A stretch of DNA of 44,717 nt, taken from Chloroflexota bacterium (GTDB lineage: Bacteria; Chloroflexota; Chloroflexia; Chloroflexales; Roseiflexaceae). The stretch covers positions 1 to 44,717 of the forward strand of contig JAGWYG010000021.1 of the NCBI GenBank assembly GCA_018969485.1, in the 5' to 3' direction. The notes below the pieces were generated by a model. That model was given only the letters and a program-made list of their open reading frames with translations. It had not been told where the DNA came from and did no database searches. Shown here one piece after another: positions 1-44,717 of this stretch. Within the stretch, counting starts at the first letter, position 1; the number at the start of each line of letters is the position of its first letter. The position numbers and the translations under genes are program-made.

Positions 1-349
1 GCGCAGCCACCAGATCCTCATGGGCCAGCGCCAGGACGAGATCACGCTCACGGCGATCGCGGAACCGCACCAGTTCGGCGCCGTGCTGGTCGTACCGGCC
101 GCTGGCGCGCCACAACTCGGCCGGCTGGACGATCGGCATCAGGAGCTCCTGGCCACCGAGCGTCTGCAGCACCCGGCGTAGCCGCGCCTCGAGGTTCCGC
201 AGCGTACGCACGCCCAGCGGCAACATGCCGAACACTCCCGGCCCCGGCTGACGCAGATAGCCGGCGCGTACCAGCCATTGCTGGCCCGGCGCGTCGATGC
301 CGGCCGGCGTCTCGCGCAAGGTCGTTCCGAACGATTGTGAGAGTCGCAT
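1..349 (-). CDS. proS: Prolyl-tRNA synthetase, N-terminal part (cut by window edge)
   Basis: Class II aminoacyl-tRNA synthetase that charges tRNA-Pro with proline. Only about 116 N-terminal residues are inside the window. They read MRLSQSFGTTLRETPAG, then RAGYLRQPGPGVFGMLPLG and QELLMPIVQPAELWRASGRY, which follow the ProS N-terminal core closely (motif 1 region). The next segment, where ProS normally has a THEE-type motif 2, reads LALAHEDLVA, so the Thr is Ala and the second Glu is Asp. The start is set at 349 because a GGAGG sits 8 nt upstream; an ATG at 370 overlaps the stop of the upstream HAD gene but has no such site. It is third in an aldo/keto reductase-HAD-proS operon. The family call is firm; whether this is the housekeeping enzyme or a divergent paralogue needs the rest of the gene. 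Confidence 0.88.
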   Translation of the reverse strand, partial: MRLSQSFGTTLRETPAGIDAPGQQWLVRAGYLRQPGPGVFGMLPLGVRTLRNLEARLRRVLQTLGGQELLMPIVQPAELWRASGRYDQHGAELVRFRDRRERDLVLALAHEDLVAA

Positions 350-366
350 CGGAGGTGCCTCCATCG

Positions 367-1149
367 TCATCGCACCAAGTCGGCCAGCGTATCGATGAGA
401 AAGTCCGCAGCAGCGGGCGCGCGCAGCGCCTCGGCGCGGCTGGTCGCACCGGTGAGCGTCAGCGCCGTCGCCATGCCGGCATCGCGCCCCATGGCGATAT
501 CCGTCTCGAGCCGGTCGCCGACCATCAGGCATGCTGCCGGCGCCAGGCCGATGCGCGCCAGTGCCGCACGCGCCATGATCGCCGACGGCTTGCCGACGAC
601 CTGCTCGCAGGCGATGCCGGTGCAGGCGCTGATCGCCGCGATCACCGCGGCGGCGTCGGGCTCGCCACCGCCTGGCACCGGGCAGTAGCGATCGCCGTTG
701 GTGGCGACCAGCCGTGCGCCGGCGCGCAGCGCATCGAACGCAAACTGCAGTTTGCGGTAGCTGAAATCGCGGTCGAATGAGGCGACCACGACATCGGTGG
801 CGCGCGGGTCGGTCGCGCGGACGAAGCCGGCGGCATCGAGCCCGTGCTGCAGCGGCGCTTCGCCGATGGCATAGACTCGCGCGCCCGGCTGCTGGTGGCC
901 GAGCCACTCGACCAGGACCTGGGCCGAGTTGAGGACGGCCGCCTCGGGCACGGCGATGCCGATGCGCGCGAGGCGCGCCACATACTCGGCGGGCGTGTGT
1001 GTCGGATTGTTCGACACGAACACGATCCGCCGCGCTTCGGCGCACAACTGCCGGATGGCCGCGACGGCGCCCGGCAGCGCCTCATCGCCCAGATACACGG
1101 TGCCGTCGAGATCGAACAGGTAGCCGGCGAAGCGTGGCACTGGTGACAT
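367..1149 (-). CDS. HAD-IIA (NagD-like) sugar/glycolate phosphatase
   Basis: A 260-residue haloacid-dehalogenase-superfamily phosphatase, expected to dephosphorylate a small phosphorylated metabolite (phosphoglycolate, nucleotide or sugar phosphate) in the cytoplasm. Visible motifs: DLDGT with nucleophile Asp13 and acid/base Asp15, VFVSNNPT (motif II) near residue 45, a VGKPS lysine motif, and GDRLETDIAMG (motif IV), the Mg site. The large C2 cap between motifs II and III is the NagD/AraL type. Length is normal. ATG at 1149 has a GGGGGA site 6-7 nt upstream. The gene begins 17 nt after the aldo/keto reductase stop, and its own stop overlaps an ATG of the proS frame, so the three are probably cotranscribed. 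Substrate cannot be told from sequence. Confidence 0.9.
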   Translation of the reverse strand: MSPVPRFAGYLFDLDGTVYLGDEALPGAVAAIRQLCAEARRIVFVSNNPTHTPAEYVARLARIGIAVPEAAVLNSAQVLVEWLGHQQPGARVYAIGEAPLQHGLDAAGFVRATDPRATDVVVASFDRDFSYRKLQFAFDALRAGARLVATNGDRYCPVPGGGEPDAAAVIAAISACTGIACEQVVGKPSAIMARAALARIGLAPAACLMVGDRLETDIAMGRDAGMATALTLTGATSRAEALRAPAAADFLIDTLADLVR

Positions 1150-1166
1150 TCAATCCCCCAGATCTG

Positions 1167-2114
1167 TCAGCGGATCTCGGCGCCACGCCCGGTGGTGAAG
1201 AGCAGGTACCATTCCTCGCGGCTCAGCGTCACGCCCAGCGCGGCGACGCATGCCGCGATGCGCGCCGGATCGGTCGTGCCGATCACCGCCTGCATGCGCG
1301 CCGGGTGGTGCAGGACCCATGCCAGCACGATCGCCTCGGGCGACACGCGGTGCTGTGCTGCCAGCTCGGCGACCAGCGTGGCGGTGTGGCGGGTGCGCGC
1401 GTCGGCGTCTGCCGCCAGGCCGCCGCTCACCTGGCCGCGCGCCAGCGGGCTCCAGGCCTGGATGGTGATGTCGTGCAGCCGGCAATATTCCAGCGTGCCG
1501 TCCCCGCGCACGGCATGTGGCGGATCGGTCTGGTTGGTGATGATGCCGGCATTCACCAGATGACTGTGGAGGACGCTGAACTGCAACTGGTTGACGACGA
1601 GCGGCATGCCGATGGCGCGCTGCAGCAATGCGATCTGCGCAGCACTGTGGTTGCTCACGCCGAAGTGGCGCACCTTGCCGGCGGCGGCGAGCCGGGTGAA
1701 TGCCTCGGCGACCTCGTCGGGCTCGACCAGCGGATCGGGCCGGTGCAGCACCAGAATGTCCAGATGGTCGGTCGCGAGACGCCGCAGGCTCCCTTCGACG
1801 GCCTGCAGGATGTGATCACGACTGAGGTCGTAGCGCTTGGGCGCGTGTGCCACCGGATCGCCGGCCTGGCGGATGCCGCACTTCGATTGCAGCACGATGC
1901 GTTCGCGCAGGCCGGGTTCGTCGCGCCAGATCCGGGCGAACATCGTCTCGGCGGCGCCACGCTGATAGACATCGGCATGATCGAACATGGTGATGCCACA
2001 GTCGAGCGCAGTGTGCAGTGCGGTCAGCGCGGCGCGCGGCTCGGTGGGTAGCGTCATGCACCCGTAGACGATGCGCGACACCATCAGATCGGTGCCGCTG
2101 ATCATCTGGTACAT
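1167..2114 (-). CDS. Aldo/keto reductase, YdhF-like
   Basis: A 315-residue NAD(P)H-dependent oxidoreductase of the aldo/keto reductase superfamily (TIM barrel). The catalytic tetrad is visible: Asp and Tyr in MFDHADVYQ, Lys in VLQSKCGI and His in ILVLHRPDP. Further family signatures are KVRHFGVSNHS and AWSPLARGQ. The pattern resembles E. coli YdhF more than the small aldose-reductase type. The frame stays open upstream to 2249, but ATG 2114 is preceded at 6 nt by GAGGAGG, and upstream residues are not family-like. It is the first gene of the operon with the HAD phosphatase and proS. Physiological substrate unknown. Confidence 0.92.
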   Translation of the reverse strand: MYQMISGTDLMVSRIVYGCMTLPTEPRAALTALHTALDCGITMFDHADVYQRGAAETMFARIWRDEPGLRERIVLQSKCGIRQAGDPVAHAPKRYDLSRDHILQAVEGSLRRLATDHLDILVLHRPDPLVEPDEVAEAFTRLAAAGKVRHFGVSNHSAAQIALLQRAIGMPLVVNQLQFSVLHSHLVNAGIITNQTDPPHAVRGDGTLEYCRLHDITIQAWSPLARGQVSGGLAADADARTRHTATLVAELAAQHRVSPEAIVLAWVLHHPARMQAVIGTTDPARIAACVAALGVTLSREEWYLLFTTGRGAEIR

Positions 2115-2316
2115 CCTGATCCTCCTCTGGCATCGCCTGATGGTGCTCGCGACCGGCCGGGCCTCGCTGCCCGATGCGGGTGCCAGCCGGGATCGGGACG
2201 GCGATGCGACACCCCGCCGCCGCCAGTATACGCGATGCGGCCTGCCCATGACGCTGCCGGCGCGATCAGCGCGCCCGGGTCTGCCGGATCACCCGGTTGG
2301 CGCGCAGAGGGCGCGT
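2115..2316. other. Intergenic region upstream of the aldo/keto reductase
   Basis: About 200 nt holding the ribosome binding site of the minus-strand reductase and presumably its promoter. No convincing -35/-10 pair, gene or hairpin was found. It leads into the repeat-rich, decayed zone to its right. Confidence 0.4.
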
Positions 2317-2358
2317 CCCCTGTCAGGTGTAGGGTTTTTGCCAGGCCGCGTTCTGATG
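2317..2358 (+). repeat. 42-bp direct repeat, copy 1
   Basis: An exact 42-nt sequence beginning cccctgtcaggtgtagggtt and ending gcgttctgatg. An identical copy lies at 2500-2541. Outside the repeats the flanks differ, so this is a short dispersed element rather than a duplication of the locus. Both copies can be read as SGVGFLPGRVLM, but no gene around them looks real. Confidence 0.9.
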
Positions 2359-2499
2359 ATGGAGCCGAGGGGGTTCTTCCGGCGGCGCGCCTCGCCGGTG
2401 CACCGTCGCCCTGAGGGGCGCGGCTACCAGGGCCAAGGCCGACGATGCGCCGTATCGCCTGCGCAGGCGGGCTGCGCCGCGATGGGGCCGAGGGATTTC

Positions 2500-2541
2500 C
2501 CCCTGTCAGGTGTAGGGTTTTTGCCAGGCCGCGTTCTGATG
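2500..2541 (+). repeat. 42-bp direct repeat, copy 2
   Basis: Identical to 2317-2358, spacing 183 nt between starts. It lies just downstream (in the minus sense) of the transposase remnant, so both copies may be debris of one mobile element or members of a small interspersed repeat family. Confidence 0.9.
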
Positions 2542-2575
2542 CGATTGGCCGGTTGGCGGACGTGCGCCATGGGTG

Positions 2576-2890
2576 TCACGGAGGTGCCCTGACGATTGAT
2601 CCGCACGAAGGGATGCCAGCCCCGTGCGGTGATGGCCTGAAGGAGCCATGTACGGTGAAGCGCTGGCCGAGCGTCGAGGTGACCAGCGCCAGAGCGAGCC
2701 GCCGGCAGTCGGGCGGGTGCAGTGCCGCCATCCAGCGCAGCAAGGGCGCGAACCAGGTCGGCACTGCCAGACTGCGTCGCTTGGCGCCCGATTTCACCCC
2801 GGCATCGCGATACCCGTCGCGGAGGCGTTCGCGCACCACATGCTCGCGACCGCCCGACAGAGAGGCCAGGACGACCGCGACCCGGTCAGG
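2576..2890 (-). pseudogene. IS4-type transposase remnant
   Basis: A minus-strand fragment reads RERLRDGYRDAG, KSGAKRRSLAV, WFAPLLRWMAAL and then LALALVTSTLGQRFTV. This matches, from memory of the family, the region around the first catalytic Asp of IS4-like DDE transposases (typically LALALDATTLG...RFTV). Here the Asp is Val, and after RFTV the protein no longer follows the family, as expected from a frameshift. The matching frame is closed by a stop upstream at 2891-2893. No terminal inverted repeats were recognised. A dead fragment of a few hundred bases; the family call rests on recalled motif similarity. Confidence 0.6.
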
Positions 2891-2893
2891 CTA

Positions 2894-3251
2894 CAGCGCC
2901 GGGTCAGCACCGTGCCGGGCTCCACAGGCTCAGCATGACGACCTGCGGTTTGCTCAGATGCGGCAGGTGGGTTGACGCGGTCTGCTGCTCCTGGTGCGGC
3001 TGTGGTCGCGATAATCCGCGTCGTACCAGACGGGTGCCTCGCCTTCAATGAACCGTTACACCCGGGCGCTCACGACCCCAAAACCCTCCACCTGAGAGCC
3101 CCCCGCGTGCGCCAGGCCGATCCGGGTGCGCCGATGGCTCCGATGCGCGTGCCGGCCACGACCAGCCGGCCCGACGACGCGCCGCCACGCGGTTCGCCGC
3201 CCGGCTCGGCCGCCGGCGTTGCTCGTGCGCACGGCGCCCCGCCCTCACGAC
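2894..3251. other. Gene-free stretch before the cobW promoter
   Basis: No reading frame here has recognisable family motifs on either strand, and base composition is typical GC-rich. Weak similarity of the left part to the upstream portion of the transposase frame suggests it is partly IS debris. Confidence 0.4.
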
Positions 3252-3280
3252 TTGACAACGTTCATGACAGCGAATATCAT
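3252..3280 (+). promoter_or_regulatory. Sigma-70-type promoter of the truncated cobW gene
   Basis: TTGACA at 3252-3257 is a perfect -35. After a 17-nt spacer TATCAT at 3275-3280 serves as -10. This is among the best promoter matches in the window and points at the CobW start at 3327. Confidence 0.75.
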
Positions 3281-3291
3281 GAAGTCGTTGA

Positions 3292-3306
3292 TGATAGTGA
3301 CTATCA
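3292..3306. promoter_or_regulatory. Fur-family (Zur-like) operator
   Basis: TGATAGT-G-ACTATCA is a perfect 7-1-7 inverted repeat. It differs from the classical Fur-family consensus TGATAATnATTATCA by one symmetric base pair per arm. It lies just downstream of the -10 element and upstream of the ribosome binding site, a position that would block transcription. CobW-type zinc chaperones are commonly under Zur, so zinc control is the natural reading; Fur or PerR cannot be excluded. Confidence 0.7.
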
Positions 3307-3326
3307 TTATGGTGAGGGAATTGACG

Positions 3327-3605
3327 ATGACCACAGCACAGCGCGACGAGCGCGTTCTGGTGACGGTGCTGACCGGCTTTCTCGGTGCCGGCAAGACAAC
3401 CCTGTTGAATCGCATCCTGACCGAGCAGCACGGCTGGCGGATCGCGGTCATCGAGAACGAATTCGGCGAGATCGGCATCGACAACGATCTGGTGATCAAT
3501 GCCGAAGAAGAGATCTTCTGCACTATGCCGCGTTGCGCCAGCGTGACTGCCCGACCAGCGCACACTTGGCCGCAACGCTGCTGCTGCCCGTCGGCCCCAC
3601 GATGA
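3327..3605 (+). pseudogene. Truncated CobW/COG0523-family GTPase (metallochaperone)
   Basis: The first 65 residues are typical CobW/Yci[20 protein letters not shown] (P-loop), [19 protein letters not shown] and INAEEEIF. In intact proteins a CxCC metal motif follows directly; here the frame leaves the family at about nt 3519 and ends after 92 residues. About three quarters of the GTPase, including the metal site and C-terminal domain, is missing, so it cannot work as a chaperone. ATG 3327 has GGTGAGGG 8 nt upstream and sits behind a good promoter and a Fur-family operator. The breakpoint joins it to a piece of an unrelated gene in another frame, so a deletion is more likely than a simple point frameshift. 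Confidence 0.8.
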
Positions 3606-3772
3606 CCGCCGAGGAGATCGCGCATACCGTGCTGGGCGTCGTCAAAGCCGCCGACTCTCTCGGCGTCCGCTGGTGGACGGACCCGCCGCGTGCGGCCGAA
3701 TATGCGGAATGGATGACCACGCTGTATGGGCCGGGGCACGACGCGTTCCGGCCGGCGTTCGCGACCGGCTGA
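3519..3772 (+). pseudogene. C-terminal remnant resembling a DegT/DnrJ/EryC1 aminotransferase
   Basis: In the second forward frame, from the cobW breakpoint on, the translation reads [20 protein letters not shown] and then [20 protein letters not shown]. This resembles the last segment of DegT/DnrJ-type PLP aminotransferases (pattern: Pro-Val-Ala-Glu, Leu-x-Leu-Pro, Met-Thr-x-Glu-Glu). The tail to the stop at 3770 (WWTDPPRAAEYAEWM...) was not recognised. No start codon or upstream part of such a gene exists here, so it is the other half of a deletion junction. Call made from a short motif only. Confidence 0.45.
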
Positions 3773-3950
3773 TGGCGGTGCGGTGCCGGATGGCACTCCG
3801 CCACGCCTGCCCGAGGCGTTGGCGGGCGTTGTGCGAATCCGCACGACATCACGCCGCGATTCCCTGCAGGATGGAGCAATGCTGACGGCTGCTGCATCAA
3901 TCGCTCCTTGGTGCGGCCCGACCAGATGAACCGACGGATTGTCCGTGATC
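3773..3950. other. Short intergenic gap with no visible gene
   Basis: About 180 nt between the aminotransferase remnant and the ribosome binding site AGGAGG (3953-3958) of the next gene. No promoter or hairpin stood out. Confidence 0.4.
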
Positions 3951-3966
3951 ACAGGAGGTGAGTACC

Positions 3967-4507
3967 GTGATGTTTGAGGATCGAACCATGCCGTGCCGTG
4001 ATTGTGGCGGAGAATTTGTATTCACCGCCGGCGAACAGGAGTTCTACGCCCAGAAGGGGTTTGGCAACGACCCGACGCGCTGTCCATTACGACGGCGCCA
4101 GCGCAAGGGCCTGGGCGGCACCGCGGGCCTGGCGGGGCAGGCCTGCCCGCACGATGTCACCGGCCGCGGTCGCATGCCGGCCGATGATGCCATGCCGCCG
4201 CGCGCGCATCGACGATGCGTCGGCCGCACGACCACGCGGTGAGCGTTGGGATCGTGATCGTGCGCCGGTGCCGCGCCGCGCCGGCGCGGGGGTGCTGCCG
4301 GATGGGCCAGTCGCCGCGCAGATCGTCAGGATCGATGGCGCGCGGCGGTTTCTCTTCGCTCGCCTGGTCGACGGTGGCGCCGATGTGTACGTGCATGCGT
4401 CGCTGTTCGAGGGTCTTGTGCCTGCGCTGCGCGAAGGCGACACGGTGACGCTGGTGGTGGGATCCGGCGAGCGCGGCCCGCGCGCCGTGCGCCTGCAGCG
4501 TGGCTGA
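3967..4507 (+). pseudogene. Frameshifted zinc-ribbon plus cold-shock-domain protein
   Basis: Frame 1 begins MFEDRTMPCRDCGGEFVFTA, then GEQEFYAQKGFGNDPTRCP. This is the small zinc-ribbon domain (zf-trcl type) with its CxxC knuckle; the second knuckle, normally RCPxCR, reads RCPLRR, so one Cys is lost. Frame 1 stops at 4242. Frame 2 carries, up to a stop at 4507, AAQIVRIDGARRFLFARL, GGADVYVHASLF and PALREGDTVTLVV, which follows a cold-shock/OB fold (RNP2-like VYVHAS). The parsimonious reading is one gene with both domains, broken by a frameshift between about 4090 and 4260. AGGAGG at 3953 supports GTG 3967 or ATG 3970. Two separate genes cannot be excluded. Intact relatives would be small nucleic-acid-binding proteins. 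Confidence 0.6.
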
Positions 4508-4869
4508 GATCGCCCGCCGATGGAGGGACATCGCGCGCGCCCCACGCCCGCCGCGTGATCAGTGTGATGCGCGGCGGCTGGGCGCGGCCGCCGTTGGTGC
4601 CGGTGCGGGGCGGCGCTGGTTGCAGGGAACTGCCTCATCCCCTGTGATCCGGAGGCGGGCGGCGCGCGCCGGCATGCCCGGCGACCCCGCACGCCCATCC
4701 TGGCGCATCCCTCTGTGGGGGGCATCCCGCCGGCGCATGCGCGGCACTCCCCCGCCATCGCCATCACACCACGACGGGCGCGCGCCGTCGCGCGAGGCGA
4801 TCCTTGCCATATAATGAGCGCACGGAGCGCGACGATCGCATATCGCGACGGGATGAGGCGAGGAGCACT
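4508..4869. other. Intergenic region with hairpin and -10 element
   Basis: Contains an 8-bp perfect hairpin (ccgccgcg at 4548-4555, cgcggcgg at 4570-4577) that could end the upstream transcript, and a consensus TATAAT at 4810-4815, 55 nt before the next start, with no good -35. No gene seen. Confidence 0.5.
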
Positions 4870-5349
4870 ATGGCTGGAGAGGTACGCGCGGGAGCTCTGT
4901 TCTTCGTGGTGGCGCTGGTCGTCACCATTCCATTCTCACTGATTCCGCTGGTCGGCATGCTGTGCTGCGGCCCAATCGGCGCACTGGCCTATGGAATAGG
5001 AGCGGGCGCCCTCGGGGCGCGCTGGCGTGGCGCCACAGCGTCGGTGGGCCAAGGCGCGCTGTCGGGCGGCCTGGCCGGTGTCGGCGCCCTGATCGGCGCG
5101 ACACTGGCTGCGGTGATTTCGGTGGTGATCGCGCAGAGCGATCCCGAGATGATACGACAGATGCTGCGCGAGGCGCTGGCCCAGTCCGACGGCGTCGAGA
5201 TCTCACCCGACGACCTGGCCGCGCTGCTGCTGCCGATCGGCGCGCTGGTCGGCTTCTGCATCGGCATGATCAACCTGGTGGCCTCGCTGCTGAGCGGCAT
5301 GCTCGGCGCATGGATCACGATCTCGCGCCGGCCTGCAGCCACGCTGTGA
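4870..5349 (+). CDS. Small polytopic membrane protein, unknown function
   Basis: A 159-residue protein with four hydrophobic segments: about 8-30 (ALFFVVALVVTIPFSLIPLV), 33-52 (Gly/Ala-rich), 70-93 (GVGALIGATLAAVISVVIAQ) and 120-153 (LLLPIGALVGFCIGMINLVA). A short acidic, water-soluble stretch (SDPEMIRQMLREALAQSDGV) lies between helices 3 and 4. Gly-rich helices recall small integral proteins annotated only as domains of unknown function. ATG 4870 is preceded by AGGAG at 4 nt, and TATAAT at 4810 may be its -10. Convergent with the aminotransferase downstream. I do not recognise the family. Confidence 0.7.
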   Translation: MAGEVRAGALFFVVALVVTIPFSLIPLVGMLCCGPIGALAYGIGAGALGARWRGATASVGQGALSGGLAGVGALIGATLAAVISVVIAQSDPEMIRQMLREALAQSDGVEISPDDLAALLLPIGALVGFCIGMINLVASLLSGMLGAWITISRRPAATL

Positions 5350-5448
5350 CGCGGGCGCCCCGCGGCGTCGCGCAGGGAGGCGGTCGCGTCGGGCCGCAGC
5401 GCGAATCGCTGGCCTGAGCGCGCCAGGCGCCCCATCGGCCTGGGCGGC

Positions 5449-5478
5449 CGCGAGCATCGGCGACGGACGATGCTCGCG
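5449..5478. terminator. Hairpin between convergent genes
   Basis: An 11-bp perfect stem (cgcgagcatcg with cgatgctcgcg) and an 8-nt loop, 100 nt after the membrane-protein stop. No T-tract follows, so termination is plausible but not certain. Confidence 0.5.
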
Positions 5479-5512
5479 CGCCGGCCCGCGGCCACGCGGT
5501 GATGCACATGCC

Positions 5513-5532
5513 CCCCGCGCCACCACGCGGGG
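5513..5532. terminator. GC-rich hairpin at the 3' end of the aminotransferase gene
   Basis: Perfect 7-bp stem ccccgcg/cgcgggg with a 6-nt loop, 8 nt beyond the minus-strand aminotransferase stop. Serves either or both convergent genes. Confidence 0.45.
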
Positions 5533-5540
5533 CGTGCGCG

Positions 5541-6917
5541 TCAGGCCACGGCGCGGATCGATGCCTCGAGCACGTTGAGCGCCTCATCGGCCTGGGTGGC
5601 CGTGAGCACCAGCGGCGGACACAGCCGGATGGTCGACTCGCCGCAGGTGAGCAGCAGGACGCCGCGGCGGAACGCCTGGAGCATCACGGCTTCGGCCAGA
5701 TCGTGGTCGGGGGCGCGGCTGCCGCGATCCGAGACGAACTCGATGCCGATCATCAGCCCGCGGCCGCGGACATCGCCGATCACCGGGTAGCGCTGGTGCA
5801 GTGTCGCCAGGCCGCGCATCAGGTGGGCGCCGACGGCGCGCGCGTTGTCGGCCAGTCCATCGCGCACCAGATCGAGCACGACGTTGGCAGCAGCGCACGA
5901 GAGCGCATTCCCGCTATAGGTGCTGCCATGCGCCCCCGGCGTCCAGCGCTCGGTCAGCGCCCGGCGTGCGATGATCGCCCCGATCGGCAGCCCGCCGCCG
6001 AGCCCCTTGGCCGATACCACGATGTCGGGCGTGCAGTGCTGCCCGGCACAATGGCCGCAGCGCCCCACCGGCTGATCCTGCTCGTGGGCCCACATCGTGC
6101 CGGTACGCCCGATGCCGCTCTGCACCTCGTCGAACACCAGCACGATACCGTGCCGGTCGCAGATCTGGCGCAATCCGCACAAGAACCCGGCAGACGGCAC
6201 GACGTAGCCACCCTCACCCTGGATCGGCTCGACCACGATCGCGGCGATGTCTTCCGGCGGCGCGACGGTGCGCAGCAGCGTCTGTTCGATGTACTCGAGA
6301 CACGCCGCGGTCGTGCGCTCGGTGGGCACGCCGAACGGCGGGCGGTACGGGTTGGCGTAGAACGCATGGAACACGCCGGGGAGCATCGGCCCGTAGTGGC
6401 GCCGCTGCACCGCCTTCGAGGCGGTCAGCGACATCGAGCCATAGGAGCGCCCATGAAATGCGCCATAGAAGGCGACCACCCCCGTGCGCCGCGTGGCGAG
6501 GCGCGCCAGTTTGATCGCCGCCTCGACCGCCTCGGTGCCACTGTTCGAGAGAAACACGTGCCACTGCTGGTCGGCCGGCATCGTCGCGACCAGCCGCTCG
6601 CCGAGGCGAATCATCGGCTCATTGTAGAAATCGGTCGCGGCCATGTGGCAGAACCGCGCGGCCTGCTCCTGGATGGCGCTGACGACGCGCGGGTGCGAAT
6701 GACCCGCCGCGACGACGGCGATGCCGGCGTTCATGTCGAGATACCGCTGGCCATCGGCGTCCCAGACGTCACAGCCCAGGCCGCGTTCCATGACCAGCGG
6801 GTAGACGCGCCCCATGCAGGGGGCGAACACGGCCTCGTCGCGCGCGACGAGCGCGCTGGCGCGCGGCCCGGGAACGTTCAGGACGGCAGGATCGTGCAGG
6901 GCGTCCGTTGGCATCAT
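5541..6917 (-). CDS. Class-III PLP aminotransferase (4-aminobutyrate/acetylornithine type)
   Basis: A 458-residue fold-type I, PLP-dependent omega-aminotransferase. Motifs: LDMNAGIAVVAAGHSHP, FLSNSGTEAVEAAIKLAR (phosphate cup), FYGAFHGRSYGSMSLTASK, VVEPIQGEGGY, LVFDEVQSGIGRTG (PLP-ring Asp) and SAKGLGGGLPIGA with the Schiff-base Lys near residue 302. Overall it is closest in style to GabT and related omega-transaminases. Odd point: between residues 280 and 296, just before the catalytic lysine, there is an insertion reading GRCGHCAGQHC, a cluster of three Cys and two His not usual here. Two tandem ATGs (6917, 6914) follow a GGAGAA site. Amino donor cannot be predicted. Confidence 0.9.
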   Translation of the reverse strand: MMPTDALHDPAVLNVPGPRASALVARDEAVFAPCMGRVYPLVMERGLGCDVWDADGQRYLDMNAGIAVVAAGHSHPRVVSAIQEQAARFCHMAATDFYNEPMIRLGERLVATMPADQQWHVFLSNSGTEAVEAAIKLARLATRRTGVVAFYGAFHGRSYGSMSLTASKAVQRRHYGPMLPGVFHAFYANPYRPPFGVPTERTTAACLEYIEQTLLRTVAPPEDIAAIVVEPIQGEGGYVVPSAGFLCGLRQICDRHGIVLVFDEVQSGIGRTGTMWAHEQDQPVGRCGHCAGQHCTPDIVVSAKGLGGGLPIGAIIARRALTERWTPGAHGSTYSGNALSCAAANVVLDLVRDGLADNARAVGAHLMRGLATLHQRYPVIGDVRGRGLMIGIEFVSDRGSRAPDHDLAEAVMLQAFRRGVLLLTCGESTIRLCPPLVLTATQADEALNVLEASIRAVA

Positions 6918-7091
6918 GATCGCTTCTCCCCCGTGTCCGCCGATGTGGCGGTGCTCCCGACGATTGCCGCATTGTCCAACGGTTCGGTCGCGTCGTCAAC
7001 ATCGCGCCACGGCGGGCAGGCGCAGCGGGCGTGACGGCGGGGGGCGGCGACTGGCGATCGTGCCGTTGGCTCCCCGCCGACCCGGCCGCGC
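6918..7091. other. Intergenic gap with no visible gene
   Basis: 174 nt between the aminotransferase start and the stop of the small membrane peptide gene, both on the minus strand. Only the ribosome binding site near 6924-6929 was recognised. Confidence 0.4.
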
Positions 7092-7265
7092 TCAGGATGG
7101 TGAAGACGCGCGCCAGGCGAGCGCGGCGGTCACGGTCAGCGCGATGACGATGACGAGGTAGACCGCGGCGGCCACCAGCGACTCGGTGATGGCCATCTTG
7201 TATCCGACGGCGGCGAACGGAAAGATCAACGAGATGATGGCAATGACCTGCCAGAACCGGTTCAT
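7092..7265 (-). CDS. 57-residue two-helix membrane peptide
   Basis: Short gene reading MNRFWQVIAIISLIFPFAAV, then GYKMAITESLVAAAVYLVIV and IALTVTAALAWRASSPS. Two hydrophobic segments (about 5-21 and 29-50) with a short polar turn suggest a helical hairpin in the membrane. ATG 7265 has TGAGGT 6 nt upstream, and an extended stretch containing TACAAT (7308-7303) could be the -10. It lies upstream of the aminotransferase on the same strand and divergent from the GH35 operon. No family recognised; the coherent hydrophobic pattern and ribosome binding site argue that it is real. Confidence 0.55.
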   Translation of the reverse strand: MNRFWQVIAIISLIFPFAAVGYKMAITESLVAAAVYLVIVIALTVTAALAWRASSPS

Positions 7266-7347
7266 CGTGAGACCTCAGCGTGCTTGCTGCGACACCGGCT
7301 CCTATTGTACCATGAGCGCATCGACCCGCGTGATTGGGAGGCCGCCG

Positions 7348-9987
7348 ATGTTCTCCGCCGACATGCCGCTGTTCGCCGCCGAGTACCACTACTTCCGCGC
7401 CGCACGCGTCGACTGGGAGCCGATGCTGGCGCGCATGCGGCAGCTTGGCGCCAACACGATCGCGACCTACGTGCCCTGGGCCTGGCACGAGGTGGAGCCG
7501 GGGGTCTTCGATGTCGCTGGGACCAGCGAGCCGTGCCGTGATCTGATCGGCTTCGTGGAGTGCTGCGCGGCGCTCGGGTTTCGCGTGATCCTCAAGCCCG
7601 GGCCATTCTGTGATGCCGAATTGCTCGGCGGCGGCATCCCGCCACGCCTGCTGGCGCAGCACCCCGAGATCGCAGCGCTGCGCCCGGATGGCGTGCCGTG
7701 GCGCCACTCGGACAGCGGCGTCGCGCGGCCATGTCTGCTGCATCCGACGTACCTCGCCGCGGCGCGCGCCTGGCTGGCGGCGTTCTCGCAGGCGATGCTG
7801 CCGTATCAGGCGCCACAGGGGCCGATCATCGCGCTCCAGGCCGAAAACGAGACGCCCGGCGACGGCATGCTGCCTGCTGATATCGGGCTCGATCCGCGCT
7901 TTCGCCTCGATTACAATCCGTATGTCGTCGATGTGCTCTGGCCGGCCTGGTGTGCCGAACACGATCTCGATGTGCCGGCGCCGCGTACCTGGCACGCGCC
8001 GGCCGATCTCGCCGACGTGCAGGCGTATGCGCTGCTCAATGCCTTCACCGATCAGCTGTATGCGCAGGGCGTGGCGCAGGTGGCCCAGGGGCTCCGCGAC
8101 GCCGGCTGGACGGTGCCGATCTTCCATGATCTGCTGGCGATGCCGTGGGAGGCGGCCGGCTTGCTGGCCGATATCGGCGCGATGGCGCGGGCGACGGGCT
8201 GGCTTGGACATAATGTCTACCCCGAAGACGTGCGTGAGCCCTTCGTCGGGCGGGAGTGGTATCGCTACTCATTCGAGGAGTACGTGCATTTCGCCATCTG
8301 GCGCCCACGCCTGATGGCGCGGCTCAGCCCGGCGTTCCCCAGCTTCATCCCCGAGATCAGTGCCGCGCAGGATTTCTTCTTCGCCGCGCCGTTCGTCGGC
8401 GGCAGCCGCGGGTGCTGTGTGTACATGGCAGCGCAGAGCAGTCCCGACGAGCCGCGCGCCGGCGCATTCGCACGCTGGGCGATGGAGGCACCGATCCGGC
8501 CGGACGCGAGCGTGCGGCCGCGGTTCTGGAATGCGCGCGGCCTGTTCCTGCTGCTGGGAATGGCGGGTGGCGATTATGCCGCTGCGGCCGAATGCCCGAC
8601 GCTGGCGCTGGGATACAGCCATGTGCCTGAACACACGTCGATCTGGCAGTACCAGTTTGATTATCCGCAGGCCGGGCCGGCCTGGCAGCCAGACGATGCG
8701 CGGCTGTGCGGTGTGCTCGCCGGCACCGATCACGGCGTGCGCAGCCAGCGACTGGCGCAGCAGCTAGTGCGCGCCGGCATCGACTTCGCGGTCGTGGACC
8801 TCGATGCGGCCGATCCGGCGGAGCTGGCGCGGTATGCGCTGGTGCTGGTGCCTGCGACGCCGGTGCTGGCACGGGCGACGCAGCAGCGCCTGGCCGAAGC
8901 GCCCAATGTCATGCTGGCCGGCGCCGAATCGACGGCCTACGATGAACGGCTACGGCCGTGTGCGCTGCTGCAGGCAGCCGAGGCGGCCGGGCGGGTGGCG
9001 AGAATGCCGGATGCCGCCCCCACGGCGATCGTGGCAGCGCTGGTGCGGCGTGGTGGGGTGCCGGCGCTGTTCACCAGCGGCGTCGAGGGGGTGGACGTGT
9101 CGTGCCGGATCGGCACGGCCTGGCGCTACGTGTTCGTCGCCAACCGCATGGCGGAGGGCTTCGGCGGCACGCTGCGCGCGGCATCCGGCGGCGAGGCCAT
9201 CGCCCTGACGCTCGGCCCGCGGCGGGTCGCGGCGCTGGTGCTCGATGGCGACCGGCTGCGTGGCGCCGCGTGTGGTGGCGACGCCGGCGAAGGGGGCTGG
9301 TCGGTGGCATTCGGCGCGACGGCGCTGGCATTCAGCGGTGGTGCCGGCGTGGTGGCGTGTGACGGCGCCTGGCTGGTGTGCAGCGCGCCCGGCTCCGGCC
9401 AGTTTCGCATCACCGGCATCGCTGCGCCAGGCGCGCTGCTGGCATATCGGCTGCTGCTGCATGGCCGGGTGCTGGCGTGGCCGTCACACCGCGATGGCGC
9501 GACGGTCGTCGTCGGCTATACCGCCGATGACGAGAGCGGCACCACCGATGCGGTGTGGCTGGCGCCACCCGATGCGCCGCTCACCGCATACCTGCGCGCG
9601 TACCTGGTCACGTTGCTGCTGGCGCGTGCGGCGGCGCTGCAGCACGCGCTCACGACGCTGGCGCACGCACCGGCCGCCGGAGCGCTGCTGCCCGACGAGG
9701 CGCATGGTGCGCTGCAGCAGGCGCTCGCTGCCATGCGCGACGGCCTGGCGCTGCTGCAGGACGCCGCGACCGATGCGCTGACGCTGTCGGCGTACGCCGC
9801 CACCTGGCAGTCCGCCGACGACGCCGAGGACGTGGCGTTGGGGCGCATCGCCGCGCTGCTCACCTGGGTGCGGCGCAGCGTCGCGGCGGCACAACTGGCG
9901 GACGCGCCGGCGGCGACGCTCGAGCACTGGCTGGTGGCGGTGCTCGAGCGCATCGCCCGCGGCAGCCTGCGTGGCGATCGCGAGTGA
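7348..9987 (+). CDS. GH35-like beta-galactosidase
   Basis: An 879-residue glycoside hydrolase with an N-terminal TIM barrel of the GH35/GH42 clan. Signatures: ANTIATYVPWAWHEVEPGVF, then DLIGFVECCAALGFRVILKP and GPFCDAELLGGGIPPRLL. ALQAENE contains the acid/base Glu168, and FIPEISA carries the likely nucleophile Glu336. The remaining 500 residues are beta-rich and, towards the end, helical (about 750-870). No signal peptide is seen, so it probably acts in the cytoplasm on imported oligosaccharides. The open frame extends further left, but ATG 7348 has GGGAGG at 6 nt and begins directly on the barrel (MFSADMPLFAAEYHYF). First gene of a four-gene operon with gaps of 28, 23 and 13 nt. The usual second Glu context (ENEYG) is ENETPG, so substrate may differ from lactose. 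Confidence 0.85.
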   Translation: MFSADMPLFAAEYHYFRAARVDWEPMLARMRQLGANTIATYVPWAWHEVEPGVFDVAGTSEPCRDLIGFVECCAALGFRVILKPGPFCDAELLGGGIPPRLLAQHPEIAALRPDGVPWRHSDSGVARPCLLHPTYLAAARAWLAAFSQAMLPYQAPQGPIIALQAENETPGDGMLPADIGLDPRFRLDYNPYVVDVLWPAWCAEHDLDVPAPRTWHAPADLADVQAYALLNAFTDQLYAQGVAQVAQGLRDAGWTVPIFHDLLAMPWEAAGLLADIGAMARATGWLGHNVYPEDVREPFVGREWYRYSFEEYVHFAIWRPRLMARLSPAFPSFIPEISAAQDFFFAAPFVGGSRGCCVYMAAQSSPDEPRAGAFARWAMEAPIRPDASVRPRFWNARGLFLLLGMAGGDYAAAAECPTLALGYSHVPEHTSIWQYQFDYPQAGPAWQPDDARLCGVLAGTDHGVRSQRLAQQLVRAGIDFAVVDLDAADPAELARYALVLVPATPVLARATQQRLAEAPNVMLAGAESTAYDERLRPCALLQAAEAAGRVARMPDAAPTAIVAALVRRGGVPALFTSGVEGVDVSCRIGTAWRYVFVANRMAEGFGGTLRAASGGEAIALTLGPRRVAALVLDGDRLRGAACGGDAGEGGWSVAFGATALAFSGGAGVVACDGAWLVCSAPGSGQFRITGIAAPGALLAYRLLLHGRVLAWPSHRDGATVVVGYTADDESGTTDAVWLAPPDAPLTAYLRAYLVTLLLARAAALQHALTTLAHAPAAGALLPDEAHGALQQALAAMRDGLALLQDAATDALTLSAYAATWQSADDAEDVALGRIAALLTWVRRSVAAAQLADAPAATLEHWLVAVLERIARGSLRGDRE

Positions 9988-10015
9988 TCACCGCAGTTGT
10001 TGCGAGGAGGAGGCG

Positions 10016-10903
10016 ATGACGACGTACACCACGCCGGCCGACGCGCTGCGCGCCGCGCGCGCCGCCGCGACGACCGAGGCCGAGCTGCACGTGCTGGCGC
10101 AATCGCCGCACAGCTTCGTCCGGGCGGCGTTGCTCGAGCGCCCGGCGCTGCCCGCCGGCGTGTTCGCCCGCCTGATCCCGACCAGCCTGGCCAGCGCCGG
10201 CGAGCTCGAGGTCGCGCAGCGGCTGGTCGCGCATCCACAGGCCACCGCGGCACTGCGCCTGCAGGTCGCCGGCATGGTCGCCGCGCCGAATGATGCCGCC
10301 GAGCTGATGGTGGCACTCAGCTGCAGCGATGTTGCGCTCGACGCGCTGCAGCCGCTGCTCGAGCGCGCCAACAGCGCCCTGCGCCGCCGCATCGAGCAGG
10401 CGGCGTCGCGCGGCGACGTCCGCGACGTGCTGCGGCAGATGCGCTCCCGCAACCGCGCGGCCGCGCCACCACCTGCGGCGCCACCGGCCGCCGAGCCAGC
10501 CGCATCGGCCGATGCGCCCTGGCAGCGCCTGCTCGATGCGCAGCGCGAGCAGGTGCGCGCCGCGCTCGCCGGCAGCGTGCTGCGCCATGAGGACGCGCAG
10601 TTCGACCGCGACTACTCGCGCGACAGTGCCTACGCCGAGACGACCCGCACGCTGGTCCTCGGCGCCGATGGCTGGTTCCAGTATGATGAGCAGCGCATGC
10701 TGTCGGTGTCGGCCGGCGACTATCTGTTCAGCCCGTCGATCCGGCGGACCACCGAGCGCGGCATCTGGTCGATCGTCTTCGAGGAGCGCCAGCGGCTGCT
10801 GGCCTTGCGGCGCGCCGATGGCAGCGTGGTCTGGCGCGCGGTGATCGGCGACCTGTCGACGGGTGTGTGCGTCCTCGACGGCGTGCCGTGGCAGCGGGAT
10901 TGA
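10016..10903 (+). CDS. Helical-repeat protein with beta-rich C-terminus, unknown function
   Basis: A 295-residue soluble protein. Residues 1-145 form alpha-helical repeats of the HEAT/variant-leucine-rich type, for example HSFVRAALLERPALPAGVFA and QATAALRLQVAGMVAAPND. An Ala/Pro linker follows at about 150-170 (AAAPPPAAPPAAEPAA), then a C-terminal domain rich in aromatic and beta-type residues (LVLGADGWFQYDEQRMLSVS, RRTTERGIWSIVFEERQRLL). No catalytic motif was identified. ATG 10016 is preceded by GAGGAGGAGG; the frame is open upstream but lacks another site. It is the second gene of the GH35 operon. Function unknown; a binding or scaffold role fits the repeats. Confidence 0.75.
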   Translation: MTTYTTPADALRAARAAATTEAELHVLAQSPHSFVRAALLERPALPAGVFARLIPTSLASAGELEVAQRLVAHPQATAALRLQVAGMVAAPNDAAELMVALSCSDVALDALQPLLERANSALRRRIEQAASRGDVRDVLRQMRSRNRAAAPPPAAPPAAEPAASADAPWQRLLDAQREQVRAALAGSVLRHEDAQFDRDYSRDSAYAETTRTLVLGADGWFQYDEQRMLSVSAGDYLFSPSIRRTTERGIWSIVFEERQRLLALRRADGSVVWRAVIGDLSTGVCVLDGVPWQRD

Positions 10904-10926
10904 GCAGAGCCCATGATGGAGGAGCG

Positions 10927-11889
10927 ATGATCTGCATGGCGGTGCCCGAGATCGAGACGATCGCGCTGGCTGAGGTGCGCGATACCCGCGACGTGGGGGT
11001 GGTGACGAGCGGGCCGGCATGGGCCGCGGCGCATCGCGCGGGCCTGCACCTCGCGCCAGCGTGGACCGACGCGCCGGTCGATGCCAGCGAGCCGGCATTC
11101 GCCGCGCTGGCCGCGCGCTGCCCCGCCGGTGTGGCAGTCATCTATGGCGTGGGTGGCGGGCTCGCCGCCGACGCCGCCAAGTACGTGGCACGTCACCACA
11201 GCCTGCCGCTGATCCTCATCCCGACGGCGCTCTCGGTCGATGCGCATCTCACCTGGGCCAGCGGCGTGCGCCGCGATGGCTGCATCACCTACCTGCCGAC
11301 CGGCGCGGCGCAGCGCGTGCTGGTCGATACGGCGCTGATCGCCGCGGCACCGCCGGGAGTGCGGGCGGCCGGCATCTGTGATCTGCTCTCGATCGCCACC
11401 GGCACGTGGGACTGGCACCATGCCGAGGCGCGTGGCCAGAACCCGCCGGAGCAGGCCTACCTGCCCTGGGCTGCCGCGCTGGCCGGCGAGATCCTGGCAG
11501 CCAGCCTGATCGTCGCCCCCGGCGCTGGTCGTGGCGAGCCGGCCGGGCTGCTCGATCTGCTGCGGCTGCTGGCGCTCGAGGTGCAGCTGTGCAACCTGCT
11601 CGGCCACAGCCGCCCCGAGGAGGGCTCCGAGCACTACCTGGCGTACGCGCTCGAGGCGCACCCCGCGATCGGCGCCGGCCATGCCCATGGCGATCTCGTC
11701 GGCCCGGCGATCATCCGCGCCGCCACCTGGCAGGGCCAGGCGGTTGCGCCGCTGCACGACGCGCTCGTCGCTGCCGGCGTGCCGCTCGACCGCGTGCCGG
11801 CAGCGGTGCTCGACGACGTCGAGCAGACCCTGCCGCAGTATGTGCGCCGCCACCGTCTGGCGTTCGGCATCGCACACGAGCTGTCATGA
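10927..11889 (+). CDS. Glycerol-1-phosphate dehydrogenase-like (EgsA/AraM family)
   Basis: A 320-residue member of the iron-containing/dehydroquinate-synthase-like dehydrogenases. It has the NAD-binding VIYGVGGGLAADAAKYVA, substrate loop LIPTALSVDAHLTW, and three metal-ligand regions: Asp in GICDLLSIATGTWDWHHAE, His in EEGSEHYLAYALE and His in GAGHAHGDLVGPA. Family members reduce dihydroxyacetone phosphate to sn-glycerol-1-phosphate (archaeal lipids; AraM in Bacillus). Substrate specificity here is inferred only. ATG 10927 follows GGAGG at a short 4-nt spacing; ATG 10942 is too far away. Third gene of the operon, 23 nt after the repeat protein and 13 nt before the macro-domain gene. Confidence 0.8.
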   Translation: MICMAVPEIETIALAEVRDTRDVGVVTSGPAWAAAHRAGLHLAPAWTDAPVDASEPAFAALAARCPAGVAVIYGVGGGLAADAAKYVARHHSLPLILIPTALSVDAHLTWASGVRRDGCITYLPTGAAQRVLVDTALIAAAPPGVRAAGICDLLSIATGTWDWHHAEARGQNPPEQAYLPWAAALAGEILAASLIVAPGAGRGEPAGLLDLLRLLALEVQLCNLLGHSRPEEGSEHYLAYALEAHPAIGAGHAHGDLVGPAIIRAATWQGQAVAPLHDALVAAGVPLDRVPAAVLDDVEQTLPQYVRRHRLAFGIAHELS

Positions 11890-11902
11890 TGAGGAGGCTA
11901 CC

Positions 11903-13222
11903 GTGCAGTCACGAACGTATGTCGTCGGCCGATCGCGCATTCAGCTGATCTTCGGTGATATCACTCATGCCACGACCGAGGTGGTCGTCAGCTCCGACGA
12001 TGTGCTGCTCTCGATGGGCGGTGGAGTGTCTGCGGCGATCCGCCATGCTGGCGGCGCAAGCATCGCGACGGATGCCGCCAAGCTGACGCCTGCGCGAGTC
12101 GGCGATGTGATCGTCTCGACGGCCGGGAATCTGCGGGCAAAGTATGTGCTGCATGCCATCACGCTGGGCGTCACAGACGACAGGCTCCCGATGGACCTGA
12201 TCGTGCGTCAGACGACACATCGCGTCATGCAGCTGCTCCCGCTGCTCGGCTGCACTTCGGTCGCATTCCCGGCGATCGGCGCCGGGGTTGCGCGCATCCC
12301 CTACGAGGTCGTGGCATCGCAGATGGCTGCCGTGCTGGTCGATAACCTGATCGACGACCCTGCGGCCTACCGCGTCGAGCTATGGCTCAGCGGCAGGGCC
12401 GGGCACATCGAGCCGCATGCGTTCTTCGCATTCTTCGAGGCGTTTGCGACGCGCCTCATGGGGGTCGCGACCGCGGCCGCACCGGGGATGGTGATCCTGC
12501 AGCCGCCGGGTGTGTCGCCGACGCCGATGGACGCGCACCAGGTGGCTGAATCCGAACGGCACCACCGCGTCTACGAGATGTTGCGGCACCTCGACGCCCG
12601 GCGCGATCAGCTCGAAGCCCGGCTGCTCGCGGCGCTCACCGCGACCGATCATCATGCCGATCAGCTGGTCTCGCAGCTGCGCAGCCACCTCGCGGATGTC
12701 GGGCAGCTCCGCAGCACCTACGCCGCCGAACTCGCCACGCTGGCCAAGGACGACGCTGCATCAGCCGACTCGGTCTTCGTCAGCTCGACCTATGTCGATC
12801 TCAGCGATCACCGCAAGCAGGTGCGCAGCGTCATCGACCGCTTGCAGATGCGGTTTGTCGGCATGGAAGAGTTCATCGCGACGGAGCATGCCCCGGTCAA
12901 TCTGATCCGACAGAAGGTGCAGGAGAGCCAGATTTATTGCGGTATTCTCGGCATGCGCTATGGCTCCGTCGATCCGGGCACAGGTCTCTCGATGACCGAA
13001 CTGGAATATCGGCAGGCGATCGCAAGCGGTAAACGCATCTGCATGTTTGTCATGAGCGATGGCGCTCCGATCACGCCCAGCATGGTGGAGCGCGATCCGG
13101 ACGCCTATCGTAGCCTGATCGACTTCAAGCAGCGGGTGTTGCAGTCACATGTGTGTGCCCTGTTCACCGATCCGCAGGATCTGGCGACCAGGGTCGAAGC
13201 GGCCCTGAGGCCGAGCGCCTGA
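11903..13222 (+). CDS. Macro domain-coiled coil-DUF4062 fusion protein
   Basis: A 439-residue three-part protein. Residues 5-175 look like a macro domain (ADP-ribose binding): IQLIFGDITHATTEVVVSSD, LSMGGGVSAAIRHAGG, VAFPAIGAGVARIPYE. Residues about 210-285 are charged and helical (coiled coil). From residue 290 on SVFVSSTYVDLSDHRKQVRS, RFVGMEEF, IYCGILGMRYGSVDPGTGLS, MTELEYRQAIASGKRICMFV follow DUF4062, a domain otherwise seen at the N-terminus of NACHT/STAND proteins and in TEP1. GTG 11903 follows GAGGAGG at 5 nt. Codon use is slightly less GC-biased than in its operon partners, which may mean separate ancestry. A role in ADP-ribose/NAD-linked signalling or defence is inference from the domains; the macro Asn-Asn usually seen after GDIT is SerSerAsp here. 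Confidence 0.82.
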   Translation: MQSRTYVVGRSRIQLIFGDITHATTEVVVSSDDVLLSMGGGVSAAIRHAGGASIATDAAKLTPARVGDVIVSTAGNLRAKYVLHAITLGVTDDRLPMDLIVRQTTHRVMQLLPLLGCTSVAFPAIGAGVARIPYEVVASQMAAVLVDNLIDDPAAYRVELWLSGRAGHIEPHAFFAFFEAFATRLMGVATAAAPGMVILQPPGVSPTPMDAHQVAESERHHRVYEMLRHLDARRDQLEARLLAALTATDHHADQLVSQLRSHLADVGQLRSTYAAELATLAKDDAASADSVFVSSTYVDLSDHRKQVRSVIDRLQMRFVGMEEFIATEHAPVNLIRQKVQESQIYCGILGMRYGSVDPGTGLSMTELEYRQAIASGKRICMFVMSDGAPITPSMVERDPDAYRSLIDFKQRVLQSHVCALFTDPQDLATRVEAALRPSA

Positions 13223-13509
13223 GCGCTGCAGGTGCGCGTGGGCACCATGCGCCGCGGGCAGGCAGCAGATCGTGGCGCGGGCGCACACCACCTGGTGGCC
13301 GCTGCGCCGGCGGGGAGCGCGCGGACGCCCGCGGGTCCTGGGCTCCGGCGCGGCGCGGGGCGGAGCCCGGCATGCGCGCTGCCGCCGCCGCGCGGCACCC
13401 GTCCGCAACGCGGAGCTCCGGCGTGATGTGTGGCAGCCTGGGCGCGCGCACCACCCCGCTGGGCGGCGTCACCCACCAGGGGCATGCGCGGGGCGGCAGG
13501 ACGCGGCGC
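13223..13509. other. Gap between convergent operons
   Basis: 287 nt, very GC-rich. Contains a possible terminator hairpin (gggctcc at 13340-13346 with ggagccc at 13362-13368). No gene-like frame. Confidence 0.45.
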
Positions 13510-14490
13510 TCAGGCGAGCAAGCCGCCGTGGCCGAGCGCGATGATGTCGGAGCGGCGCACGCGCTCGCCGGTCATCAGGCGCGGCAAGACCAGATCGACG
13601 ATGTTGATGTCACGCGAGCGGACGCAGCCCGGCGCGCCGAGCACCGGGATGGTGCGGTCAGCGCGCGTCAGGTACGCCAGCAGCAGCAGGTTGCCCGGCT
13701 CGACCGGCGCGCCATAGTGCTCGATGGTGGCGCCAGCCGCACGAATGCCGAGCGGTGTGATGTCATCGCGATCCATGATCGAGGTCTCGCCCGCGACGAT
13801 GACCAGCGCGGCATGCTCGGCGGCCTCGGCGACGGCGGTGGCGATCGCCGCCTCGTCGTGCGCGACGTAGCGCACATGGGCCACCTGCCCTGCGGCGGCG
13901 GCGACGCGGGCCTCGATCGCCGGCAGCAGCGCCTGCTCGACGCGCCGGCGGGCTGTCGGGCTGCCGACCAGGATGACCGCGACGGCGCATGGACGAAACG
14001 GCTGCAGCGCGACGACGCCGCCGCCCGGGGCCAGCGCCAGCGCCGCCTGCACCGTCGCTGCCGGGACCGCGAACGGGATGACCTTGATCGTGGCCACCCG
14101 ATCGCCCGGCTGCGCCGTGCTCGCATCACGCCGCGTCGCGATCGTCAGGCCATCGATGGCGTTGATCGCGCTCAGCGCAGCGACAGCGATGCGCAGGACG
14201 CCAGCCTCGGCGGCAACCAGGTTGACGCGGCTGTGCACCGCAGCCGTGCGGCGCAGGCCGGCACCGGTCACCGCCGCCGCCAGTTGCTCGGCCGCATCGT
14301 CTTCGGCGACATCATCAGGGTCGAGGATCGCCACGCGCACGCGGTCATAGCCCAGCGCTGCCAGCCGCGCGACATCGGCGGCGTCGAGCCGACGCCCCTT
14401 GGCGATCGCCTTGCGCCCCGCCGCATCGGCGACGTTGTGCCGCACGATGTGTCCGAGCGCCTGATCGAGCGGAACCGTCTGCAAGCGCAT
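13510..14490 (-). CDS. Molybdopterin-binding protein (MoeA/MogA-like domain)
   Basis: A 326-residue protein. The N-terminus MRLQTVPLDQALGHIVRHNV and KGRRLDAADVARLAALGYD resemble the linker region of molybdenum-cofactor proteins; residues 170-320 form a MoCF_biosynth-like domain (VAVILVGSP, ALVIVAGETSIMDRDDITPL, GAPVEPGNLLLLAYL, IPVLGAPGCVRSR). Such proteins are encoded beside mocA and xdhC and are thought to handle the pterin in molybdenum-hydroxylase maturation. ATG 14490 has GAGG at 6 nt; the upstream GTG 14496 is less likely. Last gene of the xdhC-xdhC-mocA cluster, 15 nt after mocA. Confidence 0.85.
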   Translation of the reverse strand: MRLQTVPLDQALGHIVRHNVADAAGRKAIAKGRRLDAADVARLAALGYDRVRVAILDPDDVAEDDAAEQLAAAVTGAGLRRTAAVHSRVNLVAAEAGVLRIAVAALSAINAIDGLTIATRRDASTAQPGDRVATIKVIPFAVPAATVQAALALAPGGGVVALQPFRPCAVAVILVGSPTARRRVEQALLPAIEARVAAAAGQVAHVRYVAHDEAAIATAVAEAAEHAALVIVAGETSIMDRDDITPLGIRAAGATIEHYGAPVEPGNLLLLAYLTRADRTIPVLGAPGCVRSRDINIVDLVLPRLMTGERVRRSDIIALGHGGLLA

Positions 14491-14505
14491 CCCCACCTCG
14501 TACCG

Positions 14506-15105
14506 CTATGTTCTGCCCCAGCGCTGGTAGTCTTCCGGGGTGTCGATGTCGATGGCGGCGCGCGCATCGTCGATCGGCACGATCGCGACCCGCGCCGGAT
14601 CGGCCGCGATGATCCCGCGGGCGCCCTGATCGCCGTGCACGGCGCACAGCTCGGGCACCAGCGCACGGTCGAACAGTACCGGCGTGCCGCGCTGGCCGGC
14701 GTAGCTCGGCGCGACGATCGCACCGGCGCCAGCCTGCCAGGCATCGATCAGCCGCGTGATCACCGCCGGATCGACGAACGGCTGATCGCCCAGGAGCAAC
14801 AGCAGGGCATCATACGGCGCAGGCGCCGCCAGCGCACCGACGCGCAGCGACGTGCTCTGACCCATCGCGTAGTCCGGGTTGAAGACACAGCGCACCGCCA
14901 GTCCGTCCAGCGCCGCCGCGACAGCCGGCGCCGCCGCGCCGGTGACCACGATCAGCTCGGCGATCGGCGCGGCCAGCGCGCGCTCGACAGCATGGCGCAC
15001 CAGCGGCCGGCCATCGATGGCGAGCAGCTGTTTGGGCTGCCCCATGCGCCGCGCCGCACCGGCCGCCAGCATCACCCCCACGATGCGCGGCGCCGCAGCG
15101 CTCAC
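14506..15105 (-). CDS. mocA: Molybdenum cofactor cytidylyltransferase
   Basis: A 199-residue nucleotidyltransferase that converts Mo-molybdopterin to its CMP form for xanthine-dehydrogenase-type enzymes. The nucleotide-binding signature GVMLAAGAARRMGQPKQLLA is at residues 10-29, LLLGDQPFVDP supplies the metal-binding Asp, and APSYAGQRGTPVLFDRAL is the usual GxPv segment. The GTG start at 15105 overlaps the stop of the upstream xdhC by 4 nt, implying translational coupling. Length fits MocA. A guanylyl-transferring MobA is less likely because of the xdhC partners. Confidence 0.9.
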   Translation of the reverse strand: MSAAAPRIVGVMLAAGAARRMGQPKQLLAIDGRPLVRHAVERALAAPIAELIVVTGAAAPAVAAALDGLAVRCVFNPDYAMGQSTSLRVGALAAPAPYDALLLLLGDQPFVDPAVITRLIDAWQAGAGAIVAPSYAGQRGTPVLFDRALVPELCAVHGDQGARGIIAADPARVAIVPIDDARAAIDIDTPEDYQRWGRT

Positions 15106-15833
15106 GATGGCGCGGCGCCCGTGCGGCCGTTGCGGACGGCGATGATCTCGGCGATGATGCTGACCGCGATCTCCTCGGGCGACTGGCCGCCGATCCGCAG
15201 CCCGATCGGCGCGTGGAGCCGTGCCAGATGCGCCTCGCTCACGCCGGCGGCGCGCAGGCGCTCGAGGCGCCGGGCGTGGGTGCGCGGGCTGCCGAGCGCG
15301 CCGACGTAGCGCGCTGCGCTCGGCAGGGCGACCAGCAGCGCCGGGTCGTCGAGCTTCGGATCGTGCGTCAGCACCACCACGTGGCTGTTCGCCGTCAGCC
15401 GGCCCGCCAGCGCTTCGTCTGGCCAGGCATGGACCAGTTCATCGGCGTGCGCGAAGCGCTCGGGCGTCGCGAAGGCGCCGCGCGCGTCGATCACCACCGT
15501 GCGGAATTGCAGGGTGCGTGCGAACGCCACCAGCGGAATGGCGATGTGTACCGCACCGACGACCAGCAGCGTCGCCGGTGCCGGATAGGTCTCGATGAAG
15601 ACCTCCAGGCCCCCCTCGTAGCGCCGTACCTCGTTGGCGCCGCGCTGCAGCAGCGCCAGCGCGTCGGCGACGATCTGCGCCGTCGCCGCGCCCGCCGCGA
15701 GCGAGCCGGTCGTCACGCCCGCCGCGTCGATCAACAGCTTGCCGCCGATCGGCGTCGCGCCAGCCAGCACGGTCGCGACCGCGACCGGCTGCTCGGCGTC
15801 GAGTGCGCGCCGCAGCGCGTCGTGGATCACCAT
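15102..15833 (-). CDS. XdhC/CoxI-family maturation factor, full length
   Basis: A 243-residue protein that in this family delivers the (sulfurated) molybdenum cofactor to xanthine dehydrogenase or CO dehydrogenase. The N-terminal XdhC_CoxI part includes TVLAGATPIGGKLLID and GGLEVFIETYPAP; the C-terminal Rossmann part has TLLVVGAVHIAIPLVAFART and VVLTHDPKLDDPALL, RYVGALGSPRTHARRL. Final segment PIGLRIGGQSPEEIAVSIIA is diagnostic. ATG 15833 has GAGG at 6 nt. It sits between the short XdhC-type gene and mocA. No molybdenum-hydroxylase subunits are in the window. Confidence 0.88.
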   Translation of the reverse strand: MVIHDALRRALDAEQPVAVATVLAGATPIGGKLLIDAAGVTTGSLAAGAATAQIVADALALLQRGANEVRRYEGGLEVFIETYPAPATLLVVGAVHIAIPLVAFARTLQFRTVVIDARGAFATPERFAHADELVHAWPDEALAGRLTANSHVVVLTHDPKLDDPALLVALPSAARYVGALGSPRTHARRLERLRAAGVSEAHLARLHAPIGLRIGGQSPEEIAVSIIAEIIAVRNGRTGAAPS

Positions 15834-15854
15834 ATCTGCCTCGATTGCCCGATC

Positions 15855-16166
15855 TCAGCGCAGCGGTTCGACGAACACATCGATGGTGCCACCACACGCC
15901 AGCCCGACATCCCAGGCCTCGTCGTCGGCGACGCCGAAATGCAGCAGCCGCGACTCGCCCGTCGCGATCGCCTGCTGGCATGCCTCGAATACGGCACCCT
16001 CGATGCAGCCGCCGCTCACCGAGCCCGCCATCGCGCCGCTCGACGACACCGCCATCTTGGCGCCTACCCCGCGCGGCGCCGAGCCGAGCGTGCGCACCAC
16101 CGTGGCGACGGCGATCGCGTCGCCGCGGGCGCGCCAGCGTTCGATTGCCGGAAGGACGTCATTCAT
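15855..16166 (-). CDS. Short XdhC/CoxI N-domain protein
   Basis: A 103-residue stand-alone XdhC_CoxI domain: VATVVRTLGSAPRGVGAKMA, GSVSGGCIEGAVFEACQQAI and LACGGTIDVFVEPL, the latter with the conserved Cys-Gly-Gly. Full XdhC proteins carry this plus a Rossmann domain, so this is the small CoxF/XdhC half-type. The frame is open to 16265, but ATG 16166 has GAGGG at 6 nt and starts the conserved region. First gene of the minus-strand maturation operon; a weak extended -10 (TGCTACCAT at 16214-16206) lies 40 nt upstream. Confidence 0.85.
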   Translation of the reverse strand: MNDVLPAIERWRARGDAIAVATVVRTLGSAPRGVGAKMAVSSSGAMAGSVSGGCIEGAVFEACQQAIATGESRLLHFGVADDEAWDVGLACGGTIDVFVEPLR

Positions 16167-16307
16167 GGTGCCCTCGCTGTCCTCGTGTGCAGCTCCCCCT
16201 ACATCATGGTAGCACAGATCCGCTGACAGCGGGCACAACGGCGACGAGCCGGCATGTGATCGCACACGCCGGCTCCGATTGCCTCGTTTCGACCCCGGGA
16301 TGGCCCG

Positions 16308-16652
16308 TCAGCTGCGGCGCTCGATCACCAGCCGGATCGCCGTTCGCTCCTCGGCATCGATCGCCACATCGATGAACGAGGGAATGCACACGATATCGAT
16401 TCCCTCATCGCTCAGGTAGCTGCGCGCGATCGCCACCGCCTTGATCGCCTGATTCGTCGCTCCCGCGCCGATGGACTGTACCTCCGCAGCGCCAGCGTCG
16501 CGGATCACCCCGGCGATCGCGCCGGCCACAGCGCTCGGGCGTGAGCGCGTCGATACCTTCAGCACTTCTGCCGAGCCAGCTGACGCACTGCGTACAGTCG
16601 GGTGGCTGCCGTCGCGTGCAGCCGACGAGCGTTCCGATGCATCCGATGTCAT
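16308..16652 (-). CDS. spoVS: Stage V sporulation protein S homologue
   Basis: A 114-residue protein whose last 88 residues are canonical SpoVS: EVLKVSTRSRPSAVAGAIAG, VQSIGAGATNQAIKAVAIAR, VCIPSFIDVAIDAEERTAIR. The family is an Alba-like small nucleic-acid-binding fold that also occurs in non-sporulating bacteria. Residues 1-26 are a Ser/Ala-rich extension absent from Bacillus SpoVS. ATG 16652 is preceded by GGAGGAG at 6 nt. It lies 161 nt downstream of rny on the same strand, mirroring the rny-ymdB-spoVS order of Bacillus, but ymdB is missing. Function outside sporulation is not established. Confidence 0.92.
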   Translation of the reverse strand: MTSDASERSSAARDGSHPTVRSASAGSAEVLKVSTRSRPSAVAGAIAGVIRDAGAAEVQSIGAGATNQAIKAVAIARSYLSDEGIDIVCIPSFIDVAIDAEERTAIRLVIERRS

Positions 16653-16813
16653 GCGATACTCCTCCGGTGGACAGGCGTCCAGGTGACCGAGCGATGATGC
16701 TGCGGGATGATCGCGGCAGCGCACCGTGACACGCCGCTGCTGCCATCACCGCACGCTATCGCTGTATCGACCGGCCCATCGGCGATCCATCGTCCGACAC
16801 CTACGATGCTCGC

Positions 16814-18346
16814 TCAACGGGCGTAATCGACTGACCGGGTCTCACGGATGACCGTGACCTTGATCTGGCCCGGGTACTGCAGGCTCTCCTCGATCTTTCT
16901 GGCGACATCGCGCGCCAGATGGATGCTGCCGAGATCATCGATGGCGTCGGGTTGCACCATCACCCGCACCTCGCGCCCCGCCTGCACGGCGAACGCGCGC
17001 TGGACGCCCTGGAATGATGTGGCGACGGTCTCGAGCGCCTCGAGACGCTTGATGTACAGATCCAGCGTCTCGCGCCGCGCGCCCGGTCGCCCGCCCGAGA
17101 TTGCGTCGGCGGCCATCACCAGGAATGCCTCGACCGACTGCGGCTCCTCGTCCTGGTGGTGCGCCGCGATCGCGTGGACAATCGCCGGGGATCGCCCGAG
17201 ACGCCGGGCGATATCGGCACCGATCAGGGCGTGCGGCCCCTGAACTTCGTGATCGACCGCCTTGCCGATGTCGTGCAGCAGTGCCGCCGTCTTGGCGACG
17301 TTGATGTTGGCGCCGAGCTCGGCGGCCATGTGTGCCGCCAGCAGCGCACATTCGAGTGAGTGCTGCAAGACGTTCTGCCCGTAGCTCGTGCGGTACTTCA
17401 GGCGCCCGAGCAGCTTGACCAGGTCGGGGTGCAGCCCCTGGACGTTGGCTTCGTATGCGACGCGCTCGCCCTCTTCGCGCATGATCACGTCGATCTCCTG
17501 CTGGACTTTGTTGACGACCTCCTCGATGCGTGTGGGATGGATGCGCCCATCCTTCAGGAGCCGCGAGAGCACGATCCGTGCGACTTCACGGCGGACCGGG
17601 TCGTGGCATGAAAGTGTGACGGCCTCGGGCGTGTCGTCGACGATGATGTCCACGCCGGTGATCTGCTCGAAGGCGCGGATATTGCGCCCCTCGCGGCCGA
17701 TGATCCGCCCCTTGAGCTCCTCGCTCGGCAGCGCGACGGTCGTCACGGTCACTTCGGCGACATAATCCGAGGCGCAGCGCTGGATGGCGAGCCCGATGAT
17801 CTTGCGCGCCGTGCGGTCGGCGTCCTCGTGGGTGCTGCGCTCGATCTCGCGGATCCGCCGCGCCGCCTCGTCACGCGTCTCGCCCTCGACCCGCTCCAGG
17901 ATGATCGCGCGTGCGTCGTCCTGGCTGAGCGCCGAGATGCGCTCGAGCTCGCTTCGCTGCCGCTGCCGTAGTTGCTCGGCTTCGCCGGCGAGCTGCTCGA
18001 TCTGGCGCTCACGGTTCTGGACCTGACGCTCGCGCCGCTCGACGCCCTCGAGCTTGCGATCGAGATTCTCTTCCTTGCGCGACAGACGCTCTTCCTGCTT
18101 GGCCAGCGCGGCACGCGCATCGCGTACCTGCGCCTCGGTCTCGTTGCGCAACCGCAGGGCTTCGTCGGTCGCGCGCAGGACGAGGTCTTTTTGCTCCGAA
18201 CGCACGGCTTCGAGTTGGAGCCGCGCGTCGGCCTCGAGCTGCTTGATCCGACTCTGGACGATGCCCCGGTAAATCAGGACGCCGATGCCCGCGCCGATCG
18301 GTACTGCGATCACGAACGCGAGTACGGCTGGTAATAGCCCATCCAC
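16814..18346 (-). CDS. rny: Ribonuclease Y
   Basis: A 510-residue membrane-anchored endoribonuclease that starts mRNA decay. Order: N-terminal transmembrane helix (about 3-26, [20 protein letters not shown]), long coiled coil to about 165, KH RNA-binding domain with [20 protein letters not shown] at about 213, and HD phosphohydrolase domain with [12 protein letters not shown] near residue 357 and AHHQDEEP later. Length matches the family. A GTG at 18370 also opens the frame, but GTG 18346 has GGGGAGG 5 nt upstream and begins right at the membrane helix, so it is preferred. Served by the promoter at 18479-18508. Confidence 0.95.
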
Positions 18347-18370
18347 CCGAACCTCCCCTAACCTCTGCAC

Positions 18371-18876
18371 TTGTTAAGGTGCACACGGCAACAGACGCCC
18401 CGCGGTAGACGATCGTGCGGCGCGCTGCGCCGATTCCATCGGTGCACACGGGACCGATCATGATGAAACGTATGGCCCATCATACTTGCTTTCGCTATCT
18501 TCTGTCAAGATAGAGTTGCGCGATGGTCGTGCGCCGACGGTCCGGCGCGTTGTCAGGCGCCAGCGGCCTCGCCGGATTCGTGCGGGCTCCTGGCTGCGAG
18601 CGACGGCGGTGATGACCGGCCTGACGGCGATGTGCCGGCGATTCTACTACAACTTGCGGCGCCCGGGCGCGATGATGATGGCGCCGGCGCTACCCCCCCC
18701 GTCTGCGGCCAGCGCTCGTGCAATCGCTGACGTTGCGACGAAAAGCCCTCAGTTGTGGGTTTGTTGCCGGCTATAGTGGAATCAGCAGCCAGCAGTGAGC
18801 ATCGCCGGAGCGCAACCGCCGATGGCGTCACACCGGCCAGCCAGGGAGCGTCGGGACTGAAGCGGGGGAGCATGCG
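18371..18876. other. Divergent promoter region between rny and the helicase cassette
   Basis: About 500 nt without a gene. It holds the rny promoter, a 7-bp inverted repeat (ctatctt/aagatag, 18495-18513) overlapping its -35, and on the plus strand TATAGT at 18772-18777, a possible -10 for the cassette about 100 nt before its first start codon. No sRNA or riboswitch was recognised. Confidence 0.5.
18479..18508 (-). promoter_or_regulatory. Sigma-70-type promoter of rny
   Basis: Reading the minus strand: TTGACA (18508-18503), 18-nt spacer, TATGAT (18484-18479). The -35 hexamer sits in the loop and arm of an inverted repeat (18495-18513), so a regulator could compete for it. About 130 nt separate it from the GTG start. 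Confidence 0.65.
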
Positions 18877-21321
18877 ATGGGTGTCGGGCATCAGGATGGC
18901 GGGGCGATTCTCGAGGCGATCTGGCGCGAGGCACGGGCACTGCTCGACGAGCGGTCCGCCGGGATCGTCGCGGAGCGCAACGGCATCGCCAGCGGGGACA
19001 TCACCAGTCTCGAGCAGCTCGGTCAGCGCTATCAGATCACCCGCGAGCGGGTGCGCCAGATCGAGGAGGCGGCCTATCGTACGCTGCGTTCGGCGGCGCT
19101 CGGGCACCTGACGCAGCTGTCTGGCCGGCTGGCGCAGGCCGGCGGCGGGCTGCTGACGCCTGATGAGGTCGTGCGCATCCTCGAGCCCGGGCGGGCGGCC
19201 GATGCGGAGGCCGATCCGGCGGCCCATGCCCGCCTGCGCCTCGCCCTGCGGCTGCTCGACGACTACCAGGCCATCGCGCGGACGCCATGGATCCTTGTGC
19301 GCGGCGCGCTGGCCGAAGCGACGGTCGGCGTGCTGCCTGGCCTGTACCTGATCCTGTGCGGGTTGCTGAAGCACATGCCCGGCGAGCGCGATGCCGGTTT
19401 CAGGCTGGCGGTGATGCGCCGCGCGGCGCAGCTGCCGACGTTCGCCCAATTGCCGCCTGGCGACATCGGCGTGGTGGTCGATGCCCTGCTGCGCATGCCC
19501 GACCAGCGCGGCGCGCCGGGCATGGCGGCGGGCGCCATCGATCCGCCGGCGCGTCACGCGCCGGCGCGTGGCGTGCGGCAGGCGCATCCACCGCCCGCAC
19601 CGCCAGCGCCGCCCGCGATGGCTCCCGACGAGCAGCCAGACGATTACACCCGGTGGAACGAGGCGATCGTCGCCTATGTCACGGCCACCGCCCGGCCCGG
19701 CGATCCGGTGTATCTGAGCATCGACCAGGAGCTGGCCGACGAGCTGCGCGAGCAGCTGGAGCAGCGCTCCGGCCGGCCGGTCGCCGATCTGGTGCGTGCG
19801 GTGCGCCAGCGCATGCTGATCGGCGGGGAGTTCCTGATCGAGCGCGTCGTGGGCACCGACCGGGCAGGCGCGCCGCTGGGCGTCGCATTCCTGGCCACGA
19901 TGGTCATGGCGGCCGCACAGATGGGCGGCGACGATGCACGCAACATTGCATCGAATGACTACTTCACCAAGTTCAACACGCTGTTCGCGCTGGTGCCCGC
20001 CGGCAACGGCCGGCCCGACGGGCTGCGGAAATACGGCGAGGAAGCGCTGTGGATCAGCTGGAACGACTGGCTGTGCGCCCGGGGACTGTCCCCCAGCGCA
20101 CGGGGCGGCGACGGGCCACAGCGATACATCAATTACCCGATCTCGCAGGCGCTGCTGCGCGGCACCGACCGCGATCACCTGGTGCGGATCTTCGCCGAGC
20201 GGCGCTGGGCCGCCGACACCGATCCGGTGACGCTCATGGCGCTGCTGCGCCGGCAGGGCGCGCTGGTCACCGTCCATCTCGGCGATCTGCTCAAGGATGC
20301 GTCGCCACGCGCCGGCGCCATCGCCGATGTGATCCACGCGGTGTTCACCGCATATGACGACCGGCAGCCCGGCAGCCGCGCGCGCCGCCGCGGCGGTTTC
20401 GCCGGCCTGGTGCGCAGCGAGGCGCCGCTCGGTGGGGCGCGCTATGCGGTGATGCCGGCCATGCCACGCCACGGATCATTTGCTGCGCAGCAGGTGCTGG
20501 TGCGGGGCGTGGCCGTCGCGCTGCGCGTCGGCCGCGCCGGGTGGTACCAGCCGATCGGCGATGTCAGCGCCGCCGAGCTCGATGATGGGACTGAATATCC
20601 CCTCGTCGGCGCGACGCGCGACGCCATTCGCCTGCCGCAGCGCAACTACTGGATCTGCGTCCCGGACCCCGAGGCGCCCGAGACTGGCGACTGGGGTAGC
20701 TGGGGGCGCGTGACGCTCGGCGAGCCGTTCCTGATCCTGTGCCGCGACGGCATCCGCGAGGATCTGTATCGGCTGCGCGATGAGCACCTCATTCGCTGGA
20801 GCGCCGAACGCCCGCTCGACGACTACCCCGGATGGCACGAGTTCGATGGCTGCCAGATCGTCTCGAACCTGTGGGATGCCGTCACGCTCAAGGATCCGAC
20901 GCTGCAGGAGGCGCTGCGGCCCCAGACGCGTATGGGGATCGTGTTCGGCGGCGGCGTCCGGCTCGGCGGCCAGCGCTGGCTGGCAGGCCATGGGCCGCAG
21001 ATCAGGGTCGTGGCGTTCGAGGATGATGCGGAGCTGACGATCCACGCCGGCGATGCGGATGGGCCGGTCATCAGCGCACAGCACGTGCGCACCAACCAGC
21101 CGATCGAGCTGCGCTGGCCGCGCGCAGGGGCGTATTGGGTGCGTGCCAATGTGCTCGGCACCATCACCGAGCGCGCGCTCGAGATCGTCCATGCCGACGG
21201 GCTCAGCCTGACGGAGGATGTGCCGCCGCTGTGGCTCGAGCTCGCCGACGCGCGGCTGTCGGGTGCATGGCTGGTGCCGCATGATCCGTCGGATGACGAT
21301 GCGGCGCCAGGGCCGGCATGA
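18877..21321 (+). CDS. Sigma-region-4-like HTH fused to large unknown protein (cassette gene A)
   Basis: An 814-residue protein. Residues 44-72 (SLEQLGQRYQITRERVRQIE and following) are a clear sigma-70 region 4.2 helix-turn-helix; no other sigma region is present, so it is not a sigma factor. Residues 75-215 are helical; 220-250 is a Pro/Ala-rich linker. Residues 255-480 form a second domain with NDYFTKFNTLFALVPAG, EEALWISWNDWLCARGLSP and YINYPISQALLRGTDRDHLV, reminiscent of unannotated proteins in phage-defence islands. The C-terminal 300 residues are beta-rich. No nuclease, kinase or methylase motif seen. ATG 18877 has GGGGGAG at 6 nt. First of three cassette genes; 145 nt to gene B. Likely the DNA-recognition or regulatory part of the system, by inference. 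Confidence 0.82.
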   Translation: MGVGHQDGGAILEAIWREARALLDERSAGIVAERNGIASGDITSLEQLGQRYQITRERVRQIEEAAYRTLRSAALGHLTQLSGRLAQAGGGLLTPDEVVRILEPGRAADAEADPAAHARLRLALRLLDDYQAIARTPWILVRGALAEATVGVLPGLYLILCGLLKHMPGERDAGFRLAVMRRAAQLPTFAQLPPGDIGVVVDALLRMPDQRGAPGMAAGAIDPPARHAPARGVRQAHPPPAPPAPPAMAPDEQPDDYTRWNEAIVAYVTATARPGDPVYLSIDQELADELREQLEQRSGRPVADLVRAVRQRMLIGGEFLIERVVGTDRAGAPLGVAFLATMVMAAAQMGGDDARNIASNDYFTKFNTLFALVPAGNGRPDGLRKYGEEALWISWNDWLCARGLSPSARGGDGPQRYINYPISQALLRGTDRDHLVRIFAERRWAADTDPVTLMALLRRQGALVTVHLGDLLKDASPRAGAIADVIHAVFTAYDDRQPGSRARRRGGFAGLVRSEAPLGGARYAVMPAMPRHGSFAAQQVLVRGVAVALRVGRAGWYQPIGDVSAAELDDGTEYPLVGATRDAIRLPQRNYWICVPDPEAPETGDWGSWGRVTLGEPFLILCRDGIREDLYRLRDEHLIRWSAERPLDDYPGWHEFDGCQIVSNLWDAVTLKDPTLQEALRPQTRMGIVFGGGVRLGGQRWLAGHGPQIRVVAFEDDAELTIHAGDADGPVISAQHVRTNQPIELRWPRAGAYWVRANVLGTITERALEIVHADGLSLTEDVPPLWLELADARLSGAWLVPHDPSDDDAAPGPA

Positions 21322-21463
21322 GCGCCGGCTGTGAGAATCGCGCGCTACGATCCAGCGGATGACGACGGGGCGCCGGTGGCGGCGGAGCGAACGGTGGAGA
21401 CCGACGACAGCGCAGGGAGAGCGAGATGAGCGCGCGGGGCATCGCTCCGCGCCGGGGAGGCTG
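21322..21463 (+). other. Short gap with an imperfect copy of the gene A 3' end
   Basis: Between genes A and B. About 38 nt from 21348 repeat, imperfectly, the end of gene A near 21281 (protein HDPSDDDAAP versus YDPADDDGAP). A 32-codon frame (GTG 21330 to 21428) covers it and could be a relic of a longer gene A tail. Confidence 0.45.
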
Positions 21464-21466
21464 ATG

Positions 21467-22783
21467 ATGCCGCGATGGTATCGGGCGTATGAGGCGCACG
21501 GCAGGCTGAAGCTCAAGCTTGATCAGCTACGTGGTCTGATCGAACGCCAGCGAATGGGCGATGTTGTGCCGGTCCTGCGCGTCGAGCGTGCGCCGGGCAA
21601 CCAGTACTACCTGTTCCTCGGCATCGAGCACGAGACCATCGGCGAGATGCCTGAGTGGGTGCGCGACGTCCTGGATCGCGCCAACTTTCTGGGACGTCCG
21701 ATCGACAAGCCGTTCACGCTCGATGAGATCCGGTCGATGGTCGGCAGCGAAGTGGTCGTTCACGACTACATGCGGCTGCTCCCGTTTCACCGCACCGACC
21801 GCCCGCCGATCGCCGCCGCCGACGGTGCCGCCGAGCTCGATGAGGGACACCCCCAGGCCATCGACGAGAGCGACCGGTGCCAGACATTCGTGCAGCTCCT
21901 GTCGGCGCTCGGCAGCGGTTCCATCGCGACGCTGCAGCGCATCTGGCACGAACTGGGCGGGGGACCGGGCCGCAGCCTGACGCGCATGCTGCGCCTGCTC
22001 GGCTACCTCGAGACGGATCGGACGGGACGGCACTGGGCGATGGCGCCCACCGTCTTCGTGCCGATCGCACACGGGCCGCATGCGGGCGCCGTGCTGCTGT
22101 GCGGCCGCCGCGACCAGCGGCTGGTCGCGGCGCTGGCCGCGGCGTTCCAGGTCGAGCACGTGATGCAGCCGCATGGTGTCGGCCCTGCGGCATGCATCAT
22201 CCATGACGCCACGCCCGCTGCGCTGGTGCGCACGGCGGCGGAGCAGCGGGTCACCGCGCGGGCGATGGACGACCTCGGCGCGCGCTTGGCGCGGGCGCTG
22301 CCCGATCTCGGCGGCTGGGTCGAGCGTCTCGAGCATATTCCCGGCGTACATCCCGGGCGGTTCAGCGTCGCGCGCTACGATGGCCGCGAGTTCGCCCCGG
22401 TCGCGTTCAGCAGCGGGCAGAGCGGATTGTACGACCTGCGCACCCGCCACAGCCGCGGCGAGCCCACTGCCCAGGACCGGGCCGTCGAGTACACCCTGCT
22501 GTATCACGCGCCGACCGGTCGCTGGTTGCGCGGCGACTGGCACGGCATGCGCTATGCCGCCATCGATTGGGCCGGCATCGCCTGCCCCATCCAGTACGAT
22601 CCGGCGACGGGATGGCTGCGCGTCGATGCCCAGCGCCGCTGGCCCGAGCTGTATGAACGCGCCCTGGTCCTGGCGACTGGCCGGCTGCCGACGTGGCGCA
22701 ACGATGGCTGGGAGTACGAGGGGATCGATCCGCAGCTCATCGCAACCCTGACGCCGAAACTGAATCTGGTACGAGAGGAGTGA
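21467..22783 (+). CDS. Unknown protein with winged-helix-like core (cassette gene B)
   Basis: A 438-residue soluble protein. N-terminus MPRWYRAYEAHGRLKLKLDQ then VLRVERAPGNQYYLFLGIEH and KPFTLDEIRSMVGSEVVVHD. Residues about 145-200 (TFVQLLSALGSGSIATLQRI, then LTRMLRLLGYLETDRTGRHW) have the pattern of a winged helix. The C-terminus GEPTAQDRAVEYTLLYHAPT and WPELYERALVLATGRLPTW was not recognised but looks like a conserved block. No catalytic motif. Tandem ATGs at 21464 and 21467; GGGGAGG at 21454-21460 favours the second (6 nt). It ends 1 nt before the helicase start, so genes B and C are translationally coupled. Probably a structural or loading partner of the helicase, by context only. Confidence 0.78.
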   Translation: MPRWYRAYEAHGRLKLKLDQLRGLIERQRMGDVVPVLRVERAPGNQYYLFLGIEHETIGEMPEWVRDVLDRANFLGRPIDKPFTLDEIRSMVGSEVVVHDYMRLLPFHRTDRPPIAAADGAAELDEGHPQAIDESDRCQTFVQLLSALGSGSIATLQRIWHELGGGPGRSLTRMLRLLGYLETDRTGRHWAMAPTVFVPIAHGPHAGAVLLCGRRDQRLVAALAAAFQVEHVMQPHGVGPAACIIHDATPAALVRTAAEQRVTARAMDDLGARLARALPDLGGWVERLEHIPGVHPGRFSVARYDGREFAPVAFSSGQSGLYDLRTRHSRGEPTAQDRAVEYTLLYHAPTGRWLRGDWHGMRYAAIDWAGIACPIQYDPATGWLRVDAQRRWPELYERALVLATGRLPTWRNDGWEYEGIDPQLIATLTPKLNLVREE

Positions 22784-22784
22784 C

Positions 22785-25700
22785 ATGATGATGGTTGATC
22801 TGATCGGTGCGCACCACCGGCTCGCCGAGATGTACCGGCTCTACGTCAACAGCGCGCTGCCGCTGCGTTCGATCGAGCTCGGCGAGGAGCGGGACCGCCT
22901 GCTCAGCCGACCCGGCATGCTCAGCCAGCCTCCGCTGGTCGAGCCGGTGCCGCGCTACCGATCGTCGGGCATGAACCTCGCCGCCGCGACGCGCGGGCTC
23001 GCCGACGACTATGCTGATCTCGCCCAGCTTGGGCGACAGCTGTTCGGCGATTCGCTGACCCTGTATCAGCACCAGGTCGCCAGCCTCGAGGCGGCGATCA
23101 CGCGCCGCAACGACATCGTCGTCACCACTGGCACCGGTTCGGGCAAGACCGAATGCTTCCTCCTGCCGCTGTTCGCCCAGCTCGCCAGCGAGTCGCGCGG
23201 CTGGCCGGCAGCCGGGGCGGTGCCGGCGGGCCGGAGCTGGTGGTGCGACAATCGGCCGCGGGTGGCGCAGTGGCAGCACATGCGCCGCCCCGCCGCCATG
23301 CGCGCGCTGGTGCTGTACCCGCTGAATGCGCTGGTCGAGGATCAGCTGCGACGCCTGCGGCTGGCGCTCGACAGCGACGAGACGCACCGCTGGCTCGACC
23401 GGGCGCGCGGCGCCAACCGCATCACGTTCGGCCGCTACACCGGCCAGACGCCGGTCGCCGGGTCGCCGGCCTCGCCGGCAAAGCTCGCCGAACTGCGCCG
23501 CACGTTGCACGACCTTGATAATCAGTGGAATCAGCTGATCCGCCCGGACGCCTATCACGCCGGCGACCGGGAGGTGCTGAGCTACGCGCCACGCCTCGAT
23601 GGCGGCGAGATGTGGTCGCGCTGGGATATGCAGGCGACGCCGCCGGACATCCTGATCACCAACTACTCGATGCTGAACATCATGCTGATGCGACAGCTCG
23701 AGGAACCGATCTTCGAGCAGACGCGCCGCTGGCTCGCCGAGCCCGGCCATCCCGAGCGCGTCTTCACGCTGATCGTCGACGAGCTCCATGCCTATCGCGG
23801 GACGCCCGGCACCGAGATCGCCTACATCCTGCGCCTGCTGTTCGCGCGGCTGGGGCTGACGCCAGACTCGCCGAAGCTGCGCATTCTGGCGACCAGCGCC
23901 AGCATCAGCGACGACGGCTCCGGGCGGCGGTTCCTGCGCGAGTTCTTCGGCCGCGACCGGTTCGAGTTCATCGGCGGCGCGCAGGATGTGCCGGAGATGA
24001 CGGGCGCCGCGAATATCAGCCGGTTTCGGCCGGCGCTGGCCACGTTTGCCGAGACCCTCGCACAACCGGGGAAGTCGGTGGATCCGACGGCGCCGGCGGC
24101 CGGGCAGGCGATGACGCGGCTGGCAGACGCGCTGGGCGCAGCGCCATCCGACGACCCGCCGGCGGTCCGCCTCAGCGCGGCATTGCAGCGGCACAACGCT
24201 GCGGATGCGCTGCGTGCCGCGTGCCACGACGGTAGTGGCATCCGCGCCACGGTCCTCGACGCCATCGCCACGCGGCTGTTCGGCGACGGCGAGGGTGCGG
24301 CGCGCGCCTGCCACGGGCTGCTGCTCGCACTCGGCCTGTCGCGCGCCGATGACGGCTCCCGGGCGCTGGTGCCGGTGCGCGGGCACCTGTTCTTCCACAA
24401 CCTCAGCCAGATCTGGGCCTGCAGCAACCCGCAGTGCCGCCCGGCCGACATCGCCGACGTCGACCCGCAGCGCCCGATCGGCACGCTGTTTGCGTCCCAC
24501 CGGCTCAGTTGCCCGCACTGTTCATCCCGGGTGCTCGACATGCTCAGCTGCGAGCTGTGTGGCGATGTGTTTCTCGGTGGCTACCGCGTGACGGCCGGCG
24601 CCAACGCCGGGAAGAGCACGTATTTGATGGCGGACAGCCCGGCGCTCGGCATGATGCCCGACCGCGTGTCGCTCGAGCGCAGCTACCAGAGCTACGCGGT
24701 CTTCTGGCCGACGCCCGACGATGTTGAGCCACAGGATACCAGTTGGGTGCATCAGACCCAGCCCTGGCGCTGGGATCGGGCGCTGCTGACGCCGGGGACT
24801 GGCCGCATTCGCCAGACGGCGCAGGCGGCAGGCCCCGGCGAGGTCGTGGGTTTCCTGTACACTGCGCAGCGTGTCAGAAAGCCGACGCTGGACGCGCTGC
24901 CGCACAAGTGCCCGCGCTGCGATGCCGATTACCGCCGGCGCGATCAGTATCCGACGCCGCTGCGCTTCCAGCAGATCGGGTTCCAGAAGGCGGCGCAGGT
25001 GCTCGCCAGCGGCATCGTGCGCGAGATGGCGGCGGGTGACGACCATGCCCGGCGCCAGCGCAAGCTGGTGGTCTTCACCGACAGCCGGCAGGACGCCGCC
25101 AAGCTCGCGGCGGGCGTTGAGCGCGATCACTACCGCGACATGGTGCGGTTTGCCCTGTTCGACGTGCTCACGACGTACTGGTCGGATCTGCCGGCATACC
25201 TGCATGGCGAGTTCGGCCGGCGGGACGACGTCACCGAGCGCGTCGCCGCGCTCAACCCCCGGCTCGCAGACGCGCTGCGCGTCACTGCTGGCGACGCCCA
25301 GGCGCAGCAGCGCTTCGGCGGCGCGCTGGACGGACAGGTCCGCGAGGAGGCGCTTCGGTGGGCCAGTCGCTTTGCGGTGGGGAACCGCCAGGCGGCGCAG
25401 GCGTGGCAGCAGATCCTGCGCGGCTATCCGCATGGCCCGATTCCGCTGCCGGTGCTGCGCCAGCAGGTGTATCACGCACTGCTGCGCGCCGGCATCGCGC
25501 CCGGCGGTTCCGATCTCAGCAGCCTCGAGATCCAGCTCCAGGACAACACGACGGCTCCCTGGTTCACGTGCTATGGCTGGGATGCCGGCGAGCCAACGGT
25601 CAGGTTGAATCTCAGCCAGGCGCATCGCCAGCACATCGCGCACCTCGAGGCCAGGCTCACCGAAGAGCTGATGTATGCGCTGTTCCCCCGCTTCGCGAGG

Positions 25701-28430
25701 ACCAACGAGGGCGTGGCGCTGACGCGGGTGACTATCGCCGACGATTCTGCCGATGATGAGCGCCAGCGCGTCGTCGCCGAGGCAATCTTGCGGCAGATGG
25801 GCGTGCGCCGCCTGCACACCTTCAATAGCGCCCACAGCAGTGCCCACAAGCTTGGGGCTGATGCGCAGCTGCGAGGGTACAGCCGGCGCCTGCTGCACCA
25901 TCTCGGGCTTGAGGCCGCTGAGTGTACTGCCATCACGAATCTGCTCACCCGCAGCCGGGCGGCGGTCGGCTCGGAGTCTGGCCTGGTGCTCGAGCCGGAG
26001 CACCTCGCCGTCGTGCCCCCCACGACCCCGCCGGGTGAACGCGTCGCGGGGTTTCGCTGCCCGCGCTGCAATGGCTTCTACCTCGCCGACACGCGCGTCT
26101 GCCCCGAGTGTAGCCGTGCGAGCCGTCTCGAGCCAGCCAGGCTCGCCAGCCGCGACGACTACTACAACGCCCTGCGCACGAGCTACCGCAGCGTCGTGCG
26201 GATGCAGTGCGCCGAATTGACCGGCCAGACCGATGCCGCCGAGCGGCCGCGCCGGCAGCGACGGTTCCAGGAAGTGTTCCTCGACAAGGACATCGCACAG
26301 GTGCAGGGCATCGATGTGTTGAGCGTCACCACCACCATGGAGGCCGGCGTCGACATCGGTGCGCTGAATGCGGTGATGATGGCCAACATGCCGCCGCGCC
26401 GCTTCAATTACCAGCAGCGCGTCGGCCGCGCCGGCCGGCGTGGCAACCCGGTGGCGCTGGCGCTGACGTTCTGCCGCAGCCGCAGCCACGATGACTACTA
26501 CTTCGCCCGGCCCGAACAGATCACCGGCGATCCGCCACCGCCACCCTACATCGATCTGCGGAGCTTCCCGATCGTCCGACGGGTGTTCGTCAAGGAAGTG
26601 CTGCGCGTCGCGTTCGCCGCTACTCCCGACGCGCGCGTGACCAGCGACGGCGATGATGTCCACGGCGAGTTTGGCCTGGTAGCCGACTGGCCGGCACATC
26701 ATCGGGCGCTGGTCGCCCGGTGGATCGATGCCCCGGCACACGCGGCGCTCCTCGCGCGCATCGCGACTGACCTGACCCGCGGTCATCCGGGGCCCGGTGA
26801 TCCGGCGGCCGGTGATTGGTGCGACCGGCTGGTGGCGTTTGCCAGAGACGGGCTCGTGCGTGATATCGATGCGATCGCAGCCGATGATTCGTACCGGCAG
26901 GTGCGGCTGAGCGAGCGCCTGGCCAACGCCGGGCTGTTGCCGATGTTCGGCTTTCCGACGCGCTCGCGATCGCTCTACATCACCTGGCCTACGTGGCAGC
27001 GCAATGGCATGACCGCCCGCACGATCGAACGCGATCTGGATATCGCCATCAGCCAGTTCGCGCCGGGCTCCGAGACGGTGCACGACAAGGCGGTGCATAC
27101 GGCGGTCGGCGTCGCCGACTTCACCAGCCGGGGTGGACGCGAGGCGTTCTATCCGCCGTTTGCTGCGCCGAATCCCCAGCTGCTGGGGTACTGCGAGTAT
27201 TGCCATGCGGTGTCGCTGCACCGCCCCGAGGAGCTCCCCGCACACGACGCCAATGCCCGTGGCGTGTGCCGGGTCTGCCAGCAGCCGATGCTGCGCGTCA
27301 CCGACGCCCGCGAGCCGCGGGATTTCTTCACCGACCTGACGCCACGCGATTTTGACGGGATGTTCGAGTGGCAACCCCGCGCGACCCGGCCGCTGATCAC
27401 CATCGACGATGTGGTGACGGAGTCTGATGCGGCGCAGCCATGTGCGAACGCGATGATCAACGCGCGCTACACCGATATCTACACCGTGAACGACAACGAG
27501 GGTCGGGGCGGATTCGAGTTCAAGTCAGTACTCTACCAGCGATCAATCGTGCGTGGCGCGGTGATCGCGCACGATGCTGTCCGCAATGGTCAGCGCTTCG
27601 GCGCCTTCGACGCGGGCAAGCGGATCGCGCTGCTCGCCCGCCGCAAGAGCGATGTACTCCTGGCGGGCATCACCGATTGGCCGGCGGGCGTCTTCGCCTC
27701 ACCGGTCACGATCGAGGGGCGCGCGGCCTGGTATTCGTTCGCGTTCTGGCTGCGCACAGCCGCCAGCGCGATGCTCGACGTCGATCCGCAGGAGTTGCAG
27801 GCAGGCTTGCGCACCGCCGACGATCCACGCTACGGCGTCATCGGGCAGGCGTTCCTCAATGATCGGCTGGAGAATGGCGCCGGCTACAGTCGCTTCCTCG
27901 CAGATCCGCACCAGTTTGTCCGGCTGCTGGAGCATGCCGACGAGTCTGCGGCGGCGGGCCTGCTCTGCCGCTGGCTCGATGTCGAACGCCATGGCGACTG
28001 CGATGCCTCGTGCAATGTGTGTCTGCGCGACTTCGCCAACATGGCGTACCACGGGCTGCTGGATTGGCGGCTGGCGCTCGATCTGGCACGGCTGGCCCGC
28101 GATGCCGGCACTGTCATCGACCTCACCAGCCCCTGGGGGGCGCAGCCGAATCCCTGGCGCCGCCTGGCCGATGGGCCGGATTCGCCGGTCGGTCGTACGC
28201 TGCGGGCGATCGGCTACACGTATGCCGGGGTGTTCGCCGGTCTGCATGGCTTTCAGGTGCCGCGACGCAGCGGAACGCTGCTGGTGCGCCATCCGCTGTG
28301 GACCGATGCGCATCCGGTGTGGCAGGCGGCGTGCGACGATCTGGCGCGGCAGGGGCGATCGGGTGACGTCCGTGCGGCAAATCCGTTCATGGCGCTGCGC
28401 GTGCCGACCGAGTATGCGGCGGGTGGATGA
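22785..28430 (+). CDS. Giant DEAD/DEAH helicase with DUF1998-type C-terminus (cassette gene C)
   Basis: An 1,881-residue SF2 helicase. Walker A VTTGTGSGKTE (114-123), motif Ia ALVLYPLNALVEDQLRRL, ITNYSMLNIML, DELH at 332-335, LATSAS near 370; second RecA lobe with VVFTDSRQDAAKLA near 763, VTTTMEAGVDIGALNAV and QQRVGRAGRRGN near 1208. Several zinc knuckles are inserted: CSNPQC and CPHCSS/CELCGD (545-600), KCPRCD (about 707), CPRCNGF/CPECSR (about 1090-1112), CEYCHA/CRVCQQ (1470-1500). The end CDASCNVCLRDFANMAYHGL (about 1737) is the DUF1998 four-Cys signature. This layout is that of DruE (Druantia), COG1205 and the DrmA/DrmB pair of DISARM. ATG 22785, 22788 and 22791 are tandem; 22785 is used. 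All ATPase motifs look intact. Confidence 0.9.
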   Translation: MMMVDLIGAHHRLAEMYRLYVNSALPLRSIELGEERDRLLSRPGMLSQPPLVEPVPRYRSSGMNLAAATRGLADDYADLAQLGRQLFGDSLTLYQHQVASLEAAITRRNDIVVTTGTGSGKTECFLLPLFAQLASESRGWPAAGAVPAGRSWWCDNRPRVAQWQHMRRPAAMRALVLYPLNALVEDQLRRLRLALDSDETHRWLDRARGANRITFGRYTGQTPVAGSPASPAKLAELRRTLHDLDNQWNQLIRPDAYHAGDREVLSYAPRLDGGEMWSRWDMQATPPDILITNYSMLNIMLMRQLEEPIFEQTRRWLAEPGHPERVFTLIVDELHAYRGTPGTEIAYILRLLFARLGLTPDSPKLRILATSASISDDGSGRRFLREFFGRDRFEFIGGAQDVPEMTGAANISRFRPALATFAETLAQPGKSVDPTAPAAGQAMTRLADALGAAPSDDPPAVRLSAALQRHNAADALRAACHDGSGIRATVLDAIATRLFGDGEGAARACHGLLLALGLSRADDGSRALVPVRGHLFFHNLSQIWACSNPQCRPADIADVDPQRPIGTLFASHRLSCPHCSSRVLDMLSCELCGDVFLGGYRVTAGANAGKSTYLMADSPALGMMPDRVSLERSYQSYAVFWPTPDDVEPQDTSWVHQTQPWRWDRALLTPGTGRIRQTAQAAGPGEVVGFLYTAQRVRKPTLDALPHKCPRCDADYRRRDQYPTPLRFQQIGFQKAAQVLASGIVREMAAGDDHARRQRKLVVFTDSRQDAAKLAAGVERDHYRDMVRFALFDVLTTYWSDLPAYLHGEFGRRDDVTERVAALNPRLADALRVTAGDAQAQQRFGGALDGQVREEALRWASRFAVGNRQAAQAWQQILRGYPHGPIPLPVLRQQVYHALLRAGIAPGGSDLSSLEIQLQDNTTAPWFTCYGWDAGEPTVRLNLSQAHRQHIAHLEARLTEELMYALFPRFARTNEGVALTRVTIADDSADDERQRVVAEAILRQMGVRRLHTFNSAHSSAHKLGADAQLRGYSRRLLHHLGLEAAECTAITNLLTRSRAAVGSESGLVLEPEHLAVVPPTTPPGERVAGFRCPRCNGFYLADTRVCPECSRASRLEPARLASRDDYYNALRTSYRSVVRMQCAELTGQTDAAERPRRQRRFQEVFLDKDIAQVQGIDVLSVTTTMEAGVDIGALNAVMMANMPPRRFNYQQRVGRAGRRGNPVALALTFCRSRSHDDYYFARPEQITGDPPPPPYIDLRSFPIVRRVFVKEVLRVAFAATPDARVTSDGDDVHGEFGLVADWPAHHRALVARWIDAPAHAALLARIATDLTRGHPGPGDPAAGDWCDRLVAFARDGLVRDIDAIAADDSYRQVRLSERLANAGLLPMFGFPTRSRSLYITWPTWQRNGMTARTIERDLDIAISQFAPGSETVHDKAVHTAVGVADFTSRGGREAFYPPFAAPNPQLLGYCEYCHAVSLHRPEELPAHDANARGVCRVCQQPMLRVTDAREPRDFFTDLTPRDFDGMFEWQPRATRPLITIDDVVTESDAAQPCANAMINARYTDIYTVNDNEGRGGFEFKSVLYQRSIVRGAVIAHDAVRNGQRFGAFDAGKRIALLARRKSDVLLAGITDWPAGVFASPVTIEGRAAWYSFAFWLRTAASAMLDVDPQELQAGLRTADDPRYGVIGQAFLNDRLENGAGYSRFLADPHQFVRLLEHADESAAAGLLCRWLDVERHGDCDASCNVCLRDFANMAYHGLLDWRLALDLARLARDAGTVIDLTSPWGAQPNPWRRLADGPDSPVGRTLRAIGYTYAGVFAGLHGFQVPRRSGTLLVRHPLWTDAHPVWQAACDDLARQGRSGDVRAANPFMALRVPTEYAAGG

Positions 28431-28440
28431 TGCCTATGCA

Positions 28441-28482
28441 CTGCGCCATCCGCCCGTGCCATGCGCCGGACGGATGGCGCAG
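28441..28482 (+). terminator. Hairpin after the helicase cassette
   Basis: A perfect 12-bp stem (ctgcgccatccg / cggatggcgcag) with an 18-nt loop starting 10 nt after the helicase stop. No T-tract, so possibly a transcript-end stabiliser rather than a classical intrinsic terminator. Confidence 0.55.
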
Positions 28483-28651
28483 CATCCCGGGCGCGGGCGA
28501 TCGTGCCATGGTCGCTGCGGCGCTGGATCGTACGTCGCGACGCTGCCCGGCGGTCTGGCCGCATGAATCGCGCTGCAGATGATCTGTCGGAGCGAATCAG
28601 CGTGACATGCGGATCTACGCATCTCAGGCAGCACCAGAACCGAGCCCGGTG
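28483..28651. other. Gap between terminator hairpin and next promoter
   Basis: About 170 nt. No gene-like frame or repeat recognised. Confidence 0.4.
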
Positions 28652-28660
28652 TGGTATAAT
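28652..28660 (+). promoter_or_regulatory. Extended -10 promoter
   Basis: TGGTATAAT: a perfect TATAAT (28655-28660) with the TGn extension. No -35 match 17 nt upstream. It points to the 103-residue gene at 28726. Confidence 0.7.
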
Positions 28661-28666
28661 ATACGT

Positions 28667-28691
28667 CACATTGCGCGACTGCGCCAATGTG
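28667..28691 (+). promoter_or_regulatory. Inverted repeat at the expected transcription start
   Basis: cacattg at 28667-28673 and caatgtg at 28685-28691 are exact inverted copies, and three inner bases can also pair. It starts 7 nt after the -10 hexamer: either an operator or a 5' leader hairpin for the following gene. Confidence 0.5.
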
Positions 28692-28725
28692 GCGTGGTCA
28701 GAGCACATGGATGCTGGAGGATCGC

Positions 28726-29037
28726 ATGACGACCGACGACCGCACGTTTATCGAGCATATGATCATCGTAGAGATCGAAATATGCGAGGCGACCGGAAAG
28801 CGCTGCTTTTCGTCCTGGTGGTCCGCTGACCGGCACCGCATCTTCGTCATCCGACGGGGTGTCGATCAGCGCCGCGCCGGCGAGTATCTCCAATCATACG
28901 CATGTAAACACTGTGGCCGCCGACACGTCGGTCATACACCGAGAAGTGTGTCGCGCAGACGGCCCAGACCGGATGGTGGGTATGCGGTCATCCGCCGCGA
29001 CTGGTGGCACGGCCATGACGATGACCAGGCAGCCTGA
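28726..29037 (+). CDS. 103-residue orphan protein with one CxxC
   Basis: Starts MTTDDRTFIEHMIIVEIEIC, then EATGKRCFSSWWSADRHRIF, and has YACKHCGRRHVGH near residues 66-78, a possible half zinc knuckle (two Cys, two His). The C-terminus is Arg/His/Asp-rich. Less GC-rich at the N-terminus than surrounding genes. ATG 28726 has GGAGG at 5 nt. It has its own promoter, leader repeat and terminator, so it is a free-standing unit placed directly after the helicase cassette. Family not recognised; a small regulator or antitoxin-like partner is speculation. Confidence 0.65.
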   Translation: MTTDDRTFIEHMIIVEIEICEATGKRCFSSWWSADRHRIFVIRRGVDQRRAGEYLQSYACKHCGRRHVGHTPRSVSRRRPRPDGGYAVIRRDWWHGHDDDQAA

Positions 29038-29046
29038 TCTGCCGGC

Positions 29047-29074
29047 GATGGGGGTAGCACGCGCTGCCCCCATC
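29047..29074 (+). terminator. Terminator hairpin of the 103-residue gene
   Basis: A 12-bp stem (gatgggggtagc / gctgcccccatc, one G-T wobble) with loop acgc, followed by gtattgttgg, a weak T-rich tail. Nine nt after the stop codon. Confidence 0.75.
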
Positions 29075-29510
29075 GTATTGTTGGCGAACCGCGCCGCGAT
29101 GCCGACAGTGCGGCCAATCCCCAGCCCCGCACCGTCAGATGCACCCATACCCCGCGAATAGCCCTCTGTCATCGCTCTTCAGCAGCGTGTCGTCGCGGTG
29201 AACGCCTGCCTGCCGGCCCAGCGTCTGACGACAGGCCGCCGCCAGCACGCGTGCAGCCCGACGGCAGGCGCCGGGCGCGGGCGCACGGTGCGGCCCGGGG
29301 GCAACATTTCCCCACGCACCATGATTCCCCGAACACCGTACACCGTGCTGCACCACGGCGCCTGGTGTGGCGCAGCACGTCCGCATCGCCGCCGCCCACC
29401 ACGCGCTCATGCCCGGTGGAGCCCCGGTGCACTGCTGCGTATCCACGAGCCAGCCTGCGTCGGCGGCGCGTCGCCGCACCGGGATGCTGGTGCGAGGAGG
29501 GGCTGATGCG
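29075..29510. other. Gene-free stretch
   Basis: About 435 nt with no recognisable coding frame on either strand. It leads into the dispersed repeat and tandem array. Confidence 0.4.
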
Positions 29511-29582
29511 CCCTTTCGGGCATAGGTTGTTTGGAATAACGCGGCGCGAAGAGAGAAGCGAGAAACGCAGGATGGAACCTTG
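29511..29582 (+). repeat. Dispersed repeat element, copy 1 (head)
   Basis: From about 29545 the sequence gaagagagaagcgagaaacg, followed by caggatggaaccttgcccc, recurs on the opposite strand near 41201-41262. A short hairpin gcccTTTCgggc (29514-29525) precedes it; the copy near 41.2 kb has a similar cccgTTcggg at the matching place. Together with the following array it forms one interspersed element. Confidence 0.65.
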
Positions 29583-29803
29583 CCCCTGCGTGCCTTCGTG
29601 GCTTCGTGTGACACACGTCCCCCGCCCCTGCGTGCCTTCGTGGCTTCGTGCCTTCGTGGCTTCGTGTGACACACGTCTCCCGCCCCTGCGTGCCTTCGTG
29701 CCTTCGTGGCTTCGTGTGACACACGTCCCCCGCCCCTGCGTGCCTTCGTGCCTTCGTGGCTTCGTGTGACACACGTCCCCCGCCCCTGCGCGACTTCGTG
29801 TGA
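29583..29803 (+). repeat. Nested tandem repeat array (42 bp frame with variable octamers)
   Basis: Units start cccctgcg at 29583, 29625, 29683, 29733 and 29783. Their lengths are 42, 58, 50 and 50, because the inner octamer ccttcgtg/gcttcgtg is present 2, 4, 3 and 3 times; the fifth, partial unit has one. Each full unit ends tgacacacgtc. There are no unique spacers, so it is not a CRISPR. Composition and period changes fit slippage of the octamers. Confidence 0.9.
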
Positions 29804-29841
29804 CGCCCATGCACCCCGCACTGCCGCCCGCCGGTCAATCG

Positions 29842-29850
29842 TGATAGAAT
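29842..29850 (+). promoter_or_regulatory. Extended -10 promoter of the SARP-like regulator
   Basis: TGATAGAAT, 32 nt before the chosen start; TAGAAT differs from consensus by one base and has the TGn extension. Confidence 0.55.
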
Positions 29851-29882
29851 AGTGACAGAACACGTATCCGGGAGGGATGGTG

Positions 29883-32800
29883 ATGGCCATGTTGCAACTC
29901 ACCCTCTGCGGTGCTTTCCAGGCTACGCGTGGTTCGCAAGAGCTCGCCGAGCTGCGGACCAACCGGCTGCGCGCGATCATCGGCTACCTGGCCCTCGAAT
30001 CAGGCCGCGCGCACGAGCGCAGCCACCTCGCCAGCCTGTTCTGGCCCGACTCGCCCGAGGATCAGGCGATGGGCGCGTTGCGCCAGTCGTTGCACCGCAT
30101 CGGGCGCATCCTGGGCGGCGACGATGCGTCGGGCGCGACGCCGCTGCTCATCAGCCGTACCACCGTGCAGCTTGACCCCCGGCAGATCAATGTCGATGTC
30201 CTCGAGATCGAGCGCCGGCTGCACCTCTGCGACGCCCATCAGCACCGCAGCATCGCCGGTTGCAGCGCATGTGCCGTGCGGTTGCACGACGCGGTGACGC
30301 TGTACCGCGGCGAACTCCTCGCGGGGACGTATCACGATGGCAGCGATCTGTTTGAGGCCTGGCTGCGCGAGCGGCGCGAGCGTCTGGCCCGGCAGGTCTG
30401 TGATGCGCTCCGGGCGCTGGCGACCCACCGGCTACGGCGCCGCGCGTATGCCGAGGCGGCCCGGTCGGCGCGGGCCTGGCTGCAGCTGGAGCCGTGGCAG
30501 GAGTGCGCGCATCGGCTGCTGATCGAGGCGCTGGCGCGCGATGGCCAGCGGTCCGCCGCGCTCAGGCAGATCGATCGCTGCCACAAGGTGCTGCACGACG
30601 AACTGGGTGCCACACCCGAGGAGGCGACCGTCACGCTGGCGGCGCATGTGCGCCGTGGCACGCTCGTATCGGCTGATGCCCTGCCGCTTCCGGCCGCCCG
30701 CGAGGATGCTGTCGTGGGGCGTGCCGCCGACATTGCCTGGCTACACAGTCAGCTGGCCAATCCGGCGCATCGCTGGATCACCATCGTTGGTCCGGGCGGC
30801 GTGGGAAAGACGGCGCTGGTGCAGCATATCGCCGGGCACATGGCGTCATCGTTCGCCGAGGGCGTCCGGTTTGTCGCGCTGGACGATGTCGCTGATCTCG
30901 CTGATGCGGCCTTTGCGATCGGTCGCGCCCTCGGGCAGCAGTTCAGTGGGGATGATGTGCCGGCAGACGCCCTGCCCGGGGCGATCGCGCATCGCGATGT
31001 GCTGCTCGTCCTCGATGGCGTCGATCGCCTCGCGCCGTACGCTGCCTGGTTTGCGCGGCTCATCGAGGCCCAGACTGGACCGACGCTGATCCTGACGTCA
31101 CGGCGGCGCTTCGGCAGTCGTGCCGAGCTGGTGCTGATGCTCGGTGGATTGGCGACCCCGGCGCCGGACGCGCCGCCCGAGGCATCCTGCGATGCGGTCG
31201 AGCTGTTTCTCGCCCGGGCGATGGCGTTGCAGCCGATGCGCGACTGGCATGCCGAGCGTGCGGCGATCCAGCGGATCTGCCGGGCCGTTGATGGCTCACC
31301 GCTCGGCATCGGGCTCGCCGTATCGCAGGCGCGCGCAGTGCACTGTCAAGATCTGGCCGATGTGATCGAGCGGCGGCTGCAGCTGCTCGGTGGCACCGAG
31401 CAGGCGCTCCCCGAGCGCCATCACCGGCTGCTCGCCGTCTTCGACGAAATCTGGCAGGGCATGGCGCCACCGCAGCGCGCAGTCTTGCAGGCCCTCAGCC
31501 TGTTTTCCGGCGAGTTCTCGTGGCCGGCTGCCACGGTGCTCGCCGCCGAGGTCCTCGGCGAGCCCGATGTCGAGGCGGCAGTCCTGCGCACGCTCACCGA
31601 ACTGGCTGATCAGGCGCTGGTATATACCCAGCCGAATCAGCGCTATCGGATGCATGCGCTCCTGCGACAGTCGGTCGCAGCTATGCTGGAGGCCGACGTC
31701 GAGCGCGCGAACTGGCTGCGCGCCGCCCATCAGCGGTGGTTTCTCGGGATGCTCGATGCAGTGCGGCTCGGGGTGGTGAATCGCCGGGCGCGACGCTACG
31801 CGGCCACGCTCGCCGATGCGTTCGCCGACATCCGCAGCGCATGGGAGTGGGCGGTGGCTGTCGGCGATGGCGTGGCGCTCGATCATGCGGCATCGCCTCT
31901 GGTGGTGATGGCATCGTGCATCGGCCGGTACCGCGATGGCGCCAGCATGATGCATGCAGCCGCGACGGCCCTGATGGCCCGTGCCGGCGATGACCAGCCG
32001 GCGCGCCGGCGCTGCATGCGCCTGCTGCTCGGCGCCGCCGAGCTCTATCGTGCTGGTGGTGCGCTCAGCCAGATGTCCGAGTCCGTGGTGCTGGCACGCG
32101 CTCTGGCAGCGCCGGACGATAGCTCAGACGTGCTGTTGCCGCTGCTCGTCGCCGAGGGGACTGTCGCCTACGCCCTGGGTCAGCGCGCCGAGGCGGTGCA
32201 GCTGCTCACGGCAGCGCATGCACGCTGTGATGCGTCGACCGACCCCGCGATCGTGGCGCAGGTGGAGCACCAGCTTGGCATCACGCTGATGTTCCTCGGC
32301 GACCTCGAGGCGAGCGGGCACTGCATGGCTGCGGCGCTCGCCTGGTACCGGCAGCGCGATGACACGATCAGCGTGCTGCAGTGCCTCACGGTGCTGGCGC
32401 AGCTGCCGGCGCGCCGCGGCGACCTGCGCGCCGCCCTGCCACTGCTCGAGGATGTGCTGGTCGTGGCGCGCGAGCTCGATGATCCGCGCAGCCTGGCCGT
32501 GTCGCTGGTGAACGTCGGATCCGCACGGGCCGTGCTGGGATTCGATGACCTCACGACGGTACATCAGCTTGAGGAGAGTCTGGCAATTGTGCAACAGTTG
32601 GGCGATCAGGTGTCGCTGACCGGCGTACTCCACGCCGCCGCCTACGGATTCATTCATCTGGGGCGCTACCCGATCGCCGAACACCTGCTGGTGCGGGCGC
32701 TCCGCGTGGTCGACAGCCAACGGACGACGCCGGTGCTGCTCGAGCTCCTCGAGGGCGTCGGCGTCTTCGGCGCCCACACCGCGCGCCACCACCAGGCCGC

Positions 32801-33002
32801 CGTACTGCTGGCGCTGGTGGTGGCACACCCGACGACGACCGAGTTTGTGCGGCAACGGGCGGCGCGCGTGCTGCATGCCCTGCAGGTGCCCGCCGCCGAC
32901 GATGACATCGCTGCGGCGGCCGAAGCCGGGGCGCGCCTCGATCCGCTGGAGGCGCGACGCCGGCTGCTCATCGACGGCGGTCCACGCCTCGCGGCCTGGT
33001 GA
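29883..33002 (+). CDS. SARP/AfsR-like transcriptional regulator (BTAD, AAA, TPR)
   Basis: A 1,039-residue regulator. Residues 1-95 are an OmpR-type winged helix (LQLTLCGAFQATRGSQELAE, then RLRAIIGYLALES). Residues 100-250 are the bacterial transcriptional activation domain (LYRGELLAGTYHDGSDLFEA, LEPWQECAHRLLIEALARDG). A STAND-type ATPase follows, with VGPGGVGKTALVQHIAGHMA near 302, a Walker-B-like VLLVLDGVDRLAP and a C-terminal TPR stretch (about 620-1030). The family couples ligand or partner sensing by TPRs to activation of neighbouring genes. ATG 29883 is chosen since GGAGGG lies 6 nt upstream; ATG 29877 overlaps that site. Convergent with the GH151-like gene, 14 nt apart. Target unknown. 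Confidence 0.88.
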   Translation: MAMLQLTLCGAFQATRGSQELAELRTNRLRAIIGYLALESGRAHERSHLASLFWPDSPEDQAMGALRQSLHRIGRILGGDDASGATPLLISRTTVQLDPRQINVDVLEIERRLHLCDAHQHRSIAGCSACAVRLHDAVTLYRGELLAGTYHDGSDLFEAWLRERRERLARQVCDALRALATHRLRRRAYAEAARSARAWLQLEPWQECAHRLLIEALARDGQRSAALRQIDRCHKVLHDELGATPEEATVTLAAHVRRGTLVSADALPLPAAREDAVVGRAADIAWLHSQLANPAHRWITIVGPGGVGKTALVQHIAGHMASSFAEGVRFVALDDVADLADAAFAIGRALGQQFSGDDVPADALPGAIAHRDVLLVLDGVDRLAPYAAWFARLIEAQTGPTLILTSRRRFGSRAELVLMLGGLATPAPDAPPEASCDAVELFLARAMALQPMRDWHAERAAIQRICRAVDGSPLGIGLAVSQARAVHCQDLADVIERRLQLLGGTEQALPERHHRLLAVFDEIWQGMAPPQRAVLQALSLFSGEFSWPAATVLAAEVLGEPDVEAAVLRTLTELADQALVYTQPNQRYRMHALLRQSVAAMLEADVERANWLRAAHQRWFLGMLDAVRLGVVNRRARRYAATLADAFADIRSAWEWAVAVGDGVALDHAASPLVVMASCIGRYRDGASMMHAAATALMARAGDDQPARRRCMRLLLGAAELYRAGGALSQMSESVVLARALAAPDDSSDVLLPLLVAEGTVAYALGQRAEAVQLLTAAHARCDASTDPAIVAQVEHQLGITLMFLGDLEASGHCMAAALAWYRQRDDTISVLQCLTVLAQLPARRGDLRAALPLLEDVLVVARELDDPRSLAVSLVNVGSARAVLGFDDLTTVHQLEESLAIVQQLGDQVSLTGVLHAAAYGFIHLGRYPIAEHLLVRALRVVDSQRTTPVLLELLEGVGVFGAHTARHHQAAVLLALVVAHPTTTEFVRQRAARVLHALQVPAADDDIAAAAEAGARLDPLEARRRLLIDGGPRLAAW

Positions 33003-33016
33003 ACGCCCGCGCCTGC

Positions 33017-35053
33017 TCATGCCTCGATCGCCAGCGCCTGGTGGCCGCGCACGATCGGTACCGTGACGACGATGCGTCCGTCATCGGTCGTGCGGAACGG
33101 CAGCGGCGCGTCGTCGGGCACCAGCACCACGCGGCGGACCGGCGCGTCGGCACGGAGCGACACGGTCAACTGGTGCAGCGGGATGACGTCCTCGATGACA
33201 TCGAACTCGCTGCCGCGCCGCTCGGGAATGGCGTGCAGCAGGTGAACCACGCGGCGCGCCTCGGCGGGCTGCTCGAGCACCGTCGCAAACACGCTGCTCG
33301 GCCCGTCGTGGCGCAGCAGCGGCTCGGCGAGCAATCGGTCGACGGCATTGAGCAGCAGCCGCTTGCACCAGCGCGGCGCGTTGCGCGCATATTGCCGGAA
33401 GATCGGGTGGGCGAAGTAGATCGCACGACCCCGCTGGACGACCGCCGGGCCGCTGACGCGCCCGGACGACGGCGTCTGGCGATGCGACGAGAAGTGACGG
33501 TCGCTGCGATCAAACCACGAGGCGACCGTCTCGGCCAGGGTCTCGGTTCCGGCAGCGGCGTCGACCGCGAGGCCGCGCAGGTACATCACGTGTTCGGTGG
33601 CGGGCAATCCGGCGCCGAGCGCTGCGGCGGGGCGCAGGTATTCGGCATAGTCGCCGCTGGGATAGTGTCGCCCACGCGCCGGCTGCCCCTGGTGATCGCG
33701 CGGCCCGTCGTCGCGGAGCGCGACGCCCAGCGCTGGCAGGCCAAACGCGCGGCCGTCGGGGCGCAGGCCGGACTCGAACGTCGCGATCAGGGCGCCACCC
33801 TGTGCGAGATATGCCGTGAGGCGTTCGGCCAGCGGATCGTCGACCGGGATGGTGTCGGGCAGGATGAGCAGGCGATAATCAGCGAAATTGGCATGACTGT
33901 CGATGATATCGAACTGGTGGGCGCCTTCCGCAAGGATGCGCTCGACCCCCAGCGCGCTGTCGGGCACGCGCGGCGCATCGATGCCGAGGAACTCCTCGGG
34001 CGAGAGCACAGCGATGTCGTTGAGCGGACGGGCGTCACGGCACCATGGCTCGAGGCGCGCGATCTGGCGATAGACCCCGCCGATGAGTTCGTAGACGTGC
34101 GGGTCCAGCGCACCGTCGGGGGTGAGTTGGTCGCCGATGCTGCACTGGGCGCCGAGCGCCAGCATGCGGAAGCATTCGTACTCGAGCGCCGCCGCGTTCT
34201 TGAACGAGTGGAAATCGCCCCACGACGTGTGGAACTTGCCGGTCATGCCGAGGCACGCGTGGCCCAGCGTGCGTGCGTAGCGCTGCGCCAGCGGGAAGTG
34301 GGCGTAGCCCCAGCCGCCGCTGGGCAGGCTCTCGAGCTCCCAGTGGGTGAATGCGGCGGCAGCGGCGCGATCGCGCGTACCGACGTGACCAGCGTTGTAG
34401 AAGATGGTGCAATCCGGGCTGTGTCGCCGCACCCAGGCCGTCATGTCGTGCTTGAAGGCATCGATGGATTGCTGGGCAAACGCCAGCCGCACGGCGGGAT
34501 CGGCCGGATCATGCCCGCCAGCATGCATTGCGGCACGGCAGTGATGGCAGGCACATGGCACGACGCCGACGATGTCGAAGAACAGCCCATCGACCGGGAG
34601 CTCCGTGAGCAGTTCGTCGACATGCTCTTTGAGGAACGTGCGATAGGGCGAATTGACGCACAGCCGGCGGTAGAACCCTGCCTCGAACGTGGCATTGCCG
34701 AACGGCCGGCCCTCTTCGTCGCGGGCGAGCCACTCGGGGTGACGCTCGGCGGTGTAGTGATCCCACTGCACGGTGGTATAGATCGGGACGCGGATGCTGT
34801 GCGCATGGCATGCGTCGATCTGCCGCCGCAGCAGGTCGGTGGCGAGGTGGGGGTGGCGGCGTTCGGGATGCCGCGCGCTCTGGTAGTACATCCAGCCGTG
34901 ATGGCAACGCGCGAAGCAGGTGATCGAGTCGACGGCGGCGCGCTGCAGCGTCGCCACGAACACCTCGGGCTCGAATGCGGCGCCGATGCCGTGCAGTGCT
35001 TCGCTGGTGTGAAAATCAAGGTGAACCTGTCGTTGGCGTAGCGGTGTCGTCAT
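33017..35053 (-). CDS. Glycosidase-like protein (GH151/alpha-L-fucosidase-like TIM barrel)
   Basis: A 678-residue protein with N-terminal barrel motifs RQRQVHLDFHTSEALHGIGA, ITCFARCHHGWMYYQSARHP, VPIYTTVQWDHYTAERHPEW and VDGLFFDIVGVVPCACHHC. A beta-galactosidase-trimerisation-like domain follows (about 400-600), including DYRLLILPDTIPVDDPLAE and YLAQGGALIATFESGL. Usually annotated as alpha-amylase-family or GH151 fucosidase-like. No signal peptide. ATG 35053 follows GGAGGAGGG at 6 nt; the frame is open to 35173 but that part is not family-like. TGCTACACT (35137-35129) is a likely extended -10. Specific sugar not predictable. Confidence 0.8.
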   Translation of the reverse strand: MTTPLRQRQVHLDFHTSEALHGIGAAFEPEVFVATLQRAAVDSITCFARCHHGWMYYQSARHPERRHPHLATDLLRRQIDACHAHSIRVPIYTTVQWDHYTAERHPEWLARDEEGRPFGNATFEAGFYRRLCVNSPYRTFLKEHVDELLTELPVDGLFFDIVGVVPCACHHCRAAMHAGGHDPADPAVRLAFAQQSIDAFKHDMTAWVRRHSPDCTIFYNAGHVGTRDRAAAAAFTHWELESLPSGGWGYAHFPLAQRYARTLGHACLGMTGKFHTSWGDFHSFKNAAALEYECFRMLALGAQCSIGDQLTPDGALDPHVYELIGGVYRQIARLEPWCRDARPLNDIAVLSPEEFLGIDAPRVPDSALGVERILAEGAHQFDIIDSHANFADYRLLILPDTIPVDDPLAERLTAYLAQGGALIATFESGLRPDGRAFGLPALGVALRDDGPRDHQGQPARGRHYPSGDYAEYLRPAAALGAGLPATEHVMYLRGLAVDAAAGTETLAETVASWFDRSDRHFSSHRQTPSSGRVSGPAVVQRGRAIYFAHPIFRQYARNAPRWCKRLLLNAVDRLLAEPLLRHDGPSSVFATVLEQPAEARRVVHLLHAIPERRGSEFDVIEDVIPLHQLTVSLRADAPVRRVVLVPDDAPLPFRTTDDGRIVVTVPIVRGHQALAIEA

Positions 35054-35128
35054 CGCTGCCCTCCTCCGGCCACGGCGCTGCGCCGGCCTGCATGCCGGCA
35101 GGTGCGCCGGCTCTGGCCATGCAGGCCA

Positions 35129-35137
35129 AGTGTAGCA
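35129..35137 (-). promoter_or_regulatory. Extended -10 promoter of the GH151-like gene
   Basis: TGCTACACT on the minus strand, 76 nt upstream of ATG 35053. Same TGCTAnACT form as the element upstream of glutamate dehydrogenase. Confidence 0.5.
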
Positions 35138-35138
35138 C

Positions 35139-35171
35139 GAGCGGGGGCACTGCACACCAGCGCCCCCGCTC
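35139..35171 (-). terminator. Terminator hairpin of yraN
   Basis: 10-bp stem gagcgggggc/gcccccgctc with a 13-nt loop overlapping the yraN stop codon. In the minus sense the downstream bases are the promoter region of the GH151-like gene. Confidence 0.5.
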
Positions 35172-35529
35172 ACTCGCCGACGGCGGCGCGGAGATGATGC
35201 ACCCGCCAGCCGTCATCGCACCACGCCAGCGCGACCACATCGATGCGCCAGTCGGACGGCGCCGGCGGGTGTGCCGCCAGGTAGGCGTACGCCAGCGTCG
35301 CCAGGCGGCGCTGCTTGACCGGCCCGATCGACTCGAGGGCGCGCCCGAGATTCTGGCGCGATGCGCGCACCTCGATGAACACCAGCGCCGCGCCATCGCG
35401 GGCGACCAGATCGAGCTCGCCCGCGGCACAGCGCCAGTTGCGCGCCACGATCACATAGCCGTGACGCTGCAGGTATGCCGCGGCATACTCCTCTGCGGCG
35501 CGCCCCAGCGCCCGGCGGCCGTCAGTCAC
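35170..35529 (-). CDS. yraN: YraN/UPF0102 endonuclease-like protein
   Basis: A 119-residue protein of the UPF0102 family, which has a restriction-endonuclease-like fold. Signature: LGRAAEEYAAAYLQRHGYVI, then CAAGELDLVARDGAALVFIE (Glu-x-Asp and Glu-Val-Arg/Lys), and IGPVKQRRLATLAYAYLA with the conserved Lys-Arg. Full family length. GTG start at 35529 lies directly after the glutamate dehydrogenase stop (no gap), so translation is probably coupled. Cellular role unclear; usually near rnhB or rplS, so this gdh pairing is local. Confidence 0.9.
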   Translation of the reverse strand: MTDGRRALGRAAEEYAAAYLQRHGYVIVARNWRCAAGELDLVARDGAALVFIEVRASRQNLGRALESIGPVKQRRLATLAYAYLAAHPPAPSDWRIDVVALAWCDDGWRVHHLRAAVGE

Positions 35530-36783
35530 TCACGGATAGATCCCGCGGATGCGCGTCGCCTGGGCGACCCGCTCCACCGCCTGCAGGTATGCTGCCGTGC
35601 GCATCGTCACCCGGCGTTCCTGAGCCGCGCGCAGCACGCTGCGGAACGCGCCGACCATCACGCGTTCGAGTTGGGCATTGACCTCGCGCTCGGTCCAGAA
35701 GAACTCCTGCAAGCCCTGCACCCACTCGAAGTAGCTCACCGTCACGCCGCCGGCGCCCGCCAGGATGTCGGGGATGACGAACACCCCATTCCCGAACAGG
35801 ACCTCGTCGGCCTCGGGCGTGATCGGCGCATTGGCCGCCTCGCCGATGATGCGCGCCCGGATCCGCGCCGCATTGATGCCGCTGATCTGTGTCGACAACG
35901 AGGCCGGCACCAGCACCTCGACCGGCAGTTCGAGCAGATCGCTGTGACTGATCGGTTCGGCTTCGCGATAGCCGGCCAGCCGCCCATGATGGGCCTTGTA
36001 GCCGAAGACCGCGCCGACGTCGAGGCCGCGCGGATTGTAGATGCCACCGCTGCTATCGCTCACCGCGACGACCGTCGCGCCCATGTCGTCGAGCAGTCGC
36101 GCCACCGTCGCGCCCACCTTGCCGAACCCCTGGATGGCGACGCGCGCCCCCGCCAGCGACAGGCTCAGGGCCTCGGCGGCCTCGCGCACCACATACAGCA
36201 GCCCGCGCGCCGTCGCCTGATCACGGCCGTGCGAGCCGCCGATCTCGAGCGGCTTGCCCGTGACCACCGCCGGAACCGTGTGGCCGCGATGCATCGAGAT
36301 GGTGTCCATCACCCAGGCCATCACCTGGGCGTCGGTGCCGACATCGGGCGCGGGGATATCGCGGTCAGGCCCGATCAGGACGCTGATCTCCGACGTATAG
36401 CGCCGCGTCAGGCGCTCGAGCTCGTGGATCGAGAGCGCCCGGGGATCGACGATCACGGCGCCCTTGGCGCCGCCGTAGGGGATGTTGACGGTGGCGCACT
36501 TCCAGGTCATGATCATCGACAGCGCCCGGACGTCGTCGAGGGTCACGCGCGGATGGAAGCGGATGCCACCCTTGGCCGGGCCACGGGTGATGTTGTGCTG
36601 CACCCGATAGCCGGTGAAGACCTCGATGCTCTTGTCGTCCTTCTGGACCGGAAAGTTGACGATGAGCTCGCGCTGCGGCACGCGCAGGATCGCACGCATC
36701 CGCGGATCGAGATCAAGCGCGTCGGCGGCGAGGTCAAACTGCCGTTGCGCGTTGCTGTAGAGCGTCACACGGTCGGGGCTCAT
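35530..36783 (-). CDS. gdhA: Glutamate dehydrogenase (Glu/Leu/Phe/Val family)
   Basis: A 417-residue NAD(P)-dependent dehydrogenase interconverting glutamate and 2-oxoglutarate plus ammonia. Motifs: RGPAKGGIRFHPRVTLDDVR (substrate Lys), TVNIPYGGAKGAVIVDP (catalytic Lys), IPAPDVGTDAQVMAWVMD (catalytic Asp), VAIQGFGKVGATVARLL (nucleotide-binding) and GEAANAPITPEAD. The symbol is generic; the coenzyme cannot be fixed by eye, and leucine dehydrogenase is unlikely at this length. ATG 36783 has GAGGAGG at 9 nt; upstream frame extension lacks similarity. TGCTATACT at 36852-36844 is a good extended -10. Followed without gap by yraN. Confidence 0.93.
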   Translation of the reverse strand: MSPDRVTLYSNAQRQFDLAADALDLDPRMRAILRVPQRELIVNFPVQKDDKSIEVFTGYRVQHNITRGPAKGGIRFHPRVTLDDVRALSMIMTWKCATVNIPYGGAKGAVIVDPRALSIHELERLTRRYTSEISVLIGPDRDIPAPDVGTDAQVMAWVMDTISMHRGHTVPAVVTGKPLEIGGSHGRDQATARGLLYVVREAAEALSLSLAGARVAIQGFGKVGATVARLLDDMGATVVAVSDSSGGIYNPRGLDVGAVFGYKAHHGRLAGYREAEPISHSDLLELPVEVLVPASLSTQISGINAARIRARIIGEAANAPITPEADEVLFGNGVFVIPDILAGAGGVTVSYFEWVQGLQEFFWTEREVNAQLERVMVGAFRSVLRAAQERRVTMRTAAYLQAVERVAQATRIRGIYP

Positions 36784-36843
36784 AGGGTACCGTCCTCCTC
36801 GGTGCGCAATCGACCTGGTCGACATTGACCAGCGAGTCGCGTT

Positions 36844-36852
36844 AGTATAGCA
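36844..36852 (-). promoter_or_regulatory. Extended -10 promoter of glutamate dehydrogenase
   Basis: TGCTATACT read on the minus strand, about 60 nt upstream of ATG 36783. Confidence 0.6.
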
Positions 36853-36913
36853 CGCGAGGGGCCGGGCGCCGCGTGGTGCGCCGGGTGGTCAGTATCAGAC
36901 GGAGCATAGCACG

Positions 36914-39667
36914 ATGCCGGACCAGTTGCGTCAGCGATTTGATGCACCGCACGCCGAGGACACCGCCTGTCCGTTCTGGTTCTGGAATGGCGACCTCGAT
37001 CCTGCCGAGCTGCTGCGGCAGATCGAGGCGATGCAATCCAATGGAATCCGCGCGTTCATGATCCATGCGCGCGTCGGGCTGACGGTGCCGTATCTTTCGG
37101 AGACCTGGTTTGAGCGTGTCGGGCTGGTGCTGCAGGCAGCGGCCGACCGTGGCATGAAGGTGTGGATCTACGACGAGGAGAACTGGGCGAGTGGCTATGC
37201 CGGCGGGCGTGTCCTGGCGCACGACCCGAACTTCATCGGCCAGAACCTGGCGCTCGAACGCCACTATCTCGCCGACGGCGGCGAGTGGTCTGCCGAGCTG
37301 TCACATCCCGCCGGGATCGTCGCGATTGTGGCGACCCGCATCGAACGGGTCGAGCCGGTGCCGGACGATCCGCTGGATTTCCACCGCCACGCCCGGCCCG
37401 CGCCGGCATGGTCGGATCTGCGCGCGTATCACCACCACTATGCGGCCGAGCCGCCGACGCCCGTGCCCCACGACGCCGGCCGGGTGCGCTGGCCGGTGCC
37501 GCCGGGCCACTGGTGCGTGATGGTGGCGCGCCAGCAGACGACGGACTGGATCGCGGCGTATTCTGACCAGCCGTATGTCGATCTGCTCAACGCCGGCGCC
37601 GTGGCACGCTTCATCGCGGTGACCCACGCCGAGTACCACCGGCGGTTCGCCGGGTTCTTCGGCACGACGGTGCTGGGGTTCTTCATCGATGAGCCCGGGC
37701 TGTACAACAACTTCTGGGATCGCAACGTCGCCTCGATCGCCTGGACGCACGATCTGGCCGACGAGATCCGCCGCCGCCGCGGCGTGGATCTGGACACGTG
37801 GTTCCCGGCACTGTGGGAGGACCTCGGGCCGACGACGGCGCAGCAGCGCTTCGCCTACTGGCTGACGATCGCCGAACTGCTGCATGAGCGCTGTTTCGCA
37901 CCGCTGGCACAGTGGTGCGAGCAGCATGGCGTCGCGCTGGCCGGGCACCTCCACTGGGAAGAGTGGCTGTTCACGATGACGCGCAACTCGGCCAATCCGT
38001 TCACCGCGCTGGCGCCGTTTCATGTGCCGGGCGTCGACAAGATCGACGAGGTGCGCGACAAGCTCGCCGAGAAACTGGTGGCGTCGGTGGCGCATGCGCA
38101 TCGCCGGCCGCGGGTGATGAGCGAGAGCTTCGCGCTGGTCGGCTGGAAACTGGCGCCGGCGCTGATGAAGCGTATCATCGACTATCAGTACGTCCGTGGC
38201 GTCAACTGGCTGGCGTGCCATGGGTTTTACTACAGCATCGAGGGGTTTCGCCGCTATGAGTGCCCGCCGTCAGAGTTCGACCAGAACCCGTGGTGGCCGC
38301 ACAGCCGGCCCCTGTGGGAGTATGTCGCACGGCTGTCGGCGGTGCTGACGCAGGGCGAGCACGTCGCGCCGGTGGCGCTCTACTACCCGATCGAGCATGC
38401 CTGGGCCACGCTGACGCCGACATCGCCGCCGCCCGCCCCGCCGCAGGGCCTGTGGGAGCGCTGGCAGCTGCCGCGGCCGCTCGCTCCGGTCGATCAGGCC
38501 GACCATGCGCTGATCGATATCGGCCTGGCGCTGCTCGAGGCACAATACGACTTCGATCTGGTCGACTGGACGGTGCTGCGTGCGGCGCCGGACGCCGGAC
38601 TGCTGACGATCGCCGCCGAGCGCTTCGCGATCGTGGTGGTGCCGCCGATGCGGGCGATCCATGGCGCGACGCTGCACCGCCTGCTGCAGCATGCAGCCGC
38701 CGGCGGCACGGTGCTGTTCGCCGGCGATCTCCCCGCAGACACCCTCGCCGAATCGGCGCCGGTGGAGTGGCCTGCCGTGGCTGCACGGCTCGCCGGTCAT
38801 GCCATGCCGGCCGAGCTCGCGCACGGTGCCGGGCGGATCATCCGGGTTCCCGATGGCAGCGCTGCCGTGCCGCACGTGCTGGCGCGCCACCATCGGCCCG
38901 ATCTCGAGCTCGACTTCGGCGAGGACGCGGCGCGCATGCTGGAACGTGAGGAGAACCGCGCCGGAAGCCGCCGCGAGACGATCATCCGGCCGCTGCGCTC
39001 GGTGGTGCGCTATCAACGCCGTCGCACCGCGCACGAGGACTGCTACTTTGTGGTCAACGAGAGCGCCGAGCAGTTCGAGGCTGCCCTGCATCTGGTCGGG
39101 GGTGGCCATATCGAATGGTGGGAGCCGCACACCGGCGCACGGCACCGCCTGCCGAGCCGCAAGATCGGGCCCGACCGGCACCAGGTGGTGCTGACATTCG
39201 GCCCATGGCAATCGTATGTGCTGATCCTCAGCGCTCACGGCAGCGGGGCCGCCACCAGCCCCACCGAGCAGGTGGTCTGGCGCCGCTCGCTGTCGCACTG
39301 GCAGGTCACCGTCGGCGACCAGCACTGGCAGGATGCGCTCGAGAGCTGGCATCTGCGCGGCCTGGCACGGTATTCGGGCACTGGCCGCTACACCACCACG
39401 TTCGAGCGTACCGCTGCGCTGCACGCCGGTCAGCGTCTCGTGCTCGACCTCGGGCGGGTCTTCGAGACGGCGCAGGTGACGGTGAATGGCATCGCGCTGC
39501 CGCCGCTGGCCTGGGCGCCGTTCACCGTCGATATCAGTGCGGCGGTTCAGCTCGGCATCAATCAGCTCGATATCGTCGTGGCCAACACCAACGCGAACGC
39601 GTTCGAGGGGTTTGAACGGCCGGGGGGGCTGCTCGGGCCGGTGGTGCTCACGCTGGTGCGCGGCTGA
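36914..39667 (+). CDS. GH106-like glycoside hydrolase (alpha-L-rhamnosidase type)
   Basis: A 917-residue enzyme. The N-terminal barrel starts CPFWFWNGDLDPAELLRQIE, then GIRAFMIHARVGLTVPYLSE, KVWIYDEENWASGYAGGR and GFFIDEPGLYNNFW with candidate catalytic Glu. A middle region includes a glutamine-amidotransferase-like segment (FAIVVVPPMRAIHGATLHRL). The C-terminal 110 residues are a GH2-type sugar-binding jelly roll: GRYTTTFERTAALHAGQRLV, LDLGRVFETAQVTVNG. This order is typical of GH106 rhamnosidases, though exact family should be checked. No signal peptide. The ribosome binding site is weak (GGAG 9 nt before ATG 36914). Divergent from gdhA. Confidence 0.78.
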   Translation: MPDQLRQRFDAPHAEDTACPFWFWNGDLDPAELLRQIEAMQSNGIRAFMIHARVGLTVPYLSETWFERVGLVLQAAADRGMKVWIYDEENWASGYAGGRVLAHDPNFIGQNLALERHYLADGGEWSAELSHPAGIVAIVATRIERVEPVPDDPLDFHRHARPAPAWSDLRAYHHHYAAEPPTPVPHDAGRVRWPVPPGHWCVMVARQQTTDWIAAYSDQPYVDLLNAGAVARFIAVTHAEYHRRFAGFFGTTVLGFFIDEPGLYNNFWDRNVASIAWTHDLADEIRRRRGVDLDTWFPALWEDLGPTTAQQRFAYWLTIAELLHERCFAPLAQWCEQHGVALAGHLHWEEWLFTMTRNSANPFTALAPFHVPGVDKIDEVRDKLAEKLVASVAHAHRRPRVMSESFALVGWKLAPALMKRIIDYQYVRGVNWLACHGFYYSIEGFRRYECPPSEFDQNPWWPHSRPLWEYVARLSAVLTQGEHVAPVALYYPIEHAWATLTPTSPPPAPPQGLWERWQLPRPLAPVDQADHALIDIGLALLEAQYDFDLVDWTVLRAAPDAGLLTIAAERFAIVVVPPMRAIHGATLHRLLQHAAAGGTVLFAGDLPADTLAESAPVEWPAVAARLAGHAMPAELAHGAGRIIRVPDGSAAVPHVLARHHRPDLELDFGEDAARMLEREENRAGSRRETIIRPLRSVVRYQRRRTAHEDCYFVVNESAEQFEAALHLVGGGHIEWWEPHTGARHRLPSRKIGPDRHQVVLTFGPWQSYVLILSAHGSGAATSPTEQVVWRRSLSHWQVTVGDQHWQDALESWHLRGLARYSGTGRYTTTFERTAALHAGQRLVLDLGRVFETAQVTVNGIALPPLAWAPFTVDISAAVQLGINQLDIVVANTNANAFEGFERPGGLLGPVVLTLVRG

Positions 39668-39765
39668 GCCTGCGTGGCGGCATGCGGCGCCGGCGGCGCT
39701 CTCGTGCCGGGCCGTGCGAACGTGCTAAGATGACGGAGCATCGTCCCGTGATCGAAGAGGAGCGC

Positions 39766-40956
39766 ATGACCAATCGCCTGGCACGACGGGTCGCCGGATT
39801 TGGCACCTCGATCTTCACCGAGATCACCGCTCTGGCCATCGAGCATCAGGCCGTCAATCTGGGTCAGGGGTTCCCCGATTTTGCCGGCCCCGACTTCGTC
39901 AAGGCGGCCGCGCTGGCAGCTATCGCGGGCGACCACAACCAGTACGCTGCGGCGCCCGGATCGCCGCGGCTGCGCCAGGCGGTCGCCGCCCAGTGGCATC
40001 GCGACACCGGCCGCGAGATCGACTGGGCGAGCGAGGTGACGATCACCAGCGGCGCCACCGAGGCGCTGTGCGACGCGCTGCTGGCGCTGGTCGATCCGGG
40101 CGACGGCGTGGTGTTCTTCGAGCCGGCGTACGACGCGTACCTGCCCGACATCACGCTCGCCGGCGGCGTCGCCATTCCGGTGCGATTGCATCCGCCCGGC
40201 GACGGCGGCGGCTGGTGGTTCGATGCCGACGCCCTGCGCGCGGCATTCGCCCGCCGCCCACGCGTGCTGCTGCTCAACACGCCACACAACCCCACCGGCA
40301 AGGTGTTCAGCCACGACGAGCTCAGCCTGATCGCCGGGCTGTGTCAGGAGTACGACGTCATCGCCGTCACCGACGAGGTCTACGACCGGCTGGTGTTCGA
40401 CGATGCCCGGCACATCCCGCTCGCCACATTGCCCGGCATGTGGTCGCGGACGCTCACTCTGAACAGCGCCGGCAAGACATTCAGCGTGACGGGCTGGAAG
40501 ATCGGCTATGCGGTCGGCCCGGCACCGCTCAATCATGCCCTGCGGCAGGCACACCAGTGGGTGACGTTTGCCACCGCCACGCCGCTGCAACTGGCGATCG
40601 CGGCCGCCATCGACGAAGCGCCGGCGCGCGGCTACTACGGGCAGCTGTCGTCTGAATACGCAGCCCGCCGCACGGCGCTCGTCCATGCCCTGCAGGCAGC
40701 CGGCCTCGCGCCGCTGCCGTGCGAGGGCTCCTACTTCCTCTCGGTCGACCTGCGCCCCCTCGGCATCGGCGACGACCGCGCCTTCTGCCGTGGCCTGATC
40801 CACGACTATGGCGTGGCGGCGATCCCGGCGTCGGTGTTCTATGTTGACCCGGCGACGGCGCCGCCGGTGGCGCGGTTCTGCTTCGCCAAATCGCTCGCGA
40901 CGATCGCGCGGGCCCATGAGCGGCTCGCCGGGTGGCACGCGCGCCCGCAGGGATGA
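39766..40956 (+). CDS. Class I/II aminotransferase, kynurenine/methionine transaminase-like
   Basis: A 396-residue fold-type I PLP enzyme. Motifs: AVNLGQGFPDFAGPDFVKAA, ITSGATEALCDALLALVDPG, VLLLNTPHNPTGKVFSHDEL, IAVTDEVYDRLVFDD and TLNSAGKTFSVTGWKIGYAV with the Schiff-base Lys. The pattern matches YbdL/kynurenine-oxoglutarate transaminases that also accept methionine. ATG 39766 has GAGGAG a few nt upstream; ATG 39730 is in frame but has no clear site. Stands 98 nt after the GH106-like gene on the same strand; cotranscription is possible. Exact amino donor unknown. Confidence 0.9.
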   Translation: MTNRLARRVAGFGTSIFTEITALAIEHQAVNLGQGFPDFAGPDFVKAAALAAIAGDHNQYAAAPGSPRLRQAVAAQWHRDTGREIDWASEVTITSGATEALCDALLALVDPGDGVVFFEPAYDAYLPDITLAGGVAIPVRLHPPGDGGGWWFDADALRAAFARRPRVLLLNTPHNPTGKVFSHDELSLIAGLCQEYDVIAVTDEVYDRLVFDDARHIPLATLPGMWSRTLTLNSAGKTFSVTGWKIGYAVGPAPLNHALRQAHQWVTFATATPLQLAIAAAIDEAPARGYYGQLSSEYAARRTALVHALQAAGLAPLPCEGSYFLSVDLRPLGIGDDRAFCRGLIHDYGVAAIPASVFYVDPATAPPVARFCFAKSLATIARAHERLAGWHARPQG

Positions 40957-41020
40957 CGCCACTGACCACGGCCCTGCGGGGGTACGCCTGGCCGGCGTGG
41001 CATGGGATACGGGCCTTGTG

Positions 41021-41104
41021 ATACGGCAAGCGCCCGCCCAGACGCTGCGGGACGTGCGGCCCGGGCCCGGGCGCCGCAGTCGGCCAGGCTCGCCGCGTCA
41101 TTCC
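41021..41104 (+). repeat. Direct repeat of about 80 bp, copy A
   Basis: Begins atacggcaagcgcccgccca and ends cgccgcgtcattcc. Copy B at 41301-41378 is about 90 percent identical by eye and lacks a 6-nt cccggg insertion present here. Confidence 0.85.
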
Positions 41105-41191
41105 AGCGCCCCCGGACGCGGGGACGGGAGGCATATACGCGCCGCGCCCCCGCCAGCAGCACCCCAGCGCCCCCGGACGCGGGGATGGGAG
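41103..41191 (+). repeat. Pair of 28-bp direct repeats
   Basis: ccagcgcccccggacgcggg with an 8-nt tail occurs at 41103-41130 and again at 41164-41191, with one base difference. It sits between copies A and B of the larger repeat. Confidence 0.85.
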
Positions 41192-41275
41192 ACGGGAGTC
41201 ACGCGAAGACACGCAGGAGCGGGGGCAAGGTCCCATCCTGTGTTTCCTTCTCGCTTCTCGCGCTCCCGTTCGGGG
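41192..41275 (-). repeat. Dispersed repeat element, copy 2 (inverted relative to 29.5 kb)
   Basis: Read on the minus strand it gives gagaagcgagaaggaaacac, then aggatgggaccttgcccc, ctgcgtgtcttcgcgtgact, matching 29545-29670 in order. This copy has only one of the cttcg octamers, where the other has a full array. Confidence 0.75.
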
Positions 41276-41300
41276 GCGTGCCTGTCCAGCCAGGCATGGG

Positions 41301-41378
41301 ATACGGCAAGCGCCCGCCCAGGCGCTGCGGGACGTGCGGCCCGGGCGTCGCAGCCGGCCAGGCTTGCCGCGTCATTCC
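41301..41378 (+). repeat. Direct repeat of about 80 bp, copy B
   Basis: Counterpart of 41021-41104. Copies A and B bracket the 28-bp repeats and the inverted dispersed element, giving the appearance of a small composite insertion. Confidence 0.85.
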
Positions 41379-41568
41379 GGCAACCTACCCCCGAACGCCC
41401 ACTGCCTGCGGCAATGCTCACGAACTGCTAACAAACTGGCCGCTCATTGCTGTGCAGAACATGGTAGACTGTTGGCGGAAACGCGTGCAACGTCTTCCGC
41501 GTGCCGCGCGCCATTCGAGTCTGGGGAATTCCGGCCTTCCTCGCAGGCCACGCGCCGAAGGAGCCGCC

Positions 41569-42765
41569 ATGGTTCACGACCATCACCGCATCCTGATCCT
41601 GACCAGCGACGCCGGCAGTGGCCACCGCAGCGCCGCGCAGGCGCTCGAAGCCGCGCTGGTACAGCGCTACGGCAACGCCGCGCACGTCACGATCAGGAAC
41701 CCGATCCATCACCAGCATGCGCCAGCGGTGCTGCGCAACGCCGAAGGCTTCTATATTGACCTCGTCCGCTACGTGCCAGACGTATACGACTGGCTGCACG
41801 AAGTCACCGATCAGCCACTGCCGGTCGCGCTGGTCTCGCAGGGCGTGCGCCAGGCGACGCACCGGGCGCTGCTCGACATGCTGGCCGACACGCAGCCCGA
41901 CGTGGTGGTGAGCGTCTATCCGTTGTTCACCGCGCTCGTCGCCGCGGCGTATCGCCACAGCAGCGCGCGCCCCGGGCTGGTCACGGTCGTCACCGATCTG
42001 GGGGCAGTTCACCGGTTCTGGTTCGACCGCCACGATGACCTGTGCGTCGTGCCCACGCTCGAGACGCGCACCAAGGCGATCAACTGCGGCATCGATCCGG
42101 CGCGGGTGGTGATCGCCGGCATTCCGGTGCACCCGCGCTTTGCGGCGCCGCGGGGTAGCGTCAGCGCACTGCGCGCCAGCCTGGGCTGGCACGCCACGCT
42201 GCCGACCGTCCTGCTGATCGGCGGCGGGGCCGGCGTCGGCCGGATCGACGCGATGGCGCGGGCGCTCGATCAATCGGGGCTCGCGATCCAGCTTGCGATC
42301 GTCGCCGGGCGCAACCACGAACTGGCCCGTGCGCTGCGCGGACGCGCCTGGCGCATTCCGACGCACATCTACGACTTTGTGCCACTGGCTGACCTGATGA
42401 TCGCCGCCGACGTGATCGCGACCAAAGCCGGCGGGCTCAGCGTCAGCGAGGCGCTGGCGGTCGGGCGGCCGCTGATGCTCTACGGCGCCGCACCGGCGCA
42501 GGAGTCGGGCAACCTGAGCTACGTCGTCGGCCACGGCGCCGGCGTGCATGTCAACGACCCCGAGAGCTTCGTGGCGCATCTGGCCGGCTGGCTGCAGGAT
42601 CCCGCGGCGCTGGCGCGGGCCGCGCGGGCGGCGCAGACGCTCGGCCGGCCCCATGCGGCCAGTCAGATCGCCGAGCTCACCTGGCGGATCGGCAGCGATC
42701 GGCCGCGCGCGACGCTGCTCGGATCGCGCAGCGGGCTCAGCCGGCGCATCGCGCCGTGGTTCTGA
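41569..42765 (+). CDS. MGDG-synthase/UgtP-like glycosyltransferase (GT28)
   Basis: A 398-residue glycosyltransferase expected to move galactose or glucose from UDP-sugar to diacylglycerol at the membrane. N-terminal motif ILILTSDAGSGHRSAAQALE and DVVVSVYPLFTALVAAAYRH, TVVTDLGAVHRFWFDRHDDL belong to the MGDG_synth domain. The C-terminal GT-B half has VLLIGGGAGVGRIDAMARAL, YDFVPLADLMIAADVIATKA and GGLSVSEALAVGRPLML, which binds the nucleotide sugar. No transmembrane helix, as in relatives. ATG 41569 has AAGGAG at 5 nt. Its stop codon lies inside the first of three icd-derived repeats. Sugar donor not predictable. Confidence 0.9.
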   Translation: MVHDHHRILILTSDAGSGHRSAAQALEAALVQRYGNAAHVTIRNPIHHQHAPAVLRNAEGFYIDLVRYVPDVYDWLHEVTDQPLPVALVSQGVRQATHRALLDMLADTQPDVVVSVYPLFTALVAAAYRHSSARPGLVTVVTDLGAVHRFWFDRHDDLCVVPTLETRTKAINCGIDPARVVIAGIPVHPRFAAPRGSVSALRASLGWHATLPTVLLIGGGAGVGRIDAMARALDQSGLAIQLAIVAGRNHELARALRGRAWRIPTHIYDFVPLADLMIAADVIATKAGGLSVSEALAVGRPLMLYGAAPAQESGNLSYVVGHGAGVHVNDPESFVAHLAGWLQDPAALARAARAAQTLGRPHAASQIAELTWRIGSDRPRATLLGSRSGLSRRIAPWF

Positions 42766-42913
42766 GCCGCATCGAGACTGGGATGGCGCGGCGCACCCGG
42801 GATCGTGCAATCACCGGGTGCGCCCGCCGCCGCTGCCCCATCGCCGCGATCAGCGCATCGGCGAACTCCGGGGTCTTCACCTCGCGTGCCCCCGCCATCG
42901 GTCGGGCGAAGGC
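42761..42913. repeat. icd 3'-end tandem repeat, copy 1 (153 bp)
   Basis: Starts tctgagccgcatcgagactg, so it contains the glycosyltransferase stop. It then carries a perfect 10-bp hairpin (42791-42800 with 42814-42823) and, on the minus strand, a decayed copy of the icd C-terminus (ARPMAGAREVKTPEFADALI). A 5-nt deletion removes the icd stop in this copy. Confidence 0.92.
42791..42823. terminator. Bidirectional terminator hairpin, copy 1
   Basis: gcgcacccgg / ccgggtgcgc, 10 bp perfect, 13-nt loop. Versions with one G-T pair recur at 42944-42976 and 43102-43134. Placed between convergent genes. Confidence 0.6.
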
Positions 42914-43071
42914 TCTGAGCCGCATCGAGGCTGGGATGGCGCGGCGCGCCCGGGATCGTGCAATCACCGGGTGCGCCCGCCGCCGCTGCATCAGCCCATC
43001 GCCGCGATCAGCGCGTCGGCGAACTCCGGGGTCTTCACCTCGCGTGCCCCCGCCATCGGTCGGGCGAAGGC
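42914..43071. repeat. icd 3'-end tandem repeat, copy 2 (158 bp)
   Basis: Same unit with the icd-like stop retained (42991-42993). Reads GAREVKTPEFADALIAAMG where true icd has [19 protein letters not shown]. It is more similar to copy 1 than to the authentic end, so the two outer copies share a history. Confidence 0.92.
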
Positions 43072-43148
43072 TCTGAGCCGCGTCGAGGCTGGGATGGCGC
43101 GGCGCGCCCGGGATCGTGCAATCACCGGGTGCGCCTGCCGCCGCTGCA

Positions 43149-44459
<1,311 letters not shown>

Positions 44460-44496
44460 GAATTGCCTCCATCACACGACAGACCGTCGTCGCGCC

Positions 44497-44502
44497 ATTA
44501 TA
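44497..44502 (-). promoter_or_regulatory. -10 element of icd
   Basis: Consensus TATAAT on the minus strand (44502-44497), with TGG five bases before it, 38 nt upstream of ATG 44459. No clear -35. Confidence 0.6.
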
Positions 44503-44717
44503 TACCACGCGTCCCGGGCGCTGCGGCGGCTGGCCGCGCGCCGTGCGCGGGCGCGGCTATCGAATGCGCGCGACCTGCTCGCCTTCGCGCTCATGAGGCA
44601 TTGCGCATCGTGCTGCGGTGCTGCGACCGCGGTGGGGCCTGGTGCATCGCCGAGCACGGCCGCCGGCCCGGCGTGCAGCACCGCCCGCCACCACGCCGCC
44701 GGGGGCGCGGCGCCCCC
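44503..44717. other. Right edge of window, no gene assigned
   Basis: About 215 nt of very GC-rich sequence. Ends with a perfect palindrome (44701-44717, gggggcgc-g-gcgccccc) cut by the edge. No recognisable protein motif in any frame. Confidence 0.4.

What the first reader, a model, noticed from the sequence alone, without database searches (positions are those of the whole stretch)
11903..13222. Macro domain-coiled coil-DUF4062 fusion
A macro domain (ADP-ribose binding) joined to DUF4062 in one protein. DUF4062 normally fronts NACHT/STAND immune-like proteins, and macro domains read or erase ADP-ribose. Together they suggest an NAD/ADP-ribose sensor-effector. The domain signatures are visible; the combination is, as far as I know, undescribed in function. 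The macro pocket is non-canonical (SerSerAsp after the GDIT motif).
Basis: partly seen in the sequence, partly recalled or inferred. Interest (0 to 1): 0.7.

Follow-up and report, generated by a model that had tools for sequence, protein, structure and literature searches.

The report
Macro-domain-gated TIR-like NADase protein
This bacterial gene joins a pocket domain that normally binds ADP-ribose to an enzyme domain that very probably destroys NAD+, and related proteins in many phyla carry the same unusual pocket on either of two kinds of NAD+-cleaving domain, so it is most likely a one-protein sensor-and-suicide-enzyme of the antiphage type; nobody has yet tested it.

Summary
Window 11903-13222 (+) encodes a 439-aa macro - helical hairpin - DUF4062 protein. 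Both domains score far above Pfam's cut-offs, the AlphaFold2 model is confident (pLDDT 89.8, pTM 0.87), and both halves have the expected folds. The gene is under purifying selection (dN/dS 0.21), and full-length fusions occur in several other phyla.

DUF4062 was described in 2026 as a TIR-like NADase family (Swarozyc antiphage defence). Its catalytic Glu is conserved here (E368). The macro domain belongs to a distinct clade marked by VSSDDxxLSMGGGVS; both MacroD hydrolase residues are replaced (D33, S43), yet the pocket is its most conserved part. Close relatives of this macro domain carry a true TIR domain in place of DUF4062, so two NADase types have been exchanged behind one macro clade. 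Others sit beside caspase or trypsin genes, or near BREX-like or HEC-05 genes.

Best reading: a single-chain NADase of abortive-infection type, controlled by its own macro domain, which reads an ADP-ribose-type nucleotide. It resembles a Thoeris pair folded into one chain, but is not Thoeris or Swarozyc by the features tested. Ligand, NADase activity and phage defence are inferred. New variant of a known kind.

The parts
11903..13222 (+). macro - helical hairpin - DUF4062 fusion gene, 439 aa, GTG start
   Evidence: ORF and translation; Pfam; full-length relatives; dN/dS 0.21
11891..11897 (+). ribosome-binding site GAGGAGG, 5 bases before GTG
   Evidence: sequence
11903..12460 (+). macro domain (residues 1-186)
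   Evidence: Pfam E 2.5e-18; model; Z 24.4 to O. iheyensis macrodomain
11987..12031 (+). distal-ribose loop VSSDDVLLSMGGGVS (residues 29-43); MacroD catalytic Asn and Asp positions hold D33 and S43
   Evidence: motif columns against ordinary macros; mostly 90% or more conserved in alignment A2
12266..12292 (+). phosphate-loop motif FPAIGAGVA (residues 122-130)
   Evidence: P123 invariant, G126/G128/A130 at least 90% in A2
12467..12502 (+). beta-hairpin linking macro and helices (residues 189-200)
   Evidence: DSSP on the model
12533..12736 (+). helical hairpin (residues 211-278), proposed oligomerisation/transmission element
   Evidence: DSSP on the model; conserved LDARR..LE motif in A1
12770..13207 (+). 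DUF4062, TIR-like N-glycosidase domain (residues 290-435)
   Evidence: Pfam E 2.1e-22; KpSwz E 2.5e-10; fold match to DNPH1, TIR and SARM1
13004..13006 (+). predicted catalytic glutamate E368 (motif TELEY)
   Evidence: aligns with the E97 position of KpSwz (alanine in the mutant chain); invariant in 15 of 15 rows of A4

Best explanation
The protein is a one-chain, self-contained NADase switch. The C-terminal DUF4062 domain is a TIR-like NAD+ glycohydrolase that is inactive until several copies are brought together. The N-terminal macro domain has lost MacroD hydrolase residues but kept a strongly conserved pocket, and acts as a reader of an ADP-ribose-type nucleotide (ADP-ribose itself, a base-exchanged adenine dinucleotide, or an infection-induced derivative). 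Ligand binding, passed on through the helical hairpin, lets the protein assemble; the DUF4062 domains then cleave NAD+, which stops the cell or, at first low activity, makes more ADP-ribose and feeds forward. The most likely biological use is abortive-infection defence. Shown here: both folds, conservation of the catalytic Glu and of the altered pocket, purifying selection, and exchange of DUF4062 for canonical TIR behind the same macro clade. Taken from published work on relatives: DUF4062 hydrolyses NAD+ and defends against phage (KpSwz); ThsA macro domains bind ADP-ribose or imidazole adenine dinucleotide and then oligomerise. Inferred: the ligand, the direction of control (activation), and phage defence by this gene.
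For: DUF4062 is a TIR-like NADase family in which KpSwz needs E97 (PMC13174449); E368 occupies that position and is invariant in 15 DUF4062 rows. The C-terminal half has the DNPH1/TIR N-glycosidase fold. The macro half has the macro fold; pocket loops are the most conserved positions across 34 relatives, so the pocket is in use, while the MacroD Asn/Asp pair is replaced. The SSDD macros form one clade against ordinary macros (100/98); within it DUF4062 fusions are one clade (98/98) nested among TIR fusions, and the TIR partners keep their invariant glutamate (E302). Other members have a caspase gene (L079) or trypsin gene (L081) immediately upstream, or lie near BrxC/PglY (L050) or a GmrSD/HEC-05 gene (L053); several Bacteroidota members sit beside further TIR genes. 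The own genome has no TIR_2 hit and no second DUF4062, which fits a self-contained unit. ThsA macro domains self-aggregate on ADP-ribose (PMC11204291).
Against: No biochemistry exists for this protein or, as far as found, for any SSDD macro. The contact positions differ from MacroD, so ADP-ribose may not be the ligand. The adenine-contacting Asp of GDIT is not invariant (D, N or S among relatives). The window gene itself is not in a recognisable defence island: its neighbours are a GH35-type hydrolase, an iron-ADH-like enzyme and molybdenum-cofactor genes. PADLOC has no model for it. The sign of control (activation or restraint) cannot be read from sequence.
Confidence: 0.55

Rival explanations
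1. Brake in cis: the macro domain restrains the NADase or removes an ADP-ribosyl product or signal (antitoxin or signal-eraser role, as DarG does in trans), rather than triggering it.
For: Macro domains are the antitoxin half of DarTG-type pairs (established knowledge), and macro domains associated with TIR systems were predicted to regulate them by targeting cADPR (PMC9503650). PADLOC shows a weak DarG similarity in the related L060 macro (E 1.3e-7).
Against: The MacroD catalytic Asn/Asp pair is D33/S43 and this is invariant in the fusion family. A fused eraser would act on the product of every activation, which makes a poor lethal effector.
Confidence: 0.17
2. Signal producer: DUF4062 mainly makes a diffusible ADP-ribose derivative, and the macro domain (here and in caspase- or trypsin-linked relatives) is the receptor for such signals, so the protein works in a network rather than by bulk NAD+ depletion.
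For: [quoted passage not shown] SSDD macros without a TIR domain lie directly after a caspase or trypsin gene (L079, L081). Several loci hold more than one TIR gene.
Against: TEP1 DUF4062 made no further ADP-ribose derivatives and KpSwz makes ADP-ribose and nicotinamide. No partner effector is seen beside the window gene.
Confidence: 0.15
3. Housekeeping enzyme: an NAD+ or nucleotide salvage enzyme co-transcribed with the upstream sugar and dehydrogenase genes.
For: Only 13 bases separate it from the iron-ADH-like gene, same strand. The fold is also that of nucleotide N-hydrolases such as DNPH1.
Against: The gene is rare and patchy; the upstream ADH gene exists in relatives without it; it has the lowest GC of 22 window genes; relatives in other phyla have entirely different neighbours.
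Confidence: 0.08
4. Degenerate scaffold: one or both domains have lost ligand binding and catalysis.
For: Non-canonical macro pocket; human DUF4062 proteins NWD1, NWD2 and NPHP3 showed no NADase activity when purified.
Against: Pocket and catalytic Glu are among the most conserved positions and all parts are under purifying selection.
Confidence: 0.05

Closest known systems
Swarozyc (KpSwz; DUF4062 antiphage defence, PMC13174449; PDB 10wc)
   Same: DUF4062 TIR-like domain with the conserved catalytic Glu; sequence similarity E 2.5e-10; helical element next to the TIR-like domain.
   Different: KpSwz has N-terminal DUF4062 and a C-terminal HTH/winged auxiliary domain that binds the phage portal; here DUF4062 is C-terminal, no such domain follows, and an N-terminal macro domain is in the sensor place.
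Type II Thoeris (ThsB TIR + ThsA TM-macro, PMC11204291)
   Same: Couples a TIR-family NADase with a macro domain that reads a nucleotide; ThsA macro binds ADP-ribose or imidazole adenine dinucleotide and oligomerises.
   Different: Two genes there, one chain here; no ThsA_Macro (PF20016) match; here the TIR-like domain would be the effector rather than only the signal maker.
SSDD-macro - TIR_2 fusions of Bacteroidota and Actinomycetota (L060-L078, including L062 and L068; found here)
   Same: Same macro clade and motif, same order, TIR-family domain at the C-terminus with conserved Glu.
   Different: Canonical TIR_2 (ThsB-like in L062/L068) in place of DUF4062. No published description was found.
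Human TEP1 (vault NADase with DUF4062)
   Same: DUF4062 NADase in a multidomain protein.
   Different: NACHT and WD40 domains instead of macro.
MacroD-type hydrolases (O. iheyensis MacroD, YmdB) and TTHA0132-like macros
   Same: Macro fold and phosphate loop.
   Different: NAAN ... GGGGVD catalytic residues replaced by SSDD ... GGGVS.
ECF-sigma, caspase, trypsin, HSP70 and tubulin conflict systems (PMC7159879, PMC8195603)
   Same: Several relatives have an ECF sigma gene, an HSP70 fusion, a Tubulin_2 neighbour, or a caspase or trypsin neighbour.
   Different: None of these is beside the window gene; DUF4062 is not mentioned in PMC8195603 (not searched for in PMC7159879).

Membership tests
Macro domain superfamily (PF01661) | profile score above gathering cut-off and macro fold | tested here: met
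   66.6 bits against cut-off 22; Z 24.4, rmsd 2.1, 180 aligned
MacroD-type ADP-ribosyl hydrolase | catalytic Asn and Asp (NAAN...GGGGVD) | tested here: not met
   positions are D33 and S43; invariant SSDD and GGGVS in the fusion family
DUF4062 / TIR-like NADase | DUF4062 profile and TIR/N-glycosidase fold | tested here: met
   79.5 bits against 24.7; DNPH1 Z 13.1, TIR about 12
DUF4062 / TIR-like NADase | conserved catalytic glutamate | tested here: met
   E368 at the KpSwz E97 position, 15 of 15 rows
DUF4062 / TIR-like NADase | NAD+ hydrolysis | not testable with these tools
   needs enzyme assay
Swarozyc | DUF4062 followed by C-terminal HTH/winged portal-binding auxiliary domain | tested here: not met
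   DUF4062 ends at residue 435 of 439; N-terminal partner is macro
Swarozyc | antiphage activity triggered by portal protein | not testable with these tools
   needs phage assay
Type II Thoeris | two genes, ThsB (TIR) and ThsA (transmembrane + ThsA_Macro) | tested here: not met
   single gene; no PF20016 or ThsB_TIR match at E up to 10, no PADLOC match, no TIR_2 in the genome
STAND/NACHT immune ATPase | NTPase domain after DUF4062 | tested here: not met
   no NTPase family match; protein ends after DUF4062
SSDD-macro clade (named here) | VSSDDxxLSMGGGVS motif and grouping against NAAN macros | tested here: met
   tree support 100/98 for SSDD rows against ordinary macros

The most novel reading that the evidence does not exclude
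The SSDD macro domain is a distinct class of immune nucleotide receptor that reads an as yet unknown ADP-ribose-type signal with acidic residues around the distal ribose. It is a portable module: hard-wired in cis to TIR or DUF4062 NADases, giving a single-chain self-amplifying NAD+ destroyer, and paired in trans with caspase- or trypsin-like effectors, across many phyla.
Probability: 0.3. Interest if true: 0.8.

Novelty: new variant of a known kind. Interest (0 to 1): 0.6.

Why it matters
TIR-family NADases are central to bacterial, plant and animal immunity, and how each is switched on is the open question. A macro domain fused to a TIR-like NADase puts a possible receptor for an NAD+-derived nucleotide and the enzyme that makes or destroys such nucleotides in one 439-residue chain. 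That makes product-sensing, feed-forward control of an NADase directly testable with one purified protein. The exchange of canonical TIR for DUF4062 behind the same macro clade is independent evolutionary support that DUF4062 works as a TIR, which among the papers found here rests on one 2026 preprint.

Tried and rejected
Chance or mis-called ORF: rejected. A longer ORF start at 11531: rejected, since it overlaps the ADH gene and relatives start at the 11903 equivalent. Member of Thoeris II, Swarozyc or STAND: rejected as membership (see table). Phage-borne gene: a scan of viral contigs with alignment A2 found no relative, and tblastn of phage records gave only three partial macro hits; this lowers but does not exclude it. 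Plasmid-borne fusion: no plasmid record covers both halves. Viral-library Foldseek search was not run. The whole-model PDB search reported only the macro half, so the DUF4062 half was folded alone. KpSwz (10wc) itself did not appear among the listed structural matches; that is not evidence against relationship, since the sequence match is clear. The gene at L049 3492-5240 looks SLOG-like by eye but matched no Pfam or PADLOC model, so it is not used as evidence. A literature search for macro-TIR or macro-DUF4062 fusions found none in the held open-access library; the supplementary figure of PMC13174449 that lists DUF4062 auxiliary domains could not be read, so a macro entry there is possible.

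Full report
What is there. The window gene at 11903-13222 (+) starts with GTG behind GAGGAGG and encodes 439 residues. Pfam finds Macro at residues 36-140 (E 2.5e-18) and DUF4062 at 291-372 (E 2.1e-22), both far above the curated cut-offs. An AlphaFold2 model from 34 rows has pLDDT 89.8 and pTM 0.87: macro 1-186, a beta-hairpin, two long helices 211-246 and 252-278, and a TIR-like domain 290-435. The macro half matches solved macrodomains (Z 24.4, rmsd 2.1 A, 180 residues). The C-terminal half, folded alone (pLDDT 88.2), matches the N-glycosidase/TIR class: DNPH1 Z 13.1, TIR domains about 12, with SARM1 TIR first by Foldseek.

It is a real, selected gene. The sister species in the same genus has the full-length fusion at 83% identity. 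Between the two, dN/dS is 0.21 overall and below 0.3 in each part. Relatives of the family carry the upstream iron-ADH-like gene without this gene after it. The gene has the lowest GC of 22 window genes (0.643). Both points suggest acquisition in this genus, but neither proves it. The genome (95.6% complete) holds no other DUF4062 and no TIR_2 domain.

The enzyme half. DUF4062 was shown in a 2026 preprint to be a family of TIR-like NADases. Bacterial KpSwz (Swarozyc) protects E. coli from phages, needs E97, is triggered by the phage portal, and yields ADP-ribose and nicotinamide; human TEP1 is also active (PMC13174449). The window domain aligns with the KpSwz chain at E 2.5e-10. The position of E368 in TELEY holds alanine in that chain, which fits the E97A mutant used for the structure (inference from the paper and the alignment). 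E368 is invariant in 15 of 15 DUF4062 rows, while the neighbouring E366 varies. NADase activity of this protein is therefore likely but untested.

The macro half. Ordinary macros of the same phylum nearly all carry NAAN, and MacroD types add the catalytic Asp; of 32 macro loci compared, only this gene and its sister have SSDD. Here the loop is V29-S-S-D-D33-V-L-L-S-M-G-G-G-V-S43, so the catalytic Asn and Asp positions hold D33 and S43. Yet in 34 relatives many of the nearly invariant positions lie in this loop and in the phosphate loop (P123, G126, G128, A130). A pocket that is altered and also fixed over several phyla is in use for something other than MacroD hydrolysis. Two acidic residues near the distal ribose could favour a positively charged or amine-bearing group there, as in NAD+ or base-exchanged dinucleotides; this is inference. 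ThsA macro domains, a different Pfam family, bind ADP-ribose and imidazole adenine dinucleotide and then assemble (PMC11204291).

Relatives. A scan of 84,980 species genomes found 45 loci. Full-length SSDD-macro - DUF4062 proteins occur in records titled Chloroflexi, Myxococcales, Acidobacteriota, Elusimicrobia and Riflebacteria, and in two MAGs titled Bifidobacterium; Nitrospira and Acidimicrobiaceae copies have frame breaks as deposited. In Bacteroidota and in Mycobacterium and Nocardiopsis the same macro type is followed by a canonical TIR_2 domain; the two actinobacterial TIR domains match PADLOC ThsB models at E 1.7e-37 and 5.2e-44, and the glutamate is invariant in 17 TIR fusions. In the tree of macro domains the SSDD rows are separate from ordinary macros (100/98). 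DUF4062 fusions are one clade (98/98) placed inside TIR-fused rows, which on this rooting means one replacement of TIR by DUF4062. Long branches among the non-TIR members make their placement unsure. Two NADase-type domains of one fold class but different families behind one macro clade is the strongest evidence that the two halves work together.

Surroundings of relatives. Some have a caspase gene (L079) or a trypsin gene (L081) directly upstream of an SSDD-macro protein without TIR. Some lie near BrxC/PglY and HEPN_Swt1 (L050), or a GmrSD gene that matches a PADLOC candidate (L053). ECF sigma-type genes precede the fusion in four Chloroflexota loci. L046 carries HSP70 in the same chain and a second HSP70 gene after it, and L049 has a Tubulin_2 gene. 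Some Bacteroidota members sit beside other TIR genes (L064, L065) or a DUF4062-TPR gene (L074, just under the Pfam cut-off). These contexts recall conflict systems described for multicellular prokaryotes (PMC7159879, PMC8195603). The window gene itself has no defence neighbour: it follows a GH35-type hydrolase, an unknown gene and an iron-ADH-like gene, and faces molybdenum-cofactor genes.

Mechanism. Best supported: the macro domain reads an ADP-ribose-type nucleotide, the helical hairpin couples this to assembly, and DUF4062 domains brought together cleave NAD+. Because the product of the enzyme is itself a typical macro ligand, feed-forward control in one chain is possible. The brake model (macro restrains or erases) is the main rival and cannot be separated from sequence. 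A signal-producing role and a housekeeping role are less likely.

Membership. It is a macro protein and a DUF4062 protein. It is not a MacroD hydrolase by its residues, not Swarozyc by architecture, not Thoeris II (one gene, other macro family), and not a STAND protein. It works, most likely, like a Thoeris pair joined in one chain or like a Swarozyc protein with a nucleotide sensor in place of the portal sensor.

Novelty. I found no paper on macro-DUF4062 or macro-TIR single-chain proteins in the held library, although macro domains as regulators of TIR systems have been predicted (PMC9503650) and the auxiliary-domain figure of PMC13174449 could not be read. New variant of a known kind.

Noticed in passing
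L046:1979-4444 and 4479-6554: Triple fusion HSP70 - SSDD macro - DUF4062 in a Myxococcales MAG, followed by a second HSP70-type gene.
   Followed up: partly
L055:3251-3883, L057:4428-5063, L058:6860-7495, L050:4481-5035: ECF-type sigma factor genes directly before (overlapping) the fusion gene in Chloroflexota; these fusions have an extra N-terminal part of about 170 residues with a CxxC motif that resembles an anti-sigma zinc site.
   Followed up: partly
L079:6680-9011 and L081:7040-9035: SSDD-macro proteins with a helical C-terminus directly after a caspase gene (Flammeovirga) or a trypsin-like gene (Streptomyces).
   Followed up: partly
L086:7032-8489, L087:7032-8489: Protein that reads by eye as a Ser/Thr kinase fused to a related macro domain (VSADD) in Sorangium cellulosum.
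   Followed up: no
L049:3492-5240: Gene after the fusion looks SLOG-like by eye (IGVIGHRDL, LSSLAQGAD) but matches no Pfam or PADLOC family.
   Followed up: partly
L051:8001-9310, L053:1920-3243: Fusion copies with frame breaks as deposited (in L051 at a G run), perhaps assembly errors or decay.
   Followed up: no
L048, L049: MAG records titled Bifidobacterium breve carry the fusion beside Tubulin_2; the species label is doubtful.
   Followed up: no
window 9971-10903: Conserved gene in the same apparent operon (75% identical in the sister species) with no Pfam match.
   Followed up: no
window 15855-16265 and 15102-15833: XdhC/CoxI split over two adjacent genes next to MocA- and MoeA-like genes.
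   Followed up: no

What the first reader, a model, noticed from the sequence alone, without database searches (positions are those of the whole stretch)
18877..28430. Three-gene cassette: sigma-region-4-like HTH protein, winged-helix-like protein, DUF1998 giant helicase
Seen: three co-directional genes; B and C are 1 nt apart, a divergent promoter region lies before them and a 12-bp hairpin after them. Known: giant DUF1998 helicases are the hallmark of Druantia (DruE) and related to DISARM DrmA/DrmB. Not seen: DruA-D, DruM, DruF, DruG, a PLD nuclease or a methyltransferase. Inference: this is either a Druantia/DISARM relative with unrecognised partners or a new helicase-based defence or genome-surveillance system in which a sigma-like HTH provides DNA recognition.
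Basis: partly seen in the sequence, partly recalled or inferred. Interest (0 to 1): 0.85.

Follow-up and report, generated by a model that had tools for sequence, protein, structure and literature searches.

The report
Divergent Druantia cassette with sigma-like domain
The three genes are a divergent branch of the known anti-phage system Druantia (types II/IV), found in at least seven bacterial phyla; its two unnamed partner proteins carry domains resembling parts of the transcription machinery (sigma factor and NusG), which suggests, but does not show, that this defence works on DNA that is being transcribed.

Summary
In detail: A (18877-21321), B (start corrected to ~21467, to 22783) and C (22785-28430) are co-directional coding genes. 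C matches PADLOC DruE4 end to end (1543 bits), A residues ~255-800 are DruF-like, and B's last ~240 residues are DruL-like. So this is a Druantia type II/IV relative, closest to type IV (DruE+DruF+DruL).

It differs from the canonical loci compared. DruF is shorter. DruL carries an extra N-terminal domain whose predicted fold and weak profile signal point to the NusG NGN domain; this was not detected in five canonical DruF proteins or two DruL proteins. In this Chloroflexota genus, and in one other Chloroflexales genome, DruF is fused to a sigma-70 region-4 domain.

A-B-C recur in that order in Chloroflexota, Cyanobacteriota, Deinococcota, Poribacteria, Armatimonadota, Bacillota and Chlorobiota, on plasmids and chromosomes, and their DruE proteins form one clade beside type IV. 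Distance matrices of A, B and C correlate (r 0.79-0.91).

The sigma domain is an accessory of this lineage, not the system's core. Defence is inferred from homology; no activity was tested. Verdict: new variant of a known kind, with a testable transcription link.

The parts
18750..18779 (+). conserved promoter-like block upstream of A (cAGTTGTGGG-N10-GCTATAGTGG), same spacing in the sister species
   Evidence: read directly; function inferred only
18877..21321 (+). gene A: DruF-like protein with a sigma-70 region-4 domain at its N-terminus (814 aa)
18940..19095 (+). sigma-70 region-4 domain (A residues 22-73); recognition helix TRERVRQIE as in principal sigma factors
   Evidence: dN/dS 0.59 against the sister species
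19132..19491 (+). helical domain of A, residues 86-205, unassigned, under purifying selection
19492..19632 (+). Pro/Ala-rich, poorly conserved linker of A (residues 206-252)
19639..21282 (+). DruF-like core of A (residues 255-802), conserved in all relatives
20926..21204 (+). Ig-like beta-sandwich at the end of the DruF core (A residues 684-776)
   Evidence: predicted fold, (Z 9.6, rmsd 2.3 over 83 residues; a common fold)
21467..22783 (+). gene B: DruL-like protein (438 aa from the likely start; ORF opens at 21359)
21467..21754 (+). NusG-NGN-like N-terminal domain of B (residues 1-96 from the likely start)
21845..22048 (+). winged-helix-like segment of B (residues 127-194)
   Evidence: predicted fold
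21965..22699 (+). part of B matching PADLOC DruL4
   Evidence: E 3.9e-11, profile 41-278 of 309
22785..28430 (+). gene C: DruE, giant SF2 helicase of the YprA family (1881 aa)
   Evidence: (PADLOC DruE4 1543 bits, profile 2-1816 of 1829)
23130..23150 (+). Walker A motif GTGSGKT of C
   Evidence: invariant in relatives
23778..23789 (+). Walker B / DExH-type motif DELH of C
   Evidence: invariant in relatives
26415..26438 (+). helicase motif VI (QRVGRAGR) of C
   Evidence: invariant in relatives
27999..28022 (+). C-terminal cysteine cluster of C (CDxSCxxC)
   Evidence: invariant cysteines
28441..28482 (+). hairpin after C (16 nt arms), terminator candidate without T tract

Best explanation
A-B-C is a divergent Druantia II/IV-type anti-phage system (DruF-DruL-DruE). 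DruE (C) is the ATP-driven SF2 helicase that works on invading DNA. A and B are its DNA-binding and adaptor subunits: a DruF core ending in an Ig-like sandwich, and a DruL with an NGN-like domain and a winged helix, which would choose or hold the target and license DruE. In this Chloroflexota genus a sigma-70 region-4 domain has been added to DruF as an extra DNA-contact module. Shown: sequence homology of all three to Druantia components, intact helicase motifs, conserved gene order, correlated divergence, purifying selection on the sigma domain. Inferred: that it defends against phages, that A and B bind DNA and load DruE, and that the output is block or destruction of phage replication intermediates as reported for Druantia III.
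For: C matches DruE4 over profile 2-1816 of 1829 and DruE2 over its full length, with helicase motifs invariant. A core matches canonical DruF (Nostoc plasmid type IV) with E 2e-44 over 475 of 561 positions; B residues ~149-440 match canonical DruL (E ~1e-18) and the C-terminal part of type II DruF (PADLOC). Same order A-B-C in seven phyla (plasmids). DruE clade of 22 cassettes, SH-aLRT 100, beside type IV. Distance matrices A/B 0.86, A/C 0.79, B/C 0.91, Mantel p 0.0005, the minimum possible with 2000 permutations. Defence context in some relatives: next to type III-A CRISPR genes, next to a type I R-M HsdR. Druantia III DruE prefers 3'-tailed DNA and acts late on replication intermediates (PMC13192584).
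Against: No experiment on this clade or on type IV was found. PADLOC DruF4 models cover only about 200-370 of ~700 positions of A, so the DruF match is remote by those models. The window locus is not in a defence island; neighbours are metabolic genes and RNase Y. Type II DruE is reported to have an inactivated C-terminal nuclease (PMC12458937), and no nuclease was recognised in A or B, so the effector step is open.
Confidence: 0.68

Rival explanations
1. Transcription-coupled defence: the NGN-like domain of B (and, where present, the sigma region-4 domain of A) docks the complex on RNA polymerase or promoter DNA, so that DruE is loaded at transcription bubbles or stalled polymerases on phage DNA.
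For: B's N-terminal fold has NusG NGN domains as best solved matches (Z 9.0, rmsd 2.8 over 89 residues). Independently the sequence profile of B finds only NusG among solved structures (E 0.14), and profile-profile comparison gives E 0.002, score 21.8, against at most 17.2 for 126 decoy slices and 9.1 for ACT domains. A carries a true sigma region 4 with the -35 recognition helix TRERVRQIE kept in both species of the genus.
Against: ACT domains are within 1 Z unit of NusG (8.3), so fold alone does not decide; HH-suite probability is only 14%; Pfam NusG does not hit B. The sigma domain is absent from most relatives, and in G077 the recognition helix has changed to TRAWISQIE. Both domains could be simple DNA- or protein-binding modules.
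Confidence: 0.2
2. Genome-maintenance helicase: the trio repairs or surveys host DNA, like the YprA-family repair helicase MrfA, and is not a defence system.
For: In the window the cassette sits at the same chromosomal site (between RNase Y and a BTAD/NACHT regulator) in two species of the genus, far from other defence genes.
Against: Patchy distribution: 6 of 158 genomes of the class have an A homologue and 8 of 400 in the phylum sample; plasmid copies in Oscillatoria, Calothrix and Deinococcus; broken copies in several cyanobacteria; DruE grouping with Druantia.
Confidence: 0.07
3. Incomplete hybrid system: the functional unit includes a divergent TGT-like / wHTH / BrxC-like ATPase module that lies beside A-B-C in many relatives; the window copy has lost it and may be weakened or use another partner.
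For: Module, or at least its ATPase, within 10 kb of A-B-C in about nine loci from Chloroflexota, Cyanobacteriota and Poribacteria; in 400 Chloroflexota genomes the strong TGT-subfamily matches are only in two A-B-C carriers, G050 and G051. Homologous parts are described as BREX-Related Capture systems (PMC12839542).
Against: The module's ATPase is absent from the window's genome and its sister, yet A-B-C is conserved there with intact motifs; most relatives lack it within 10 kb.
Confidence: 0.05

Closest known systems
Druantia type IV (DruE+DruF+DruL; PADLOC, PMC8565338)
   Same: three genes, DruF-DruL-DruE order in the reference locus L081; DruE homologous end to end; no DruM or DruG recognised in the window's flanks
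   Different: DruF core ~560 aa instead of ~660; DruL ~440 aa instead of ~300 because of an extra NGN-like N-terminal domain; sigma region 4 fused to DruF in this genus; DruE forms its own clade
Druantia type II (DruM, DruF, DruG, DruE; also called type IV CoCoNuT in PMC12458937)
   Same: A core and the end of B both match the single long type II DruF
   Different: DruF is two genes here; no methyltransferase DruM and no DruG recognised in the window
Druantia type III (DruH-DruE; PMC13192584, PMC13316683)
   Same: YprA-family DruE helicase as core; the type for which I found a worked-out mechanism
   Different: no DruH recognised; type III DruE has PLD nuclease domains; no relation of A or B to DruH was seen
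MZA system protein MzaA
   Same: a defence protein carrying a sigma region-4 domain
   Different: only ~50 residues align (MzaA 1.5e-9, 37 bits against cut-off 800); no other MZA gene recognised
NusG / Spt5 NGN domain
   Same: predicted fold and weak profile similarity of B residues 1-96
   Different: not hit by the Pfam NusG model; fused to winged helix and DruL
BREX-Related Capture systems (PMC12839542)
   Same: TGT (sometimes GNAT-fused), BrxC-like ATPase and DNA-binding protein occur next to A-B-C in relatives
   Different: module's ATPase absent from the window genome; PglZ and HerA were not searched systematically

Membership tests
Druantia (any type) | giant DruE helicase | tested here: met
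   DruE4 1543 bits, DruE2 1489 bits, near full length
Druantia type IV | DruF present | tested here: met
   DruF2 E 1e-25, DruF4 E 7e-18, partial coverage; canonical DruF E 2e-44 over 475/561 positions
Druantia type IV | DruL present | tested here: met
   (DruL4 E 4e-11, profile 41-278/309); B has ~140 extra N-terminal residues
Druantia type IV | no DruM or DruG | tested here: met
   no such hit among the neighbours scanned (not every small ORF was scanned)
Druantia type IV | passes PADLOC's own system rules | not testable with these tools
   HMMs were run, the rule files and thresholds were not available
Druantia type IV | anti-phage activity | not testable with these tools
   needs experiment
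Druantia type II | DruM and DruG present, single long DruF | tested here: not met
DISARM | DrmA/DrmB with methyltransferase and PLD nuclease | tested here: not met
   DrmA only over helicase motif, 34.8 bits; none of the partners found among the neighbours scanned
MZA | MzaA-E gene set | tested here: not met
   only the sigma region-4 stretch of MzaA matches
sigma-70 factor | region 2 and region 4 | tested here: not met
   region 4 only (29.1 bits, cut-off 24.1)
NusG NGN domain | match to Pfam PF02357 | tested here: not met
   no B locus listed at E<=10 in genomes that carry B
NusG NGN domain | NGN fold | tested here: inconclusive
   best structural and profile match, above all decoys, but ACT folds within 1 Z unit

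The most novel reading that the evidence does not exclude
A widespread, so far unnamed Druantia subtype in which NusG-like (all members) and sigma-like (Chloroflexales members) domains tie a helicase defence to RNA polymerase or to promoter DNA, so that invading DNA is recognised through its transcription.
Probability: 0.2. Interest if true: 0.82.

Novelty: new variant of a known kind. Interest (0 to 1): 0.55.

Why it matters
Druantia II/IV has no published mechanism that I found, and PADLOC lists DruF and DruL as 'unknown function'. A defined clade with assignable domains in both (NGN-like, winged helix, Ig-like, sigma region 4) gives concrete hypotheses for what they do, and a simple test: does the complex touch RNA polymerase or promoter DNA? 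It also refines annotation, since A and B are labelled 'hypothetical protein' in the three annotated plasmid records examined.

Tried and rejected
Alpha-CTD-like reading of the N-terminal domain of A in G050/G051/G077: looked plausible by eye, but Pfam RNA_pol_A_CTD did not hit it even at E<=10; dropped. First genome-contig scan with the single protein A found nothing; the alignment scan found 27 loci. Viral contigs: no relative. Foldseek of A and B against PDB: no match below E 0.001; VIA-align second look gave an Ig-like sandwich for A and NGN for B. Sequence profile of A against PDB: only weak QacR hits, E 0.03, not used. NGN-like domain in canonical DruF/DruL: not detected. Defence-island idea for the window: neighbours are RNase Y, sugar and amino-acid enzymes and a BTAD/NACHT regulator. 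Antisense ORFs over A-C rejected by codon-position GC.

Full report
What is there. The three genes are real and co-directional. Codon-position GC supports coding over all of A, B from about 21467, and C. B's likely start is 21464/21467, not 21359: homologues begin with 'RWY' and the first 108 bases of the ORF lack coding composition. A hairpin with 16-nt arms follows C. Upstream, RNase Y runs the other way. A block at 18750-18779 with a TATAGT hexamer is kept with the same spacing in the sister species while flanking bases differ (read); this looks like the operon promoter.

Identity of the genes. C matches PADLOC DruE4 across the whole protein with 1543 bits; helicase motifs are invariant in relatives. 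Pfam sees DEAD and Helicase_C but not DUF1998. A residues 252-459 match DruF2 and DruF4 (E down to 1e-25), and B residues 203-447 match DruL4 and the end of DruF2. With profiles built from the relatives, A's core matches the DruF of a canonical type IV locus on a Nostoc plasmid with E 2e-44 over 475 of 561 positions, and B from residue ~149 matches its DruL with E ~1e-18; in type II-like loci both match one long DruF.

Relatives. A scan of named genomes with the A-core alignment gave 27 loci. Across these, the plasmid records and whole genomes, B and C follow A in the same order in the relatives of this clade wherever the contig is long enough. Phyla: Chloroflexota, Cyanobacteriota, Deinococcota, Poribacteria, Armatimonadota, Bacillota, Chlorobiota. 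Several copies, mostly cyanobacterial, have broken frames. Within the class, 6 of 158 genomes have an A homologue, one of them weak. The DruE tree puts 22 cassettes in one clade (SH-aLRT 100), next to the type IV reference, with type II-like outside (quick method, few canonical references, composition bias noted by the tool). Distance matrices of A, B and C correlate (0.79-0.91, Mantel p 0.0005, the floor for 2000 permutations).

Sister species. G001 has the same site: RNase Y upstream (87% nt identity over ~720 bases), A (63% aa), C (75% aa over residues 180-1879), and the downstream BTAD/NACHT gene (70%). The cassette is stable in this genus. A's sigma and middle domains evolve faster than the core but under constraint (dN/dS 0.59, 0.51 against 0.32; Nei-Gojobori with Jukes-Cantor, rough at this GC content). 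The linker is unconstrained.

The sigma domain. It passes the Pfam cut-off and aligns with region 4 of principal sigma factors in solved structures. The recognition helix TRERVRQIE is intact in window and sister, altered in G077 (TRAWISQIE). No region 2 was found, so A is not a sigma factor. My profile found the domain only in window, G001 and G077; other Chloroflexaceae copies carry a different N-terminal domain, and copies outside Chloroflexota mostly start at the core. It is an accessory, not the system's core. Sigma-like HTH domains are also reported in BrxL (PMC12839542), and MzaA of MZA is called a sigma factor (PMC9523054).

B's N-terminal domain. AlphaFold models B at mean pLDDT 84. 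VIA-align ranks NusG NGN domains first (Z 9.0, rmsd 2.8 over 89 residues; ten of the first eleven rows are NusG), with ACT folds at 8.3, formally tied. Sequence breaks the tie: the B profile finds only NusG 2lq8 in the PDB (E 0.14), and hhalign gives NusG NGN E 0.002, score 21.8, collinear over 86 columns, against 9.1 for ACT and at most 17.2 for 126 decoy slices. Pfam NusG itself does not hit B and the HH-suite probability is 14%. I call it NGN-like, likely but not proven. It was not detected in five canonical DruF and two DruL proteins. Residues 127-194 form a winged-helix-like unit. A's model (mean pLDDT 75) has a helical core and an Ig-like sandwich.

Mechanism. For Druantia III, DruE is reported to load on 3'-tailed DNA, with DruH the likely sensor and PLD domains cutting (PMC13192584); in mycobacteria DruH-DruE blocks phage DNA circularisation and replication (PMC13316683). 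Type II DruE is reported to have an inactive nuclease domain (PMC12458937). I infer that A and B select or hold the DNA and license DruE, with DNA unwinding or displacement as output and host nucleases possibly finishing. Whether selection goes through RNA polymerase is the open question raised by the NGN-like and sigma domains.

A recurrent companion. In Chloroflexus, other Chloroflexota, Poribacteria and an Oscillatoria plasmid, a module of TGT-like protein (sometimes GNAT-fused), wHTH-like protein and BrxC/D-like ATPase lies beside A-B-C. Strong TGT-subfamily hits in 400 Chloroflexota genomes are only in A-B-C carriers G050 and G051. Similar parts define BREX-Related Capture systems (PMC12839542). 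The module's ATPase is absent from the window's genome and its sister.

Verdict. A genuine, widespread, divergent Druantia II/IV variant. Not a new class. The possible transcription link makes it worth a bench test.

Noticed in passing
L031 10776-16431, L032 5150-10709, L033 1734-7239, L057 3743-9945, L059 2051-7377, L060 3106-8442, L066 3767-9945, L027 15571-21778: TGT-like (DSGG motif, sometimes GNAT-fused) + wHTH-like + BrxC/D-like ATPase module beside A-B-C, divergent, co-directional or convergent; its ATPase is absent from the window's genome.
   Followed up: partly
L034 (G000:C58) 1370-6613 and 3-1430; L035 (G000:C81) 11-5977: Two more YprA/DruE3-like giant helicases in the window's own genome, one beside a DrmD/DpdE-like SNF2 protein, possibly ARMADA-like systems.
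   Followed up: partly
L046, L048, L051, L055, L063, L065: A-B-C copies with B or C broken into pieces (mostly Nostocales, one Syntrophaceticus), suggesting recent loss or sequencing errors.
   Followed up: no
window 29635-29800: Tandem repeat, 50-bp unit, 3.3 copies, 95% match, built of CCTTCGTG steps, between C and the next gene.
   Followed up: no
window 29877-33002: BTAD + NACHT/NB-ARC + TPR protein directly downstream of the cassette, conserved at this site in the sister species.
   Followed up: partly
window 11531-13222: ORF with Macro and DUF4062 domains.
   Followed up: no
L029 17115-21451; L079 15997-18999: A-B-C near type III-A CRISPR genes on a Deinococcus plasmid, and next to a type I restriction HsdR in a Chloroflexota genome.
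   Followed up: no
L031 8075-10459, L032 1186-4320, L033 8085-10910: Conserved ~125-residue N-terminal domain of unknown identity on DruF of Chloroflexaceae, alone or before sigma region 4.
   Followed up: partly
L080 771-5651, L059 1-2048: Second, diverged copy of the wHTH/ATPase pair near the first one.
   Followed up: no
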